Origin: Myxococcota bacterium
GTDB lineage: Bacteria; Myxococcota_C; UBA6777
Direction: 5' to 3'
Length of the DNA: 64,000 bases
NCBI GenBank assembly: GCA_023150835.1
Contig: JAKLKB010000003.1
Location: 62,001 to 126,000 of the forward strand
In this document: positions 1 through 64,000 of the stretch, piece after piece
Layout of the letters: every line of letters begins with the position of its first letter
Position numbering within the stretch: position 1 is the first letter of the stretch
Made by a program: the position numbers and the translations under genes
Notes under the pieces: model-generated
Database searches by the model: none
What the model was told of the DNA's origin: nothing
Seen by the model: the letters and a program-made list of their open reading frames with translations, nothing else

Positions 1-2
1 GC

Positions 3-3000
3 GATGGCATCGTCCAAGCTGGCGAACAATGCGACGACGGCAACGCTTCCAACAACGACGCTTGCCTCAATACCTGCGTCAAGTCCTCCTGCGGTGATGG
101 CTTTGTCCAACCGGGCGAAGAGTGCGATGATGGCAACAAAAACAACCACGACGGCTGCACCAACGACTGCAAGATCGCCCGTTGTGGCGATGGCATCGTT
201 CAAATCGGTGTCGAAGAGTGCGATGATGGCAACAAAAACAACCACGACGGCTGCCTCAATACCTGCAAACGCGCTGTTTGTGGCGACGGTGTTGTGCGCG
301 CAGGCATCGAAGACTGCGATGACGCCAACCGCGATAACACCGATGGCTGCTTGATTAACTGTCGATCGTATGATCCATGCGCCAACTTTCAGATCGATCA
401 ACTACAACCTGCCGTCGCTTGCGTGGGACTTGTGCCCAACCGCATCAAGATCCTTGGCGATGGCTTCTTGCGTATCGACGGAACCGATCCCACCGTTCGT
501 TTCCAAGGCAACCCCCTCACGATCACCAGTCTTACACAATGCCAGCCCGAACAAGGCAACTTCTTGCGCATCGATCGCTGCAAAGAGATCGAAGTCGCCC
601 TCCCCGCTGGCCTCGGCGCAGGGGCCTATCAAGTGGCCGTCACCAACGCCACCACCAAACAATGCGAAGCCAAGGCGATCTTTAGTGTTGGCCCTCGACC
701 CACTATCACCCAAGTCCGTCCCAACGAGACTTGCGAAGGCCGCTTGACCAGCTTTACTTTGCTCGGAACAGGCTTTACCCCAAGCACTCAAGTGACATTC
801 CGTCGCGGTGGCAATACCTTTTCTCCCAACAGCTTCCGTTATGTCAGCGCCACCGAGATCGAAGTGATCTTTAACGCCCTTGATCCCGGACAATACGACG
901 TCACCGTCTCCAACGGTGCGGGTTGTGATTCCACGCTACCGCTTGCAGTGACGGTCTACAAAAATCCCCTTGTCTTCTTTGTCGATCCCGAAGTGGCTTA
1001 CAACCAGATCAGCCTTCAAGCGACACTCTACTTGACAGGACTCAACGGCCCGGGCGTCACCTTTGTCGGTATCCGCCGCAGTGGTTCAGGAGATCCCTTT
1101 ACCAGCGTGTCCTTTACCTTTGACCCAAGCCGCCCAAGCAAAACGCTAATCGAGTTGCCCAAGAACCTCACCCCCGACGAATACGACGTGTTGGTGCGGG
1201 ATGCCAAAACGTGCGAAAACACCCTTCCCAAGGGCTTTAAGGCAACCAACACCACGACGCTCTTTGTCAAAGCCATCGATCCGCCCTTTGGTTGGGCGCA
1301 AACCGAAACAGCCGTCACACTCACCTCCGAAAATCCAGCCCCCGCTGGCAAAGTTCCCTTTCAAAACGGCGTCCGTGTCTACCTCAGCCCAAGCACAGGA
1401 ACAGGGCTTTCCTCACCGCTCAACGCGGTAGCCTTTGTCAAATCCACCGAAGTGACGGGCCTCGTCCCCAAACTTCCTGTCGGCGAATATGACGTTGTCG
1501 CCGTAAATCCCGATGGAACAGTCGGTGTTCTACAAAAAGGCTTCCGCATCACCCAAGAAGCCCCTCCCGTCATCGCCAGCATCGCTCCCGGATCGATCCC
1601 CAACTCCAGCACCGAAACCGTGATCGTGCGTGGCCAAGGCTTCCGAACAGGAGCCACGGCCCAACTCGAATGTCGCGATCCTGCCGGAACGATCACCACA
1701 CGAACGATCCCCATCACCAACACCCAAAGCACTCAAGTCACGCTGTCTATCGCTTCGGGGATATCCGCAGGCTCCGTTTGCATCGTTCGCGTCACCAATA
1801 CGGACGGAACCTACGGCGAATTCTCGGCGCTTGGTGTGACGAACCCCGCCGAAAATATCGGTGCGCCCAAGCTGTTGACCTCCAACCTTGTGACGGGACG
1901 CCGCGCCTTGGCCGCCATCTCAGGGCGTCCCACACTCAGCGCACGCTTTCTCTACGTCTTGGGTGGCGATACAGGAACCGTCGCAAACGCCCTTGATTCC
2001 GTCGAAGCCGCACCCGTCAACCGTTTCGGAGACGTCGGCGCATGGGCCGCCCTCCCCGTAAAACTTCCCAACCGACTGACCTTTGCCTCGGCCCAACGCA
2101 TCGAACGATTCATCTATATCGTCGGCGGAAACAACGGTGCATCAGCGCAAAACAAAGCCTACCGTGCCGAAGTCTTGCGCCCAAGCGATGCTCCGCAGAT
2201 CCGCGATGTCACCATCGAAGTGGATGACAATATCGGACTCGGCATAGGTTTATGGTACTATCGTGTCTCGGCTGTCATGGCGGCAAACGATCTCAACAAC
2301 CCGAACGGCGAAACACTTCCGAGCGAACCGCTACCGTTTAAACTTCCTGCAACGTTCTTGAAAAAAGTGCAGATCACCTTGCAATGGACCCCGATCACAG
2401 GAGCCGCCAAATACCGCATCTATCGCAGCCCCACTCCGAACCTGATCTCTGGTCAAGAACAACTGATCGGCGAAGTCAACGCACCGACCACCCAATACAC
2501 CGACCGTAACGCAACAGCTACGGCTCCAATCCCTCGCCGCATCGGAGCCTTGGGCGAATGGATCACTCTCCCTGATCTGGGTGTTGCTCGCGAAGGATTG
2601 GGCCTTGGCCTTGGGCGCGATCCCAACAATGCAAACCTCTGGTATCTCTACGCCGTCGGAGGCCGCAACAGCACAACCGCCCACCGCAGCTACGAATACC
2701 TTTCGGTCACCCTCGACGCACAAGGCAATCAAACCGTCGGAGCTTCGTGGACTCAAGATGCAACGAACTTATTCGCACAAGGTCGCTGGCAAATGGCTGC
2801 TTATTCCGTAGATGAAGTCGCAACCACTCGCTACGGCAGCAACGAGACGTGGATCTACGCAGGCCCGGGCGCAAACCAAGCGGCAAACGCAGGAATAGGC
2901 GATGTCGATGCTGGAAAAGTCCAATCAGGCGGAAAACTGGGAACGTGGATCTCTGTTGACTCCGTCGGTGGGCAAAGTTGGACAGGCTACGGTTTTGCCG

Positions 3001-3266
3001 CTGTTGCCAACCAACTCTTCTTGTTCGGCGGACAGGGCTTTGCCCCAAGTGGTAGCGTCAACTCCGCCTTGCTTTGTGGGATCGGACTCGCCTGTGGGGG
3101 TGGAGCCTCTGATCCACCCGACCTTCGCAACTGGAACGCCGCCGGTGTCAGCCTCTCGACACCCCGCTACCTGATGGGAAGCATCCTCGAAAGCGGACAC
3201 ATCTATCTCGTCGCAGGAGCCGTATCAAACGGCGTATCCAACACCCTCGAAAGTAGCGTGTGGTAG
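3..3266 (+). CDS. Secreted multidomain protein, DUF4215/IPT/kelch type (5' partial)
   Basis: The frame is open from the left edge, so the start lies outside the window; 1087 codons remain. The first ~120 residues are four tandem Cys-rich DUF4215-type repeats built around CGDG and GEECDDGN motifs, a repeat class abundant in myxobacterial surface proteins. They are followed by about five IPT/TIG-like Ig folds (for example ITQVRPNETCEG and IASIAPGSIPNS), then kelch-like beta-propeller strands (RFLYVLGGD, FIYIVGGNNG, LYAVGGRNS, LFLFGGQGF, IYLVAGAVS) interrupted by a fibronectin III-like segment (YYRVSAV, KYRIYRSP). There is no C-terminal anchor; the protein ends at TAG just after a propeller strand. 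It is probably exported and acts at the cell surface or outside, but no ligand can be predicted. Two nearly identical DUF4215 units (nt ~140-170 and ~215-250) suggest recent duplication. Confidence 0.85.
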   Translation, partial: DGIVQAGEQCDDGNASNNDACLNTCVKSSCGDGFVQPGEECDDGNKNNHDGCTNDCKIARCGDGIVQIGVEECDDGNKNNHDGCLNTCKRAVCGDGVVRAGIEDCDDANRDNTDGCLINCRSYDPCANFQIDQLQPAVACVGLVPNRIKILGDGFLRIDGTDPTVRFQGNPLTITSLTQCQPEQGNFLRIDRCKEIEVALPAGLGAGAYQVAVTNATTKQCEAKAIFSVGPRPTITQVRPNETCEGRLTSFTLLGTGFTPSTQVTFRRGGNTFSPNSFRYVSATEIEVIFNALDPGQYDVTVSNGAGCDSTLPLAVTVYKNPLVFFVDPEVAYNQISLQATLYLTGLNGPGVTFVGIRRSGSGDPFTSVSFTFDPSRPSKTLIELPKNLTPDEYDVLVRDAKTCENTLPKGFKATNTTTLFVKAIDPPFGWAQTETAVTLTSENPAPAGKVPFQNGVRVYLSPSTGTGLSSPLNAVAFVKSTEVTGLVPKLPVGEYDVVAVNPDGTVGVLQKGFRITQEAPPVIASIAPGSIPNSSTETVIVRGQGFRTGATAQLECRDPAGTITTRTIPITNTQSTQVTLSIASGISAGSVCIVRVTNTDGTYGEFSALGVTNPAENIGAPKLLTSNLVTGRRALAAISGRPTLSARFLYVLGGDTGTVANALDSVEAAPVNRFGDVGAWAALPVKLPNRLTFASAQRIERFIYIVGGNNGASAQNKAYRAEVLRPSDAPQIRDVTIEVDDNIGLGIGLWYYRVSAVMAANDLNNPNGETLPSEPLPFKLPATFLKKVQITLQWTPITGAAKYRIYRSPTPNLISGQEQLIGEVNAPTTQYTDRNATATAPIPRRIGALGEWITLPDLGVAREGLGLGLGRDPNNANLWYLYAVGGRNSTTAHRSYEYLSVTLDAQGNQTVGASWTQDATNLFAQGRWQMAAYSVDEVATTRYGSNETWIYAGPGANQAANAGIGDVDAGKVQSGGKLGTWISVDSVGGQSWTGYGFAAVANQLFLFGGQGFAPSGSVNSALLCGIGLACGGGASDPPDLRNWNAAGVSLSTPRYLMGSILESGHIYLVAGAVSNGVSNTLESSVW

Positions 3267-3617
3267 CTCTCCCACTTGTTCCCTCCCCCTACCTCGCAGC
3301 AAACATCCGCCCAAATCCCCATCGTTCACGATATCACCCGCCCATCCTTTTCCGTCGCAGCCCGCTGGTTTGAAAAGCGATCAAAAAGCAATGATCGCGC
3401 AGATAGAACACGTTCCAAAAAAAGCAGCAAGCACGCGACACCACAAGGCAAGCAAAAAAAACAAGAAAATACGGCAACTTCTGAAAAACGAACGCGATAA
3501 CTTTACCGAAAGCCAAAGGACAGCTACGCAAGCGATGCAGACCACCACAAAGCAACGCAAACCGCCTACCGACCGCCTTCGGCAAACCATGCTTCTCCAA
3601 CACAAAAGAGGGATTCC
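3267..3617. other. Intergenic, A/C-rich, no gene seen
   Basis: This 351-base stretch has no credible coding frame. It is rich in A and C on the + strand and ends in an AAAGAGGG ribosome-binding site placed five bases before the next start. It probably carries the promoter of the next gene, but I cannot point to convincing -35/-10 boxes. Confidence 0.4.
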
Positions 3618-5285
3618 ATGAGCATCAATAACATCCGTCAAAACAGTGCTTTTTCTTCTGCCTTCCAAGGTGCGATGGGACAAGGGATCCAGTCGTGGGG
3701 AGCCTCCTTCTCCACTTCGTCCGTTTCAAAAAGTGGTGCGTCTGCCGAAGGAAACCAAGGCGCAACGGGCGCAGCAGCCGCAGCATTCGCACAATTTCAA
3801 AATAACAGCTTTGGCGCTTTTGCAACCTCGGCTTCTTTCGGACAAGGCGCGCTCAACCTCGACAAACAGGGCTTTTTGAATAAACCCGAAGCCGCTGGAC
3901 AAGCCGGTGGACTCGGCCAAGCCATGAAAAGCCTTGAACAACTTTCCAAGTCCGTCGATCAACTTTGGAACCAAGTGACGGGCGGCAAAGGTGCAGAAGG
4001 TGGCAAAGGTGCAGAAGGCGGACAAGCCGCACCACAAATGCCGACATTCGCAGGCCCCCAAGCTCCCGCCGCTCCCGCTGGTGGCCCCCAAGCTCCCGCC
4101 GCTCCCGCTGGTGGTCCCCAAGCCCCCGCCGCTTCTGCTGGTGGTCCCCAAGCCCCCGCAGGCGCTCCCCCCGCAGCGGGCGACCAAGGCGTGGCTCCAA
4201 CCACAGACAAAGGAGCCAACGAAAACAAAGGCCTCGGCGAAACACTCCAAAAAGCCTTCCAACAGATCTTCCAACAGATCAATCAGATGATGGATCTCCT
4301 CAAAAACATCACCAAGATGGCCCAAGAAGCCAACCGTCCCCAAGCCCCCGCTGGTGCGGGCGGCGCAGGTGGTGAGGGAGCCGAAGGCGAAGAAGGCGCG
4401 GGCGGCGCGGGTGGCGCGGGTGGCGGCGGTGGCGCTGGCAAAGCCGGTGGCGGCGGTGGCGCTGGCAAAGCCGGTGGCGGCGGTGGCGCTGGCAAAGCCG
4501 GTGGCGCTGGCAAAGGCATGGATGCCCGAAACGCCAACGCAAAAGTTCCCATGAAACAAGCCCAAGCCCCACGCCCTCGCGGTTCTGACGCAGCCGCAAA
4601 AGCACAAGGAGCCGGTGGCGCACAAGGAGCAGGCGGCGCACAAGGAGCAGGCGGCGCGGGCGATGTCAAACAAGTCGTTGGCGATGCAATGAAAAAACTG
4701 GCCGACAAATTGGGCGACAAGATCGGAAACAAAGTCGGAGCCAAGATCGGCGCAGAAGTCAGCAAAGCCTTCGGAAAAGAAACAGGCGAAGCCGTCCAAA
4801 AAGCGGTCAGCCAAATGATCGACAAAGCCGTCGAGCAAGTCATGGGCAAAGCCATCGACAAGATGCTCAACCCCCAAGCCAACGGCGAGGCACCCGCTGC
4901 TGCTGGCGCTGGACAACCCGCCGCTCCTGCTGCTGGCGCTGGTCAACCCGCCGCTCCTGCTGCTGGCGCTGGTCAACCCGCCGCTCCTGCTGCTGGCGCT
5001 GGTCAACCCGCCGCTCCTGCCGCTGGACAACCCGCTGCTCCCGCTGGATTCGCACAGCAACCGACCCAAGCAGGCAATCCTCCCCAAGATATCGCCAAGA
5101 TGCTTGAAGGACTCGCCAAAGAGATCGAAGGACTCAGCAAACAGATCGGTGAATTCGCGGACAAGACCTTCGGAAAAGATGTGGGCGCGACTTCCCAACA
5201 AGCCGCCGGAGCCGCCCTCGATCAAAACGTCCAACAAAGCGTCAGCTTCGCCGCTTTCAGCGCCTTCCAAACCTTCCAAGCCTAA
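3618..5285 (+). CDS. Low-complexity Ala/Gly/Pro-rich protein with glycine-zipper-like segment
   Basis: 555 aa with no recognised family. The start has a good AGAGGG ribosome-binding site. Layout: a Phe/Ala/Ser/Gln-rich N-terminus (SAFSSAFQGAMGQGI, SFGAFATSASFGQGALN); Pro/Ala repeats with the unit QAPAAPAGGP (~nt 4050-4160); a helix (QKAFQQIFQQINQMMDLL); Gly/Ala/Lys repeats GGGGGAGKA (nt ~4420-4510); QGAGGA repeats; a glycine-spaced amphipathic stretch (DKLGDKIGNKVGAKIGAEV, ~res 355-375); a PAAPAAGAGQ repeat block (nt ~4900-5040); and a C-terminus SFAAFSAFQTFQA that mirrors the N-terminus. There is no signal peptide or membrane helix. The glycine-spaced helices resemble membrane- or polymer-associating segments. 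It might be a granule- or sheath-associated, or a non-classically exported, structural protein; that is a guess. The nucleotide repeats invite copy-number change. Confidence 0.8.
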   Translation: MSINNIRQNSAFSSAFQGAMGQGIQSWGASFSTSSVSKSGASAEGNQGATGAAAAAFAQFQNNSFGAFATSASFGQGALNLDKQGFLNKPEAAGQAGGLGQAMKSLEQLSKSVDQLWNQVTGGKGAEGGKGAEGGQAAPQMPTFAGPQAPAAPAGGPQAPAAPAGGPQAPAASAGGPQAPAGAPPAAGDQGVAPTTDKGANENKGLGETLQKAFQQIFQQINQMMDLLKNITKMAQEANRPQAPAGAGGAGGEGAEGEEGAGGAGGAGGGGGAGKAGGGGGAGKAGGGGGAGKAGGAGKGMDARNANAKVPMKQAQAPRPRGSDAAAKAQGAGGAQGAGGAQGAGGAGDVKQVVGDAMKKLADKLGDKIGNKVGAKIGAEVSKAFGKETGEAVQKAVSQMIDKAVEQVMGKAIDKMLNPQANGEAPAAAGAGQPAAPAAGAGQPAAPAAGAGQPAAPAAGAGQPAAPAAGQPAAPAGFAQQPTQAGNPPQDIAKMLEGLAKEIEGLSKQIGEFADKTFGKDVGATSQQAAGAALDQNVQQSVSFAAFSAFQTFQA

Positions 5286-5329
5286 GACGAAATCCGCCCT
5301 TTTCTTTACACGAGCGAAACAGCCCGATA

Positions 5330-5445
5330 GAGGGGCGCTGCCCCTCACCCCGCAAGGGAGCTTTGCCCCCTTGAACCCGTGTTGGCGAACAGAACATCGT
5401 TTTTCATACAAACGACGCTCTCGCTTGAACGTCCGAAAACATGGG
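5330..5445 (+). repeat. Dispersed repeat family R1, copy 1
   Basis: About 116 bases shared with copies at ~7.6, 10.2, 13.0 (inverted) and 31.2 kb. Shared landmarks in order are a GGGGC..GCCCC hairpin, CCCCGCAAGGGAGC, CCCTTGAACCCGTGTTGGCG, and ACGACGCTCTCGCTTG. It lies in the gap before the D-aminoacylase gene. It is non-coding, since small frames through it differ between copies. Confidence 0.8.
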
Positions 5446-5588
5446 GACTTCTGCACCCTGCGTTACTCACCCAACACCATCCCACATCCCCCCATATCCC
5501 GCTTTCTCCCTCTTGACATCACCCCTCCACAAAAAGCAAAACAAGACAAGCATTTGGATCAACCGCGATCTTCAAAGAGAGGGCAAGG

Positions 5589-7307
5589 ATGTTCGATATC
5601 GTGATTCGCAATGGGTATATCGTCGATGGTACGGGCGCTTCGGGCCGCGTGGTGGATATCGCCATCGAAGGCGAAAAGATCGTCGCGATGGGTGCAGCGT
5701 TGGGGCCGGGAAAGCGTGAGATCGATGCAACGGGGTTTTTGGTGACGCCGGGCTGGGTGGATATGCACACCCATTACGACGGGCAAGTGACATGGGACCC
5801 TTATTTGACCCCCTCAAGCGAACACGGCGTGACCACCGTCGTGATGGGTAATTGCGGCGTGGGTTTCGCTCCCTGCCGCAAAGAAGACCGTGAATGGCTG
5901 ATCAACGTCATGGAAGGCGTCGAAGATATCCCGGGATCCGCTCTTTCCGAAGGCATCAAGTGGTCATGGGAAACCTTTCCCGAATACATGGACGCTCTCG
6001 CAGGCGAAAAGCACGCGATCGACTTCGGAACGCAGATCCCCCACAGTGCCTTGCGCGGCTGGGTCATGGGCCAAGACAGTTCCGAACAAGACGACGCCAC
6101 CCCCGAACAGATCGAAGCGATGCGCAAGCTCGTCACCGAAGCCCTTCAGGCGGGCGCATTGGGCTTTTCCACTTCGCGCACTTCACTTCATCGCACCGCC
6201 AAAGGGGTCTTGGTCGCCGGCACAAACGCCAAACGCGACGAACTCTTTGGGATCGCACAAGCCCTCAAAGAAACGGGCCTTGGGGTCTTTGAGTGCGCAA
6301 GCGAACACCTTTCTGTCCCCGAAGAATTCTTGTGGATGCGCGAGATGGCGCAAACCATCCAACGCCCCGTAGTTTTCAATCTCTCTCAAACCGATCAAGC
6401 CCCCCATCTTTGGCGTCATCTGCTTGAAACGCTCGAAGATGCCGAACAAAAAGATATCCCTGTTTACGGCCAAGTCGCAGGACGCGCCATCGGCATCGTC
6501 ATGAACTGGCAAGCCACCGTTCATCCGTTCGTTTCCTATGAAGCGTGGATGCAGATCATGCAACAGCCTTGGGAAGTCAAACGCAAGCGCGTCATGGACC
6601 CTGCCTTCAAAGCAGAGCTACTCGCCCAAGAACCTTATGATCTGTGGGAGTTTGCCAACTTCGTCACTCGTTCGTTTCACAAGATGTTTCCGATGAAAGA
6701 TGGTTCTTCCTACGAGCCCGACATCAGCGAAAGCGTTGCCGCACGCGCCAAACGAGAAGGCCGCTCTCCCAAAGAGATCGCCTTCGAGATGTTGATGGAA
6801 AACGACGGCAACGGGATGATCTACTTTCCGCTGTTCAACTACACCGACAACAGCCTCGATCACCTCCACACCCTCCACAGCCACCCACGAACGCTGATGG
6901 GCCTTAGCGATGGAGGCGCCCACTGTGGCGCGATCTGTGACGCAGGGATGCCCACCTTTATGCTGACCCATTGGACCCGCGACCGCAAACGCGGCGAAAA
7001 ACTCTCGCTCGAATACATGGTGATGCGCCAAACCAGTCAAACAGCCCGATTCTACGGCCTTGAAGATCGCGGTGTCCTTGCCCCGGGATACCTCGCCGAT
7101 ATCAACATCATCGACTACGACAACCTCCGCCTTGGCGTCCCCCAAGTCGTCTATGATCTCCCTGCGGGCGGAAAACGCTTGCTTCAACACGCCACAGGTT
7201 ACAAAGCCACCCTCAAAAGCGGACAAATCATCCTCCAAGACGGCCAACCCACGGGCGCTTTGCCCGGAAAACTTATCCGTGGATCTCAACCCGCCCCCCA
7301 CAAATAA
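5589..7307 (+). CDS. N-acyl-D-amino-acid deacylase / D-aminoacylase family amidohydrolase
   Basis: 572 aa, usual for the amidohydrolase-3 / D-aminoacylase family, which hydrolyses N-acyl groups from D-amino acids in the cytoplasm using a metal-dependent TIM barrel. Visible hallmarks are the metal-binding HTH at residues 60-62 (WVDMHTHYDGQ), the family motif NCGVGFAPC at 88-96 whose Cys89 is a metal ligand in characterised members, an early beta-sandwich segment (IRNGYIVDGTG), and LSDGGAHCG near the C-terminus carrying the catalytic Asp. The ATG is preceded by GAGGG. The exact substrate (D-Glu, D-Asp or another N-acyl-D-amino acid) cannot be read from sequence. It overlaps the convergent small lipoprotein gene by 35 bases. 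No operon partner is apparent on the + strand. Confidence 0.9.
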   Translation: MFDIVIRNGYIVDGTGASGRVVDIAIEGEKIVAMGAALGPGKREIDATGFLVTPGWVDMHTHYDGQVTWDPYLTPSSEHGVTTVVMGNCGVGFAPCRKEDREWLINVMEGVEDIPGSALSEGIKWSWETFPEYMDALAGEKHAIDFGTQIPHSALRGWVMGQDSSEQDDATPEQIEAMRKLVTEALQAGALGFSTSRTSLHRTAKGVLVAGTNAKRDELFGIAQALKETGLGVFECASEHLSVPEEFLWMREMAQTIQRPVVFNLSQTDQAPHLWRHLLETLEDAEQKDIPVYGQVAGRAIGIVMNWQATVHPFVSYEAWMQIMQQPWEVKRKRVMDPAFKAELLAQEPYDLWEFANFVTRSFHKMFPMKDGSSYEPDISESVAARAKREGRSPKEIAFEMLMENDGNGMIYFPLFNYTDNSLDHLHTLHSHPRTLMGLSDGGAHCGAICDAGMPTFMLTHWTRDRKRGEKLSLEYMVMRQTSQTARFYGLEDRGVLAPGYLADINIIDYDNLRLGVPQVVYDLPAGGKRLLQHATGYKATLKSGQIILQDGQPTGALPGKLIRGSQPAPHK

Positions 7308-7560
7308 TCCGCTCCAAAAATCGAACATTCTGAACCTTCGCATCTTTCCACTTTGCCGATATCTCCGAAGTGATCACGGGAGAAGAAGTCAGAGCCACGG
7401 CATATTCGCCATCGAGGATCTCCGATGGTTGAGGGCCACAAGCCACAACGCTCAGCAACAAGCCCCCCAAAAACAGCCCAAAAGCCCATCGCCTCGCAGA
7501 AGCCGAGGACTTGGAACCGTGAGATCGAGACATCAAACCAAACAAAACATCAGACAACAT
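7273..7560 (-). CDS. Small putative lipoprotein, unknown function
   Basis: 95 aa. After a basic n-region (RSHGSKSSASARR) comes a hydrophobic core ending in LLLSVVAC, a good lipobox, so the mature protein should be a lipid-anchored peptide of about 55 residues. The first ATG (7560) has AAAGGG nine bases upstream; an internal ATG at codon 10 has no visible site. The 3' end runs 35 bases into the convergent D-aminoacylase gene. I recognise no domain in the mature part. It may be a complete small lipoprotein or the remnant of a longer one. Confidence 0.6.
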   Translation of the reverse strand: MLSDVLFGLMSRSHGSKSSASARRWAFGLFLGGLLLSVVACGPQPSEILDGEYAVALTSSPVITSEISAKWKDAKVQNVRFLERIICGGRVEIHG

Positions 7561-7618
7561 CGCCGTTCACCCTTTCTCAGAGAAAAATACTTTTTGATTC
7601 GATCAGACTTACTCGGAT

Positions 7619-7750
7619 CGTTTTGTGGGTCATTGCCCCACACCCCACAAGGGAGCTTTGGCCCTTTGACCCCGTGAGAGGCGAAAAGAGCAAAGGTTTT
7701 TCAAACCAACGACGGTGTCGCTTGAACCTCCGCGAACACGGAGTTTTGTC
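7619..7750 (+). repeat. Dispersed repeat family R1, copy 2
   Basis: Same element type as at 5330: TTTTGTGGG, GCCCCACACCCC, AAGGGAGCTTTG, TTGACCCCGTG, TTTTTCAAACCAACGACG, and a terminal CGCGAACACGGAGTTTTG. It occupies part of the 449-base non-coding gap between the small lipoprotein gene and the SDR gene. I see no gene in the remaining gap sequence, which is A-rich with short overlapping frames only. Confidence 0.8.
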
Positions 7751-8009
7751 AACCGCGTCATCCAGATGACCCGATCTGCTCTGGGCGCTTCGCCCCTACA
7801 ACAAAAAGCACACCACATCTCAAAAAAACAAAAAAGAATCAAAAGGCAAAGCACTTATCAGACACGGATTGTTTTTTCTGCGTTGGTTTGCGCTTCGGTA
7901 TCGGAGGGCTGTATGCCATGCAAAACGGCAAACAAAAAAGAGAGTGTATGCGAAAACATACATATCGCCTATTCCGAGAGATCGTCTGCTTTGGGGGCTG
8001 TTGAGGCGA

Positions 8010-9323
8010 TTATCCAGCGCGCTCCGCTTCGGCCATCGCCATCATCACCAAAGTTGCCGCGATCAATGGGATATTTTTGGTGAGTGGGCCAAAGGGATGC
8101 ACCCAAAACGACGGGCTCCCGTACGTCAAGATCCCCATAAATCCAAACATCAACAAAAGCTGCAAAGCCCCCATCCATCGGAGCCGAAACCCGATCGCGG
8201 TGCAGATCCCCAAAACGATCTCGAGATAACTCGTCCCATACAACGCGATCTTTGCAAGGATGCCCGTCAAGCCAACGCCCGCAAGCAACTTGAGGCTCTC
8301 TTGTTCGGGGTAGATCCAAGCCGAGACGATGCCTGTTGCGATCCAGATGAACGCCACAGACCACTGCACAACAAGACGCAACGGTGTTAAATAAGCTGCC
8401 CATCGGGCTTCTACGCTGCGCGGCCTGCGAGAGATCCCCAATGCAAACGGCATCGGTGAAAAACCAAAGATCTGCACAAACCGCGTGTTGTCACAATGAT
8501 TGCCCCGCAACAACATACCCAATTCATCGCGTGATATCGGACCTCTTCCGCCAAGCAGATCGGTGATCCAAGCCAGCACGCTCATCCACCACAACGGCAG
8601 ATGCAGCCGAAACGCGCCGTTGTTTTTTCCCAACCAGACAGCCAAGGTGTCCAACATCGCGTTAAAAGAAAGCGCCTCCGCTCCGCCTACATCCACCGCA
8701 ACATCCGCGATATCGTCGTCTTCAACGGCTCGCGTGATGGCGCTGACCAGATCTTCCACATGGATCGGTTGCACAAGGTACTCTCCATCCCCAACCACGG
8801 GCGTCACAGGCAGCGCAGCCAACGAAGTAAAAAAAGTCATCGAGTGATCTTGCGGGCCGTACACAAAGGACGGACGCAACACAACGTAGGGGATCCCCAA
8901 GCTCGCAAGATGCTGATCTGCGGCGCGTTTGCTTTGGTGGTAGTGACTTTTGGCCCCTTCATCCGCCCCCAACGCGCTAAGTTGAATGATCTTTTTTATA
9001 CCCGCCTGTTTTGCCGCATCAAAAAACGCGATCGGAGCGGCCTGATGCAAGATATCAAATCGCGCCTCACCTTGTTCGCGGATGATCCCCACAAGGTTGA
9101 TCGCGATATCATGGCCTTGCAAAGAGTTCGCCCATGCGGCGGGTTGCGCAAATTCCCCCGCCACACACCGCACGCCCGACCACTGCATCTGCTCGACCCA
9201 TCCGACTTGCTTTCCCCGCAACAACACCGTCACTCGATGGCCCCGTTTCGATAGCGCTTCCAACACATGACGACCGATAAATCCGCTTCCACCCGTTAGA
9301 AAAATCGTCTTTCCTTCTGGCAT
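8010..9323 (-). CDS. SDR (NDUFA9-like NAD(P)-binding) protein fused to DoxX-like membrane domain
   Basis: 437 aa from the ATG at 9323, chosen because GAGGG lies five bases before it and the protein then starts MPEGKTIFLTGGSGFIG; an in-frame ATG at 9410 would add 29 residues that look non-coding. Residues 1-~290 are an atypical short-chain dehydrogenase of the NDUFA9/CC3-like type: GGSGFIG dinucleotide loop, NLVGII, LSALGADE, YHQSKRAADQHLASLG and VLRPSFVYGPQD. The last ~130 residues hold four hydrophobic helices of the DoxX-like type. The gene is divergent from a DUF2269 membrane protein gene, so the two may share a regulatory region and a membrane redox function. The substrate is unknown. Confidence 0.85.
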   Translation of the reverse strand: MPEGKTIFLTGGSGFIGRHVLEALSKRGHRVTVLLRGKQVGWVEQMQWSGVRCVAGEFAQPAAWANSLQGHDIAINLVGIIREQGEARFDILHQAAPIAFFDAAKQAGIKKIIQLSALGADEGAKSHYHQSKRAADQHLASLGIPYVVLRPSFVYGPQDHSMTFFTSLAALPVTPVVGDGEYLVQPIHVEDLVSAITRAVEDDDIADVAVDVGGAEALSFNAMLDTLAVWLGKNNGAFRLHLPLWWMSVLAWITDLLGGRGPISRDELGMLLRGNHCDNTRFVQIFGFSPMPFALGISRRPRSVEARWAAYLTPLRLVVQWSVAFIWIATGIVSAWIYPEQESLKLLAGVGLTGILAKIALYGTSYLEIVLGICTAIGFRLRWMGALQLLLMFGFMGILTYGSPSFWVHPFGPLTKNIPLIAATLVMMAMAEAERAG

Positions 9324-9462
9324 CACACCCTCGCTCTTCGTTCCCAAAAAATGCGCTTGACGTCCACAGCCAGATGCTGCAACTCTTCCCATGACGCGCC
9401 AAAAGACCATACATCGCTTTGTCTTTTTTCAATAGGACACAACGGGCAAGGAATTCTTTGAC

Positions 9463-9939
9463 ATGACTTCTTTCTATTTGCTTTTAAAAACCATCCATAT
9501 CCTCGCAGCAACCTTGTTTTTCGGCACAGGATTAGGGAGTGCTTTTTTTAAGTTCCGCGCCGATCAAAGCGGAAAGATCGAGGATATCGTGTTTGCACAA
9601 AAGAATATCGTCCTTGCAGACTGGCTTTTCACCATCCCTTCGGGGATCTTGCTTCCCCTGACGGGTTTGTGGATGGTTTGGTATCTCGGTATCCCACTAA
9701 CAACACCTTGGATTATGGCGGGCCTTGGGCTGTATGCGCTTGCGGGCCTTTGTTGGGTGCCTGCCGCCTTGATGCAGATCTGGATGCGTGAAGCCGCCCT
9801 CCACGCCCAAGCCACACAAACGCCCCTCCCACCGCGCTATCACACATGGGCCTTGTGGTGGCTTCTGCTCGGCTTCCCTGCTTTTGGAGCGTCCGTTTGG
9901 ACCATCTACATCATGGTCTCCAAACGTTTCCCTTGGTGA
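9463..9939 (+). CDS. DUF2269-type integral membrane protein
   Basis: 158 aa with four predicted membrane helices. It opens LLLKTIHILAATLFFGTGLG, where the His in an early helix and the FGTGLGSAF motif are typical of DUF2269, a family of unknown function related in topology to small haem or quinone-interacting membrane proteins. Family features LADWLFTIPSG and GLWMVWYLGIP are also present. It is divergent from the SDR-DoxX gene, whose chosen start is 140 bases away. A redox role is inference from that neighbour. Confidence 0.8.
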   Translation: MTSFYLLLKTIHILAATLFFGTGLGSAFFKFRADQSGKIEDIVFAQKNIVLADWLFTIPSGILLPLTGLWMVWYLGIPLTTPWIMAGLGLYALAGLCWVPAALMQIWMREAALHAQATQTPLPPRYHTWALWWLLLGFPAFGASVWTIYIMVSKRFPW

Positions 9940-10215
9940 AAAATCGCCCAACACACAGATATCTCGCTTTTTCCGCCGCCCCCATACTCCCCAAGTACTT
10001 TCCTTGGGGCCTCAAAAGCACGTTTTTTCCCCTCCTGCGTATATCCCCGCAAGCCCGCTCTCCCCTTTTCTCACCTCTCGCAAAGGAGCCTTGATGACCC
10101 CTCACAACACACGCCCCCTGTCCTCTACAACCTCCGCCCTAGAAACCAAACAAAGTACAAACAAAGTTTGTTTTTTTCATGGCATCACTTCTATTTGGAC
10201 TGATGCAGTTAAATG

Positions 10216-10345
10216 GTTTTGTGGGGTTCCACCCCACACCCCGCAAGGGAGCGCGGCTCCCTTGACCCCGTGTTGGGCGAACAGGTCACTGTTTTCCAAA
10301 CCAACGACGCTCTCGCTTGGATGGGTGCGAACACGGCTTTTTTTG
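10216..10345 (+). repeat. Dispersed repeat family R1, copy 3
   Basis: Complete copy: GTTTTGTGGGG, CACCCCACACCCCGCAAGGG, CTTGACCCCGTGTTGGGCGA, CCAAACCAACGACGCTCTCG, GCGAACACGGCTTTTTTT. Its right end coincides with the probable start of the following gene, so it may supply that gene's leader. The rest of the 403-base gap (9940-10342) holds no visible gene. Confidence 0.8.
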
Positions 10346-10891
10346 GGCCGACTGCGTCGCTCCTATTCAATATTCATCCCTTGTCTTTTTTCTTTATTCG
10401 CTTTTTTTATCTGTTTCCTTGAAGATCCTGCGCCATCCTACGCGTCTTCCGTCACGTCTGCTCGTCTTCGGTGTTGGCCGATCAAAAAAAACCACAAAAG
10501 CGGGCGTATTGAAGTCACTTGGAGCCATCATTGCGCAGGAGGCCGAACTTGCAGCAAAAGAATCGATATCACGCTGCAACTCAACAGGAAATGGTACAAC
10601 GAAAGCATCGATTATCCGACGTATCCCGCTCAAAAAAATGGGGTTCAGTCCGAGGCTTTTGGGTGTTGGAAGTCCAAAAAGAAGTACTTTCGTTATCGCT
10701 TTACGCGCTGGGGAAAACGGCGGATCAGTATCGAGATCTCTCCCGAGCGTAATGAGTACAAATTGCGTCTGCATATCAGACGAAAACACCCGATCCAAAC
10801 GGGCGGCTGGTTGGGAGGGTTGCGCTGTCAAATCCACCACCGCGCACTGACGTTTCGTCGCTGTCCCCCACAGCCACCCTCGCCGCGTTAA
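10343..10891 (+). CDS. Hypothetical small secreted Cys/Trp-rich protein
   Basis: About 182 aa if translation starts at TTG 10343 (an upstream GTG at 10325 is also possible). With the TTG start the N-terminus is a textbook signal peptide: basic RLRRS, a hydrophobic Phe/Leu/Ile core, then SYASSV. The mature part is basic with scattered Cys and Trp (SHHCAGGRTCS, FGCWKSKKKYFRYRF, RWGKRRISIEI, GGWLGGLRCQIHH). No ATG starts the frame close to the signal peptide, but codon use in it (gat atc, gag atc, tat cgc) matches neighbouring genes while the opposite strand does not. It precedes a lipoprotein gene by 30 bases. I do not recognise the family. Confidence 0.5.
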   Translation: MGRLRRSYSIFIPCLFSLFAFFICFLEDPAPSYASSVTSARLRCWPIKKNHKSGRIEVTWSHHCAGGRTCSKRIDITLQLNRKWYNESIDYPTYPAQKNGVQSEAFGCWKSKKKYFRYRFTRWGKRRISIEISPERNEYKLRLHIRRKHPIQTGGWLGGLRCQIHHRALTFRRCPPQPPSPR

Positions 10892-10921
10892 GTATCGCTG
10901 CTCTCAAAAGAAAGGTATCTC

Positions 10922-11392
10922 ATGCGAAATCAATGGTTGACCCTCATCGGCCTTGGGTGCTTGGGGCTTTTTGCAGCCTGCGAAAAAAAAGAACCCGATC
11001 ATCTTTGGTTGCGCGGTAATGCAACGCAACGAATCCTCACTCTTGCCAAGCACCACCGAGGGAACGACGTGGTGATGATGGAAGTGCGTTACCGCCACGA
11101 ACAACTCTACCTTGCGATCCAAAGCAAGAACACAAATTATGCGATGTATCAGCTCAACAAAATAGAGAACGTCATGCGACACGGCGCAGAACGTCGCCCA
11201 AAAAGAAAGAAATCCTATGATTGGTTCTTTCAAACCGCCCTCCCGCCGATGAAAGCCAGTCTGGAGAAAAAGTACCAACCTGATATCGCCTTCCAGCAGT
11301 TCACTGCTCAGTGCATGGCTTGCCACATCAAAGAAAAGCTGCCCTACATCCCCGTCCCACAGCCTTGGGAAAAGCGCCGACTCCCCCCTTGA
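10922..11392 (+). CDS. Putative mono-haem c-type lipoprotein
   Basis: 156 aa. The N-terminus MRNQWLTLIGLGCLGLFAAC is a lipoprotein signal with a lipobox at LFAAC. A single CMACH haem-c attachment motif (CxxCH) sits near the C-terminus within FTAQCMACHIKEK, so one covalent haem is likely. Between them is a helical, basic, cytochrome-c'-like region (LAKHHRGNDVVMMEVRYRHEQL) rather than a classic class I cytochrome fold; in c'-type cytochromes the CxxCH also lies at the C-terminus. A ribosome-binding site GAAAGG lies before the ATG. The likely site is the periplasmic face of a membrane; the redox partner is unknown. Confidence 0.75.
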   Translation: MRNQWLTLIGLGCLGLFAACEKKEPDHLWLRGNATQRILTLAKHHRGNDVVMMEVRYRHEQLYLAIQSKNTNYAMYQLNKIENVMRHGAERRPKRKKSYDWFFQTALPPMKASLEKKYQPDIAFQQFTAQCMACHIKEKLPYIPVPQPWEKRRLPP

Positions 11393-11426
11393 TCGGAGAC
11401 CACCCAAAAGACCTCCTCACATCTTC

Positions 11427-11558
11427 TACGAGATCCGCCCATCGTGTGATCGTAAAGCGTAGAAGCAGCCCCTGTGGCTGCCCGATAACAGGGCATCTGC
11501 GTACGATTCTTTGTGTACGTCGCTCGGATATCGTAGGACATCACGGGCAGATCTCGTA
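11427..11558. repeat. MITE-like repeat family R2, intact copy with terminal inverted repeats
   Basis: 132 bases bounded by TACGAGATCCGCCC on the left and GGGCAGATCTCGTA on the right, inverted copies matching at 13 of 14 positions. Inside is a palindrome, GCAGCCCCTGTGGCTGC, then GTACGATTCTTTGTGTACGT. It carries no open frame. The right end touches the stop codon of the minus-strand gene that ends at 11559. Related copies lie at 18.7, 21.7, 47.3 and 48.7-49.1 kb. Confidence 0.8.
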
Positions 11559-12401
11559 TCAATGCACAAGATATCCCCACCCAGTCTCGGGATAGACGTT
11601 CATGTGATAAAACTCGCCCGGGATCTCGATCTGTTTTCGCCAAGCCACCAACAGCGCGTATGCAGCGCGATGAAGAAGATCAAGCCGTTCAAAGATCCGC
11701 CCAAGCACCGACGGCATCAACGGGGCTGCTCCTTTGTGACATTGGATCGCAAGCGAAACCACTTCTTCGAGCGCTCCGTCTTCGCGCAAGAAAAACGGCC
11801 ACGCTTGCGTTGCGCCCCAGACTTCGGTCAAACCGCGCTCAAGGCTCGCAAGATGCTCATGGATCGTTGTCCAAAAGCTCCCGACATCCCGTATCGTCCG
11901 ACTGCACAGCACTTGATGGAAAGCCAACAAGCGCTCGACAGGGCCTTCTTGACAAAGCCCTTGGCGGTAGGCTCCCAAAGCACCGAGAAAGCGGGGTTCT
12001 TGGTGAAACAGAAAATGCGTCTCTCGAAAAGCGCTTTGCCACTCAGGTTTTTCAAGCGCCCGCTTGGTAATTCCCCGATCGCGCATAAACGGGCGCGCTT
12101 CTTGGCGGCTCGCCAACAGCGGCAGATTGCAACGCGTCGCCAAAACATCCAACAGCCGCTCCAAGTAAAACAGCGCGATATGGCTCCCCACCAAGCCATT
12201 TTCTGCGTGCATCTTGAAAAAAATCTGCGCGCCATACGAAGCAGGTCTTACTTCGATGTCACGAAAAACGATCTCTTCTGCAAAAAAAGCCTCGACTTCT
12301 TCGAGCTGAAATCGCGTACTGATCACGAACGATCCGTACACCTGCAAATCAAAATGCCAGATCGGACGATCGGCTTCCTTGCCTGCCATGGAATCAACCA
12401 T
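11559..12401 (-). CDS. Unknown protein downstream of SUKH gene
   Basis: 280 aa, soluble, no signal peptide, and no family I recognise. The start WHFDLQVYGSFVISTRFQLEEVEAFF and the ending YHMNVYPETGWGYLVH look like alpha/beta structure with many aromatic residues. It lies 18 bases downstream of the SUKH-type gene on the same strand, so the two are probably co-transcribed. Because SUKH proteins are often immunity proteins, this gene could be a second immunity protein or a co-acting factor; the sequence shows no toxin motif. Its stop codon directly abuts an R2 repeat, which may have trimmed or replaced the original 3' end. Confidence 0.7.
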   Translation of the reverse strand: MVDSMAGKEADRPIWHFDLQVYGSFVISTRFQLEEVEAFFAEEIVFRDIEVRPASYGAQIFFKMHAENGLVGSHIALFYLERLLDVLATRCNLPLLASRQEARPFMRDRGITKRALEKPEWQSAFRETHFLFHQEPRFLGALGAYRQGLCQEGPVERLLAFHQVLCSRTIRDVGSFWTTIHEHLASLERGLTEVWGATQAWPFFLREDGALEEVVSLAIQCHKGAAPLMPSVLGRIFERLDLLHRAAYALLVAWRKQIEIPGEFYHMNVYPETGWGYLVH

Positions 12402-12419
12402 CTTGACTCATCGCTCCTC

Positions 12420-12935
12420 TCAATCCTCTTCGCTCAAAAGTGCGAAGACTTCGCCTTCTTCGATCACTTCGTAGTGACCCGCTTCCAGCCGATCAGCCAA
12501 CCCCGCCAGCCAACGCCCAAACGAAGGGGCCACCACCACCCGATCATACGGATCGTGAAAGGCTTCCAAACACTCGCCTGTATCCATATCCAGCACCAAA
12601 AAATCCCCTCCCCCGTTGCCCAACACAGGCAACCACTCAGGCAGCCACTCGTAGTCTGGATTCTCTGCGGCGATCTGATTGTTCAACTTCCACTCCGCCA
12701 AGATATCGCGTGTCCCCATCAAAAACCAACTCCCAAGCACATACGACTCATCCGAACCGTTGTTGCAAAACAAAACCGTCCGAATGTCGGAGGGGAGCCC
12801 TCGTCCCAAAGCCGTTTCCAGCGCATCGATCTGCTCATCGCTTGCAGCGGGTCGCAAAAAGTCATACGCCACAGGAAATTTCTCTTCCAAAAAATCAACC
12901 ACTCTTTTCCATGATTTCAAAGCCAGATTCGCCAT
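12420..12935 (-). CDS. SMI1/KNR4 (SUKH) family protein
   Basis: 171 aa from the ATG at 12935 (GAAAGGA eight bases upstream); the longer in-frame opening to 13109 only translates an R1 repeat. SUKH features visible are the N-terminal helix after which comes PAASDEQIDALETALGRGLP, then DIRTVLFCNNGSDESYVLGS, WLPVLGNGGGDFLVLDM and DPYDRVVVAPSFGRWLAGLA. In bacteria SUKH proteins are frequently immunity proteins against secreted nuclease or deaminase toxins and act in the cytoplasm. No toxin gene is present nearby, so it may protect against a distant or foreign toxin. An inverted R1 repeat lies immediately upstream, with a TATACA box between it and the start that could act as a -10. Confidence 0.85.
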   Translation of the reverse strand: MANLALKSWKRVVDFLEEKFPVAYDFLRPAASDEQIDALETALGRGLPSDIRTVLFCNNGSDESYVLGSWFLMGTRDILAEWKLNNQIAAENPDYEWLPEWLPVLGNGGGDFLVLDMDTGECLEAFHDPYDRVVVAPSFGRWLAGLADRLEAGHYEVIEEGEVFALLSEED

Positions 12936-12973
12936 CCCATATTCCTTTCTTCTGTATAAATAGAAGTGACGCA

Positions 12974-13105
12974 GTTTCCAAAAAAGCCGTGTTCGCGAAC
13001 GCCCAAGCGAGAGCGTCGTTGGTTTGAAAAACGATGCTCTGTTCGCCAATACAGGGTCAAGGGGGCAAAACTCCCTTGCAGGGCGTGGTACCTCGCCCCA
13101 CAACG
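12974..13105 (-). repeat. Dispersed repeat family R1, copy 4 (inverted)
   Basis: Reverse-complement copy: read on the minus strand it gives GTGGGG, CCCTGCAAGGGAG, CCCCTTGACCCTG, TTTTTCAAACCAACGACG, GAACACGGCTTTTTTGG. It lies directly upstream of the SUKH gene and downstream of the matrixin gene, where it could contribute termination or promoter sequence. Confidence 0.8.
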
Positions 13106-13142
13106 CCATTCAACCTCGTCCATCCTATACAAATGTCGCTTT

Positions 13143-15674
13143 TCAAGACACCCATGAAACACGATCGATACGGTGGGCGTTTCGTCGCCTGCGCCACACA
13201 CCCCAACACAACCATCCCAACAGCCAAAAAGCCAGCCCCAAAGACTCTTGCGAAAGCACAGACTGACAAGAACATCCGAAGGCTCGGGGTTTGAACTCGG
13301 AGCCGTTGGGAACCAAGCAGACTTTCGTGCTATCGGGCTGTTGAACACAGATCGCATTGCCATCGCAGCTTCCGTCGCTACGACAAGGGCCACCAAAGGC
13401 CCCAGCCGCCCGTTCCGTTAGATCTCCGTCAAGCGGTCCGGCATCTGGGGGGCGCGATCCATCAGGAGGCCGTGACTCGGTGCTGCTTCCGCCTTCTTCA
13501 CGAACGCTTGTGTTTTCTCCGCTATTTTCGCTTGTGCTTTCGGTACTTGCGTTCCCTTCGGGAGAACTCGCTTGGCAGAGACTATCCAAACACACCTGCC
13601 CTTGGGGACATCGACAATCTTGTGGGCAAGAGTCACATGCCTCTCCTTCTGCACAACGCCCGTCTCCACAATTCGCCAACGGCTTACACAGGCCGTTGTT
13701 GCAAGCTAAACCCTCTGGGCAAAGACAGTCGGCCTTACACGCATCGCATGTTTCGTTGTTGTCACAGATGCCGTTGCCACATTGCGGCTTATTTTCTTCG
13801 CATTTTCCTGCGTTGCAGATCTGTGTTGGCGGACACGCGCAATCTTGCGCACACGTCGCGCAATTTTCGCTTGCATCACACGCTCCGTTGCCGCACGTGG
13901 AAGGCGTGATGCAGATCCCTCCTTGACATTGTTGTCCGCTCGGGCAGGGGCAATCCTTTGGACACGAACTGCAATCCTCGTTGCCATCGCAGCTTCCGTT
14001 TCCACAAACGGCTCCTCCGCTTGGAATACAAAAATTCCCATCGCACGCATACCCTGTCGGACACGTACCGCCCCCGCGCTGTGCGCAAGCGCCAAGGCCC
14101 AGATTCCCCAGCACCTCTTTGTTGCAGTTGTATCCGCTCGCACAATCTGTATCCCCACGACACAAACAAAACGGCGTACCGCTGTTGATCCGCCCGCAAA
14201 GTCCGCCTGCTGCTGCTGCGCACGTACTGTTGCTCGAACAGCTCCGCAAACAAGCACTCAAACCGACGTTGTCGATGCAAGAAGTTCCCGCCGCACACGA
14301 CGAACAAGACGAGCCGGGCGCTCCGTTCGGAAAGCCCCCTGTCCCTGTTCCACAAGCCACCGTACAGATCTGCCCCTTGGAAGTGTTTTGACAGATCGTC
14401 CCCGCCACACACGGGATATTGGCATTGCAAGGCTGACCGAGGTTGGCGGGTTGTGCTTCGATACAAGCCTGATTCTTACAGACAAAACCTGCGGCGCAAT
14501 CCGCATCGCTCTGACACATTTTTTGGCAGCGACCATTTTGGCAAGTCTCGTTGCTCCCACATTCGTTGGTCGTTGCGCAAGGAGCATCGGGGCATTTGTT
14601 GGTGTCGGGCATACAAAGCATCGAAGCTCCCGAAGATTGGCACTTTGTACCCGAAGGACAACAGCCTGCGGCATCGCAGCGCAACAAACAGCGCGAACGG
14701 CCATCGACTTGGGCGCAGGCACCACCACCACAATCGGCATCTTGACGGCATGGCTTACAGTTTTGGGGTGGGATGGGAAACGTCTTAGGGCCGCACTTTC
14801 CGCCTACACAATCACGACACGTCCCGCACTGCGCCGCCGAAGTGCAGCCTGTGGTCGGGTAGATCGTACAAACCCCCGACTCTTCGTCCGAAGTGATGCC
14901 GTTAAACAACGGCCCCACACCACGCACCGAAAAATACATCAGCGAAGAACGCGGGGCTGTATGTCCGAAACCAAGGGCATGACCGATCTCGTGCGCGGCA
15001 ACGTCGGCAAAGTCCATCTCGTTGGCTTGTACGTTGGGCGTCATCCCCCACAAACGCCCCGAAGGAAGGGGGTTAAAAGCGATATCCGCATCGATCAACG
15101 AACCATTCGATGACACCGCTGGTTGCGTCACCGCAAGCACCGAAGAAGGCAGCCGCATCGCCGACCAATCCGCACTCGACGGCAACCAACACACCAAACG
15201 CCGATCCGAAGGATTCCCTTTGGTGGTGGTTTGTCCCAGATAATTGTGCGCAAAGTCCGTACAACTCGGCTGCTTCCAAGCATCCCAAGCCGCTTTTAAA
15301 GTTGCCTCGATGGTGGTTCCTGTCTTGCCTTGGTATCCGCCCTGCCCGGGCATGTTGTTGAGGTTGAGATACCATCCCACAGGCAAAGCAGGCCACTTGT
15401 ACGGATTTCCGCCCACACATTCATTCTGCGCAGCGCAAGTCGCCAGTCCCGAACTCAGCGGATCACAACACGCATCCGCTCCGCCCGCGTTGCCGATCGT
15501 CGTGCGACAAGAGGTCTGGGTTTGCTTGCATTGTCCGCCCGTCGTCAACGAGTGCCACGCCAAAGCCGCCGATGTACCAAAGAAAAACACCGATACACAC
15601 AAACAGAAAAATACCGCACTCCACAAACCAAAGCCAAGTTCCGACCTCACCGTGCTACCCTCGTTGCGACTCAT
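13143..15674 (-). CDS. Matrixin-type secreted metalloprotease with Cys-rich repeats and MYXO-CTERM-like anchor
   Basis: 843 aa with a very strong AAGGAGGGG site before the ATG. Domains: signal peptide (res 1-~39); a matrixin/astacin-like metalloprotease with zinc motif HEIGHALGFGH at 228-238 and Met-turn SLMYF at 244-248; then ~450 residues of Cys-rich modules (GCTSAAQCGTCRDC, CQSDADCAAGFVC, and four CGNGxCDxxExCxxCxxDC repeats); an acidic Ser/Thr/Glu-rich linker; and a tail CSCQSVLSQES - hydrophobic helix - RRRRNA that matches the MYXO-CTERM plan (Cys motif, membrane helix, Arg cluster). It is expected to be exported, disulphide-bonded and processed or anchored at the envelope. It lies downstream of, and overlaps by four bases, the gene ending at 15671, so the two are co-transcribed and probably act together. 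Confidence 0.88.
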   Translation of the reverse strand: MSRNEGSTVRSELGFGLWSAVFFCLCVSVFFFGTSAALAWHSLTTGGQCKQTQTSCRTTIGNAGGADACCDPLSSGLATCAAQNECVGGNPYKWPALPVGWYLNLNNMPGQGGYQGKTGTTIEATLKAAWDAWKQPSCTDFAHNYLGQTTTKGNPSDRRLVCWLPSSADWSAMRLPSSVLAVTQPAVSSNGSLIDADIAFNPLPSGRLWGMTPNVQANEMDFADVAAHEIGHALGFGHTAPRSSLMYFSVRGVGPLFNGITSDEESGVCTIYPTTGCTSAAQCGTCRDCVGGKCGPKTFPIPPQNCKPCRQDADCGGGACAQVDGRSRCLLRCDAAGCCPSGTKCQSSGASMLCMPDTNKCPDAPCATTNECGSNETCQNGRCQKMCQSDADCAAGFVCKNQACIEAQPANLGQPCNANIPCVAGTICQNTSKGQICTVACGTGTGGFPNGAPGSSCSSCAAGTSCIDNVGLSACLRSCSSNSTCAAAAGGLCGRINSGTPFCLCRGDTDCASGYNCNKEVLGNLGLGACAQRGGGTCPTGYACDGNFCIPSGGAVCGNGSCDGNEDCSSCPKDCPCPSGQQCQGGICITPSTCGNGACDASENCATCAQDCACPPTQICNAGKCEENKPQCGNGICDNNETCDACKADCLCPEGLACNNGLCKPLANCGDGRCAEGEACDSCPQDCRCPQGQVCLDSLCQASSPEGNASTESTSENSGENTSVREEGGSSTESRPPDGSRPPDAGPLDGDLTERAAGAFGGPCRSDGSCDGNAICVQQPDSTKVCLVPNGSEFKPRAFGCSCQSVLSQESLGLAFWLLGWLCWGVWRRRRNAHRIDRVSWVS

Positions 15675-16483
15675 CTCCCCCCTCCTTGTCTTTTCGTCTC
15701 ATGCACAGGGGCCTTTTTGCGATGGAGCGCCCAAAGCGCCCGCAAGCGCAGCGTAAATTCGCGTAGTGTCGTGTGTCGTATCTTAGAGCGATCTTGCACT
15801 GAGCGCATCTTCCGCGCCCTCGCCTCTGGCTGTTCGGATGCTGTGACTCTCCCGTCGCGTGGCTTATCGGATGGCGCGAACATCCCGCTGTGCGATTCAT
15901 TGGAAGGGGTGATGTACAAACGCAGATCTTCTGCGGTGTTTTGCGCAAACGAAGCGGGCGGGGTGGCGATCTTCCAGATACCTTGTGTCCAACCTGTCAG
16001 AAGATACTCACCTCTGATGTGCGGATTGGGATACAAAAACAAGACGACTTCTTCACCCACGACAAAACGTGGCCCGCCCTCCAATCCCATCGAATCTTTG
16101 CCAACGGTTCCCCCGTAGTGACCGACCAAAACACGCTTTGGAGCAGAGCGACCCAAAAGCTCCGAGACGACGCCCAAGGTCGCTTGCGTGACGATCGCTT
16201 GCTGTTCTTTCGTCCAAAAAGACCACTGATAAAGAACCTTCGCACGAACGATCAAGCTGGACTGTTCGAGCATTTGAGCTTCGGTCAAGCGCAAGATCGT
16301 TGCGGCACGACTGGTCATCGCACTCCCCACAAGAAAAAGCGCAACCAATCCAACACACCATGCTCTCGCTCCGCCCCAAAAAGCCCGTCGATTCGGATTG
16401 TTTCGCCACGCACACACACACGACCTTACGGTGGCGTACAGCTTTGCGATCACACACAACCCTGCGATACATCGTTCCAACAT
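15671..16483 (-). CDS. Exported protein, partner of matrixin gene, unknown function
   Basis: 270 aa from the ATG at 16483, chosen because GGAGG lies just upstream. After a long basic n-region comes WCVGLVALFLVGSAMTSRA, a signal peptide. The mature domain runs SSLIVRAKVLYQWSF ... IVTQATLGVVSELLG ... GHYGGTVGKDSMGLEGGPRF ... GEEVVLFLYPNP ... LLTGWTQGIWKI. I recall this strand pattern from uncharacterised exported proteins in Myxococcota that neighbour matrixin proteases; that is memory, not a search result. The last four bases overlap the protease start (ATGA), indicating translational coupling. A role as chaperone, inhibitor or substrate of the protease is plausible but unproven. Confidence 0.75.
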   Translation of the reverse strand: MLERCIAGLCVIAKLYATVRSCVCAWRNNPNRRAFWGGARAWCVGLVALFLVGSAMTSRAATILRLTEAQMLEQSSLIVRAKVLYQWSFWTKEQQAIVTQATLGVVSELLGRSAPKRVLVGHYGGTVGKDSMGLEGGPRFVVGEEVVLFLYPNPHIRGEYLLTGWTQGIWKIATPPASFAQNTAEDLRLYITPSNESHSGMFAPSDKPRDGRVTASEQPEARARKMRSVQDRSKIRHTTLREFTLRLRALWALHRKKAPVHETKRQGGGR

Positions 16484-16665
16484 CGTTTCCTCCATCAGCC
16501 CGTCGCCACCGCTTTGTGGTCTCTCTTGCCGAATCCAAGCAGCCAACGCGCACAGGATTGTACTCGCCTGCGTTGCTTTTGGCAAAAGGCTTTGTTCGCC
16601 GATCGAACTCTCCATGCTATCGCTGCGTAGTGGGTTCGCCTTATCCCTACACACGGAGCTGATCG

Positions 16666-17526
16666 ATGAGCCAAAACAACCGACAAAAACGGTCTCGAAT
16701 CGCACAAGAAACCTTGGATATCCTTTCTCGTGGAAGCTACAACCTCCCCGACCAACAAAGTGTCAGCCTCCAACCCGCCCTCCAAGACGCCATCCAACGC
16801 ACCGAGCTATTCTCCCCCGAAGTCTTGGATGACTTGTTGAGCGAAGCGCGAACGCTGCTGGAAACACAACACGGCCCCCTCGCAACCATCGAAGTGACAG
16901 GCGAAACAACGTTGGCCGCAGCAAGTCGTTTGCTTCAACAAGGCCACACCGATGTCATGTGCCTTAACTTTGCTTCGGCCAAAAACCCCGGTGGCGGCTT
17001 TTTGGGCGGCAGCCAAGCCCAAGAAGAAAGCCTCGCACGCGCTTCGGGGCTTTATGCCTGTATCGCCCCTGTTCACGGATACTACGCAACCCATCGCCAT
17101 CTCAAATCTCTTCTTTATACCGACAACATGATCTATTCACCCGATGTCCCCGTGTTTCGCGATGACAACGATCAACTTCTTGAGGTGCCTTATCGCGCAA
17201 CGATGATCACCTCTGCCGCCGTCAATCGCGGTGCCATCGAGCAAAACAGCCCCGAAGAAAAACCTCGCATCGCTGCGGTGATGTCCGAACGCATCGAAAA
17301 GATGCTCGCGCTATGCGTCCATAAAAAGCAACAAGCCCTTGTATTGGGTGCATGGGGATGCGGAGTCTTTCGCAACGATCCCTTGCAGATGGCCGAGTGG
17401 TTTCGTCAACACCTCCTCGAACACGGCTACGCACGCGCTTTCAAACACATCACCTTCGCCGTGTACGACACCTCCAAACAACAAAATACACGCAACGCTT
17501 TTCAACAGACATTTGCTCCCGCCTGA
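16666..17526 (+). CDS. Microbial poly(ADP-ribose) glycohydrolase-like protein (TIGR02452)
   Basis: 286 aa, the usual length of bacterial PARG (TIGR02452 / DUF2263). The catalytic signature GGGFLGGSQAQEE is complete at residues 109-121, with the two catalytic Glu residues (120, 121) and NFASAKNP just before it. Other family marks are SLARASGLY, YSPDVPVFRDD, VLGAWGCGVFRNDP and ITFAVYD. Such enzymes remove ADP-ribose chains by cleaving ribose-ribose bonds in the cytoplasm. The protein has no signal peptide. It is divergent from the exported protein gene ending at 15671. No ADP-ribosyltransferase is visible in the window, so the modified target is unknown. Confidence 0.9.
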   Translation: MSQNNRQKRSRIAQETLDILSRGSYNLPDQQSVSLQPALQDAIQRTELFSPEVLDDLLSEARTLLETQHGPLATIEVTGETTLAAASRLLQQGHTDVMCLNFASAKNPGGGFLGGSQAQEESLARASGLYACIAPVHGYYATHRHLKSLLYTDNMIYSPDVPVFRDDNDQLLEVPYRATMITSAAVNRGAIEQNSPEEKPRIAAVMSERIEKMLALCVHKKQQALVLGAWGCGVFRNDPLQMAEWFRQHLLEHGYARAFKHITFAVYDTSKQQNTRNAFQQTFAPA

Positions 17527-17690
17527 TTATTCGTCCTGCTTAACAAGTTTCCGCATATCCCTATTATCCGCCATTTTCGATCGGATCTCTTCTCTCCAAC
17601 GCATCCACCATCCCTAGACAGGCAGCACACCTTGGCTAAGATGGTTTCGCCTATTTCGACCTTTTACCTCAAACACGCCGAGGAACACGA

Positions 17691-18725
17691 ATGTTTGAAT
17701 CTCTGCGCCTAGCGGCCTTGGGAGGGTTGCTCAAACTGCCTCCGTCGATCCAACGCACCCTCTCAGGTCCGCCTTCCACCGATGACGGCGTGGCTTTGGA
17801 CCCACAACACCACTGGTTGACTTACCTTGCCTCACGCTTCCAAGCCGACGACACTCCCCCCCCCCACAAGATCCCCCATCAGCGCCACGAACACGAGATC
17901 GCAGCCGCATTTCTTTCAGGCCCACGCCCCACAAGTGTCCGCGTCGAGGAACGCTTCGTACCACTCGAACAGCGCACACTCGCGATGCGGATCTATCGGC
18001 CTCAACACCACGATGGAACGGCGCTGTTTTACCTTCACGGGGGCGGTTTCGTGATGGGAAGCATCGTCGGACAGGACGGCGTTTGCGCACGCATCGCAGA
18101 AAAAGCCCGATGTACCGTCATCTCATGCAGCTACCGCCTCGCTCCAGAACACTTATTCCCTGCGGCTCATGCGGATGCCGCTGAAGCCTACGCATGGATA
18201 GTTGCAAATGCCGAAGAGATCGGCATCGATCGCTCGCGTTTGGGTATCGGCGGAGATAGCGCAGGTGGAAACCTCGCAGCTTCCGTCGTCAACACACGCC
18301 GCAAACAAAACCTCCCGCTTCCCAAGGTTCAAATGCTGCTCTACCCTGTCGCCGACGCCACAAAAGAAGCCCTATCCTACGGACTTTTTGGCGAAGGTTC
18401 TTTTCTCTCACAAAAAAGAATGCGGTGGTTTTTCGATCAATACATCCCCGAACGCGCACAACGCACAGATCCCCGAATCAGCATACTCCTCGAACCCGAT
18501 CTATCGGGCGTTTCGCCTGCGTTGATCGCGACCGCAGGTTTTGACGTCTTGCGGGATGAAGGCATCGCTTACACCCAACGCCTCCAAACATCGGGCGTTT
18601 CTGTACATCACCTGCACTTTCCGCATCTCACACACGGCAGCTTCAATTTTGCAGGCCGATTGCCTGCCGCTGCGCAAGCCCTTGATCGTGTATCCCAAAC
18701 ACTTTGCGACCTCTTCACCGCCTAA
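17691..18725 (+). CDS. Alpha/beta hydrolase, HSL-type esterase/lipase
   Basis: 344 aa, typical of the hormone-sensitive-lipase family of carboxylesterases. The oxyanion motif HGGGFVMGS is at residues 116-124, the nucleophile elbow GDSAGGNLA gives Ser190, the acid Asp285 lies in AGFDVLRDEG, and His315 lies in HLTHGSFNF, so the triad is complete. It also has SCSYRLAPEHLFPAA, conserved in the family. No signal peptide is present, so it should act on short-chain esters in the cytoplasm. A weak site (GAGGAA) precedes the ATG. It is followed by an R2 repeat rather than another gene of the same function. Confidence 0.9.
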   Translation: MFESLRLAALGGLLKLPPSIQRTLSGPPSTDDGVALDPQHHWLTYLASRFQADDTPPPHKIPHQRHEHEIAAAFLSGPRPTSVRVEERFVPLEQRTLAMRIYRPQHHDGTALFYLHGGGFVMGSIVGQDGVCARIAEKARCTVISCSYRLAPEHLFPAAHADAAEAYAWIVANAEEIGIDRSRLGIGGDSAGGNLAASVVNTRRKQNLPLPKVQMLLYPVADATKEALSYGLFGEGSFLSQKRMRWFFDQYIPERAQRTDPRISILLEPDLSGVSPALIATAGFDVLRDEGIAYTQRLQTSGVSVHHLHFPHLTHGSFNFAGRLPAAAQALDRVSQTLCDLFTA

Positions 18726-18861
18726 TATCCGCCTATTGTGTGATCGAATGATGTAGGGGCAGCCCCCCGTGGCTGCCCAACCACAGGGCGTTTACAACGG
18801 ATCACATCGACCTTTTGTGTACACTTCTCTTGGATATCGTCTATCCGCCCAAACGGAGATC
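18725..18861. repeat. R2 repeat, diverged copy
   Basis: Shares with the intact R2 copy the left end ATATCCGCC, TGTGTGATCG, the palindrome GGGGCAGCCCCCCGTGGCTGCC, TTTTGTGTACACTTCTCTTGG and a right end ATCGTCTATCCGCC..GGAGATC. The outer inverted repeats are degraded. It starts one base before the end of the esterase stop codon. Confidence 0.65.
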
Positions 18862-18922
18862 ACACATCTAGGATGAGGATATCCCAGAGGAGCGAGCAAC
18901 CCCCACAAAAAAGGAGCGTATC

Positions 18923-19612
18923 ATGGAGTTCTTCGATCCCTTGTTTCTTGCATCAAGCGGTTCTTCCTTTGGCATGGAGATCTTGCAAAAAGTGCTTGCG
19001 TGGTTGATCGGCTTGTCGATCTCCGCAGGTGTCGTCTGGTTTTTGGCTTACCGCGAGATGATCGGAAAAAGCTTCTTTGGCCGCATTACCTTTTCGTACA
19101 TCGGCCTCGAAGATGGCGAAAACAGCGAGCGGATCACCATCGACACTCTGCTCGACAAGCACCTCAGCGACGTGTGGCTCAACAATCGCATCCTTTTGCG
19201 CAGCATCGTCTCCTGCGCCCAACAATGCAACGAATCCGCACCGCTTGTTGTCCCCGAAAAACATCACCTCTATCACGTCACCTCCGGCCTCCGCCACCAG
19301 ATCTCCGAGCGCTACTCGGACGGTCTGATCGATCGCGCCCTTGGCTTCGAGATCCGCAAAGAAGAACTCTTGATCGCCCTGTGCTTTAGCGCTTCCAAAG
19401 CCGACGGTGTGCAAAAACTTCGCGCCCTCGTGCTCCATCCTCAGATCCTCAAAAAGATCGGCGAACAGGCCGATGCCTTCGAGAAAGCCAATCCAAAACA
19501 AATCCCCTTTATCAAGGCCCTCCAAGCCGCCTACAAGCGATGGCAACAAGAAGAAAACGATCCCAAAATCGATCGGCTCATCACCAAAGTCCGCGTGTAC
19601 CGAAGAAAATAA
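18923..19612 (+). CDS. Membrane-anchored hypothetical protein
   Basis: 229 aa with AAGGAG before the ATG. One strong membrane helix near the N-terminus (VLAWLIGLSISAGVVWFLAY) is followed by a soluble helical domain containing IDTLLDKHLSDVWLNNRILL, LYHVTSGLRHQISERYSDG and EEDxAF-type charged helices (KKIGEQADAFEKANPKQIPF). The soluble part should face the cytoplasm if the short N-terminus is outside. I recognise no family. It lies 160 bases upstream of clpP on the same strand and could share its transcript, which would hint at a quality-control role, but that is only positional. Confidence 0.7.
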   Translation: MEFFDPLFLASSGSSFGMEILQKVLAWLIGLSISAGVVWFLAYREMIGKSFFGRITFSYIGLEDGENSERITIDTLLDKHLSDVWLNNRILLRSIVSCAQQCNESAPLVVPEKHHLYHVTSGLRHQISERYSDGLIDRALGFEIRKEELLIALCFSASKADGVQKLRALVLHPQILKKIGEQADAFEKANPKQIPFIKALQAAYKRWQQEENDPKIDRLITKVRVYRRK

Positions 19613-19772
19613 CCCCACCCCACAGATCCAAACGGCGCCCATCCGATCCATTACGTTGGCTCCCAAGTGCCTCTACCGTTTGCCAGATGGTACGGCTATG
19701 CTTATCTTCCTTGCTGCTTTGCGGCACGAAGTGGACGCTCTCGTCCCCCTACAACCAAGGAGATCTTGCGTA

Positions 19773-20351
19773 ATGACTCGCTTGAGTGATGACTTTGCCT
19801 CCGAAAGTATGCGATCTTTCCTCGAACGCAAACTACTCGAAACCCGAACCCTGCTGATCTACGGACGCATCGATCAAAGCGTCGCCGAAGACGTCACCCA
19901 AAAGTTGCTGCTGTTATCGGCAACCTCCAATGATCCGATCAAGCTGTTTATCAACAGCCAAGGCGGACACGTCGAGTCTGGCGACACCATCTTTGACATG
20001 ATCCGCTTCGTCAAACCGCGTGTAAAGATCATCGGCACAGGATGGGTGGCCAGCGCTGGGGCGTTGATCTACTCCTCCGTCCCCCTCGAAGATCGCTACA
20101 GCCTCCCCAACACCCGCTATATGCTGCACCAGCCCCTCGGCGGCGTGAGCGGCCAAGCCTCCGATATCGCCATCGAGGCCCTTGAGATCGTCAAGATGCG
20201 CGAACGCCTCAACAAATCCTTCGCCCAACAAACAGGACAACCTCTCGAAAAGATTACAAAAGATACCGACCGCAACTTCTGGATGTCCGCCGAAGAAGCC
20301 AAAGAATACAAACTCGTCGGCCACATCATCCAATCCATCGACGCCCTCTAA
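19773..20351 (+). CDS. clpP: ATP-dependent Clp protease proteolytic subunit
   Basis: 192 aa from the ATG at 19773 (AAGGAG ten bases upstream). The serine protease triad is intact: Ser94 in GTGWVASAGALIYSS, His119 in YMLHQPLGGVSGQA and Asp166 in TDRNFWMSAEEA. Family strands LLIYGRID and PIKLFINSQGG are present. ClpP forms two stacked seven-membered rings and degrades substrates fed by Clp ATPases. The GxVASA version of the nucleophile motif differs slightly from the usual GxAASM, and the protein is not next to clpX or tig, so this is probably a second, stand-alone ClpP. The Hsp100-like proteins at 42-56 kb carry ClpP-loop-like tripeptides, making it a possible partner. Confidence 0.9.
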   Translation: MTRLSDDFASESMRSFLERKLLETRTLLIYGRIDQSVAEDVTQKLLLLSATSNDPIKLFINSQGGHVESGDTIFDMIRFVKPRVKIIGTGWVASAGALIYSSVPLEDRYSLPNTRYMLHQPLGGVSGQASDIAIEALEIVKMRERLNKSFAQQTGQPLEKITKDTDRNFWMSAEEAKEYKLVGHIIQSIDAL

Positions 20352-20454
20352 CCCCCTCCTCTCCGCCTTCCTCGTCTCCTGCCCCTTTCCTTTCGCTTGT
20401 TATTTCGTACATTCCCTCCGACACTCTACCCCACCCAAAAAGGGAACAACGACC

Positions 20455-21645
20455 ATGCAAACCCGACCTCTCTTTGCCCTCTTGTTTGTCCTTGTTTGGC
20501 CTCTCCAAGCCCGCGCACAAACGCCTCCACCCACACCAACACCCCAAACTTCCGCACAAATGGAACAAGCCATCCAACAAGCACGCCTTCAACACATCCA
20601 AGACGCGCAAAACAAAGACAAACAGCTTCAACGCATCCGAAAAGCCGAAACAGCCCTCCAAGCCAAACAAGCCCTCGGCACCTGCAAAGCCATCCAACTC
20701 CCCTTCGTCAAACCGATCGAACTCTGCATCAAACCCCACGAAGGCAAAAGCACACTCTTCGTCAACGGCTCCCCCAAACCCGTCCCTGCCGCCTTCCACG
20801 GCGCGGCTCTTGGACTCAAAAAAGCCTATCGCGTAGCCAAAGCCAAAGCCGATATCCTCGCACAAAAATTATCCCACCAAGGAAAAAAACGCGCAGAACA
20901 AGTCGCAAAGCACTCCGCTTCACTTTTCGACAAAGCTCTTCAAAAATACCGAAAAAAAGCCACCGACCTCGCGCAAAAACTCGCCAACTCCCCCGAATGG
21001 AAACAGCGACTGGCCGCGCAACTCGCAATCGTCGCGATATCCAAAGTCGACGAAGCCACCAAGCTCGCCCAACAACAGATGCAAACCAAACTTCAACGCA
21101 CCCTTGAGCTTTACACCCATCCCGAAAAGATCCGCGACCTCGCGCTCAAAAAACCCACATCAAAAAAAGGCGAAACCTTCGACAACAAGGCTGTCCTCCT
21201 TGGTGTGGGGTTGATTATGGCCCATCAAGCCGCCCGTATCGCCTTCGTCTGCTGGCAACAAAGCGGCCCACAAAAGCGCGCTTGCTTCAACCGAGAGATC
21301 GCAACGAGTATGCGCGATGCCCTGTTTGATGTCCTCGCGCTGCTCGTTCGTACCGCGCTCGATGCCCATGTGATCGCCCCGCTCTCTCACTCCCTCGCAG
21401 CCGCCCTTACCGCACACCGCCTGCTTTCGACAGCCAGCATCGGCTCCGCCGCCTATCCCACAGCCTACGCTGCCGCCAGCATCGCCTTTCACGGTATGCT
21501 CTCCACCCTCTACGAAGCCCTCTTACGCCCCGAATACAACAAGCTCTTTGAAACGCGCCTTCGCTCTCCGATCGAGCGCTTCAACAACAAACTGATCCGC
21601 CAACTCCCCGAAGCCGCATTCAAATGTTGGGGTTCATGCAAATAA
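20455..21645 (+). CDS. Exported coiled-coil protein, unknown function
   Basis: 396 aa from the ATG at 20455 (AGGGAAC upstream). A clear Sec signal peptide ends PLQARAQ. It is followed by a Pro/Thr linker (TPPPTPTPQTS) and long Lys/Gln/Ala-rich helices (QMEQAIQQARLQHIQDAQNKD, KAETALQAKQALG) that should form coiled coil, then a region with several hydrophobic helices (AVLLGVGLIMAHQAARIAFVCWQQ, ALFDVLALLVRTALDAH, AYAAASIAFHGML). It may be periplasmic with membrane-associating helices. I recognise no family. It sits about 100 bases after clpP. Confidence 0.7.
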   Translation: MQTRPLFALLFVLVWPLQARAQTPPPTPTPQTSAQMEQAIQQARLQHIQDAQNKDKQLQRIRKAETALQAKQALGTCKAIQLPFVKPIELCIKPHEGKSTLFVNGSPKPVPAAFHGAALGLKKAYRVAKAKADILAQKLSHQGKKRAEQVAKHSASLFDKALQKYRKKATDLAQKLANSPEWKQRLAAQLAIVAISKVDEATKLAQQQMQTKLQRTLELYTHPEKIRDLALKKPTSKKGETFDNKAVLLGVGLIMAHQAARIAFVCWQQSGPQKRACFNREIATSMRDALFDVLALLVRTALDAHVIAPLSHSLAAALTAHRLLSTASIGSAAYPTAYAAASIAFHGMLSTLYEALLRPEYNKLFETRLRSPIERFNNKLIRQLPEAAFKCWGSCK

Positions 21646-21646
21646 C

Positions 21647-21765
21647 ACGATATCCGAAAGATCTGTGATCGAAGGGTAGGTGCGTTCCGCTGTATATGCC
21701 CTGTTCTTGGGCAGCCACAGGAGGCTGCCCCTACGTTTTACGCACACACCCTGCGGATTTCGTCT
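21647..21765. repeat. R2 repeat, inverted diverged copy
   Basis: Reverse orientation of the R2 family: ACACGATATCCGA at the left, CTGTTCTTGGGCAGCCACAG, GGCTGCCCCTACGTTTTACG in the middle and CTGCGGATTTCGTCTA at the right. It immediately follows the stop of the exported coiled-coil gene. Confidence 0.65.
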
Positions 21766-21908
21766 AAGCCTCTCCCCCACCCCAAGGCTCTTTTCGTTTC
21801 TTTGCTCTTGCGCTATACCGACACTCCAAGCGCACAGCCAAGACACTCCGCTCCGCACGCGCCTCGCTCTCAGCCGATCCCTCACCCCCACCTACGAAAG
21901 GAAGCCCC

Positions 21909-22709
21909 ATGCTCCAAGAGATCCTCGATCTACGCGAAGAAGGTGACGCACTCTACGCCGTCTTGAAAACGATGGACGAACACCGCTGGCATACCGTCAC
22001 GCAGTTCAAATCATGGACGATCCACGATGTTGTGCTTCATCTGCATTTTTCGGATTATCTTGCGATCACCACCGCACGCGATCGCTCCGCCTTTTCCGAT
22101 GTCCTCTCCGCCCTTTTGACCGCGATGGGAGAAGGCCAAACCCTGATGCAATACTCCCGTGACTGGATCGGGCCGATATCTGGGCCTGATCTGCTTGTGC
22201 GTTGGCGCGACGCGTTTGTCGAGATGTGCGATCTCTTTGTCGGCCTTGATCCGCAAACGCGCCTTGAATGGTTTGGCCCCGATATGGGCCTTCGGATGTT
22301 CGCAACCGCCCGTCAGATGGAGACTTGGGCGCACGGTCAGGAGATCTACGACCTGCTCGGACTGATCCGCCAAAACACCGACCGACTCAAAAACATCGTC
22401 GTCATCGGCCTCAAGACGTTTGCGTGGACCTTCATCAATCGCGGCCTCACCCCCCCCGCCTCCCCTCCCTACCTTCGACTCGAAGCTCCCTCTGGCGCTA
22501 TTTGGGAATGGGGACAACCAAGCGATACATACGAGATCAGCGGAACTGCCGAAGCATTCGCCCAAGTCGTCACACAAACACGCAACGTCGCCGATACTTC
22601 GCTGCAAGTCATCGGCGAAGATGCCAAACATTGGATGTCCATCGCACAATGCTTTGCAGGCCCACCCGCCGATCCACCCGCCCCCAACACACGCTTTCGT
22701 CACACCTAA
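21909..22709 (+). CDS. TIGR03084-like protein (DinB/maleylpyruvate isomerase fold)
   Basis: 266 aa with AAGGAAG before the ATG. The N-terminal helical-bundle motif KSWTIHDVVLHLHFSDYLA and the central ARQMETWAHGQEIYDLLG are the metal-binding segments of the DinB / mycothiol-dependent maleylpyruvate isomerase fold. The C-terminal part (VTQTRNVADTSLQ ... HWMSIAQCFAGPPADPP) matches the TIGR03084 family, found mostly in actinobacteria. Members bind a metal through three His residues and are thought to use thiol cofactors, but no reaction is established for TIGR03084. No thiol-biosynthesis gene is nearby. Low GC-skew differences are not evident, so transfer cannot be argued. Confidence 0.8.
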   Translation: MLQEILDLREEGDALYAVLKTMDEHRWHTVTQFKSWTIHDVVLHLHFSDYLAITTARDRSAFSDVLSALLTAMGEGQTLMQYSRDWIGPISGPDLLVRWRDAFVEMCDLFVGLDPQTRLEWFGPDMGLRMFATARQMETWAHGQEIYDLLGLIRQNTDRLKNIVVIGLKTFAWTFINRGLTPPASPPYLRLEAPSGAIWEWGQPSDTYEISGTAEAFAQVVTQTRNVADTSLQVIGEDAKHWMSIAQCFAGPPADPPAPNTRFRHT

Positions 22710-22723
22710 TCTACCGAATCATC

Positions 22724-25402
22724 CTACTCCAACGGATCGAACTTGAGAATCTTGCTGATCTCGACTTCTCCCGTCGTCGGGTTGACAGAAGCACGAACCT
22801 TGTAAGTGCCGTATTTGCCATCACAATCGAGATCCCCTTGTGCTGTTACCTCGAATTGTGACTTTACGCCCGTCCCTTCAGACTTGTAGCAATAACGGTA
22901 GTAGTGCCGCTTATTCAAGCTGAACCGCAATTGCTTCCAACAAGCATGCTCCCACTGTGCAGGATTGGGCGTGTACAACGCTTGACCTGACGCGCAAGGC
23001 ATCGCTTTGGGGGCACAAATCCATCCTTTCCCTTCACAAGGAAAATGGCGCGCCATGGGGTTGCCCTCTTTATCGGCGTGTTCATCGTCGTACCAGCGTA
23101 TCGCGCCTCTCCATATCGCTCTGAGATTGGCGGTGACCTCGCTGGTTTTGGCACGCCGCGCAAAACGCAAGTAGGTGGGGATCGCCACCGCAGCGGACAC
23201 ACCCGACATCAAAAGCATCGGCAACCCAAGCGACAAAGTCCCCGCAGCAACAGGCAAGAGTTCTTGCGCTTGTTTGGGTGGGGTTGCGAACTCCAGCAAG
23301 TTCGGAAGAACAGCGCGTTGACCAAGGAAAGCCTCGGAGACAAGGGACTTTTCGGAAAAAGCCAACGTCCAACCATACGCATAATCCACCCCATCGACCA
23401 GATCATACACCCCAAGCAAGCGCAGATGCGACCACGCCCGCCGCGCAAATAGCTTAAACATCGGCGGCACGAACCACTCCCCTAAATCCCGCAACACCCG
23501 TGGATGCACCACCATCGCGTTTGCCGTCTTCATCAAGGCATAGTCAAACAACCCGGGAAAACTATCCCGAAGAATGTGCGGTGTGCGCGGAGCCACGGCC
23601 TGTACTGGCATCGACAATGGCCCTGTAGATTCAGGCTTTTTGTTCGCATTGGGCGCAGACGGTGTCGGTGTTTCTCCCCCTTGTGGTTTTTCGGGAAGCT
23701 CTTGCGGCGGAAGTCCCGTAGGCACGGGCGTTTTGTTCGCGGGTTGCGCATCCGAACCTGCATCCAGAACAGGACCCAACAGCTCCAATGCGCGCTTTGT
23801 GCGAACTCCCGCTGTATCGGTCGCTGCAAACGATGGAGCCTCACCCTTCCACACCGCTGCAAACTGCCCAAACGTGGCTTGGTGGCCAAAGAAGAACAAA
23901 AAGCGTTGAACCGTCGAAAGATACACAGGCTGTACCCCGGGCAGATGGATCGCAAGTGCATCGCGCCCAAACAGAGACACCTTTTCCACACGAACAGGCG
24001 GTGCGCCGCGCCCTTGCGGTCCTCTCGCCAACACCGTACTCCACGCTTGAAACAACAAGCGCAAAAACCCCTTTGCTTCGACGGGAGTGTTAAAGCCCAA
24101 CGCAAAGAACACACCCCGCAGATGGCCGGGGAAAAACTTCATCGAACGGTTTTGAAGCGCTAAAGCCACACGCGCCATCCCATCTTCCCATAAAAAGCCG
24201 CCTGCAACATCGCCACGCAAGCCTTTCAGCACCGAAGTCAACTCCGTCCCCAACACCTGCTTGGCCATCCCATCGGCCTTGGCTTGCTCTTTACGAAATC
24301 CTCCGATCACTTCCTTGGCTTTGGGATGAAAGTTTTCTACAAACGCCAGCAAGCGCACGATCCCCTTTGGCGAAAGATGCATACGACCAAACCAACCCGT
24401 CGTGATCGGCAACATCGAAAACCACGATGCCAACGTCGTATCCGAACGCAAGATCCCCAACACGGGCGAAAACTCTTTCGTCATCACAAAGCGTTGTTCG
24501 GCTTGAATGCCTTCTCGCAGATCAAAGGAACTGATGCTACCGCGAAAATAGCGCTTGACCCAAGGCAAGACCGCCTCAACCATCGGAAAATTCGCTTGCT
24601 CAGGTAGCAACATATCAAGCGTCACTTTTGCGCAGATATCGGTTTGTTCAGGACAAGAAACATCCGACAACACCGATGCTGCAAGCCCCATCCCATCGCC
24701 TTGTTTGGACCACACGCGATCCAACAAACGACCCAAACCCGCAGCATCCATCTTCACGCTGTTCGGATCAGGCCCTGCCATCGCATACAAGCGCCCTTTC
24801 CAGATCAACGCCACAGGTCGAGAGTCCGGGGCCATCAACAGCGCAAGCTCCGGTGCAAACCACACCAAGCGCACAGGCAGCCGCCAACGTGCAAACGCCC
24901 GCTCCAGCTTCAAAGCATCCACACCCAACGACACCAACGTCTCCACTTTGATGCCCTTTGCGTACACGACGCTCGTCGCGGGTTGATCGAGCTCCAAACC
25001 CACACTTCGCAACAACGCGGGCAACTGCACAAACAGCGATTCAAGGTCTTTTGCGGGCTTCCCGTCCGCCATCGGACCCACCATCGCCAAGATCTCTTGG
25101 ACTTTTGGACCCAACATCTCCAACGGCGCAAGCGCCCGCACCCTCAAAAAGCGGCGCAGCGCACGACCCGGATCTTCCGACCAGATCACCGCCACCGGCG
25201 TCCCATCTTTGACCAAGCCCTTGCTGGCCACCAACGCCACAGAGGGCTGCGGTGCTTTCCCACGCAACATCGGGCCTGATGACTTGCCCTCGACAGATGC
25301 CGGTGTCTCTTTCAAGACCCGAGATTTCGGCGGACCTGCCCATGTTTCGGCCCCTCCCCACACGCTACAGACAAAACCCCACAACAGCACGCTCTTTCGC
25401 AT
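22724..25402 (-). CDS. Large exported protein with C-terminal type IV pilin-like module
   Basis: 892 aa from the ATG at 25402 (GGAG upstream, giving signal peptide MRKSVLLWGFVCSVWGGAETWA); an upstream ATG at 25438 is possible. Residues ~40-600 form an exported globular region of repeated alpha/beta segments, followed by a Pro/Thr/Lys linker. Near residue ~730 begins GVSAAVAIPTYLRFARRAKTSEVTANLRAIW ... AIRWYDDEH, which reads as the N-terminal helix and first domain of a type IV pilin: AIPxYxRF, K-TSE, then NLRxI. In true pilins this segment is at the N-terminus after a prepilin peptidase site; here it is internal. The pilin part ends with Cys-rich CEGKGWICAPKAMPC and a Ca-site-like DLDCDGKYGTY. 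Function unknown. Confidence 0.75.
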   Translation of the reverse strand: MRKSVLLWGFVCSVWGGAETWAGPPKSRVLKETPASVEGKSSGPMLRGKAPQPSVALVASKGLVKDGTPVAVIWSEDPGRALRRFLRVRALAPLEMLGPKVQEILAMVGPMADGKPAKDLESLFVQLPALLRSVGLELDQPATSVVYAKGIKVETLVSLGVDALKLERAFARWRLPVRLVWFAPELALLMAPDSRPVALIWKGRLYAMAGPDPNSVKMDAAGLGRLLDRVWSKQGDGMGLAASVLSDVSCPEQTDICAKVTLDMLLPEQANFPMVEAVLPWVKRYFRGSISSFDLREGIQAEQRFVMTKEFSPVLGILRSDTTLASWFSMLPITTGWFGRMHLSPKGIVRLLAFVENFHPKAKEVIGGFRKEQAKADGMAKQVLGTELTSVLKGLRGDVAGGFLWEDGMARVALALQNRSMKFFPGHLRGVFFALGFNTPVEAKGFLRLLFQAWSTVLARGPQGRGAPPVRVEKVSLFGRDALAIHLPGVQPVYLSTVQRFLFFFGHQATFGQFAAVWKGEAPSFAATDTAGVRTKRALELLGPVLDAGSDAQPANKTPVPTGLPPQELPEKPQGGETPTPSAPNANKKPESTGPLSMPVQAVAPRTPHILRDSFPGLFDYALMKTANAMVVHPRVLRDLGEWFVPPMFKLFARRAWSHLRLLGVYDLVDGVDYAYGWTLAFSEKSLVSEAFLGQRAVLPNLLEFATPPKQAQELLPVAAGTLSLGLPMLLMSGVSAAVAIPTYLRFARRAKTSEVTANLRAIWRGAIRWYDDEHADKEGNPMARHFPCEGKGWICAPKAMPCASGQALYTPNPAQWEHACWKQLRFSLNKRHYYRYCYKSEGTGVKSQFEVTAQGDLDCDGKYGTYKVRASVNPTTGEVEISKILKFDPLE

Positions 25403-25610
25403 TCCGTCTACTCCATACGTCGTTTGAACCCTGTACATCGGCCTGTTCGCAACTCACGAACGCCCACGCAGACCACTCATCAAAAAAATGCTCTTCTCTT
25501 TTAACTGATCACTCTTTACAAAACAACCCACACGAAGCCTCTTGCACAATTCCCTTCCGATCGTGCAAATCTTTTCGACACAAAGCCCGATCCATACGAA
25601 GAGAGCGCAG

Positions 25611-26786
25611 ATGCCCACAAAAACGCCCCCCATCACTTTGCTGTGGCCAAACAAGCCATCGCTTCTTCCCCCAAACGATCCGCCCGCGCCACAACGCCTC
25701 GGAACCTTTGCGGTCCCCTCTGAGCCTTCGGATGCTGCTCTTCACGTCCCGCCGAATGCTCTCTATCACGGCGACAACCTTCTTGCGCTGCAACATCTGC
25801 GTTGCTCTTGCGCGCAAAAGATCGATCTGATCTACCTCGATCCTCCTTTTGCAACAGGTCGTATCTTTCGCACTCGCCAAACCCCAAGCAACGCTCCAAC
25901 AACTGCTTACCGCGATACATGGAGCGATAAAGCACAATTCCTTTCGATGCTTTACCCTCGAATCTACTGTATGACAGAACTTCTTTCTCCAAAAGGCGTT
26001 CTAATTATCCACACAGATACTCGATTTTCTTCTTATGTTGCAACGCTTCTTTTTGAGATCATGGGCGAAGAATCCTTACAAAACGAGATCATCTGGTCTT
26101 ATGGAGGACGGGGAGCCAAAGCCCACGCCGGGCAATTCCCCCGCAACCACGACACCTTACTGGTCTTTTCCAAAGGCACACCCACTTATCACCGACAAGA
26201 CCGCATCCTTCGCCATCCCAAAACACAACTCCCCAAGCATATCCTGATCGATGAACTGGGCCGCCCTTTCAAAACCAGCCCACGCGGCGATTACACCGAT
26301 CAAAGCATCGATCGGCTGGCTTTAGAAGGCCGCATTTACTACACGCGCAATCGGCAGATCCGTATCAAGTATTTCCTCGAACACGACAAACACCATGTCC
26401 TCGAACCCAAGCAGATCGGCGATGTCTGGGATGATATCCCCGATATGATGCACTGCCCCCGCACAGAACGCTCGGGCTATCCGACCCAAAAACCGCTGGC
26501 CTTGCTCGAACGCCTGTTGCGTGCGTGGAGCAACGAAGGCGACACCATCGCGGATCTGTTCTGTGGTTCAGGCACGACCCTTCTCGCAGCGCAGCGGCTC
26601 AAACGCCGATGGATCGGCGCAGATCAAAGCGATATCGCCATCCAAACCACGCAACATCGTCTTCTTCAAACGCCCAATTGCCCAACCTTCCATCTCTACC
26701 GCTTGAACGAAGCTGCCCCCTCACCTGAACAGCCCTCGCCCGATCCGCCCGTCCCTCCGCCGACTTCTGCACGGCGCAAGCGCTAA
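25611..26786 (+). CDS. Site-specific DNA methyltransferase, class beta, orphan
   Basis: 391 aa from the ATG at 25611; an upstream TTG frame is less likely. The catalytic motif IV DPPF is at residues 77-80, after YHGDNLLAL, and the AdoMet motif DLFCGSGTT is at 315-323, so motif IV precedes motif I, as in class beta N6-adenine or N4-cytosine methyltransferases. GYPTQKP (289-295) is the usual motif preceding motif I. The target-recognition segment lies between residues ~160 and 280. No restriction gene is adjacent, so it is an orphan methylase, perhaps regulatory or protective. The C-terminus is a Pro/Ser tail ending in ARRKR. The recognition sequence cannot be read from the protein. Confidence 0.85.
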   Translation: MPTKTPPITLLWPNKPSLLPPNDPPAPQRLGTFAVPSEPSDAALHVPPNALYHGDNLLALQHLRCSCAQKIDLIYLDPPFATGRIFRTRQTPSNAPTTAYRDTWSDKAQFLSMLYPRIYCMTELLSPKGVLIIHTDTRFSSYVATLLFEIMGEESLQNEIIWSYGGRGAKAHAGQFPRNHDTLLVFSKGTPTYHRQDRILRHPKTQLPKHILIDELGRPFKTSPRGDYTDQSIDRLALEGRIYYTRNRQIRIKYFLEHDKHHVLEPKQIGDVWDDIPDMMHCPRTERSGYPTQKPLALLERLLRAWSNEGDTIADLFCGSGTTLLAAQRLKRRWIGADQSDIAIQTTQHRLLQTPNCPTFHLYRLNEAAPSPEQPSPDPPVPPPTSARRKR

Positions 26787-26949
26787 ACATCCGCTGCCCG
26801 CCAAACCCCCTTGCAACACAGACACACCTCCTGCGTCCAAGAAGTTGTCTGAACCAAGGTATTGTGCTACCTATCCCAAGACAGCGATGCGTAGGACATC
26901 TTGGGCGTTCTACCTTGCATCGCATGGATGTTTGTGAAGGGATCAACCG

Positions 26950-27894
26950 ATGTGCCGATTGTTTGGATTCCGCTCCGTGATCGAAAGCCAAGTTCACCAC
27001 AGTCTTCTTCATGCCGAAAATGCGCTGATGCGACAAAGTGAACGCCATCCCGATGGATGGGGCGTAGGGTACTACGTCGCGGGTGCGCCCCACATCATCA
27101 AGTCCTCCGAAGCCGCGATCACCGATATCCTTTTTCGCCGTGTATCGGGCATCGTCTCTTCGGAAACCGTCATCGCCCACATCCGCAAAGCCACCCAAGG
27201 GCAGCTCACCATCCTCAACACGCACCCTTTTCAATACGGAAACTGGGTCTTTGCACACAACGGAAATATCGCGGAGTTTGGAGGCCGACGCGAGACGCTC
27301 AAAAAGCGCATCGCCCCAAGGCTACAACGCTTTATCCTCGGTGACACCGACAGCGAAGTCCTCTTTTATCTGCTGCTCACCCATATCGCCCAACGTGCCG
27401 AACTCCACCGCCCCGGCTGCGATATCGACGCCGTCGCTGAAGCCGCTCGCGATACCGTCGACGAGATCACTTCGATCACAGGGCCGTTCTACCACCAAAA
27501 CGACGGCCCCCCTCACGAAACCTATCTGACTTTTTTGCTCACCAACGGCTCCACCATGCTCGCTCATCATGGCGGAAAAGACCTCTACTACAGCACTTAC
27601 AAGACGCTCTGCTCCCAACGCGACCTCTGCCCAAGCTTCTCTCAAGAATGCGAGCAAAAAACACAAACAGGCTTCGTCAACCATCTGATCTTTTCGAGTG
27701 AACCCCTCCAAGGAGAAAATATCTGGCTGCCCATGATCCCCGGCCAGATGGTCGGTGTCGACTGGCGGATGCGCTTGCGACTTTATCCGTCTCAAATCCC
27801 TCAACATCACCAAGAGACCGAATCCATCACGGAAAATCAAAACTCTTCCACACACTCTCTCACCCATTCTTCCCAACGCATCGCCCACACCTAG
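26950..27894 (+). CDS. Class II glutamine amidotransferase (YafJ/EgtC-like)
   Basis: 314 aa. The catalytic Cys is residue 2, exposed after Met removal (MCRLFGFRS), the standard Ntn glutaminase start. Supporting motifs are HPDGWGVGYY, IAHIRKATQG, NTHPFQYGNWVFAHNGNI (glutamine-binding NG) and GDTDSEVLFY. Proteins of this type without a fused synthase domain resemble YafJ or the ergothioneine enzyme EgtC, which release ammonia or cleave a gamma-glutamyl bond. No ergothioneine gene is in the window, so the physiological substrate is open. A GAAGGG site precedes the ATG. Confidence 0.85.
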   Translation: MCRLFGFRSVIESQVHHSLLHAENALMRQSERHPDGWGVGYYVAGAPHIIKSSEAAITDILFRRVSGIVSSETVIAHIRKATQGQLTILNTHPFQYGNWVFAHNGNIAEFGGRRETLKKRIAPRLQRFILGDTDSEVLFYLLLTHIAQRAELHRPGCDIDAVAEAARDTVDEITSITGPFYHQNDGPPHETYLTFLLTNGSTMLAHHGGKDLYYSTYKTLCSQRDLCPSFSQECEQKTQTGFVNHLIFSSEPLQGENIWLPMIPGQMVGVDWRMRLRLYPSQIPQHHQETESITENQNSSTHSLTHSSQRIAHT

Positions 27895-27942
27895 CCCGAC
27901 GATCTCACTGTGTCCAAGGCATCCTTTTCGGAGAACCCCACC

Positions 27943-29238
27943 ATGCACGCTTCGGCGACCTCTCCTGCGTCTCCTCACAAACGTATCTTGTTTCTTGCTT
28001 TTGTGACCATCTTTCTTGATCTGCTCGGCTTCGGCATCCTTATTCCGATCCAGCCTTTTTATGCAGAAGCCTTTGGGGCGCGGCCTTTTACGGTGACGAT
28101 GCTTGGCGCGTCCTACTCAGCGATGCAATTTCTCTTTGCTCCGCTTTGGGGCCGCCTCTCTGATCGCATCGGAAGAAGACCTGTGATTTTAACGAGTATT
28201 GTGATCAACATCGTCGGTTATCTCTTGTTTGGCTTGGCAGGGAGTCTCTGGATGTTGTTTGCCGCGAGGATGCTTTCGGGCTTTGGCAGCGCCAACATCG
28301 GAGCCATCCAAGCCGTGATCGCAGACAGTACCTCTCCTTCTGAACGCGCCAAAGGCATGGGCATCATCGGCGCGGCATTTGGTTTGGGCTTCATTTTTGG
28401 CCCTGCCATCGGTGGGATCATGGGGCAGATCAGCCCCAGCGCACCCGCTTTTTTCGCTTGCGGCATCGGCCTCTTTAACTTCTTTCTCGCTCTCCGCTTT
28501 TTGCCTGAAACACGCACTCCCCAGATATCGCCAAGCCCGATCTCACCGAACACACGGCGCTTTTCGCTCGTTCGGTGGGCTGCTTCCATCCAGTTGCCCA
28601 ACGTCTTTTGGCTTTTTGCGCTGTACTTTACGATCACAACGGCCTTTTCGATGATGGAACAAGTCTTGGGACTCTACATCGACCGCATCTGGCTAACAGG
28701 CGAGCCATTTGCTCACCCAAACGACCGAATCAAACGCGCAGCCGCACTGACTAGCTCTGTGCTGATCGTCGTCGGCGTCGTCGCAACCATCGTCCAAGGC
28801 GGGCTGATCGGGCGATTGTCACGGCGCTTTGGAGAGCGTCGATTGCTGCTTGCAGGAACAACGATCAACACCTTCGCATTTGTCGGACTAATCGCCGTCG
28901 GCTCCTCCAAGATCTTTGCTCTGATGATGCTATGCGGTGCTTGTATCGCCCTTGCCAGCGGACTCAACAACCCTTCGCTTGGCAGCCTGCTTTCACAAAG
29001 CGCCCCCCAAGGGCAACAAGGCGCACTCCTCGGACAAGGCCAAGCCCTCTCCGCCCTTGGCCGTGTCCTTGGACCCGCTCTTGCCGGCCTTTTCTTTGAA
29101 TGGCAGATCAACCTGCCCTTTGCCCTCAGCGCTTGTATGATGCTCGTTTGTATCTTCTTTGCCGCTCGCCTCCATCTTCCCGACGTACCCTCGAAACCGC
29201 TTCACGAACATCCCCATCCCACCGCCCACTCAAGCTGA
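27943..29238 (+). CDS. MFS transporter, TetA/MdtG-like drug-efflux type
   Basis: 431 aa from the ATG at 27943 (GGAGA upstream); a GTG at 27910 would add 11 residues. Twelve hydrophobic helices. The family A motif between helices 2 and 3 is present (GRLSDRIGRRPVILTS), as is motif C-like GFGSANIGAIQAV ... GLGFIFGPAIGGIMG. It opens LFLAFVTIFLDLLGFGILIPIQPFYAE, typical of the TetA/MdtG subgroup. It should be a proton-coupled exporter in the inner membrane; the substrate is not predictable. It lies 48 bases after the amidotransferase gene and could be co-transcribed. A 21-base tandem repeat follows its stop. Confidence 0.9.
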   Translation: MHASATSPASPHKRILFLAFVTIFLDLLGFGILIPIQPFYAEAFGARPFTVTMLGASYSAMQFLFAPLWGRLSDRIGRRPVILTSIVINIVGYLLFGLAGSLWMLFAARMLSGFGSANIGAIQAVIADSTSPSERAKGMGIIGAAFGLGFIFGPAIGGIMGQISPSAPAFFACGIGLFNFFLALRFLPETRTPQISPSPISPNTRRFSLVRWAASIQLPNVFWLFALYFTITTAFSMMEQVLGLYIDRIWLTGEPFAHPNDRIKRAAALTSSVLIVVGVVATIVQGGLIGRLSRRFGERRLLLAGTTINTFAFVGLIAVGSSKIFALMMLCGACIALASGLNNPSLGSLLSQSAPQGQQGALLGQGQALSALGRVLGPALAGLFFEWQINLPFALSACMMLVCIFFAARLHLPDVPSKPLHEHPHPTAHSS

Positions 29239-29240
29239 TC

Positions 29241-29311
29241 CACCGCCCACTCAGCCCTATACACCGCCCACTCAGCCCTATACACCGCCCACTCAGCCCT
29301 ATACACCGCCC
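29241..29311. repeat. 21-bp tandem repeat, ~3.4 copies
   Basis: Three full units of CACCGCCCACTCAGCCCTATA followed by a partial unit, plus a diverged half-unit overlapping the end of the MFS gene (29220-29232). It lies between two convergent genes. The unit length is a multiple of three, so it may have been born as coding repeats. Confidence 0.9.
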
Positions 29312-29317
29312 CATCCA

Positions 29318-31135
29318 TCAACGCACGCCATACACCGCCAAACGATGCCGCCCGTCCTCTACCCCGCGCAGGATCACATACAGATCACTCGCCATCCCCC
29401 AAGGCGTATACACCGATAGATCCACCGACGCTTTCTCTTGCTGGATCTTCCCACGCAAGAAATCGATCAACTGCCAGCGCACCTCCTTCACTTCGCCTGT
29501 ACGCAAAGCATCCAACGCCAAGATCTCGATACGTCGATTGTTTTGTGGATACTGTCGAGAGGGCAGTTCGAGGAAAGGTATCCCCGACCAAAACAACGGC
29601 TTCGGCAACGGCGCATAAAACGCCGTGTACTCCATCTTTTGCCCATCATCCGCAACATACGAAAACCCTGCATCATAACACTGCAAAAACTCTGTCATCC
29701 TGCCCATCACCGCAGGAACAAGCGCCTCTCCAACCTCGCGCAGTCGTCCGCCTTGTGGGTCAGGAAAAAACGTCCACAAACGTTGCTTTGCCCCCGAAGG
29801 CGTCACTTGATCGCGCAACACAAAGAACGGCGGAGCGGGAGCATGACCACCTCTGCCCGACGGATGACACCCTTCGACCGATGAAAAACGCTGCAACGCT
29901 CCTTGAGGGCGCCACACCATCCGCGCCCCCTCGGCCTGCCATGCCCCCAACTCTCCGTTTTGTGCCAACGCCCACATCCGCCCGTGCGTTGCTCCCAGCC
30001 ATTGGCCCACCGCAGGCACCGAAGGCAGCGGCATCTGCTGATGCTTCCCGAGCCGCGCCAAGATCCGCACCATCTCCTTTTGCAACAAAACCCAGAAAAC
30101 ATCTTCTCCTGCATCATACCAACACGGCAAAGAAAAAAGGTTTTTTTCTGGCACATCGATACGAAGGATCGAACGACCGATCTCACGAGTACTTCGCAGA
30201 TGAACGAACCAATATCGCGCCCCTGCCGCATCGGTTTGTGATTCTGCCAACACCAGATGCTCTTTGCCAAAACACAGATGCCCTTGCAACCAAGCACGCT
30301 CGGGCAGATCCGCTTGCGACAACACGCGCCGCTGCTCCACATCCCACACCATCGCTTGGTGACGTTTGTCTGGGCCAAGAAAGATCACCACATCATACAA
30401 GGCTTCTTGTGCAGCCGCCGGCGAAACATGATAAAAAACAGGCTGTATATTTGCTTGTGTCGGTACTGAAAAAGTAGCTCGAAGGCTATCATAGAAAACC
30501 GTCAAATGAGGTGTCGGCTCAGAAGAAAGGCTCGTCGAAAAGTACAAAAAGCCTCTCCTCCCTAAAAAAGGAGACGACGTCGTAGGCACCCATACGCGCC
30601 CTTTTGGAGCCACCCACTCATTCTCGCCGTCAAAGTGCGTCAACCACGCCATCCGAGCGATCTCCCCTTGCGCGCCCCCTGCCTTGCGATACTCCAACAA
30701 CAGCGGGAAACCCACGCTCGGGATGATCTCCAACACACCGCCCTCTTTCGAGACCAACGCCCGCCTTCGGCACGTCTCCAAATCCACAAGATGAAACGTG
30801 CTTTGCTCCCGCAAGATCAACAACTTTCCATAAGTCGCAACCGCCGCCTCCCCCGAAGCCACTTCGACAAAACAACGAAAACACGCCACTTCTTGATTGC
30901 ACGTCCCGCCCTCTTCAGAAGGTTCAGCCTCTTGAGCTACTTCGCTTTGGGCCTCGGTGGACTCGATGCTCCCGCCATCTTCGACTTGACGCTCACCACC
31001 CGCAACACCTTCTTTGACCGTTCCATCGCCCACAGGAAGGGAGATATCGTACTCACAGCCTATCGCCCCAAACACCACGACTCCGATCAGCAACGCCACC
31101 CAGCCACAGACCCGCAGGCCCTTCAAACACCACAT
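29318..31135 (-). CDS. Large lipoprotein, unknown, possibly beta-propeller
   Basis: 605 aa. Signal and lipobox end at FGAIGC with Cys27, so the protein is lipid-anchored. An acidic Glu/Gly-rich spacer (res ~30-75) is followed by a Cys motif CNQEVACFRCFV and then a long beta-rich region with recurring short hydrophobic strands (KLLILREQSTFHLVDL, RVWVPTTSSPF, YDVVIFLGPDKRHQAMVWD, GRMWALAQNGELGAWQ, YVILRGVEDGRHRLAVYG), a spacing suggestive of a propeller. No repeat is clean enough to assign a family. An AAGGAAGG site lies before the ATG. It is a single-gene unit between convergent MFS and divergent TPR-like genes. Confidence 0.75.
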   Translation of the reverse strand: MWCLKGLRVCGWVALLIGVVVFGAIGCEYDISLPVGDGTVKEGVAGGERQVEDGGSIESTEAQSEVAQEAEPSEEGGTCNQEVACFRCFVEVASGEAAVATYGKLLILREQSTFHLVDLETCRRRALVSKEGGVLEIIPSVGFPLLLEYRKAGGAQGEIARMAWLTHFDGENEWVAPKGRVWVPTTSSPFLGRRGFLYFSTSLSSEPTPHLTVFYDSLRATFSVPTQANIQPVFYHVSPAAAQEALYDVVIFLGPDKRHQAMVWDVEQRRVLSQADLPERAWLQGHLCFGKEHLVLAESQTDAAGARYWFVHLRSTREIGRSILRIDVPEKNLFSLPCWYDAGEDVFWVLLQKEMVRILARLGKHQQMPLPSVPAVGQWLGATHGRMWALAQNGELGAWQAEGARMVWRPQGALQRFSSVEGCHPSGRGGHAPAPPFFVLRDQVTPSGAKQRLWTFFPDPQGGRLREVGEALVPAVMGRMTEFLQCYDAGFSYVADDGQKMEYTAFYAPLPKPLFWSGIPFLELPSRQYPQNNRRIEILALDALRTGEVKEVRWQLIDFLRGKIQQEKASVDLSVYTPWGMASDLYVILRGVEDGRHRLAVYGVR

Positions 31136-31188
31136 CTCTCAACCTTCCTTTCACAACCCTTCCAGTCCTTCGGTCATCCATTCCTTCG

Positions 31189-31250
31189 GTTTTGTGGGGC
31201 GTTGCCCCCTACGGAACCCCACTCTCTTGACCCCGCGTAGGCGAACCAAA
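31189..31250 (+). repeat. R1 repeat, partial copy 5
   Basis: About 62 bases with the R1 left half only: GGTTTTGTGGGGCGTTGCCC, CTCTTGACCCCGCGTAGGCG and AACCAAACC. The right half is missing. It sits in the 297-base divergent gap between the lipoprotein gene and the TPR-like gene, in which no other gene is visible. Confidence 0.6.
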
Positions 31251-31432
31251 CCATGCCCCTACAAGACTCCTGTCGGTTGTCTGCGATCTCCTTCTTGTTC
31301 TTCATCTGCCGACACCACGCAGCCAAAACACCGCCGAATCCGACAGAAGTGGGGCTTGGTCTTGTCAAAGCCTGTCCTCGAAACTATGCTTGCGGGCGGA
31401 CTCTTTTGGTAGGGCAAAGGAGAAACGATCAC

Positions 31433-32398
31433 GTGGCAGAATACATCTCGATCCACAAAGAAGACCCCGATGAAGCAAGACTTTATGAACTAATCCCGAT
31501 GATCCAGTACGCGATTGAACGAGGGGCCTTGTGTCAAGCGTGGTGGGAACTTCGCCGAGTCCTCGAAACAGCCCCCATGAGCAAAACGGGGCTGTTGTTG
31601 CTCGATCGGCTGCTTGCCGAGATCGGCGGAGACTCCGAAGGGATCTTTCGCCTGTGCGGAAAAAAACACACACAAATCGACGTTGCGCTTCACGCTTATG
31701 CGCTCGGTGCAGCCGGCCAATACAACAAAGCGCTGTATTTATTATGCGAATTAGCCCGACTCGACCCAACGCGCCCCTTGCTTGCGTGGGCATGGCGTTG
31801 GCTTCCTCCTCAACCCACCCTCCAACCCGAAACGCTCTATCCTCCGCTCTATCACGCCATCCAAATATGCCGCGCCCAAGAAGCCGATGCTTCGGCCTTT
31901 TGGCTCCAACTGCTCGCGCTTAGCAAACTCATCCACCAATCCGATCCAACCGCGCTTTTGTGGCTCTACCTTCGCGCAGAGGCCGCACGCGAGATCGGCG
32001 ATCTGCTACTGGCCCAAACTCTGGCCTTAGAACTCCGCAGCTACGGATGGACGGCTGAAAGCTTTGTCCTCCAAGCCCGCAACTGCGAAGCCGAAGCCCA
32101 CCTCGAAGAAGCCACCCAACACTACCAAGCCGCACTCCGCTCTCACCTCCATCACCCCGATATCTACGCAGAGATCATCGCCTATCTTCTCCAACGCGAT
32201 CGGTGGGAGGAAGCTCAACAACATCTCCGCCAGCTTTTGCACGAACACCCCTATCATCCGCACGCATTGGCTTTGTTCTTCTGGGCTTCTTATCGCCAAA
32301 CCCCCAGCGGGGAGTGGTCGCAAAAGCTGACTTGCCTCGCTCGCGCCTACCCCCACGATCCGGCCATCCAACACATTCAAGATCACCTTCTCACCTAA
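31433..32398 (+). CDS. TPR-like helical repeat protein
   Basis: 321 aa with GTG start at 31433 (AAAGGAG about 12 bases upstream); the longer in-frame opening to 31253 crosses an R1 repeat and looks non-coding. The protein is made of helical hairpins with TPR-type spacing and residues: ALHAYALGAAGQYNKALYLL, LLWLYLRAEAAREIGDLLLA, NCEAEAHLEEATQHYQAALR, YLLQRDRWEEAQQHLRQLL. There is no signal peptide. Such scaffolds mediate protein-protein contacts; the partner is unknown. It is followed by the Fpg-like gene, 143 bases away on the same strand. Confidence 0.75.
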   Translation: MAEYISIHKEDPDEARLYELIPMIQYAIERGALCQAWWELRRVLETAPMSKTGLLLLDRLLAEIGGDSEGIFRLCGKKHTQIDVALHAYALGAAGQYNKALYLLCELARLDPTRPLLAWAWRWLPPQPTLQPETLYPPLYHAIQICRAQEADASAFWLQLLALSKLIHQSDPTALLWLYLRAEAAREIGDLLLAQTLALELRSYGWTAESFVLQARNCEAEAHLEEATQHYQAALRSHLHHPDIYAEIIAYLLQRDRWEEAQQHLRQLLHEHPYHPHALALFFWASYRQTPSGEWSQKLTCLARAYPHDPAIQHIQDHLLT

Positions 32399-32541
32399 AC
32401 CCAAACTCCCATCCAACAAGGATTTGCGTACTTCCACCCTGACCTTGTCGCGTTGCGACAGTTTTTCGTGTTAGCATCCGCCCCTGTTTGTTCGACCTCC
32501 AACACTTCGCCTCCCCCCTCCAACAACACAAGGAGTCCACG

Positions 32542-33381
32542 ATGCCAGAGTTCGCAGAAGTCAATCTCCAAGTCCGCTACTTGCGAGAGCGTTGCACAGG
32601 ATGGCCGATCGCCAGCATCGGCTACGAAGGTTGGTCTCACTTTCAAAATCTCCCCGAAGAAGGCCGAGAAGCCGCCATCCAAGAATTTTTCCACAACAAT
32701 ACCCTCGAAGCCATCACACAAAAAGGAAAACACGTCGTCATGCGCACCACCAAAGGCACGATGCTCTCCCACCTGATGTTCAAAGGGCGGTGGAGCGTCG
32801 CAGGCGATGACTTCCTTTCCAACTACAAACAACACAAAAAACCACCGACAGAAAAAAGCAATAATTTCTGGCTGATCAACCCCGATGGAAAACGCCTCAA
32901 CTTCCATGAACCCGAATACAAGGGCAAGATCACCCTCTTTCCCAAACAGTCCCCCGGCCAAGTCGAAACCCTCGAAAAACTTGGCCCCGACATCCTCATC
33001 CTCCCCGAAACCGACCCCGATCTGCGCCAAGAATGGACTGTCGACGGATTTCTCAAAGCGCTCAAACGCTCCAAACAGCCGATCAAAGTCTTCTTGCTCG
33101 ATCAAAAACGCCAAGCTGGACTCGGCAATATGTATGTCTGCGAAGCTCTCTACAGCGCAGGCATCGCTCCCCAACGACCCGCCCAAAGCCTCTCCGATCC
33201 AGAGGCCAAACGCCTCCATCAAGCCGCCCGCGACATCCTACAAGCCGCTCTCGACACCGACCTCGATTACGACAAGATCCTCAACGTCTACCGCAAAGAA
33301 GCCGATCCCGAAGGCCACCCCGTCGAAGAATCCGATGTCGGCGGACGCGACACCTTTTGGGTTCCCACCAAACAAAGCTAA
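32542..33381 (+). CDS. Fpg/Nei-family DNA glycosylase with degenerate zinc finger
   Basis: 279 aa from the ATG at 32542 (AAGGAG seven bases upstream). After Met removal the N-terminus is Pro2-Glu3 (PEFAEVNLQV), the catalytic pair of Fpg/Nei base-excision glycosylases/AP lyases. KGKHVVM (61-67) matches the conserved beta-hairpin Lys, and the helix-two-turn-helix is clear: LLDQKRQAGLGNMYVCEAL (~res 185-203). The C-terminal zinc finger of bacterial Fpg (CxxC..CxxC) is replaced by GGRDTFWVPTKQS: the finger Arg and shape are kept but all four Cys are gone, resembling the zincless finger of eukaryotic NEIL1. It should still bind DNA and remove oxidised bases, but the lesion range may differ. Confidence 0.85.
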   Translation: MPEFAEVNLQVRYLRERCTGWPIASIGYEGWSHFQNLPEEGREAAIQEFFHNNTLEAITQKGKHVVMRTTKGTMLSHLMFKGRWSVAGDDFLSNYKQHKKPPTEKSNNFWLINPDGKRLNFHEPEYKGKITLFPKQSPGQVETLEKLGPDILILPETDPDLRQEWTVDGFLKALKRSKQPIKVFLLDQKRQAGLGNMYVCEALYSAGIAPQRPAQSLSDPEAKRLHQAARDILQAALDTDLDYDKILNVYRKEADPEGHPVEESDVGGRDTFWVPTKQS

Positions 33382-33383
33382 AC

Positions 33384-34622
33384 TCACAACGAGCGCAAAA
33401 AGGCCAACAAAGCCTCTTGTTCCGTAGAAGAAAGCGCGAAAAATCTATCGCGACTTTTTTGTGCTTCACCGCCGTGTTCGTCGATGGCTTCTTTGAGGGT
33501 TTTGGCGCGCCCATCGTGCAAGTAAAAAGGCTGCCCTCCCATCAAATCTCCGATTACACCCAACCCCCAAAGTGGCGTCGTTCGCCACATATCGCCTGTC
33601 GCTTGCCCCTCGGGGTATCCGTCGGCCAGCTTGGGTCCCATGTCGTGCAATAAGAGATCAGAGTACAGAGGAACCGTCTTTTCACGGAGAGCTTCGATCG
33701 CACTCTTTCCTGTTTTCATGGAAGGGACATGGCATTTTGCACACCCGACTTGCGCAAAAAAACCTTCGCCTTGTTTCACCACGGGATTTTCCGCATCACG
33801 CCGAGGGGGTGGGCGCAAGGTCCGCATATAAAATGTCACCGATCGAACCGTTGCAGCGGATACTTCGGGATCTGGAGCGCTGTCTCCCGAAGGTCCACCG
33901 ACAAGAGGATTATGCAGATCTTTCATCAAAAAGTCGGAGGTGATCCCCATATCGTTGAGATAGGCTTCGGCTACCTGTTGCAACAAATTGATCGCCGCCG
34001 CTTTTCGCCCAAAGCGCCCCATGATCTTGCCGTCCTTTGGCGTGTGTTCGATCACAGGCTCGAAGAAACTCGGCGGAGTGACGTAGTTGGGCCGCCCTCG
34101 GATCCCATCGCCGTCTTTGTCGTCTGGATCGGCGTATCGGAGGATCTCGGATTCGGGGATCGCCTCGATCAAACCCAGCCCTGTCACGATGGGAGCGCTG
34201 CGCACAGAACGCGCTAAACCTTCCAGATTCGGTAGCTTTTCAGCTTGGTAGCCAAGGACCGCTCGGTGCTGGAGTTGAGGCCCCCCAAGGTGCAGCAAGT
34301 AATCAAAACGCGCAGCATCCGTCGGATCGCCCACCCCAAAGCGCGTCAGGTTGGTCGACGGATGCCCCTTGCCATCGGCGGTATGACAAGCGATACACGA
34401 CGCTTCCACAAAGATCGGCCCCAAGCCCGTTGCAGGTGTAAAGACACGTGCGAATTCTTCGTCTCCTGCCTTAAACGTCTGCAACTGTGCGTGAGAAAGC
34501 CCCTCGATCGGCCCATCCAGCACCGTTTCTCGTCGCGGCTCTTCTGTGAACAACACGCCGCAACCGCTCCCACACACCATCCAAACACTCCACAAACACA
34601 AAAGCCGAAACATCCAAGACAT
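33384..34622 (-). CDS. Di-haem oxidoreductase lipoprotein (DUF1111 / thiol oxidoreductase type)
   Basis: 412 aa from the ATG at 34622 (AGGA upstream). The lipobox CGSGC gives Cys21 as lipid anchor. Two haem-c motifs, CIACH (76-80) and CAKCH (294-298), plus FDYLLHLGGPQLQHRAVLGY, GLGLIEAIPESEILRYADP, DGDGIRGRPNYV, GRFGRKA and RTTPLWGLG are the signature of the DUF1111 di-haem oxidoreductases related to MauG and di-haem peroxidases. It should be periplasm-facing and accept or donate single electrons. It is the third gene of a Rieske-porin-di-haem operon and lies 42 bases after the porin gene. Its 3' end faces the Fpg-like gene with two bases between stops. Confidence 0.88.
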   Translation of the reverse strand: MSWMFRLLCLWSVWMVCGSGCGVLFTEEPRRETVLDGPIEGLSHAQLQTFKAGDEEFARVFTPATGLGPIFVEASCIACHTADGKGHPSTNLTRFGVGDPTDAARFDYLLHLGGPQLQHRAVLGYQAEKLPNLEGLARSVRSAPIVTGLGLIEAIPESEILRYADPDDKDGDGIRGRPNYVTPPSFFEPVIEHTPKDGKIMGRFGRKAAAINLLQQVAEAYLNDMGITSDFLMKDLHNPLVGGPSGDSAPDPEVSAATVRSVTFYMRTLRPPPRRDAENPVVKQGEGFFAQVGCAKCHVPSMKTGKSAIEALREKTVPLYSDLLLHDMGPKLADGYPEGQATGDMWRTTPLWGLGVIGDLMGGQPFYLHDGRAKTLKEAIDEHGGEAQKSRDRFFALSSTEQEALLAFLRSL

Positions 34623-34664
34623 CGTATAAGTCCTATCTCTTTGCAAGAAACTTTTCGATTTGCC

Positions 34665-36038
34665 TCAAAAGTAGGTCGCCACGCCAAACTGTACCCCCGC
34701 ACGACGCGCCACATTCCCCAAACGATCTGTGAGCCAACTGTGTTGGTACTCCACACGCAAAGAAGTCCCTTCGTAGGGGCGAAACGACAGAGCCAACGTC
34801 AAGCGCAACGTCTCGTCGCCGATATCCTGCCCCGTTGACGCAAAACGCCCGACGTGCAGATCGACGTAATCAACGCGCCCCACAAGACGAAACGCAGCCT
34901 CTCGTAAAAATCCAAGACGCCCCTTCCAAAATTCCCAGATCACATCCGCATAAATCCCCCACTGCGTATCCGCAAACAGCTCCACCAAACCATCCGGGAT
35001 ATCGATCCAAGCGACCGCTGCTTCGGTGCGGATCGTGACCGGCCCAAAAGATATCTCCGCATCCACCGCAAAGATCTTGAGCCACAACGCTCGATCGATC
35101 TCTTCGGCTCCGTCCCGATAACGGTTGAAGATCCCCACATACCCCGAAAACCCGACCTCAAGCCCCAAAGGTCCTGCATACGCGATCCGACCCGTCAATG
35201 CAGGAGATCCGTTTTCATTGGCCGCAAAGATCGCCGACGATTTGCCTCGTGCGATCCGCGTCCCTTCGGCAGAATCGTTGATGATCCCGCTGCGCAACCC
35301 GTTCACTACGTAGAGTTCGTAATACAACTTGTGCCCAAGCGCAGGAAAAAAACTACCCGTCACACCAAAGCCGACATCCGAGTACGTCGACGGGATCACC
35401 CATGTCGAGACCAATGGCCGATCGATCACATCATAACGCGGCCCATCGTGGGCGATATTGAAACGCCCGATAGGAGGCAGCAAGATGCCCCCTCGCAACA
35501 CAAACGCCCGATGGAAGCGAAAATCCACCAGCGCCGTCTCCAACGCGATGCTCGAAGTTCCCTGCTCGAATTCCAACTCCGCCGTCAAACGTACAAAACT
35601 CCCAAGAGACGAAAAAACAAACAGATTAAAGCGCCGCGCCTCAAACGAAAAGCCATCCGTCAACCCTTCTTGAAGGATGTATCGACCCAAAAACTCGGTA
35701 TACCCGCCCAAGGCGATCGACATCCCACCAAGCGCCTCCGAAGTCCCCAGCCTACCGATATAAGGGCGATCATAAATTCCACCCCGAACCACGGGTGTCT
35801 CGGACGTTGTTGGTTTTTTCCCGAAGTTCCCTTCATATTGAAAGCTCGGAGCCTTTGGTGTATCCGCTTTTTGAGAAGATGTCGGAAGGCTACTTGGCCT
35901 TGAAGTCGGCGGCCCATACGCGGCGTGCTCCTGAGCACGTGCAAGATCAAGCCCTGCCCAAAACACAACCCACGCACCCAGCAGCCCAAAGCACCGACGC
36001 CACCAAATCCCCAAAAACACACAACCGCCCAGCTTCAA
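34665..36038 (-). CDS. Outer-membrane porin-like beta-barrel
   Basis: 457 aa starting at TTG 36038, supported by GGGGAGG six bases upstream; the TTG overlaps the stop of the Rieske gene (TTGA). A signal peptide ends LARAQ. A short Pro/Ser region is followed by alternating amphipathic strands with aromatic girdles (LGGYTEFLGRYIL, FSFEARRFNLFVFSSLG, VLRGGILLPPIGRFNIAHDGP, KLYYELYVVNGL) and a C-terminal Phe (VATYF), the usual outer-membrane assembly signal. The pattern resembles phosphate-selective porin O/P-like barrels. Its substrate is unknown; the operon with a Rieske protein and a di-haem enzyme suggests passage of a substrate oxidised or reduced in the periplasm. Confidence 0.82.
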   Translation of the reverse strand: MKLGGCVFLGIWWRRCFGLLGAWVVFWAGLDLARAQEHAAYGPPTSRPSSLPTSSQKADTPKAPSFQYEGNFGKKPTTSETPVVRGGIYDRPYIGRLGTSEALGGMSIALGGYTEFLGRYILQEGLTDGFSFEARRFNLFVFSSLGSFVRLTAELEFEQGTSSIALETALVDFRFHRAFVLRGGILLPPIGRFNIAHDGPRYDVIDRPLVSTWVIPSTYSDVGFGVTGSFFPALGHKLYYELYVVNGLRSGIINDSAEGTRIARGKSSAIFAANENGSPALTGRIAYAGPLGLEVGFSGYVGIFNRYRDGAEEIDRALWLKIFAVDAEISFGPVTIRTEAAVAWIDIPDGLVELFADTQWGIYADVIWEFWKGRLGFLREAAFRLVGRVDYVDLHVGRFASTGQDIGDETLRLTLALSFRPYEGTSLRVEYQHSWLTDRLGNVARRAGVQFGVATYF

Positions 36039-36595
36039 CGGCCACCTCCCCGCGCTCTCAAGTCGATCCAGACGCCTTCGGCCTTCTCCACAACGGGATA
36101 GCGCACCAACCCAGACCGCGCAGGCCCGGCCAAACGCGCTCCCATCCGATCAAATCGCGCCCCATGACACGGACATTCATAACCATCAGGCTCTGCATCG
36201 ACCTCACACCCCCGATGACTGCACCGCGATAGCAAAGCAACGTACCCCTCCGAAAGCTTTCGCAAATAGATCGGCGGCCCCCATCCTCCCGCACGCAACG
36301 ACAACACAGTCTGCGCGTCCTTGAGCGATACCAACTTCGCACGAGGAACCAAAGCCCATCCCCCTTGGATCGGCGCTTCATAAGCAACCTGTTTGACACA
36401 CCCCACACCGCCAAATGCTGCACCACTCGCCAACACCAACGCCACCCGACCCAGCCGCCCCAACAACGCACGGCGCGTACACTCCGCCTCACCATCCCCC
36501 GTCGCTTCGGCCTCGCCCTCCTCCCAAAGTTGCTCGGCGTTTTCGTCGCGTTGCTGACAACCCATGCACAAAGGCGCACACTCTAATTTCTCCAT
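36035..36595 (-). CDS. Rieske [2Fe-2S] protein, Tat-exported, possible lipoprotein
   Basis: 186 aa from the ATG at 36595. The two Rieske boxes CSHRGC (125-130) and CPCHG (141-145) are complete: cluster ligands Cys125, His127, Cys141, His144 and disulphide Cys130-Cys143. The N-terminal region contains CTRRALLGRLGRVALVLASG, a twin-arginine signal, and a lipobox-like GGVGC at Cys66, so it may be folded with its cluster in the cytoplasm and then exported. Unusually, about 38 Cys/Glu-rich residues (ECAPLCMGCQQ) precede the twin arginines. Its stop overlaps the porin TTG start. Known arsenite-oxidase small subunits have a similar plan, but no molybdopterin subunit is here; a quinol or haem electron partner is more likely. 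Confidence 0.85.
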   Translation of the reverse strand: MEKLECAPLCMGCQQRDENAEQLWEEGEAEATGDGEAECTRRALLGRLGRVALVLASGAAFGGVGCVKQVAYEAPIQGGWALVPRAKLVSLKDAQTVLSLRAGGWGPPIYLRKLSEGYVALLSRCSHRGCEVDAEPDGYECPCHGARFDRMGARLAGPARSGLVRYPVVEKAEGVWIDLRARGGGR

Positions 36596-36694
36596 GTTCC
36601 GTTGCTTACCTCGGCTCTTTCTCTCAATCCAATAGAAATAAGACTTCACCTGCGCCCTTGGCGCGGCTCCAAGAAGCAAGAGGATAAAAGCAAA

Positions 36695-36722
36695 GCTAAA
36701 AGGATGCAAATCCTTTTTTAGC
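36695..36722 (-). terminator. Rho-independent terminator for PilZ-like gene
   Basis: Read on the minus strand just after the stop of the gene ending at 36734: a stem GCTAAAA..AAGGAT / ATCCTTTTAGC with loop TTGC, followed by the T-rich run TTTGCTTTTATCC. A smaller GCTAATTTTAGC palindrome overlaps the stop codon. It lies upstream of the Rieske gene start and insulates that operon. Confidence 0.6.
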
Positions 36723-36733
36723 AAAGGCTAAAA

Positions 36734-37606
36734 TTAGCTTTTCGACTGGATCAAAGCGCGGGCTTGTCGGCGGACGGCTTCACGCAAAGCGTTGGATTTG
36801 GCGAGGATACGCAAGTTCTCTTGGCGCAGTTGCCGCAACAATTGAAGAGCCAACGGTGTGGGCGTTTTTGGATGACGAACGGCCAACATCTTTAAGTCTT
36901 CGCTGCCTTGAAAGCGCCGATCTTTGAGGAGCATCTGGATGATCTCGCCTGTAATGTGTTTATTTCGCATCATGCTCTGGGCTTCGTCTAAACTCAGTCG
37001 AGGATTTTGCAGCAAAAGCTTCAAGACTTGTGGATGAGCATCTTGCGTCAGCAATGCTCTTTCCTGTCGATCTGCCCGTATCGCCAAGCGTGCGCGCTCA
37101 AATGTGCCGCGTTCTTTGAGCTGATGCAGCACAGAGATATCCCCGACCCGTCGGATGGACTCGCCTTCTGTCGCCGCTTCGGCCTCCAAAGCTGCCATCT
37201 CTTCTTCCGACAACTTTTCTCCCACGTATGGCTCTTCTCCCTCGATCTCATCGGATGAGGCGATGGCTTCGGATGCAGCCCATGCTCCCATGCGCTCGTG
37301 GGCTGTCGCAAGCTCTTTTTGTGCGTTTGGATCTTGACGGATCTGTATCGTCATGCCGACCCCTTCGGCCATACGCATCACTTGGACCACTTCGCCTCGC
37401 AACGATACCGACGTACCATCAGGCAGCAACAAAGCGATCTGCACCTGCGCAAACGCCGACAAAGCCCGTTCAAACACAGCGTACAGAAAGCCCTGTTGAA
37501 GTCCTTGTTGGTATAGCGAAACAAACGTTTGCGCTTCGCTACATACCAATTCAACCCTTGCATCCGAAGAATCCGAACCTTCTTGCAACCCTCTTACCGA
37601 CCACAT
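36734..37606 (-). CDS. PilZ-like domain protein with helical C-terminal repeats
   Basis: 290 aa. The N-terminal ~95 residues have the strand pattern of a PilZ-like domain (AQVQIALLLPDGTSVSLRGEVVQVMRMAEGVGMTIQI), seen in many Myxococcota proteins, but the canonical c-di-GMP RxxxR box is not evident, so nucleotide binding is doubtful. An acidic linker (EEMAALEAEAATEGE) follows, then helical repeats of the kind HPQVLKLLLQNPRLSLDEAQSM and DLKMLAVRHPKTPTPLALQLL, which resemble short HEAT-like repeats. Cytoplasmic. A terminator follows it. Function unknown; a signalling or scaffold role is possible. Confidence 0.7.
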   Translation of the reverse strand: MWSVRGLQEGSDSSDARVELVCSEAQTFVSLYQQGLQQGFLYAVFERALSAFAQVQIALLLPDGTSVSLRGEVVQVMRMAEGVGMTIQIRQDPNAQKELATAHERMGAWAASEAIASSDEIEGEEPYVGEKLSEEEMAALEAEAATEGESIRRVGDISVLHQLKERGTFERARLAIRADRQERALLTQDAHPQVLKLLLQNPRLSLDEAQSMMRNKHITGEIIQMLLKDRRFQGSEDLKMLAVRHPKTPTPLALQLLRQLRQENLRILAKSNALREAVRRQARALIQSKS

Positions 37607-37961
37607 CGCCTACTCCGTCCGTTTGGCTTGATGAAAGACCACATCCTGCTTCGACCCTACACCAAAGGCGTCGTCCTGCACACCTCTCTCCAGCCTCGAA
37701 GACGATACGCCTTGACCTTGCGGGCCTTGTTCACTACGCTATCGCCCGAATCTCGGCACGTTATCGCCCGAATCTCAGCGATCCGAGCGACCGCCAAGAT
37801 CGCCTCGCACCGTAAAACATTCTTTGCGCTGCGACCTTGCCCATGCCATGCTCGCAACTCTTCACTCAATTTTCACGCGACGCCTACAACCCCTTCAAGT
37901 CTTCTCTGCACTTAGCGCGATGTTGCGCCACTCTTCTTTCCCGCCCAAAAAAAGAGGCCCG

Positions 37962-38510
37962 ATGAAGACACACACAACTCCTGCCTCTCTTCGCCTTCTT
38001 GCCACACTCGGCCTTTGTATGGCGTTGTTTTTCTTTGGCAAACGCTGGTATCAGCAAGCCGAGACCTCATCGCTGCTTTGGCTACTCGGCCCCACCACGC
38101 AGGCGCTGTCTTGGTGGTCTGGAAAGACCTATCACTTCGTGGTGTCTGAAGGATTTTTACGAGAAGATGGCGCTTTGCTGATCCACAAAAACTGTTCCGG
38201 TTTTCAGTTTTTTTTACTTGCGCTGCTTGTCTCATGGTCTTCTCTGCTGTATCACGCTCGCTCTTTTCGTACAGGCTTTGTTCGCTTTTTGATCAGCAGT
38301 TGTGCAGCGTATCTGTTGACCTTGCTTGCCAATACCGCACGCATTCTTTCCGCTGAACACTTGGCTGCCATGCCATCGATCGCGTCACACATCGCCGCCG
38401 ACACCCTTCATCAAAGTGTCGGGATCTTTGTGTACTTCAGCTTTTTGGTGCTCTTTTCTCTTTGCCTTTGGAGTGTACCCGATGAACGTCCCAACCCAAC
38501 CCCATCTTGA
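37962..38510 (+). CDS. Dedicated exosortase (XrtK-like)
   Basis: 182 aa from the ATG at 37962 (AGAGG five bases upstream). Multi-helix membrane protein with the exosortase/archaeosortase active-site trio: Cys78 in HKNCSGFQFF, Arg127 in LANTARILSAEH and His150 in TLHQSVGIFVYFSF. Exosortases cut a short C-terminal sorting motif after export, in a transpeptidase-like reaction. The protein is shorter than the 8-helix exosortase A type, resembling the small dedicated exosortases such as XrtK that work on one neighbouring substrate. The next gene overlaps by 29 bases and ends in a sorting-signal-like tail, so it is the likely substrate. Confidence 0.82.
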   Translation: MKTHTTPASLRLLATLGLCMALFFFGKRWYQQAETSSLLWLLGPTTQALSWWSGKTYHFVVSEGFLREDGALLIHKNCSGFQFFLLALLVSWSSLLYHARSFRTGFVRFLISSCAAYLLTLLANTARILSAEHLAAMPSIASHIAADTLHQSVGIFVYFSFLVLFSLCLWSVPDERPNPTPS

Positions 38511-41500
38511 ACCCGCCGAACCATCTAGGCAACTGGATCTACAAAGCAGCAACCATCCCTACTGGCTATTGCTCAGCCTCACTCTCCCACAAGTCTTGTT
38601 GTGGTTGGCTTTTTTCTATCAATACATCTTGATCCAAAGTCTTTTATCTGACAAGAGTAAAGGCTATTGGGCAGATTATGGAATGCTGATCGGCGCAGGG
38701 ATTGTTGGATCGATCTTTGTTGCATGCTTTTTCCGATACAAACGTCATCCTCTTCCTGCATGGCTCGCTCCGCTGCTTTTGTTCGGATATATCGGCCTTC
38801 TTTATTTTTCGATCAAAGATATGCCCCAGCTTTTACCGTTCAACATCCCGCAGTGGATGAGCCAACGAGAAGAATTATCACTTCTTCCTTTTGCTTTCAC
38901 GATGCCTGTTCTTTTTCATGCTTTGTTGATGTTGATCGCTTACTTTACGCCGAACCAAGACGAGACGGCCTCTTTCCCTAATTTCTTTTATGCGCTGCTG
39001 ATCCCGTTGATCTGGTACTTTTTTATCCAGATCCTTGTGCCGTATTTGCGAACAAAAACGTACCTTTCGGAGCGCCTTTTTCTGATCTTTTTTATCTGCA
39101 CAACGGTTTGTTTTTTCTTTTTTCTTTTGCGCGGTGTGCTGTTGGCCCTGCGAAAGAACCAAAAAACATCGCGTTATGCCCCATTCTGGCGTCTTTTGAT
39201 CGCGTTGATCTTACCGCTTGCTGGGCTGGTGACCTACAACGCACGCAGCCTTTTTGGAATGCGCGGGATGCACACGCCTCAGATCGTTGGCGAACTCAGC
39301 CATCCGCTTTTCTATCTTTGCGCGATCCTCGCGGCAGGTGCGCTGCTTGCTCCATCTCCGCTGCTTCCACGCGCACGCTTGGCGCTGTTTTCGTTGCGTA
39401 TGGTCGTGTATCCTTACACGCTGTTTTTCTTTGTGATCTTCTTGCCTTTCTTGCCTTTGTCGTTGCTTGCGATCTTGGTGATGGGTCTGGGTTTTCTGAT
39501 GCTTGCTCCGACCCTGTTGATGATCTTGCACAGCAGGACACTCGCAGAAGAATGGAGAGCGCTTCGCCTGCATTACCGCACAACCCTGCTTGGTCTCGTT
39601 GCTGTCCTTTCCTTTTTTGCCGTCCCCTCTGGCATCCTCACTTATCTGTTCCAAGAACGCGCCACACTCCACCGCGCACTCGCCTATCTTTATCAGCCCG
39701 ATCACCTGCGCGTCCAAGCCCCCGATATCTATCCCGCTCTCCTGCGCAACAGCATCGACGCTCTGCGCCAACACCACCAGCGCAGACGTGGACGCCGTTT
39801 CGTGATCGCGGACGAAAAGCGTGTACCCTTTCTGACTTCTCTTTACAAAAGCATCGTGCTTGACAATATGACTTTATCGCAAAACAAGATCAACGAACTC
39901 TCCCAAACCTTTTTGGGCAACACTTCTCCCTCCCAAACCACGACTGCTCGCCTCTTCCGCCCCAACAGAGCCTCTCCATCCGCTTCACTTCAGCCCATCC
40001 CCCCCCAAACCACCGCGATATCGCCCCATCAGTCGCGCTCTCCCCAAAGTACCGTCGCTTCGACCTCTCCTCCGCGCTCTCCCCAAAGTACCGTCGCTTC
40101 GACCTCTCCTCCGCGCTCTCCCCAAAGTACCGTCGCTTCGACCTCTCAACCAAACGTGAAGATTGCTCAACCATCCCCTGCGTCGGCCTCCAAGATGTTT
40201 ACACCGTCTCCGTCTGTAAGCACCCAAACCGCCCTTTCCGCCACAAGGCCAACTTCTGCCACAGCCGCGACAGCCAGCCCCCACGCAGCCACGCAGCCCA
40301 CCGTCGCCGCTGCTCAACCAGCATTTCGCATCACTACACCCAAGATCACACACTTACAAACCAGCACACACTACGATCCAACGATCCACGCTTACAAAAG
40401 CACGATCCTTCTTCGGATCACGAATTACGGGACTTGGCAGCAAGAATTCTCCACCTCTTTCCAGATCCCGCTCGGTGTTTGGGCGAGTGCCTATGCCCTT
40501 TGGATCGATGGGAAAAAAGTGGACGGTGCGCTCACCGAAAAAAAGGCGACGCTGTGGGTCTATCAACAGATCGTTCGTGCGCGCCAAGATCCCGGCCTGT
40601 TGTACTACGAAGACGCGACCACACTACGCCTGCGGGTGTTTCCCGTCCTTGCTCGCGAGACACGCCAAACGAGTTTCACGCTGTTGCACAAAGCGCCTTT
40701 TTCCTTTCAGATCGGCGCAAGCACACATCACCTCGACGATAGCCGTGTGCTCTCTCGGATGCAGCGCCCGATCGAACGGCTGTGGGGAGATCACCTGCTG
40801 TTCTTCCCGCACGAACAAAAAGCCAAACTCCCCACGTTGACGCGCAAGCCTTATCTGCACGCGATCCTCGATTGTTCACAGGGACGAAAAAGCCATTATG
40901 CCCTCTACATCGAACAGATCCGCAAGCTGCACCAACGCTACAACCTCGATCCCACGCACACCCGCGTCACCTTTGCGAACTATCAAGCCCACACCAGCGC
41001 TTGGTCCGCTGACTTGCTCCAACACCTCGAAAGCTATCCTGCCCAAGGCGGACTTTTTCTTGTCCGCGTCCTCAAACGCATCTACCTCGAACACGCCACC
41101 CAAGCACGCGACTCTTTCCCTGTGGTCGTCGTACTCACCCCTCGCATCCAAGACGCGATCCTCAAACAAAGACTCCAAGGAGTCCCGTTTTTAAGTCCCG
41201 ACGCTGCGTCTTTTTATAGCCTTAACCCGCAAGATCGGTTCACACGCCACAGCCTTTACGGTCCCTTACGCGATCAAGAGATCCAAAACACCGATCCTGC
41301 GACATTTCAGCCCTTTTCCTTGGGGACTGTGCGTACATGGCCAGACGCGCAGCATCCTCGCGTATTCTTGCGCAACGATGGACAAGATAGCCTCGTATTG
41401 CGCGTCCCTTACGTGGCTCAGATGCCGCCCACCGCACTTCCCAACGATCCGTGGCAAGCGGGACTTGCGATCTATGGGCGTTGGCTATTGCAACAGCTAC

Positions 41501-41784
41501 GTTTGGGGGGACAAGAAAACTGGCTTGCGCAGATCCGTTGGAGTTGGTATGCCCGCATCCTCGGACCTCAGACCTCCTTTACTGTGCTGGAAAATCAAGC
41601 CCAATGGGAAGCCTTGCGCCGAAAACAACAGCAAGTCCTCGCAGGAAAAAGCTTTTTCGATCTGACCGAAGACGAAGGACCACGCCGTGCGGATGAACCG
41701 CCGCTCGGAGGGTTGGTGCTGTTGTTGGGGATGTTCTTCTTCTACTTTCTGCGCAAAACACGCAAAGCGCGGTCCCAGAATTAA
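38482..41784 (+). CDS. Multi-helix VIT-domain protein with C-terminal sorting signal (MSEP-CTERM-like)
   Basis: 1100 aa from the ATG at 38482 (GGAG upstream). The first ~400 residues hold about ten membrane helices. A Ser/Thr/Pro-rich stretch (res ~480-620) includes three RSPQSTVASTSPP units. Residues ~628-745 are a VIT domain (ILLRITNYGTWQQEFSTSF, GALTEKKATLWVYQQIVRAR, FPVLARETRQTSFTLL), followed by a degenerate vWA-like region (AILDCSQG). The tail is RADEPPLGG, a hydrophobic helix and RKTRKARSQN, the layout of an exosortase target; the DEPPLG motif resembles the SEP of MSEP-CTERM proteins. Known XrtK and XrtN systems pair one exosortase with one such membrane/VIT protein. It is translationally coupled to the exosortase gene. 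The mature role is unknown. Confidence 0.8.
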   Translation: MNVPTQPHLEPAEPSRQLDLQSSNHPYWLLLSLTLPQVLLWLAFFYQYILIQSLLSDKSKGYWADYGMLIGAGIVGSIFVACFFRYKRHPLPAWLAPLLLFGYIGLLYFSIKDMPQLLPFNIPQWMSQREELSLLPFAFTMPVLFHALLMLIAYFTPNQDETASFPNFFYALLIPLIWYFFIQILVPYLRTKTYLSERLFLIFFICTTVCFFFFLLRGVLLALRKNQKTSRYAPFWRLLIALILPLAGLVTYNARSLFGMRGMHTPQIVGELSHPLFYLCAILAAGALLAPSPLLPRARLALFSLRMVVYPYTLFFFVIFLPFLPLSLLAILVMGLGFLMLAPTLLMILHSRTLAEEWRALRLHYRTTLLGLVAVLSFFAVPSGILTYLFQERATLHRALAYLYQPDHLRVQAPDIYPALLRNSIDALRQHHQRRRGRRFVIADEKRVPFLTSLYKSIVLDNMTLSQNKINELSQTFLGNTSPSQTTTARLFRPNRASPSASLQPIPPQTTAISPHQSRSPQSTVASTSPPRSPQSTVASTSPPRSPQSTVASTSQPNVKIAQPSPASASKMFTPSPSVSTQTALSATRPTSATAATASPHAATQPTVAAAQPAFRITTPKITHLQTSTHYDPTIHAYKSTILLRITNYGTWQQEFSTSFQIPLGVWASAYALWIDGKKVDGALTEKKATLWVYQQIVRARQDPGLLYYEDATTLRLRVFPVLARETRQTSFTLLHKAPFSFQIGASTHHLDDSRVLSRMQRPIERLWGDHLLFFPHEQKAKLPTLTRKPYLHAILDCSQGRKSHYALYIEQIRKLHQRYNLDPTHTRVTFANYQAHTSAWSADLLQHLESYPAQGGLFLVRVLKRIYLEHATQARDSFPVVVVLTPRIQDAILKQRLQGVPFLSPDAASFYSLNPQDRFTRHSLYGPLRDQEIQNTDPATFQPFSLGTVRTWPDAQHPRVFLRNDGQDSLVLRVPYVAQMPPTALPNDPWQAGLAIYGRWLLQQLRLGGQENWLAQIRWSWYARILGPQTSFTVLENQAQWEALRRKQQQVLAGKSFFDLTEDEGPRRADEPPLGGLVLLLGMFFFYFLRKTRKARSQN

Positions 41785-41813
41785 GCTTGGGTCGGCCCCC
41801 CCCTCATTCCCCC

Positions 41814-42160
41814 CGGCCAACGGGGGGAAGTTGGAGCAGGCAAAGACGCACCCGCAGAAGTCGTACCTGCAAGAGAGACCACAGCGGCCAACGGGGGGAA
41901 GTTGGAGCAGGCAAAGACGCACCCGCAGAAGTCCAAGTGTTCGGGAACCGCCCGTGTATCGGGACATCGAGCAGCGAACGGACACGCTCACACAACCACA
42001 GAAGTTTACGTAGGGGCGGTTCGCGAACCGCCCGTGTATCGGGACATCGAGCAGTGTTGTCTTTCCGACAGCACAGACGAAGTGTCCGAGTGTTCGGGGT
42101 GGGGGGCCAACCATCGCTTAACAAGGCGCGTATGGGGCGTCGCACAACGACGGGGTGAGG
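41814..42160. repeat. Composite repeat region before the first Hsp100-RF gene
   Basis: Contains a 49-base direct repeat (41814-41862 and 41885-41933, with AACGGGGGGAAGTTGGAGC and CAAAGACGCACCCGCAGAAG) and a 30-base direct repeat (41945-41974 and 42025-42054, GTGTATCGGGACATCGAGCA). GTAGGGGCGGTTCGCGAACC at ~42010 is a palindrome shared with 49.08 kb, and GGGGGGCCAACCATCGCTTA with AACAAGGCGCGTATGGGG is shared with ~48.76 and 49.0 kb. The 499-base gap 41785-42283 has no gene. Confidence 0.75.
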
Positions 42161-42283
42161 GTGAAACGAACATGGGAGGCCCTCTGGGTACTTGCCAGAA
42201 CAAGCGAACCTGCGCAAGATCCATCCGTCCATAAGGCCCGCACCGATCGACCCGACGGATGCGCCCATCTTCACGGAGTTTGG

Positions 42284-45200
42284 ATGAACCCCCAAGACAG
42301 CACCCCCGCCAAAGACACCGCCCCCCAAGAAGCCCAACAAACCCAGATCATCAAGCTCAAGCTGTTTGTTCAAGAACACCACGACGGCCAATTTACCCTC
42401 GAAGTCCTCGGAAAACGCGATATCTGCGTGTACACACCCGACCTCGATCAAGGCCGCGAAGAACTGATGTTGATGCTTGTCGATCTCGTTGAACGCAGCC
42501 ATCCCCGACTCCAAAGTAGCTTCCAACCCCCCGAAGATATCGAACACCACACCATCGAGATCCCCCGTGTGGTCTATGTTTCCGATGCTTCGGGACGTAG
42601 CGCAACCCCAACCAAAGTATCGATGTTCCTTCAACGCGATCGCAAATGGCAACGTCTGTATTTTCCGCGCCTTGACTGCCATTACTGGCTATCGATCGAG
42701 GCTCCGCTCGAAGAAAATGCGATCTCCTTTCTTCAGCAACATCAGTTTAAAAAGATGAGCGATCACGCTCGCCTCAATCAGCGCTATGAGAAAAAAGAAT
42801 GGATCGAAGAGTTGGAGATCGAAGCGATCCGTCCTCCCCTCGAAGAGTTTACAGGCCGGTATCTTGGGGTAGATCTGTTGCCGACTCCTGCGGAGCGCAA
42901 AGAAGCCGAAGAAAAAGAAGAGGAAGAAAACGCCCAAAAGCAAGGAAAAAAAGGCAAGAAGCGCCCGAATACACCGACATTTAAGAAGATCGGGATCCCG
43001 ATCGCACAACAAGCCAAAGACAAAGAACTCGAACATGCCTACGGACGGGACAAAGAGATCGAGTCGTTGTTTGGGATGCTGCAAGCCAAAGGCGGCAAAG
43101 CCATCGTACTAGTCGGTCCTTCGGGCTGTGGCAAAAGCGCCTTGTTGTCGGAGTTGGCCTATCGCGTGACGCACCCTGACACCCCCGAAGCCCTGCGCGA
43201 ACGGCCTATTTGGTTTGCTGATGCCAACCGCGTCGTCGCAACAGACGGATGGTTCGGCGACTGGCAAAGGCAGTGCCTTGATGTCATCCAAGAAGCCATC
43301 GATGCCGAAGTGATCTGGTACATCGGCGATGTCTTGCATCTGCTTGATGCCGGAAAAAACGTTCGTTCCGAGCAAAACGTCGCGATGATGCTCAAGCCCT
43401 ATCTTGCAGGCCGTCGCATCACGGTGATCGGTGAGTGTTCCTCGCGCAACTTTGCACAGCTTGAGTTGCGCGATGTCGGATTCGCCCGTATGTTCAGCCC
43501 TTTTCGCCTCGAAGATCCCCCCCCCGAAACGATCCGCTCCATCCTTCAAGAAGTCTCCAAAGATCTCAAAAAAGAACGCGCCATCGACGTATCGAGCCAA
43601 GGCTTGGACACCACGATGGAACTCAGCCGACGCTTCCAAAGCTCCCAAAGCCTACTCGGCCACAGCGTGGCCTTTTTGCGCCGCCTTGTGGACGACGCTT
43701 CCAGCACAGAAGCCCCCCCCAAAGAACCACTCGGACGCAACGAAGTGATCGCTCACTTTTGCTCAGAAACAGGGATGCCTGCTTTTTTGGTGCGCGATGA
43801 TCTTCCCCTTGATCCCGAAGCGATCTGGATGAGCTTTCGCACCCGCTTGATCGGCCAAGAAGAAGCCATCCGCCGCATGACCGATCTTGTCGCCATGATC
43901 AAGGCTGGGCTCTCTGATCTAGGCCGTCCCCTCGGCTCTTTTCTTTTTGTCGGTCCCACCGGCGTCGGAAAAACAGAGATGGCCAAGTGCCTTACCAGCT
44001 TTTTGTTTGGCCGCGAAGACCGCTTGATCCGCTTTGATATGTCCGAGTTTATCGACGCTTCAAGCGTCTATCGCTTCCTTGGTGACGCCCAAAATGAAGG
44101 GAAATTAATTAGCGCCATCCGCCGCAACCCGTTTTCTGTGCTGTTGCTCGACGAGATCGAAAAAGCCCATCCTGCGGTCTTTGACGTCTTGCTCCAAGTC
44201 CTTGGCGAGGCCCGACTCACCGACGAAGCAGGCCGCACCGCCGATTTCCGAAACGTCGTCGTCTTGATGACCTCAAACCTTGGTGTCGGCACTTTTCGCC
44301 GCCAAGTCGGCTTCGATCAAGGCGATGCGCTGCGCTTTCGCGATCACTTTCTGGCCGAAGCCGAACGCTTCTTTCGCCCCGAATTCTTCAACCGTATCGA
44401 CTACATCATCCCCTTTATGCCCCTCGAAAGCGAAGCCATCCATCAGATCACTGTGCGCGAGATGAACAAGTTCTTGCGCCGCGAAGGCATTCAACACCGC
44501 GAACTCCAACTCCAGATCGATCCGCTCGTCCATCCGTGGCTTGCCGAACGCGGCGTCAACCCACGCTACGGCGCACGCCCGCTCAAGCGCGTGCTTGAAC
44601 AACAGCTAACCGCCCCTCTCGCACGACACCTTTCGAGCCAACGCGGCCCGCACATCGGACAGATCGGCGTCCAACCCGAAAAAGAAGCCCTTCAATTTAC
44701 CAACCTCGGACAATCCAAACGCCAAGACACCCAACAAGCGCGAGCCACACTTCAAAAGCTGCTCGAACAGATCGGACTGGTTCGCTACCGCGCTCAGCGT
44801 TGGTCGCGTACCACCCTCTTTCGCGAACTCCACCAAAAAGTCCGCTTGTTTGATCGCCTCAGCCAGTCCCCCAACTTTTGGAACGATCACCATACCGCCG
44901 AACAATACGTCAAAAACATCGACGCAGAGCGCCAAGTCATCGAACAGTACCGCAGTTTTCAAGAGATGATCTGCTCCATCGAAGACCTCGCTTACGAGAC
45001 TTATTACGATCGCTCCGTCTCACAAAAACACACACTCGAAGAAGAACTTGCGCAGGCCGAAAAAAGCCTTGAAGCCTTGGAGTTTCAACTGTACGGTCAG
45101 CGCTTCCAACACCCCAACGCAGCGACCCTGTACTTTGAACCCGGCAAAAGCGCCGCAGGATTCTTGCGGGCCCTGCTTGAAACCTACATCGAGATCGCCA

Positions 45201-45931
45201 TCGAACGCGGGTGGCAAGTGACGGCCTACGCTTCGCGCCGCGTCCTCGATGAAGAACTTGAAATCCAACAGATCCCTGTCGAAGATCCCCCTCTTCCCGA
45301 GTCCTTGGCTGCTTTAGAAGAGCTTCAAAAACGCAAAGACCGCCGTCCCAACAACGCAAATGCAAGCGCAAATGCAGCTCCCTCCGAACAAGAAAACGAG
45401 CAAGAATCTATCCGCCGCGCCAACGAACAACGCCTGCTCGAATTCAAAAAGCGCAACTCTCTCGAATACCGCCGCTGGCTCTGGCGCGAGCTCGATCCCC
45501 CCGATCTCGCAGAGTCCGAGATGCGAAAACGCCGCATCGAGCGCCTACTTGATCAGCTTTACTCTTTTAGCGGCGACGAATACCCCCGTGTCATGGTCTT
45601 TGAAGGCCAGCACGCCGCAAGCCTACTCAACCACGAAAGCGGCCTCCACACCCGCATCGCCCGCGATCAAACCGAGCAAGTTAAAGTCTTTTACGCCGAT
45701 CAGCGGCCCTCCAAAAAAGAACAACTCCTTCATCCCGTCGATCTTTCCGAGAAATGGAGCACACAACGCCTTCGCACCGCCCAAGAAAACAAAAACCTCT
45801 TGATCGATCATGTCCTTGATACGCACGTCTACCTCGAACCCCGCCTCCACCTTCTTTATGCTCGCATGATGCGCAGCCACATCTACGTCAACACCTTCGG
45901 CGAACAAGCCGCCAAGTGGCTTCGCACCTAG
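42284..45931 (+). CDS. Hsp100/Clp-like AAA+ ATPase fused to GGQ-less RF2-like region (paralogue A)
   Basis: 1215 aa from the ATG at 42284 (CGGAG six bases upstream). Res 1-~195: private N-terminal domain; ~205-230 Glu/Lys linker. AAA-1: Walker A GPSGCGKS (278-285) but the Walker B position reads VIWYIGD (343-349), lacking the Asp-Glu pair. AAA-2 is ClpC/ClpB-like and intact: GPTGVGKT (557-564), LLLDE (620-624), TSNLG, arginine finger RPEFFNRID (698-706), sensor-2 GARPLKR (763-769), plus VGF (675-677) at the ClpP-loop position. From ~815 it reads like release factor 2: coiled coil with SPNFWNDHHTAEQY, then EKSLEALEFQLYG, LRALLETYIEIAIERGWQV and FEGQHAASLLNHESGLHTR (1106-1124), and a domain-4-like end. 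No GGQ or SPF is present. Probably a cytoplasmic hexamer; a ribosome link is inference. Confidence 0.85.
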   Translation: MNPQDSTPAKDTAPQEAQQTQIIKLKLFVQEHHDGQFTLEVLGKRDICVYTPDLDQGREELMLMLVDLVERSHPRLQSSFQPPEDIEHHTIEIPRVVYVSDASGRSATPTKVSMFLQRDRKWQRLYFPRLDCHYWLSIEAPLEENAISFLQQHQFKKMSDHARLNQRYEKKEWIEELEIEAIRPPLEEFTGRYLGVDLLPTPAERKEAEEKEEEENAQKQGKKGKKRPNTPTFKKIGIPIAQQAKDKELEHAYGRDKEIESLFGMLQAKGGKAIVLVGPSGCGKSALLSELAYRVTHPDTPEALRERPIWFADANRVVATDGWFGDWQRQCLDVIQEAIDAEVIWYIGDVLHLLDAGKNVRSEQNVAMMLKPYLAGRRITVIGECSSRNFAQLELRDVGFARMFSPFRLEDPPPETIRSILQEVSKDLKKERAIDVSSQGLDTTMELSRRFQSSQSLLGHSVAFLRRLVDDASSTEAPPKEPLGRNEVIAHFCSETGMPAFLVRDDLPLDPEAIWMSFRTRLIGQEEAIRRMTDLVAMIKAGLSDLGRPLGSFLFVGPTGVGKTEMAKCLTSFLFGREDRLIRFDMSEFIDASSVYRFLGDAQNEGKLISAIRRNPFSVLLLDEIEKAHPAVFDVLLQVLGEARLTDEAGRTADFRNVVVLMTSNLGVGTFRRQVGFDQGDALRFRDHFLAEAERFFRPEFFNRIDYIIPFMPLESEAIHQITVREMNKFLRREGIQHRELQLQIDPLVHPWLAERGVNPRYGARPLKRVLEQQLTAPLARHLSSQRGPHIGQIGVQPEKEALQFTNLGQSKRQDTQQARATLQKLLEQIGLVRYRAQRWSRTTLFRELHQKVRLFDRLSQSPNFWNDHHTAEQYVKNIDAERQVIEQYRSFQEMICSIEDLAYETYYDRSVSQKHTLEEELAQAEKSLEALEFQLYGQRFQHPNAATLYFEPGKSAAGFLRALLETYIEIAIERGWQVTAYASRRVLDEELEIQQIPVEDPPLPESLAALEELQKRKDRRPNNANASANAAPSEQENEQESIRRANEQRLLEFKKRNSLEYRRWLWRELDPPDLAESEMRKRRIERLLDQLYSFSGDEYPRVMVFEGQHAASLLNHESGLHTRIARDQTEQVKVFYADQRPSKKEQLLHPVDLSEKWSTQRLRTAQENKNLLIDHVLDTHVYLEPRLHLLYARMMRSHIYVNTFGEQAAKWLRT

Positions 45932-46323
45932 CCGCACAAGCAAAGTCAAGGATTCATCTAGCTCAAGGCTTCTACGAAGACCACAGGCAATCCATCGCAA
46001 ATAGGGGGATGTTCGAGATCTTGAGCAAGATGTTCTCCCAAAGAAAGCGCTGAAAGATAATCGACTTGGATTCCAACGACTTGGATGGGGACTCGTACAT
46101 ATCTATCTCCACGCCCCTCTGTCAATCTTCCTGTTCCCGCTTGCCCTCGTTTCTAGCGTCGCTCCTGCCCACCGCTCACCTCCACGATAATCTTGACAAA
46201 AAAGGCAAACCGTCCTATCCATCGAAACACATCGGGTTTTGCTGTGCTTTTCTTCCAAGAAATCCAACAGCGACCACGCACCGAGAAACAATGGACTTTT
46301 TTGTCCGATAAAGGAGCCCCACC
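45932..46323. other. Intergenic gap, no gene seen
   Basis: 392 bases without a convincing frame. It ends with AAGGAG seven bases before the DGC-domain gene start. No member of the R1 or R2 repeat families was recognised here. It may carry the promoter of the next gene. Confidence 0.4.
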
Positions 46324-46770
46324 ATGAGCGAAAACCAAGAGAGCGGATATCCTGGGAGGAGAGAAAAACAAGTCAAGTACAAAGCAATGCCGTTGGTGTA
46401 TTCATGTTCGGGTTGTTCGAGTGTTGCGCAGTTGGCGAATGCGTTGGCAGTGCGACTGGATCGAGAAGAACTGGCCGAGATGTCCTGCATCGCGGGGGTG
46501 GGTGGCGGTGTCAAAGCGTTGGTCAAAACAGCCAAGTCCCAAAGACCGATCCTTGCGCTCGATGGTTGCCCGTTGCATTGCACTCTTCATTGCTTGGAAC
46601 AACAAGGCGTCGAACCCACGGTGCATGTCGATCTGTCGACTTTTGGCTTGCGCAAACGCTTTCACGAAGACGCGCTCCCCGAAGAACAAGCCTATGCTTG
46701 GGAACAAGCCATCGAACCCGCTCTTGAACAACTCAAATCTCCCCCGATCGAGCGGGCCAAAAGCGCTTAA
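46324..46770 (+). CDS. Putative zinc-binding DGC-domain protein
   Basis: 148 aa with AAGGAG before the ATG. Motifs CSGCSS (Cys28, Cys31), MSCIAGVGG and LDGCPLHCTLHC (Asp80-Gly81-Cys82, the DGC triad, plus Cys86 and Cys90) identify the DGC-domain family, small putative zinc-binding proteins of unknown biochemical function often found near metal or redox genes. The first ~20 residues are polar and may be an extension. It follows the first Hsp100-RF gene by ~390 bases on the same strand and has no clear functional link to it. Confidence 0.85.
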   Translation: MSENQESGYPGRREKQVKYKAMPLVYSCSGCSSVAQLANALAVRLDREELAEMSCIAGVGGGVKALVKTAKSQRPILALDGCPLHCTLHCLEQQGVEPTVHVDLSTFGLRKRFHEDALPEEQAYAWEQAIEPALEQLKSPPIERAKSA

Positions 46771-46791
46771 AGGCAAGAGGATCGCGAACGC

Positions 46792-47235
46792 ATGGAATGC
46801 CAAGTCTGCTTCAATCGCAATCTGTACACCACTTTTCACACCCTGTGGCTGCGTTACATCCGTTGGGGCGTGGCGCGCTCCCGTCTGACGCCTCTGCTGT
46901 ATCCCTTCGAGATGCTGCTCAATCCGCTGTTGTTGGCTTCGGTTCTTTGGCTGTGGACGGGTTGGTCTTGGCTGTGGGGTTGGTCGCTGTTGTTGATCAA
47001 CCTGCGCGATATCAGCCAATGGTGGATACTGCGTGGAAAGCATCGGTGGTTCTGGGTCTGGATACTCGGCCCGTTTCGCGAGATCGTGTACTCCTGGCTT
47101 GCGGCACCTTTCTACCACACCGTCCAATGGCGCGGACACACACTGCGCGTCGGCGCTGGAACTCATCTCTTCGTCGTCTATCCACCCCAAGAACGCACGC
47201 AAGAACAACCCCAAGAAGCCCCCAAACGCTCGTAG
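46792..47235 (+). pseudogene. C-terminal remnant of a membrane glycosyltransferase (HpnI/GT21-like)
   Basis: 147 aa. The sequence FHTLWLRYIRWGVARSRL, two or three membrane helices, then LGPFREIVYSWLAAPFYHTVQWRGHTLRV resembles only the C-terminal third of ceramide-glucosyltransferase-like or hopanoid HpnI-type GT2/GT21 enzymes: the RW after the catalytic domain, the membrane helices, and the closing WRG strand. The catalytic DXD part is absent and the upstream DNA encodes the DGC protein, so this looks like a 5'-truncated remnant that still has an ATG and a distant AGAGG. A stand-alone membrane subunit is the alternative. Confidence 0.6.
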
Positions 47236-47259
47236 TCACCGCCGATGTAGCAGAAACTT

Positions 47260-47465
47260 AGACGAGATCCGCAGGGTGCGTGATCACAAAACGTCGGGGC
47301 AGACAGGTGTGACGAACACTCGGACACATCCTCTGTAAAGCCCATCCAGCAGGAGATATCTGACAGGGACACGTTTCGTTTGACCCTCACCCCAGCCCTT
47401 CGGGCGTCCCCTCTCCCTGCGACGCTCGCAAAGCCTCGCTGCTGCCGCGAGGGGAAAGCACAGAG
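47260..47465. repeat. R2 fragment plus R4 repeat copy
   Basis: 47260-47330 holds a broken R2 copy (AGACGAGATCCGCAGGGTGC, GTGATCACAAAACGTCGGGG). 47387-47465 is an R4 copy, recognisable by CCTCACCCCAGCCCTTCGGG, GTCCCCTCTCCCTGCGACGC and GCCGCGAGGGGAAAGCACAG; its sister lies at 60107-60187. The hairpin arms are CCCCTCTCCC and a matching GAGGGGAAAG. Confidence 0.6.
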
Positions 47466-47512
47466 CAAAGCAGAAGAGAAACAGAATGGAGCCGCGATGA
47501 TTGGATTTCGTA

Positions 47513-47917
47513 CTAAGCGGACAGACCGGGGGATGGGGTTCGTTCGGGGTTGAGCGACATACGGCTGTGGGGGAGTTCTTGGTCACGGATCTTTTGCAAA
47601 GCCCGGCACATCGTGGGTTTGCTGACGCGAACCTTGGCGCACGAGTAGAAGTCTTCGCAAAGGGCTTCGAGGGTGGCTTCGGGTTTGTTCGCGACGATCT
47701 GGCGAAGTGTGGATAAACTGCCTTGATCGATGCGGGGTTGTGGGCCACGACGATAATCTTTGGGTTGAAGGTGGCCTGTATCACGGAAACGCTTGAGCCA
47801 ATTTTGGACGGTGGCCAAGCACACACAAAAACGGCGGGCCAACTCACGTTGCGAGCCTTCACCGTTTTTGTAAGCATTGATCACACGGATACGCAGATCA
47901 TTGGAATAAGGACGCAT
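47513..47917 (-). pseudogene. IS630-family transposase, N-terminal fragment
   Basis: 134 aa from the ATG at 47917. MRPYSNDLRIRVINAYKNGEGSQRELARRF and VSLATVQNWLKRF-type helix-turn-helix (here CVCLATVQNWLKRFRDTG), then GHLQPKDYRRGPQPRI and LRQIVANKPEATLEALCEDF are the DNA-binding N-terminus of IS630/Tc1-like transposases. The catalytic DDE half is missing; after a degraded LQKI segment the frame ends, and the adjacent DNA is repeats. It is an inactive relic that marks past insertion between Hsp100-RF paralogues A and B. Confidence 0.8.
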
Positions 47918-48699
47918 GGAAAACTCCTTGTGGATCGGATGCAGGGGTGGAGAGTCGCGAAAGCCAAGCAGCGACGTGAGGAGTCGGGCTTGGCTTGGCG
48001 AGCGATGGGAGGCGTTGCGAAGATATTTTTTCGGAAAATGTTGTGCTTCGGCGATCTTTTGCGATAGCAACGGTCGCCCATCTCACAAAAATCAAACCTT
48101 GTGTGGCTTACTTCGTTTGAAGCAGTCGCCGCTGGTTTGGATACGCTTATGCGTCCAAAAAGCCCAACAACACAAAAGAATCGCTTTGGAGTGTGTTTTC
48201 AGCGAACACTTTTCCTCGAAACGACACAAAAATATCGAAACCAACGCCGTCTTGAAACGACAGCCTCAGCCCTGCGGGTTCAACTTCCCCTCTCTCCCGC
48301 GATTTACGGCGTAGAGGAAGTGGAAAACGCTGGGTGCTTTTGACAAAGAAACAAAACCACGTGGAAAAAGCCCGCAACGCAAGCCTTCCACAAAAAACCA
48401 ACGAGCCAAAACATAAAAAACCAAAGAACCCAAGAGATCAGAGAATTCGATCCCGATATACGTCCTGCGACGTCAACTTTCCCTCCGATTTGAGCGTGGT
48501 GTGCGGTTGCAAACACCGAAGCATCGGCACAACACAAACCAGCGTAGAGAAAGTGGATGGCGTAGGATCGCTTTTCCAACCACCCGTCGATACGGGTCAG
48601 GGTGTGGGATAGCACACGCCCCTTTGCGCGTCAATCTTTTTTTCAGGGGCCACCGTTCGGTGTCGCTTGTAGATGGGATCTACGCCATCAAGATGCGTC
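47918..48699. other. Non-coding stretch upstream of IS630 relic
   Basis: About 780 bases with only short, conflicting frames on both strands and no recognisable protein. The part up to ~48080 is presumably the upstream end of the IS630 relic. The rest looks like decayed sequence. No RNA gene or CRISPR is visible. Confidence 0.4.
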
Positions 48700-49132
48700 A
48701 TACGAGATCCGCCCATTGTGTGATCGTAAAACGTAGGGGCAGCCCCCATACGCGCCTTGTTAAGGTGGAAACACCGGATAGTCTAGCCTGATCGCCGTTT
48801 CTTTTGTCGCCCCCCCCTCAATCCCCCCTCAATCCCCCCTCAATCCCCCCGTGAACGGGGGGAAGTTGGAACGGGCAGCGTCTGCGCGTCGTGCATACAG
48901 CGTGTGTCATGAAAAAACAAAATCCCCGCTGCTTCCGACTTTCGCTCCCTCCCCTGTTCACGGGGGAGGGCTGGGGGAGGGCTGGGGTGGGGGGGCCAAC
49001 AAGCGCTTAACCTAACGCCTATGGGGGCTGCCCCCTGTGGCTGCCCAAGAATAGGGCGATCCGCTGCCCAAGAATGGGGCGGTTCGCGAACCGCCCCTAC
49101 ATCATGCGATCATACATTACGCGGAGATCGTA
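48700..49132. repeat. R2 element split by nested G/C-run repeats
   Basis: Left half at 48700-48760 (TACGAGATCCGCCC, TGTGTGATCG, GTAGGGGCAGCCCCC) and right half at 49019-49132 (GGGGGCTGCCCCCTGTGGCT, GGGGCGGTTCGCGAACCGCC, ending GCGGAGATCGTA) look like one R2 element interrupted by ~260 bases that contain four CTCAATCCCCCC units (48808-48850), AACGGGGGGAAGTTGG and its inverted form near 48960-48990. The ends match the intact R2 ends at 11.4 kb. It lies just upstream of the second Hsp100-RF gene. Confidence 0.65.
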
Positions 49133-49236
49133 TCAGTCCTCTACACAAACGGCGTGCTTTGTGTAGGATACGGGAGCGCAATCGAGTCACCGCGCATCGA
49201 AACTCAAAAGATGCGCTGCATCGGGAGATTTGTTTG

Positions 49237-52200
49237 ATGAATGTTGCGATCATGGTGTCCGTCGACGCCAAAGAAAGCTACGAACTCTTTGTACCGGGAC
49301 TGTCTTTGCAGCGCTTTCGCGGGGCCAGCCTCGCCGAGCAGCTCGACAACATCGCCCTTCACTTGATGGAACGGGTTCCACGCTGGCCGATTCGGGATAT
49401 GCCCTTGTTGGCTTTTTGCCCTTATATCGAGCTACGTAAGATCAAGGTCGAGATCGATCTGCGCCCCTTTAAGCAAAAACTCAAAAAGACGTGGACAGGG
49501 CGCTTTGCGGTAGTTCTAAGCCGCTGGCCGGGCGACGGCTTCTACACAGCCGTGATCCCGCGCCTGAGCAACCAACGCTTTGCGCTGATGCGTACGGCTT
49601 ATCTGGAGCATGCCGTCAAGCACTTTGTCGAAGCATGGGTCGAAGAGACGGGAAAGATCGAGCTTGACGACTACATCTGCCGCTCTTACGAGTACCTCGA
49701 AGTTTTGGATGTCGAGTTGGACTACCCAACGATCTTGCCGTCGCGTCCGAAGAAAAACAAAAACAAGACCAAAAAAACCAAGCCGGGCGAACCCAAACAA
49801 AAACGCAAGCGCGAGATCGTTGCACCCACCACCTTGCGCGAAGTCGGACTGAACCTCAGCCACCGCGCCATCGACGATCGCCTCTCTCCGGCATTTGGCC
49901 GAGAGACACTCGTCAAACAGATCCTCCAGTTGCTCCAACGAGAAGGCGCTGCGATCTTGCTTGTGGGCCCGTCGGGTGTAGGAAAAACAGCGATCATCCA
50001 CGAAGTCGTTCGCAGCCTCGCCAAGCAAGAACTCCCAATCCAAGAGCGAAACGACATCTGGGAGATCGATGGCAACCGTCTGATCGCAGGAATGAGCGTG
50101 GTGGGTGCATGGGAACAACGCTGCCAAAATATGGTCCACGAACTCCAATCCCGCAACGATATCCTCTACGTCAACGATCTTCCTTCGCTCGTATACACGG
50201 GGCGTTCCGCACACTCGGACACCCACGTCGCTCAGTACCTCGAACCCCACCTCGCACGCGGTGACTTCCGCATCCTCGGCGAATGTACTCCCGAACGCCT
50301 CGAAGCCACCCGCGAAGAAGCTCCCGGCTTCTTCGCACGCTTCCGCATCCTTCAGATCCCCGAACTCCCCGAAAAAGACACCCTCTCGGTACTTGTTCAC
50401 GCCACACGCCGCTTTGAAACGCTCGAAGATATCGTGATCGCCCCCGACACCCTCCTCACAACACTCGCCCTCACCCGACGCTTTCAAGCCCACGAATGTT
50501 TCCCGGGAAAGGCCATCACGCTCTTGCGTCGATTGATCTCCGACCATCAAGATATCACCGAAGACTCCTTTGGTCGCCGCTCGATCCAACGCGAACAACT
50601 CGTCCGCTTTTTTGAACGCCAAACCGGCCTACCCGGCTTTATTCTGTGGGAACAACAAGCCCGCGCCACCAGCGATATCCGCAGCCACTTTGAGCGCCGC
50701 ATCATCGCCCAACAAGCCGCTGTCCACGCTGTGACAGATGTCGTCACCACCCTTCAACAAGGACTCAACGATCCCGAAAGGCCCCTTGCCACCATGCTTT
50801 TCGTCGGCCCCACAGGTGTCGGCAAAACCGAAACCGCCAAAGCCCTCGCGGCTTATCTCTTTGGCCGAGAAGACCGCATGATCCGCTTTGATATGTCCGA
50901 ATTCATGGATGGATGGGCTGTTTCGCGCCTAATCGGCGACCGCTATCAGCCCGACGGTGAACTCACCCGCCGCGTCCAACAACAGCCCTTTAGTGTGATC
51001 CTGCTCGATGAGATCGAAAAGGGCCATCCTGCCGTCTTTGACGCCATGCTCCAAGTCCTCGGTGAAGGCCGCTTGACCAACGCCGCAGGACGCACCGTCA
51101 ACTTCTGCAACACCGTTGTGATCATGACTTCCAACCTCGGCGTGCGCGAAGCCAACCGCTCTCTCGGCTTTGCTGGCCCCGACGAAGAACAGATGGACAC
51201 CCATTACCGCAAAGCCGCCGAAGGCTTCTTCCGCCCCGAATTCTTCAACCGCATCGATCGCATCGTCCCTTTTCGCCGCCTCGGTCGAGACGCCATCGCT
51301 CCCCTTGTCCAACGCCTTCTCCAAGATATCTTGGGCCGCCGGGGACTTCGTCGCAGCCAAATCATGGTCCAAGTCGATCCCGCACTCGTCGAACTGCTGA
51401 TCGATCTGGGCTTTGATCCCCAATACGGCGCACGCTCCATGAAACGCTTGCTCGAACAGCGCCTCACCGTCCCGCTCGCCAAACGCCTTGTCGAATCGCC
51501 TCCCGCACAAAACACCTTGATCCAAGTCTTCGAACAAGAAAAAGATATCGCGATGGAGATCTGGAACCTCGAAGAACCCCATGTCGAACTCTTGCCCAGC
51601 CTACAGCCCGTTCAACGCTTTGAAGAACTCAAACCCCGCTTTGAAGCCGTCACAACAGGCTTTGCCCTACTCTCCAACGACCCCATGATCCAAACACTTC
51701 AGGCCGAACACACCCAACTCCTTCAAGCCTTTAACGCCCAAACACACGCTTTCCACAACCAGACTTCCGAAACCTCTCTCTCTCCAACTCTCCCCTCCCA
51801 ACAACAAGAGCGGCTCAACTTCCTCGGCGAACTCCTTGACGAGATCCGCCAAATCCAAGGAGCCATCGAGCATTTTCAAGAAGAATACCTCGCCACCTTC
51901 CATTTCCAAGAAGTCCTTGAGTACGGCGTCATGAGCACCATCAAGCACGAATACCGACGTATGCGCTCCGACTTTATCTCCGAACAACCCATCGACAGCG
52001 ACTCCCAACGCTTGCTTCCTTTCGCACGCCTAGCCATCAACGATCTGCGCCTGCGCTTTGCCAGCTTGCTGTTTCGCGCACAAAACGCACACCGCTTCCA
52101 AGGCAACCACGCTCTCTTGCGCATCCTGCCCATGACAGAAGATCCCAATACTCGCCTTCAAATGCTTTGTTTTGCCTACGCTTTCGCCCAATGCTGGCAA

Positions 52201-53214
52201 CCTTGGGCCAGCCTCCAGATCTTCCGATGCGGTCCTCTAGGCTGGCAGATCGACACCACCCCCCACAACGCCCGAAAAGAAGACAGCCTCGCCAACTATC
52301 TCGATGCCAATGCCCCTCAAAGCCAATGGCACGATATCACTGCCATCGCCATCCATCTACACGGCCCCGGCATCCGCCAGTTGCTCGAAGACGAAGTCGG
52401 CTTCTGGCTCTACACCTACAGCAGCGGCCCTGATCAGATCTGTGACCTGTTGCGTATCGAAGATGTATTCGACCAAGCCCTCCTCGCCCTTTGGCCCGAT
52501 ACATCCGCTCCTTCCGATATAAGCAGATCACCCGAAAACTTCGGCACCTCCGACGCCTCCAACCCCCTTAACACATCCGAACCATCCGATACAAACAACG
52601 CACCCAGCACATCCGCTCCATCCGATACAAACAACGCACCCAGCATATCCGCTCCATCCGATACAAACAACGCACCCAGCATATCCGCTCCATCCTACAT
52701 CACCCACACATCCGAACCATCCGATGCGTCCGCTTCCTCCGACACCACCCACACATCCGAACCATCCGATGCGCCCGCTTCCTCCGACACCACCCACACA
52801 TCCGAACCATCCGATACGCCTGCTTCTTCCAACACATCTGAACCATCCGATGCTGTCGCCTCTTCCGATGCTGTCGCCTCTTCCAAGATCACCCACACAA
52901 CCGAGGCATCCGTCCGAACGCCCCATCCATCCGTCCCCACCGAAGCCGAGATCGGCCAAGCGCTCACCGCGATGGATCGAGCTTATACAGATTATCTTGA
53001 AGCACGAAGACAACGCGGCGATGTCCGCAACCCACGTCCACAACTGCCGCTGTGCCGCCTATTCCACGAACACTTTTCGATCGACCCGCTGACGGGCGAA
53101 GAACTCTATCTTCCCGTTCATTCGGACCAAAACGAAACAGATCTGCTCGATCAACTCGCCCAGACCATGCACCGTATCGCGATGTATCGCGTCCTTGCCA
53201 AATACCTCCAATAG
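49237..53214 (+). CDS. Hsp100/Clp-like AAA+ ATPase fused to GGQ-less RF2-like region (paralogue B)
   Basis: 1325 aa from the ATG at 49237 (GGGAG nine bases upstream); earlier in-frame starts fall in repeats. Res 1-~165: private domain; ~170-192 Lys-rich linker. AAA-1: Walker A GPSGVGKT (244-251), Walker B replaced by ILYVND (309-314). AAA-2 intact: GPTGVGKT (524-531), VILLDE (587-592), TSNLGVRE, LGF (643-645) in the position of the ClpA/ClpC ClpP-binding loop, RPEFFNRID (666-674), GARSMKR (731-737). RF2-like parts: coiled coil ~850-920, LQMLCFAYAFAQ (974-985), IHLHGPGIRQLLEDEVGFW (1039-1057). At ~1110-1230 comes a Ser/Thr/Pro repeat (SEPSDTNNAPS-type units) just where the GGQ domain of RF2 would lie; then a domain-4-like end with SIDPLTGEELYLP. 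The gene for paralogue C starts 22 bases later. Confidence 0.85.
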   Translation: MNVAIMVSVDAKESYELFVPGLSLQRFRGASLAEQLDNIALHLMERVPRWPIRDMPLLAFCPYIELRKIKVEIDLRPFKQKLKKTWTGRFAVVLSRWPGDGFYTAVIPRLSNQRFALMRTAYLEHAVKHFVEAWVEETGKIELDDYICRSYEYLEVLDVELDYPTILPSRPKKNKNKTKKTKPGEPKQKRKREIVAPTTLREVGLNLSHRAIDDRLSPAFGRETLVKQILQLLQREGAAILLVGPSGVGKTAIIHEVVRSLAKQELPIQERNDIWEIDGNRLIAGMSVVGAWEQRCQNMVHELQSRNDILYVNDLPSLVYTGRSAHSDTHVAQYLEPHLARGDFRILGECTPERLEATREEAPGFFARFRILQIPELPEKDTLSVLVHATRRFETLEDIVIAPDTLLTTLALTRRFQAHECFPGKAITLLRRLISDHQDITEDSFGRRSIQREQLVRFFERQTGLPGFILWEQQARATSDIRSHFERRIIAQQAAVHAVTDVVTTLQQGLNDPERPLATMLFVGPTGVGKTETAKALAAYLFGREDRMIRFDMSEFMDGWAVSRLIGDRYQPDGELTRRVQQQPFSVILLDEIEKGHPAVFDAMLQVLGEGRLTNAAGRTVNFCNTVVIMTSNLGVREANRSLGFAGPDEEQMDTHYRKAAEGFFRPEFFNRIDRIVPFRRLGRDAIAPLVQRLLQDILGRRGLRRSQIMVQVDPALVELLIDLGFDPQYGARSMKRLLEQRLTVPLAKRLVESPPAQNTLIQVFEQEKDIAMEIWNLEEPHVELLPSLQPVQRFEELKPRFEAVTTGFALLSNDPMIQTLQAEHTQLLQAFNAQTHAFHNQTSETSLSPTLPSQQQERLNFLGELLDEIRQIQGAIEHFQEEYLATFHFQEVLEYGVMSTIKHEYRRMRSDFISEQPIDSDSQRLLPFARLAINDLRLRFASLLFRAQNAHRFQGNHALLRILPMTEDPNTRLQMLCFAYAFAQCWQPWASLQIFRCGPLGWQIDTTPHNARKEDSLANYLDANAPQSQWHDITAIAIHLHGPGIRQLLEDEVGFWLYTYSSGPDQICDLLRIEDVFDQALLALWPDTSAPSDISRSPENFGTSDASNPLNTSEPSDTNNAPSTSAPSDTNNAPSISAPSDTNNAPSISAPSYITHTSEPSDASASSDTTHTSEPSDAPASSDTTHTSEPSDTPASSNTSEPSDAVASSDAVASSKITHTTEASVRTPHPSVPTEAEIGQALTAMDRAYTDYLEARRQRGDVRNPRPQLPLCRLFHEHFSIDPLTGEELYLPVHSDQNETDLLDQLAQTMHRIAMYRVLAKYLQ

Positions 53215-53236
53215 CCCATAGCTCACGGATCGCCGC

Positions 53237-56200
53237 ATGCAACAGCGTTTTCATGTCTTCACCAAACACCACTTTAACGGATGGTATACCGCGCAAGTCC
53301 TCACCCATCCCAACTACACCACATACGCCGCCACCCTCAAACAAGCCCGCGAGGAACTTCACGAAGTCCTTGCCCGCGAACTCGCGCTCAAACGCATCAC
53401 CACCCCCGAAACCGACACCTTCTTCGATCCGCTGAACCAACACGCCCTACGGCTCGAACTCAACGCGGTCCAAAACGAGCGCCTTGTGCGTGTCCCCATG
53501 CGTTTTACTTTGTTCGAGCGCCCGCTCAAGGAAAAAGATCTCTTCGAGATCTGGATCCCTCGGATCGAAAAGACATTTCGGATCTTCGACAAAGACAACA
53601 TCATCCCTTGGTCCGAAGAGATCGTGCGCGGCTTCTTTCACTTGCGCCAAGTCGAGTCCCTGCTGCAATACCAATACGAACGCAACGAACGCCTCGAAGC
53701 CTTGGAGGTGGTGTACCACGGAGCAGGCCGCTACAAGGTTAAAAAAGAAGACGAAAAGCCCGACGAGGATATCTTTGCCTTCCAAGAGAGCAATCCGCTC
53801 AAAGAAGTGGGCGTCAATCTGACGCTCGAAGCCTCGGAAGGACGCTTGCAACGCGCTCATTTTCGAGAAAAGCCCCTTCAACAACTGCTGTCCGTTCTCA
53901 GCGGCCACCAGCAACGCAGCCTTTTGTTGATCGGCCCGTCGGGTGTAGGCAAGAGCGCACTTGTCCACGAACTCGCCCATCGCATCGCACTCAAACAAGT
54001 CCCTGAGCGCCTTCACAACACCAATATCTGGTACGTCACAGGAGGCCGCATCATCGCAGGGATGAAGTATCTCGGGGAGTGGCAAGAGCGATGTATGCGG
54101 ATCATCGAGGAAGTTCGCGCAGAACAAGGCATCCTTTATATCGACGGCATCCTCGAAGTGATGATGTCGGGTTCGCTGCGCAGCGGACTCAACGTTGCAC
54201 AGATGCTGTTGCCGTTTTTGCAAAAAGATGACTTGGTGGTGATCGCCGAAGCAACGCCCGATGCACTCGCGATGGCTGAACAACTCAACGCCCCCTTTGT
54301 CCAAACCTTCCGACGCTTCCCTGTTCCCGCCTTTTCCGCCCAAGAATCGTTCTCCATCCTCGAACGTTCCGCCCAAAAGCTCGGCAAAGAGAACCAGATC
54401 CTGTTTACCCGCGAAGCCCTTCAACGTGCGCTCGATATCCTCGCTCGCTTCGGCGATGCCAATGCTCTCCCCGGCTCTGGCATCCGATTGATTGAGCAGA
54501 TGGCCCACCTCTATCCCCCCGGCACACAAAAACGCAAGCTCCATCCACAAGACGCCATCCAAGCTTTTTCCCGCTCTAGCGGCTTTCCTGAGGCCCTGAT
54601 CGATCCCGATCAAAACCTTGATATGGACGCTGTTCGGCAGTTCTTTTTGGATCGCATCGTCGGCCAAGACAACCCTGTCCGTTTGCTCTCGAATCTGATC
54701 ATGTTGATCAAAGCCAGCCTCAATGATCCCCAAAAACCCCTCGGCTCCTTTCTCTTTATGGGACCCACAGGAGTCGGAAAGACCGAGTCGGTCTTGGCCC
54801 TCACCGAATATCTTTTCCGCGACCGCAAACGCCTGATCCGCCTCGATATGTCCGAATACGCGGCTCACGGTTCGGCCATGCGCCTTGTCGGAGGCGTCGA
54901 CGGCGAAGGCGACCTCACCCGCAAGATCCGCGAACAACCCTTCTCTGTTGTCCTCCTTGATGAGATCGAAAAAGCCGACCCAAGTGTCTTTGATATCCTA
55001 CTCCAAGTCCTCGGTGAAGGCCGTCTCACCGACACCACAGGCTCCACCGTCCACTTTACCCATGCCATCGTGATCATGACCTCCAACCTCGGGGCCGAAC
55101 AAAAGAACCCCGTCGGCTTTGCAGGCCGCACTCTCAAAGGTCTCGAAGCCCATTACCGCGATGCTGCCGAGCGTTTCTTTCGGCCCGAATTCATCAACCG
55201 CATCGACTTCTTGGTCCCCTTCCATCCGCTCGAACGCGATTCTCTCCGACGCATCGCAAAGATGATGCTCGATCAAGCCATCCAACGCGAAGGCTTCCAG
55301 CGCCGCGAGATCAAAGTCCAGTACAACGACGAACTGCTCGATCATCTCGTCTCTATCGGCTATCAACCCCGCTACGGAGCGCGACCCATGAAGCGCGCCA
55401 TCGAACAAACTGTCCTCGTCCCGCTCTCTCGACGACTGATCCGCAGAAAAGACGCACAGGCCGAAACCTTCGAGCTTTACATCGACCAAGATCACCTCGC
55501 CATCCTCTCCAACCGCACCCCCTCCACCCCCATCCCTCTGCCCTTGCGCACCGTCCAACTCCAACACGACAACCTCTGGGAACGCTATCTCGGCGACCTC
55601 CGACGCCGACTCCAGTCTTGGGAAGAAACCCCTTTCCTGCTCGAACTCCGACAACAAGGACATCCGCTGTTCGGGCGTTTTGCACACTTCCTCCAAGACA
55701 TCCACGATATCGAGTGGCTGTCCAAACGCACTCCCTCCACCCTTCCTCCCAACACCCAAGCGGATCTCCACGCCCGCGCCCTCGCACTCGACGCACAGCG
55801 CCTCCAACTCGAATGGGATCTCTCTGTCGCTCGGTGGCTCCTCTCCCCCCATCCCACCGCCTGTTCGCTCTTTCTCCACAGCCCCACGCTCCACCCCCAA
55901 AGCATCCGCCTGATGCTGCGCATGGCCGATGCCTACAAACAATTCGCCCAAGAACTCGACCTCTCCCTCCAGATCACCGAAGAACCCCAACGCATCGCTC
56001 TGTCCTTTCAAGGCTCTCTCGCCGCCCTCTTGCGCGCAGAGATCGGCATCCATCGCCTACAGATCGAAGACAACGCCTCCGTCGATATCATCCTCTCCGA
56101 AACAACCCAACCACCCGACCTCACCACCACCGAAGAAGATTCCCCCCTCCCGATCCGCATCCTCACCGAAGATCCACCCCTGCTCTTCGATCCGCTGTCT

Positions 56201-56281
56201 TCTCTTGAGATCCACGCCCCCCTCACCACCCTCTCGTCCCATCTACGGACTTTTTTGCTCATGCGCTTTGACTTCGCATAG
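53237..56281 (+). CDS. Hsp100/Clp-like AAA+ ATPase fused to GGQ-less RF2-like region (paralogue C)
   Basis: 1014 aa, the most compact paralogue. Res 1-~165: private N-terminal domain. AAA-1: GPSGVGKS (233-240), Walker B reads ILYIDG (299-304), so the catalytic Glu is Gly. AAA-2 intact: GPTGVGKT (509-516), VVLLDE (571-576), TSNLG, VGF (626-628), RPEFINRID (649-657), GARPMKR (714-720). RF2-like region from ~775: [34 protein letters not shown] (889-907), [21 protein letters not shown] (920-940), then directly [15 protein letters not shown] (strand of RF domain 2 with the SPF loop deleted) and [17 protein letters not shown] (domain-4-like). No GGQ. It follows paralogue B by 22 bases and precedes hsdM by ~70 bases, so B, C and possibly the restriction genes form one transcript. 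Confidence 0.85.
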
Positions 56282-56352
56282 AAGTCATGCGACATCGCCC
56301 AAACCAACACACGGAACACACCACTCCAAACCTACAGGAAGCTCACTCCACA

Positions 56353-58770
56353 ATGCCACTTACCTTGCCGCAACTTGAACACCACCTCTTTAGTGCTGCC
56401 GACATCCTACGCGGTAAAATGGATGCCTCCGAGTTCAAAGAATACATCTTCGGAATGTTATTCTTGAAACGCTGTTCCGACCAATTCGAGGTTCACCACG
56501 CAGAGATCATACGCGCACAAAAAGCCAAAAACCGCCCCGAAGAAGAAGCCCTCCAACGTGCTGAAAGTGCATCCTTTTATACAGGAACCTTCTTTGTTCC
56601 TCCCATGGCCCGCTGGCCCGCCCTTCGCGACCATCTTCACACCAACGTCGGCGACGGACTCAACAAAGCACTTGGCGCATTAGAAACAGCAAACAGCGCA
56701 CTCAGCGGCGTTGTCCAACACATCGACTTTACCCGCACTGTCGGAAAAAGCCGACTCCCCGACAAAAAACTTCTTGAGCTGATCAAACACTTTAACAAAT
56801 ACCGTCTCCGCAACGAAGATTTCGAGTTCCCCGACCTACTCGGAGCCGCATACGAATACCTCATCGGCCAATTTGCAGACTCTGCTGGCAAAAAAGGCGG
56901 CGAGTTCTACACACCCCGCGCCGTCGTCAAGATGATGGTGCGACTCGCCGACCCCAAAGAAGGGATGCGTGTCTATGACCCTTGCTCTGGTTCAGGGGGT
57001 ATGTTGATCCTCGCCCGCGAACACGTCGCTGAACACGGCGGAGATCCACGAAATCTCCGCCTCTTTGGGCAAGAAGACAACGGCGGTGTTTGGTCGATCT
57101 CCAAAATGAACATGATCCTCCACAGCATCCCCGACGCCATCATCGAAAACGGCGATACCCTCGGATTTCCCCTCCACAAAGAAGGCGGTGAGTTGATGCG
57201 CTTCGACCGCATTCTCACCAACCCCCCTTTCTCGCAAAACTACAAACGCGAAGACATGGAGTTCACCGAACGCTTCCACTATGGCTGGTGCCCCGAATCG
57301 GGCAAAAAAGCCGACTTGATGTTTGTCCAACACATGATCGCCGTGATGCGTCCCAACGGCATGATCTGCACCGTCATGCCACACGGCGTCTTGTTTCGCG
57401 GTGGAGACGAAAAGACTATCCGCGCAGGTATTATCCAAGACGACCTGCTCGATGCCGTGATCGGACTTGCGCCCAATCTCTTCTATGGAACAGGCATCCC
57501 CGCTTGTATCCTCGTACTCCGCGCCAAAGGCAGCAAACCCGCCGAGCGCAAAGGCAAAGTCCTCTTTATCAACGCAGATGCAGAGTTTCGCTCAGGCCGC
57601 GCACAAAATTACCTCGACCCCGAACACATCGAAAAGATCGTCAATGCTTACCAGCGTTACGAAGAGATCCCCGGCTTTGCAGCGCTCGTCGACAACACCA
57701 CGCTCGCCGAAAACGGCTACAACCTCAACATCCGACGTTATGCCGACAACGCCCCGCCTCCCGAACCCCACGACGTGCGGGCGCACTTGCAAGGCGGCAT
57801 CCCCAAGGCCGAAGTCCAAGACAAACAACCGCTCTTCCAAGCCCACGGACTCGACCCGATGCGCCTCTTTGTCGAGAGAGACAAACACTACCTCGACTTC
57901 GCCCCAACCCTCCAAAGCAGAAACGACCTCAAACCGCGCATCGAACAAGATCCCGGACTCCTTGCACGCGAAGCCGAACTCTTCCAAGCCTTCGAGGTTT
58001 GGTGGAACACTTACCGCGCCCAGATCGTCGGCTTGCCCACCACCCAACGGTTGATGCTCACACGCGCCGAACTCATGGAATCGTTCGAGAAAGCCCTTGT
58101 ACCCATCGGTCTCTTGGATCGTTTCCAAGTCGCGGGAACGATTGCGCGTTGGTGGGGCGATGTCTTGTACGACCTACGGGCGGTGATGGCGCAAGGATTT
58201 ATGGGCGGTATCCACAGTTGGGTCGCCTCTATCCTCTCGCTCTTGGAAAACAGGCAAAAAGCCAACAGCCCTTTCGAGCACAAACTTGCGCGCCGACTCT
58301 TGGCCGATCTCAACGAAGAAATCACTCAAAAAGAAGCCGAGATCGCCGAGTTGGATAGCCAAATCAAAGCCGCCAAACCCAACGACGACGATGAAAACAA
58401 CGACGAGAACAGCGACAACGACGAAGAAGACGCCTTGAGCGAAGAAGAGATCAAAAAACGCAAAAGCAAACTCAGCGCCGCCAAAAAACAGCTCAAACAG
58501 CTATACAACAGCTTTGAAGAAGCTCTCAAACATGCCCGCGATGCTCTCGACAATGACGAAGCCCAAGTCCTTGTCTTGGAGATCCTCTCCAGCGACCTCC
58601 GCGACGAACTCACCCGCAAAGTCCACGCACACCGACAAACCGTCACCGCCGCTTTTGAAAATTGGTGGGACAAGTACCGCGTCACCTTGCGCGAGATCGA
58701 AAGGGCACGCGACACCGCCAAAACACGGATAGACGGTTTCTTGAAGGAGTTGGGCTATGTCGTTGGTTAA
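56353..58770 (+). CDS. hsdM: Type I restriction-modification DNA methyltransferase subunit
   Basis: 805 aa from the ATG at 56353 (an ATG at 56287 would add 22 residues). N-terminal helical domain [23 protein letters not shown], then [13 protein letters not shown] (183-195), AdoMet motif [11 protein letters not shown] (209-219) and catalytic NPPF (290-293), the standard N6-adenine HsdM layout. Beyond residue ~500 there is a ~300-residue helical extension not found in the short E. coli type, with Glu/Asp-rich coiled coil ([21 protein letters not shown]). It methylates the host sequence together with HsdS. The end overlaps hsdS by 14 bases. Confidence 0.93.
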
Positions 58771-60034
58771 AAAATGGAGCGAATACCGACTGGGTGATCT
58801 TTCTAGGATCCGTAGAGGAGCCAGCCCCCGACCTATCTCAAATCCTGCATGGTTCGCAGAAAAAGGCCCCGGATGGATAAGGATCTCTGATGTTACCAAA
58901 ACCGAGGGCAAATTAACACAAACAGAGCAAAGACTGTCACCGGAAGGGGTAAAACGAAGCGTTCCGGTACACCCCGGCCAAGTAATCATGAGCATATGCG
59001 CAACAATTGGAGAACCTATCGAAATTGGAATCGAGGCTTGTATCCACGATGGATTCGTCGTATTTGACCAACACGAACACTGTCTAGATAAAAGGTTCCT
59101 CATACACCACTTGCGAAAAACACAATCCTTCTTCAAAGGACAAGGCCAAACAGGAACACAAGCAAACCTGAACACAGGTATTGTTGCCCAAAGCCCAATC
59201 CAACTCCCGCCCCTCGCGGAGCAGCGGCGCATCGCGGAGATCCTCGATACACTGGACGAAGCGATACGACAGACGGAGGCGCTGTTGGCGAAGTTGCAGC
59301 AGATGAAACAGGGGTTGCTGCATGATCTGTTGACGCGGGGGATCGGCGCAGATGGGGCGCTGCGTCCGCCACACGAAGAAGTTCCCGCGCTTTACAAGGA
59401 TTCGCCGCTTGGCAAGATCCCGAAAGACTGGACGGTCGGGAGGTTAGAAGATTTTTTGACAAACTTGATCGATTATAGAGGAAAAACGCCAAACAAAACG
59501 AACCACGGGATTCCTCTGATCACAGCACGAAATGTACGGATGGGATTTATTGATCCAGAACCTAAGGAATACATAGCAGCTTCCGCGTACACACATTGGA
59601 TGACACGAGGAATTCCCTCTCCGGGCGATGTGTTGTTCACGATGGAAGCTCCCTTGGGGCATGCAGCATTTTTCCCACAAGAAAAAGTGGCTCTCGCGCA
59701 ACGTATCGTGACGCTCGTTCCCAACAGAAGCAAAGTGGCGGACAAATTTTTGCTATGGTTGGTGTTATGGCATGGTTCGCAAACCAGAATCTATCGTTAC
59801 TCAACGGGTTCAACGGTATTGGGGATAAAACAATCTGTCCTCAGAAAGATACTATTTCAGTTCCCTACGATAGCCGAAGGTCTTTGTATATCGGACATTT
59901 TAGCGAAAGCTTCTTGCAAAATCGAGCAGGAACAAGAGGAACTCCAAAAGCTCCGCTCGCTCAAGGCGGGTTTGATGGAGGATTTGTTGACAGGGCGGGT
60001 GCGTGTGCCAGTGGTCGAAGAAGGAGAGGGTTGA
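58757..60034 (+). CDS. hsdS: Type I restriction-modification specificity subunit
   Basis: 425 aa with AAGGAG before the ATG. Two target-recognition domains, each followed by a conserved coiled-coil spacer: first [20 protein letters not shown] ... [13 protein letters not shown] (151-195), second [17 protein letters not shown] ... [15 protein letters not shown] near the C-terminus. It decides the bipartite DNA sequence recognised by the complex. The first TRD ([18 protein letters not shown]) and second ([19 protein letters not shown]) are unlike each other, as expected. Codons AGA, ATA and TTA are common here, unlike the upstream genes, suggesting recent acquisition or TRD exchange. Confidence 0.93.
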
Positions 60035-60106
60035 GAGAGTGCCTTGACCGACGGGGGAAGCAACAGCTAGTTTCAATCGAGAGAAGGAGTTCGGGAGGTG
60101 TTGAAC

Positions 60107-60187
60107 CTCACCCCTGTCCTTCGGACATCCCCTCTCCACGCGGGCGCTCACCGCGTTCGCTGCGCAGAGAGGGGAAAGAAAGCACGG
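60107..60187. repeat. R4 repeat copy
   Basis: About 80 bases related to 47387-47465: CCTCACCCCTGTCCTTCGGA, CCCCTCTCCACGCGGGCG, CTGCGCAGAGAGGGGAAAG. The arms CCCCTCTC and GAGAGGGG can pair. It lies between hsdS and the ATPase gene, so the pair may be transcribed separately from hsdMS. Confidence 0.65.
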
Positions 60188-60199
60188 AGATTGCGGTAC

Positions 60200-61369
60200 A
60201 TGGCCCCACTTCGCAGCCTGCGAATTCAAAACGTCCGTCACCTTGAAGATCTCACGCTGACGGGACTTGGTGAGATCAACCTCCTTTTTGGAACCAACGA
60301 TTCGGGAAAGTCTTCGATCCTCGAAGCCATCGCAATTTGGTGCGATCCTCTCAACCCTGACAACTGGAAACAAGTGGCCAGATATCGCAGCACTTGGCCT
60401 TTTTATGAACGGAGTTCAACGCTTTCGGATCTAGAATCGATCTCTTGGTTGTTTCGATGCACACCACAGCAACAACACCTTCCCATTACTTTGTCGGGAG
60501 AAGGTACCGCACCTTTTCTTTCTCTCTCCGCAGAAATCGAGATTTCCGAAGTCATCCCGGAACAAGTGGGCGAGGAATCTGACATGACTTCAAAGAAACG
60601 TATTTTCGGACGACGAGAAGACCAACCGCAGTTGATGATGGATCTAACCGTGCAAGGAGAACGATCAGACTCTGATTACCATCTATTTCCGAAGCCCCCC
60701 GTTCACCAAACGCTACGCTATTGGGAATACCCGCTCAGAAGTATATTACTGAGGCGTCGCACCGGAGGCGAAAAATCCATTCTGTGCAAAGTTGTGAACA
60801 ACCTCTCCCACAGAAGCGAAAATCTCCTCAAAAGCCAATTCAGCGATGTGATCCGCTCTAATTACAAAGATTCTGTGCTTGAAGCTCTTCGCATCCTCGA
60901 TCCAAATATCGAAGAACTCGCCATCCTGACCCCCCAAGAAGATTTGTCTGAGATGGCTCACTTGAGAGCACTGCGCGGTGACGCAAGCCTTCAGATCAGG
61001 TACAAAGAAACAGGGTTCTTGCCGCTGTCCTCTTTTGGGGATGGACTCAGAAGAATTCTCCACATCGCGTTTCAACTGCCCAAACTCCGTGGAGGAGTGT
61101 TGTTGATCGACGAGATCGAAGTGTCCATTCACGCGAGCAAATTGGGGATGTTTTTCGATTGGCTTGCAAAAAACTGCCAAACCTTTCAGATCCAACTCTT
61201 CGCAACCACTCACAGCTTGGAGGCCATCGACGCGATACTCGGCGAAAAGGGAGAACGCGCCGAGTCGATCACAGCGTTTCGATTGCAGCAAGGCACAGCC
61301 AAACGCTTTAGCGGCGAGCAACTAAAAAGGCTTCGATTGGATCGAGGATTAGAGGTGCGAGGAACATGA
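60200..61369 (+). CDS. AAA15/OLD-type ATPase of a two-gene ATPase-Toprim module
   Basis: 389 aa from the ATG at 60200. ABC-type ATPase organisation like SMC, RecF or OLD proteins: Walker A GTNDSGKSS (31-39) following LRIQNVRHLEDLTL, signature-like SSFGDGLRRIL (277-287), Walker B LLIDEIE (301-307), and H-loop TTHSLEAID (336-344). The middle 200 residues are helical and variable. The protein lacks its own Toprim domain; the next gene supplies one and overlaps by four bases (ATGA). This two-gene plan recalls anti-phage systems such as PARIS (AAA15 ATPase plus Toprim-type effector) and split Gabija-like systems. Codon use is atypical for the window. Confidence 0.85.
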   Translation: MAPLRSLRIQNVRHLEDLTLTGLGEINLLFGTNDSGKSSILEAIAIWCDPLNPDNWKQVARYRSTWPFYERSSTLSDLESISWLFRCTPQQQHLPITLSGEGTAPFLSLSAEIEISEVIPEQVGEESDMTSKKRIFGRREDQPQLMMDLTVQGERSDSDYHLFPKPPVHQTLRYWEYPLRSILLRRRTGGEKSILCKVVNNLSHRSENLLKSQFSDVIRSNYKDSVLEALRILDPNIEELAILTPQEDLSEMAHLRALRGDASLQIRYKETGFLPLSSFGDGLRRILHIAFQLPKLRGGVLLIDEIEVSIHASKLGMFFDWLAKNCQTFQIQLFATTHSLEAIDAILGEKGERAESITAFRLQQGTAKRFSGEQLKRLRLDRGLEVRGT

Positions 61370-62199
61370 GGTTTGGCTATTTTATCGTGGAAGGCCCACA
61401 CGATCAGGAATTTGTGGGCCGATTGTTAAAGATCGAACTCGGTAAGATGCAAAGAATACGGCAAGAAGAAGACTTGGATGCTCGTTGGAAAGTATTGATC
61501 CCGCGAACCTTTCCACACGACGGCGATCTCTTGAAACGCATGCCTGTGCCCACTTTTTTCCAAAACCAAGAGTGGTCTATCGCAATCCAAAACGCCATCG
61601 GAGATACAAAACTGGCAGCGGCTTTGGCGGATGACCTAACATCCTTGGATGCACCACCCGAATTTGTCGGTGTGTTTTTGGATGCCGACAAAGACGCACC
61701 CCAAAATCGATTCAACGCGTTACAACGAGAACTTACACAAAGAGGATTCACACTCCCCACCCTCCAAGCATCGGGCCAAGTGTGCAAACAGGCTCATTAC
61801 GAAGACGAAAACCAAACCCAAGCCAAACTACGCTTGGGGATCTTCGTTCTCCCTGATAACCAATCCATCGGCACTCTGGAGAACATTCTTCTTGAGTGCG
61901 CTGCGAACAACTACCCCACACTCCACCAAGCCGCACAAGCGTACGTGCAAAACATCGACCTGTCCGGGCTAAATTCCGATGATCTGCAAGATATCCGAAA
62001 ACCAACAGGGCGCTTGAAGGCGACGGTCTCGTGTGTCTCAAACATCTTGCGCCCCGGAAAGTCGGTTCAAGTCTCCATCCAAGACAATCGGTGGATCGAC
62101 AAACAAACCGAAACATTACCGAAGATACAGGCTTGCCTCTGTTTTGTGCGAGAGCTTCTTTCTTGTACTCCACCGAGCGAAAACGTGATTGGAGTATAG
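61366..62199 (+). CDS. Toprim-like (DUF3226-type) effector of the ATPase module
   Basis: 277 aa, start overlapping the ATPase stop. It has the Toprim hallmarks: an N-terminal acidic GXE-type motif IVEGPHDQEF (Glu9), an Asp triplet VFLDADKD (Asp106, 108, 110), and PDNQSIGTLENILLEC (163-178, Glu172), the arrangement of DUF3226/OLD-associated Toprim proteins. In related systems this subunit is a nuclease triggered when the ATPase senses an invader. A Cys/aromatic C-terminal tail (ACLCFVRELLSCTPP) ends the protein. Metal-dependent cleavage of DNA or RNA is expected but not provable here. Confidence 0.8.
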   Translation: MRFGYFIVEGPHDQEFVGRLLKIELGKMQRIRQEEDLDARWKVLIPRTFPHDGDLLKRMPVPTFFQNQEWSIAIQNAIGDTKLAAALADDLTSLDAPPEFVGVFLDADKDAPQNRFNALQRELTQRGFTLPTLQASGQVCKQAHYEDENQTQAKLRLGIFVLPDNQSIGTLENILLECAANNYPTLHQAAQAYVQNIDLSGLNSDDLQDIRKPTGRLKATVSCVSNILRPGKSVQVSIQDNRWIDKQTETLPKIQACLCFVRELLSCTPPSENVIGV

Positions 62200-62460
62200 A
62201 GACTCCAACGTGCGACCCGCGCCAACGAAAGAAAAGCCTTGGGGGAGGTTGTTGGGTGGCTTGGGCCAAAAAAGAGCCTTGGGTGGATGGTTTTGCGGGG
62301 CGGGGCAAAAGAAAGAGTATCGACGCACCAAGTGACGGCTAGCGCGAATGAAAAAACAGCCTTGAGGGAGGTGTTTCAATGGGACGGCGACAAAAGGGAG
62401 GGTAGACGCTCCAAGCGACGCGCAGAATGGACGCAGAAGAAGACCGAAGCCTATCGTTTT
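62200..62460. other. Intergenic with G-rich imperfect repeats
   Basis: 261 bases between two convergent genes. It holds imperfect G-rich units beginning AGCCTTGGG or AGCCTTGAGGGAGG, at ~62237, 62275 and 62360. No coding frame is convincing. Confidence 0.4.
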
Positions 62461-63228
62461 TCAGGCGCTGGGGGGAGTGGGTGGGGCTGGGGGTTGTTCT
62501 TTGGTGGGGGTGAGGGCGTCGATCTCGTGCAGCTTTTCTTCGAGAGGCGCAAAGAACGAAGAAAACGTATCAGGTTCATCGCGCAGAAGCAAACGTGCGG
62601 CGTCTTGGAAACGCGACATCCACGCCATGAAGCTTTTGCGGGCTTCGGTGTCGCTTTGGGCTTGGCTTTCTGGGGGCAAACCGGCAAGTTCTCGCAAGCC
62701 TTCGTTCATCTGTTCGGCCACCTCAAAAAGCTCGTCAAGCAGCTTGCCAACATGGAAGCGTTCTTTGCCACAGACAAGCTCGATAGAATCAAGGGCTTTT
62801 CGTGCTTTGGGTGCGTCTTTGAGTTGCTTTTGAAGGCGAAGCGCTTCGGCGACTTCTTCGCTGCGACTGAAAGCGTTGACGCGCAGTCGATGAGGATACA
62901 GTTGTTGTTGAAGCTGCTCAAAGAAAGCGCGTTGTGCGGAATCCGCAAGGATCTGCGCGACCACACCGAGCAAACGATACACCATGCTATTGATCAGGTC
63001 GTGACGTTGATCGAGTTGTCCGAGTCGTTCGCGGAGAGAGTTGTCCTTTGGGGTGGAAGTAACGGTAGGGCGGCTGGCAACAAGGGCGAGATACACGTCG
63101 TGGAGGTGCGTTCTGTAGCTACTCAACAACGGGTAATTCTCCCAGACAGCTTTGTTTTCAGGGCGTTCAAGCATTTCCTTCAGAACATAGAGCATCGAAA
63201 GGGTACTGAGATCACGCAAGGCAGCCAT
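62461..63228 (-). CDS. Unknown helical protein inside the restriction locus
   Basis: 255 aa on the strand opposite to the restriction genes, with a strong AAGGAGA site six bases before the ATG. All-helical composition: MAALRDLSTLSMLYVLKEML, LHDVYLALVASRP, SMVYRLLGVVAQILADSAQ, HVGKLLDELFEVAEQMNEGL, ending in a Pro-rich tail (KEQPPAPPTPPSA). No signal peptide, no known catalytic motif. It lies between the Toprim gene and hsdR, divergent from hsdR. It could be a regulator or accessory protein of the locus, or a passenger. I do not recognise the family. Confidence 0.75.
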   Translation of the reverse strand: MAALRDLSTLSMLYVLKEMLERPENKAVWENYPLLSSYRTHLHDVYLALVASRPTVTSTPKDNSLRERLGQLDQRHDLINSMVYRLLGVVAQILADSAQRAFFEQLQQQLYPHRLRVNAFSRSEEVAEALRLQKQLKDAPKARKALDSIELVCGKERFHVGKLLDELFEVAEQMNEGLRELAGLPPESQAQSDTEARKSFMAWMSRFQDAARLLLRDEPDTFSSFFAPLEEKLHEIDALTPTKEQPPAPPTPPSA

Positions 63229-63598
63229 CGAATTCTCCTTCTCTGTTGGGATGGGAGCGTAAAATCATGTGCGGGTATGGGTATCGAGAAAAACGCGCCG
63301 AGAAAGAGCAAGCAAAAAACACGTTGAGAAAAAAAGCAAGGAGCCAAAAAAAGAACGACTCTGTACAAGTCGAGAAAAGAAGAAAGAATCGGTTGTTTGA
63401 AGATCCACGTTGAAAACGGAAACGAACAAAAGGCGCCTTTCTCACACGGTATCTTGGTTTGAATTGTAAACTCTGTCAGCATCTAGCATACTTTTCGTTT
63501 ATAGAGAGGATAATTCTCTGAAGCGAAGGGCAGCCAAGACTTCTCTGTGAGGAGCCTTCTATTGAAACGCGGTATCTGCGCAGGAAAGGACGGAAAAG
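63229..63598. promoter_or_regulatory. Divergent intergenic region between unknown gene and hsdR
   Basis: 370 bases without a gene, A-rich on the + strand at 63300-63370. It must hold the promoters of both flanking genes. AAAGGA lies about eight bases before the hsdR ATG. I could not assign -35/-10 elements with confidence. Confidence 0.4.
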
Positions 63599-64000
63599 AT
63601 GGTTTCACAACCCGAAAAAACGACCGTCGAGCAGCCTTTGATCGATCAGTTAGAGCGGTTGGGTTGGTCAACAAGGACAGGCAACCCGCATGAAGCAAGC
63701 GCGACAGGGCGCGAGAGCTTCCGCGATGTGTTGATAGAGGAGGAGATCAAAGATGCCCTTTTTCGGATCAACTTGCGAGACGGAGAACCTTGGCTAGACG
63801 AAGGACGGTTGAGCCAAGCGATCAGCGCGCTACGAAGGCTCCAACCCGGAAAGTTGTTGGAGAAGAACCAGTGCGCCACCGAGCTTCTATTGAAAGGGAC
63901 GGTTGTGGATGGTGTGGAAGGATGGAACAAGGGGAGAGGGCAGACCATCCAATACATTGATTGGAATGATCTCAAAAACAACCGCTTTCTCGCGATGGAT
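63599..64000 (+). CDS. hsdR: Type I restriction endonuclease subunit R (3' partial)
   Basis: 134 codons up to the window edge, starting ATG GTT TCA CAA. The sequence MVSQPEKTTVEQPLIDQLER, LGWSTRTG, TGRESFRDVLIEEEIKDALF, INLRDGEPWLDEGRLSQAIS and then IQYIDWNDLKNNRFLAMD is the characteristic N-terminus of HsdR, just before the endonuclease domain. HsdR translocates and cuts unmethylated DNA in complex with HsdM and HsdS. The motor and nuclease motifs lie beyond the window, so integrity cannot be judged. Confidence 0.9.
   Translation, partial: MVSQPEKTTVEQPLIDQLERLGWSTRTGNPHEASATGRESFRDVLIEEEIKDALFRINLRDGEPWLDEGRLSQAISALRRLQPGKLLEKNQCATELLLKGTVVDGVEGWNKGRGQTIQYIDWNDLKNNRFLAMD

Follow-up and report, generated by a model that had tools for sequence, protein, structure and literature searches.

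Exosortases, as commonly described, act on many secreted substrates that carry signal peptides. Both the cleavage of C-termini and their anchoring to lipid have been linked to archaeosortase A (PMC7157517), and exosortases have been suspected of transpeptidation (PMC11980579). The two described pairings closest to the locus considered here are exosortase K (XrtK; TIGR04287) with the MSEP-CTERM protein (TIGR04286), and exosortase N (XrtN) with its VIT-domain substrate (TIGR04476/TIGR04477). A literature search on XrtK or MSEP-CTERM found no paper on the family within the collection searched.

The stretch of DNA analysed, hereafter the window, is 64,000 nucleotides long and contains adjacent, overlapping genes for an exosortase with a Cys/Arg/His trio and for a protein that combines a multi-helix N-terminus, a VIT domain, and a C-terminal tail of motif, helix, and basic cluster (Table 1). 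All of these features are shared with the XrtK/MSEP-CTERM system, whose profile cut-offs both products pass. The window pair differs from that system in carrying ADEP in place of MSEP, in an extra repeat-bearing linker of ~150 residues, and in its Myxococcota-like rather than Bacteroidota host. We put the probability that the two genes form a dedicated XrtK/MSEP-CTERM processing pair, taking family membership and dedicated pairing together, at roughly 0.85. The system itself is known, rare, and uncharacterised, and consists of two genes; what is new is the host group and the altered motif.

Table 1. Features of the xrtK/MSEP-CTERM locus (positions in the window; residues of the encoded proteins)
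Feature	Position	Strand	Basis
xrtK, exosortase K, 182 aa, Cys78/Arg127/His150	37962..38510	+	TIGR04287, TIGR04178
29-base overlap of xrtK and substrate gene	38482..38510	+	gene coordinates
MSEP-CTERM family protein, 1100 aa, predicted sole XrtK substrate	38482..41784	+	TIGR04286
Multi-helix membrane domain, residues 27-386, 11 hydropathy peaks	38560..39639	+	Kyte-Doolittle scan
Pro/Ser/Thr-rich linker, residues about 481-627	39922..40362	+	alignment
39-base tandem repeat inside linker, 2.9 perfect copies	40034-40147		
VIT domain, residues 639-733	40396..40680	+	PF08487
Domain after VIT, residues about 770-1071	40789..41694	+	invariant D797-x-S799 in alignment
C-terminal sorting tail (motif, helix, basic cluster)	41689..41781	+	hydropathy, TIGR04286, tail profile
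ADEP, MSEP-equivalent sorting motif, residues 1070-1073, predicted cleavage region	41689..41700	+	alignment

The gene pair and its family

The window exosortase matches the NCBIfam exosortase K profile at 98.8 bits (cut-off 55) over profile positions 5-154 of 163, and the exosortase/archaeosortase superfamily profile (TIGR04178) at 30.4 bits (cut-off 23). Its partner matches the MSEP-CTERM profile at 622.5 bits (cut-off 150), in an alignment that extends to residue 1093. Because both curated profiles are matched far above cut-off, the pair is placed within the known XrtK/MSEP-CTERM system and not in a new kind of system.

Further comparison drew on ten loci: the window, the sister MAG KLAP109, and eight Bacteroidota genomes with XrtK above cut-off. 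Cys78, Asn124, Arg127, Ile128, His150, and Gly154 are invariant across the ten exosortases, and the small exosortase with an intact Cys/Arg/His trio described in an earlier note on this DNA, which had proposed a search with exosortase profiles, is thus borne out by both the profile match and the alignment. Between the window and the sister genome, dN/dS is 0.10 for xrtK and 0.15 for the substrate gene, indicating purifying selection on each. No sigma-70-like promoter was found upstream, a result of little weight in this host.

In all ten loci the MSEP-CTERM gene lies directly after xrtK and overlaps it; the longest reading frames of the pair share 4-47 bases in the eight Bacteroidota loci. The 29-base overlap in the window, reported earlier and confirmed by the gene coordinates, is consistent with translational coupling. 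No third conserved gene was found, xrtK and the substrate gene being the only ones common to all ten loci. Across a sample of 199 genomes from one Bacteroidota family, XrtK and MSEP-CTERM exceed their cut-offs in exactly the same five (p about 4e-10, counting genomes as independent). The host genome contains one exosortase and one tail of this type; the two therefore appear to be a dedicated pair, in agreement with the earlier proposal of an exosortase with a single substrate. Matches to independent curated profiles (98.8 and 622 bits), purifying selection, and the first rank of the window tail in a profile search (below) together argue that the pairing is not a product of chance.

Other features flank the pair. 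On the opposite strand and divergent from xrtK (33384-36724, -), genes for a di-haem oxidoreductase (DHOR, 207 bits), a porin-like protein, and a Rieske protein (33.7 bits) stand in a row and are possibly a redox operon. Directly 3' of the substrate gene, at 41815-41935, the stretch GGCCAACGGGGGGAAGTTGGAGCAGGCAAAGACGCACCCGCAGAAGT is present in two near-identical copies, 71 bases apart, possibly a mobile-element remnant or a REP-like element. Beyond it (42155-45931, +) is a gene for a ClpB-like AAA+ protein (AAA_2, 149 bits; ClpB_D2-small, 53 bits). PCRF, a domain of peptide-chain release factors, is matched by the C-terminal part of this protein (29.8 bits, cut-off 24), and the RF-1 domain is not, an unusual fusion. 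In three Flavobacteriaceae-like loci (L038, L039, and L040), xrtK and the MSEP-CTERM gene lie near genes for the uncharacterised membrane proteins DUF1361, DUF2809, DUF218, and DUF4153, shared in part; this possible functional neighbourhood is absent at the window locus.

Architecture of the substrate

Hydropathy analysis of the substrate predicts 11 helices ahead of residue 400, close to the approximately ten counted earlier, and then a long stretch before the last helix near the C-terminus. The topology is drawn from hydropathy, the structure model of the substrate (pLDDT 44.6) being too poor for use, and it suggests a multi-helix N-terminus, a long outward-facing part, and one C-terminal helix. 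The previously noted VIT domain scores 38.6 bits against PF08487 (cut-off 26.5), and the Pfam match recurs in 10 of 10 orthologues. Ahead of it lies the linker, present in the window and sister genome and absent from all Bacteroidota orthologues; its dN/dS between window and sister genome is 0.48, as compared with 0.03 in the VIT domain.

The domain that follows VIT is possibly a degenerate VWA fold, a weak reading. No Pfam match to VWA was found there in any of the ten orthologues, and an hhalign comparison was not significant. A Foldseek search with the poor model returned the inter-alpha-inhibitor heavy chain ITIH1 as the top hit (E 1e-4, TM 0.18). Structure predictions made from three sequences reached pLDDT values of 39.9 and 44.6, too poor for the VWA reading to be other than weak.

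The C-terminal tail and its altered motif

The tail of the window substrate consists of the motif, a single helix at the hydropathy peak 1072-1090, and the basic stretch RKTRKARSQN (5 K/R in 10 residues), the same tripartite plan that had been read from the sequence. The literal MSEP motif is absent, ADEP standing in its place with differences at two of the four positions; MSEP gives TIGR04286 its name, and membership in the family is decided by the whole-length profile. Among the ten substrates, ADEP occurs in the window and sister sequences, MSEP in seven of the eight from Bacteroidota, and MDEP in the remaining one, leaving Glu1072-Pro1073 invariant. The earlier note had correctly anticipated a changed motif but had written it as DEPPLG; in the orthologue alignment its Glu-Pro core is conserved and "PLG" is not, and ADEP is the better name for the motif.

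When a profile was made from Bacteroidota tails alone, the window tail came out on top among 1872 reading frames (E 0.0047). In the host genome this tail is also the only strong match to a tail profile, and no further substrates were recovered; the second match (E 0.096) is an unrelated low-complexity frame.

The altered motif also admits a different reading, in which the substrate with ADEP is no longer processed and stays a double-anchored membrane protein, with XrtK serving as an assembly partner or acting on another target. Two of four motif positions have changed, and the tail, with dN/dS of 0.24 between window and sister genome against 0.03 in the VIT domain, is the less constrained region. 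However, the catalytic Cys/Arg/His residues, the Glu-Pro pair, the helix, and the basic cluster are kept in both genomes, the intermediate form MDEP is present in a deep relative from Bacteroidota, no other such tail was found in the genome, and xrtK itself has a dN/dS of 0.10. These data make loss of processing unlikely. It is instead likely, as judged from the sequence comparisons, that XrtK cleaves the substrate at ADEP; the placement of the cut rests on alignment because the motif departs from MSEP at two positions.

Exosortase N and contamination as alternative explanations

The earlier note had left the plan of the locus between XrtK/MSEP-CTERM and XrtN/VIT pairs; the first assignment holds and the second does not. 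An XrtN-type pair would likewise consist of a dedicated exosortase and a VIT-domain substrate, the window substrate does match the XrtN-system VIT protein profile (TIGR04477) at 47.4 bits, and the XrtN profile is weakly matched by 3 of the 10 XrtK orthologues. Yet that substrate score falls far below the cut-off of 250, with the VIT region as its best stretch, and the window exosortase has no XrtN match at E up to 10. The XrtN assignment is thus ruled out by the curated cut-offs and was rejected as highly improbable.

All orthologues found outside the host genus are from Bacteroidota, but contamination of a Myxococcota-like MAG by a Bacteroidota contig was rejected, with next to no probability left to it, as the independent sister MAG carries the pair at 90% identity beside the same upstream neighbour, the contig of the window also bears two MYXO-CTERM genes, and GC is 0.53-0.55 in the window and sister contig versus 0.27-0.44 in the Bacteroidota loci.

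Host and distribution

The MYXO-CTERM tail has been described as universal in Myxococcota (PMC11980579). The host genome encodes about 30 MYXO-CTERM proteins above cut-off, including the two on the window's contig, from which we take the host to be Myxococcota-like, as first suggested, and the locus to be its own. The sister MAG, labelled Myxococcota, has both genes at about 90% identity (90-91% for the substrate).

XrtK above cut-off was found neither in other genera of the host family nor in a domain-wide sample of about 285 genomes, and in Bacteroidota it occurs only here and there (4 of 395 genomes). This distribution suggests, without proving it, an old transfer, in which the host genus probably acquired the pair from a Bacteroidota-like source. 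GC of the two genes (0.51-0.54) is similar to that of the host (0.55), so any transfer must be old; the ten-sequence tree is unrooted, and the direction of transfer cannot be read from it.

Proposed mechanism

The N-terminal helices of the substrate would sit in the inner membrane, with the VIT domain facing out and the C-terminal helix holding the other end. As expected from its relation to the exosortase/archaeosortase superfamily, XrtK would then use Cys78, with Arg127 and His150, to cut at or near ADEP on the external side of that membrane, removing the C-terminal helix. By analogy with the proposal for archaeosortase, the new C-terminus might be joined to a lipid or other moiety. The cut would not free the substrate from the membrane, because the N-terminal helices stay in place; it is more likely that these steps would mature or switch the VIT-bearing domain, through a free end or a swapped anchor, than that they would release it. 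That the cut serves to mature or switch this part of the protein is a plausible proposal, though one we hold at somewhat less than even odds. Simple surface delivery cannot be its purpose, since the sole partner is already held by many helices.

More tentatively still, the XrtK/MSEP-CTERM system as a whole may serve not for surface sorting but as a switch with a single substrate, in which a cut at Glu-Pro frees or re-anchors the VIT domain at one end of a polytopic inner-membrane protein, and which in the host genus would have been recruited beside MYXO-CTERM with a co-evolved ADEP motif. A member from a distant phylum with an altered motif reveals which motif positions are kept, namely Glu-Pro, and the two genes form a compact unit in which to test exosortase chemistry.

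Comparison with other sorting systems

Archaeosortase A belongs to the same superfamily as XrtK and is likewise a membrane enzyme based on Cys, and its PGF-CTERM substrates have a tripartite tail, as the window substrate does. However, archaeosortase A has several substrates, including the S-layer glycoprotein, and lipid attachment is experimentally supported there and no more than a possibility here. The MYXO-CTERM/myxosortase (MrtX) system, with its many tails in the same host genome, is likewise built on a tripartite C-terminal signal, but its enzyme is an unrelated CPBP protease that serves many substrates through a motif with an invariant Cys, a residue that the window tail lacks. Proteins with VIT/VWA homology are repeatedly found paired with enzymes dedicated to processing their C-termini (PMC3237569), and the XrtK/VIT pairing therefore has precedent: GlyGly-CTERM, PEP-CTERM, and LPXTG proteins of this type, the last with a dedicated sortase, pair a VIT-type protein with its own processing enzyme in the same manner, although their enzymes or motifs are unrelated to XrtK and ADEP.

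Follow-up and report, generated by a model that had tools for sequence, protein, structure and literature searches.

In a 64,000-nucleotide stretch of a Myxococcota bacterium genome (hereafter the window), three large genes encode a conserved set of Clp-type two-ring AAA+ proteins, A, B and C, and the C-terminal tail of protein A descends from the N-terminal half (domains 1 and 2) of the release factor RF2. The core of the fold is preserved in this tail, all elements for stop-codon reading and peptide release are gone, and the RF2-derived module is no longer capable of terminating translation.

Organization of the genes and the AAA+ modules

The three open reading frames that an earlier note on this DNA had reported at 42284-56281 are indeed present there, all on the forward strand. 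The span needs one correction: about 3.3 kb between A and B is unrelated DNA. Protein A (42284..45931, 1215 aa) contains the D1 AAA+ module at aa 250-418, the D2 AAA+ module at aa 516-772 and the RF2-derived tail. Protein B (49237..53214, 1325 aa; D1 at aa 217-383, D2 at aa 484-740) ends in a strongly diverged RF2-like tail, and protein C (53237..56281, 1014 aa; D1 at aa 206-372, D2 at aa 469-723) in a short one. For B, a start at 49021 was replaced by one at about 49237 (ATG, MNVAIM) from comparison with an orthologue.

Searches of Pfam and NCBIfam revealed two Clp-type AAA+ modules and ClpB_D2-small in the trio proteins, while the N-terminal regions of all three matched no Pfam family above cut-off. 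With the Hsp100 family ClpB/ClpV/ClpK/ClpG the trio shares AAA_2 and ClpB_D2-small, and the best NCBIfam models are ClpB, the top-scoring one, and ClpA; however, the scores are far below the equivalog cut-offs, and both the M-domain and GYVG are missing. Like ClpA and ClpC, the trio proteins combine D1 and D2 without the ClpB M-domain and have the D2 Walker A and B motifs, the Arg finger and an xGF tripeptide at the ClpP loop, but they lack a recognised N-domain, have lost the catalytic Glu of D1 and the GYVG of D2, carry the RF2-derived tail and occur as three different paralogues together. We class the trio with Hsp100 proteins and not with release factors, because PCRF was the only one of the tested release-factor-defining features to be found.

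The ATPase residues of the two rings have had different fates. The Walker B 'DE' of D2 is present in 117/117 trio proteins, and the D2 Walker A and Arg finger are present in A, B and C of the window. As to D1, Walker A is retained in nearly all of the proteins and the Walker B 'DE' in 0/117; in the window the motif without the catalytic Glu lies at 43310..43330 in A (VIWYIGD), 50158-50181 in B and 54128-54151 in C. The GYVG of D2 pore loop 1 is likewise found in 0/117 trio proteins, against GYVG or GYAG in 5/5 canonical Clps of the same genome, and the corresponding regions with GYVG deleted are located at 44075..44107 in A (FLGDAQNEGKL), 50929-50964 in B and 54887-54916 in C. Since both GYVG and the D1 Walker B Glu are gone from all 117 proteins, ordinary D2-driven threading by them appears doubtful. 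The designation 'Clp unfoldase', proposed earlier, is thus correct as far as a Clp-type AAA+ protein with D2 ATPase residues is meant, and incorrect as far as it implies a standard unfoldase.

At the ClpP-docking position (IGF/VGF) of the D2 loop, most of the 117 trio proteins have a hydrophobic-G-F tripeptide (IGF, VGF, LGF or similar); in the window it is VGF in A (44300..44320), LGF in B (51157-51177) and VGF in C (55106-55126). It aligns with the IGF of the two ClpA-like proteins of the genome and with the VGF of its ClpC-like protein, and the ClpB of the genome has no xGF at this loop. ClpP genes are present in the genome, and the xGF at the D2 loop suggests that the trio may dock on ClpP or a similar partner. 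The second ClpP gene, located in the window at 19773-20351, was considered as the partner and rejected, being unlinked to the trio in other genomes.

Origin of the C-terminal tails

The RF2-derived part of A has a domain-1-like helical region that includes SPNFWND (44810..45115, aa 843-944), supported by the PCRF and prfB matches, the PDB profile search and VIA-align. It continues into a domain-2-like strand-helix-strand (45116..45229, aa 945-982), where the GG(T/D)E loop of RF2 is replaced, and, beyond the large insertions that interrupt domain 2 midway, into the remaining domain 2 core RVMVFEGQHAASLLNHESGLHTRI (45587..45658), identified in the joint alignment, in which the SPF/HTS loop is deleted. 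The profile match to release factors, proposed with the earlier note as a test, was obtained for A in several ways. PF03462 (PCRF) matches aa 851-983 with 27.3 bits (cut-off 24; E 3.7e-6), and in the whole genome it has three matches, namely A and two release-factor genes of normal size; TIGR00020 (prfB) matches A at E 1e-8. Among 24 A tails, 12 match PCRF and 20 match prfB at E<=0.01, the latter being the sole NCBIfam family at this threshold. A profile of the A tails, run against all PDB sequences, gave 28 matches at E<=1, with RF2 as the best (3.3e-12), and hhalign of the A tails with a profile of nine release factors gave 98.6% (E 1.4e-15).

It could be argued that A is a ClpC/ClpB-like unfoldase of the ordinary kind and that its coiled-coil tail owes its similarity to RF2 to chance. 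The match is helical in its first part, and in VIA-align some unrelated helical bundles reach a similar Z of about 12-13 against the A-tail model, covering the coiled-coil part alone. However, the match runs on into the alpha/beta domain 2, all 28 of the 28 PDB sequences matched are release factors, and the score of the A tail against the release-factor profile (117) is far above those of the reversed, column-shuffled and block-shuffled controls (<=41). Besides the trio, moreover, whole-genome searches with the A-tail profile retrieve mostly frames of release-factor size: stand-alone frames of about 350-400 aa from Myxococcota, Planctomycetota, Desulfobacterota and Actinomycetota, several of which, read individually, are RF2 genes. 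We therefore find a chance coiled-coil resemblance scarcely credible and rule it out for A.

The descent of the A tail from RF2 is also reflected in its predicted structure. The AlphaFold2 model, built from three sequences, has a mean pLDDT of 58.7 and a release-factor-like order of elements, and the first 29 chains retrieved with it by Foldseek are all RF2, RF1 or mtRF1. The superposition on RF2, another check suggested beforehand, was achieved by VIA-align over RF2 residues 4-227 (Z 13.4, rmsd 6.1 A, 203 residues aligned).

In addition to the helices of domain 1 and the alpha/beta core of domain 2, RF2 (prfB, TIGR00020; PF03462 plus PF00472) shares with the trio the W-(N/D)-D start and the motif G-x-x-A-x-x-L-L-x-x-E-x-G-x-H-R. 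The latter, searched for as a loose pattern, is present in the domain 2 core of 43/45 A proteins. In the alignment of 45 A tails, domain 1 opens with the RF2-like FW-x-(D/N) in the relatives of the window and in the Bradymonadales-like set, and no such start is visible in the Planctomycetota set or in more distant Myxococcota.

The remaining tails are more diverged. For that of C (55466..56278, with the domain 2 core motif within 55994-56062), hhalign with the profile of nine release factors gave 92% (E 6.5e-7), and the score of 55 against this profile exceeds those of the reversed and shuffled controls (<=39), which makes the case for an RF2 origin a good one at the profile level. In most other genomes C has no such tail, so the RF2 module should be dispensable in some subunits. 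The tail of B (51514..53211) contains the motif IHLHGPGIRQLLEDEVGFW within 52345-52413 and a Ser/Pro/Asp/Thr-rich insert at 52510-52935. Its origin from RF2 is likely, though remote: hhalign gave 63% (E 7e-5), the score is 43 against <=25 for the same types of controls, and the first eight Foldseek matches of the B-tail model, which at a mean pLDDT of 43.7 is too poor to stand by itself, are release factors with non-significant E values of 0.15-1.3. Pfam PCRF was matched by neither the B nor the C tails, and hhalign between the tails gave 96% for A-B and 98% for A-C. The earlier proposal of three Hsp100/Clp-like paralogues ending in RF2-like tails is thereby upheld, with strong evidence for A, a clear profile match for C and a remote one for B.

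Loss of the functional parts of the release factor

In release factors the GG(T/D)E loop reads the first base of the stop codon, and the roles of GG(T/D)E, SPF, HTS and GGQ are well established. The joint alignment with release factors showed GG(T/D)E and SPF/HTS to be absent in 45/45 A tails; no match to the RF-1 domain (PF00472, the GGQ domain 3) was found in the A tails by Pfam, and the few GGQ strings in the tails of homologues are all outside a release-factor context. The absence of GGQ and SPF had been noticed earlier and is correct. As to the 'domain-4-like strand set' said to close each protein, it lacks support, domain 4 of RF2 being undetected in the A-tail model. Compared with RF2, the trio tail is thus devoid of GG(T/D)E, SPF/HTS, the GGQ domain and a detectable domain 4, and forms the C-terminal end of a Clp-type protein.

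It had been suggested that the RF2 module enters or mimics the A site. Since GG(T/D)E and SPF/HTS are gone besides GGQ, the module is unlikely to act as an A-site mimic at the decoding centre; judging from sequence, domain 1 could still contact the ribosomal factor-binding region, and ribosome binding by the module is plausible.

The same losses bear on the view that the module is a structural leftover, a coiled-coil and alpha/beta scaffold that holds subunits or binds an adaptor without touching the ribosome. All the functional loops are missing from the 45 A proteins, the tails of B and C have diverged strongly, C is mostly without one, and large insertions split domain 2. On the other hand, several of the most conserved residues of the A tail (FW early in domain 1; G, E, G and H of domain 2) are conserved in RF2 as well, and the module has been retained in A across phyla. 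We consider this view a real possibility, although we lean against it.

Distribution and genomic context

The A-B-C trio occurs in the same order in the small phylum of the window (sampled as five genomes of one family), Myxococcota and Planctomycetota, so that the genome search for fusions of Clp with PCRF, recommended with the earlier note, did show recurrence. Scans with the A-tail profile (E<=1e-12 in all but one) found long-frame members of about 1000-1500 aa in about 38/377 genomes of Myxococcota and about 14/343 of Planctomycetota; among 395 Desulfobacterota and 396 Actinomycetota genomes they found none, only frames of release-factor size. The genes are contiguous in two relatives of the window, namely the MAG Deltaproteobacteria NP119 (G004, contig PCBK01000105) and G002, which has a 4-base overlap between A and B; A stands apart from B and C in the window and in a further relative (G001). 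A Lujinxingiaceae (Bradymonadales) MAG has the order A-B-(TonB receptor)-C; the 377 genomes scanned are those of its phylum, taken here as Myxococcota, where Bradymonadales are placed. In nearly all loci read, the A-B-C order is retained with short or overlapping spacing. All three genes are present at 30 loci, where pairwise distance correlations are 0.96-0.97, values that partly mirror the shared history of the species.

The type I restriction-modification set located directly 3' of C in the window could point to an anti-phage or translation shut-off system. However, these genes do not recur among the loci read, and across 44 loci there are no recurring defence neighbours: the sole recurring ones are Ser/Thr kinases (11/44 loci), which are common in genomes of this sort. 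The largest apparent cluster of neighbours was dismissed, as it consisted of antisense frames of the trio. The PADLOC matches (DolB, PDC-M37B, mad8 and IetA models) cover generic AAA+ stretches alone, none of them being full-length; A, B and C look co-inherited; and tblastn against plasmids found no plasmid homologue of the A tail. All this makes a defence function highly improbable, and the earlier idea of translation shut-off in defence is not favoured.

Discussion

We propose that the trio forms a mixed-ring AAA+ machine, possibly linked to ClpP, in which the dead RF2 module serves as a docking arm; on the sequence evidence, we hold the chances of this model to be about even. The co-conservation of three non-identical subunits suggests that the three proteins form a joint assembly, most likely a single mixed ring, the latter being inferred from co-occurrence. 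ATP hydrolysis by D2 would be the motor, D1 would be a ring that holds nucleotide and carries the remaining pore loops, and the xGF loops would dock the ring on ClpP or a ClpP-like partner. The RF2-derived modules would bring the machine to its client, the docking target being most plausibly the ribosomal factor-binding region, reached through RF2 domain 1, or alternatively a partner protein that used to recognise RF2. Given the loss of the usual pore loop of D2, the client would be remodelled or handed over by a non-canonical route. Several observations count against particular variants of the model: the lost decoding loops and the strongly drifted B and C tails against contact with the decoding centre, the lost grip loop of D2 against ordinary threading, and the absence of linkage elsewhere against the ClpP of the window as the partner. 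A more specific version, a ribosome-docked, ClpP-linked three-subunit Hsp100 ring that takes nascent chains or factors from ribosomes that have stalled or are terminating, seems to us rather unlikely.

Text searches of the open-licence literature found no description of Clp or other AAA+ proteins with PCRF or release-factor-like domains, or of such trios, and the three-component system, which is real, is apparently undescribed there. The passages found in Kaur 2020 (PMC7159879) and in the 2021 bDLD paper (PMC8195603) do not describe the trio either.

The significance of the trio lies first in its relation to other derivatives of release factors. ArfB/ICT1, mtRF-R and RF-H are paralogues of class I release factors in other use, in which the GGQ domain is kept and domains 1 and 2 are lost or altered; to our knowledge, this holds for the known release-factor paralogues in general. 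In the trio the situation is reversed: the half of RF2 that survives is the other one, with domains 1 and 2, fused to Clp-type ATPases, and the gene order is kept across at least three phyla. The trio thereby joins protein remodelling or degradation to translation termination, two kinds of machines that we do not know to be joined elsewhere, and raises the question of whether a Clp machine docks on the ribosome through a relic of RF2. If the ribosome-docked version of the model is true, Myxococcota and Planctomycetota would possess an unrecognised pathway of co-translational quality control.

Gene neighbourhood of the trio

Directly 5' of paralogue A (42284-45931), the first of the three Clp-type AAA+ paralogues A, B and C, lies a pair of overlapping plus-strand genes (37824-41784), which encode an exosortase-like protein, matched weakly and below the cut-off (PF09721), and a large VIT-domain membrane protein (PF08487). 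The gap between A and B holds genes for a DGC-domain protein and an apparently truncated glycosyltransferase, together with an IS630-type transposase piece on the minus strand (46324-48070); a longer form of the glycosyltransferase frame is found downstream of A in genome G001 (locus L014) of the same small phylum. The RF2-related tail of B carries a plus-strand insert of Ser/Pro/Asp/Thr-rich repeats (52510-52935), which the orthologue from genome G004 lacks. On its downstream side C is directly adjoined by the type I restriction-modification genes hsdM and hsdS, followed by genes for an AbiEii-like AAA_15/AAA_21 ATPase and a DUF3226 protein (56287-62199, plus strand).

A second ClpP gene, which lies within the window (19773-20351, plus strand; PF00574, 207 bits), shares 99% identity with its counterpart in the sister genome and 76-78% with those of the remaining genomes of the family, and the catalytic triad of Ser, His and Asp is apparently retained; no linkage of this gene to the trio was seen in other genomes. 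Locus L122 (G000:C100) encodes an additional Clp-like protein (1007-aa frame), not part of the trio, whose first AAA+ module (D1) has a degenerate Walker B (VLPDLH) and whose second (D2) carries the pore-loop motif GYAG.

Ser/Thr protein kinases are encoded close to the trio at 11 of the 44 loci (L010, L100, L106, L115, L139, L141-L143 and L156-L158), a proximity possibly due to chance, the host genomes being kinase-rich.
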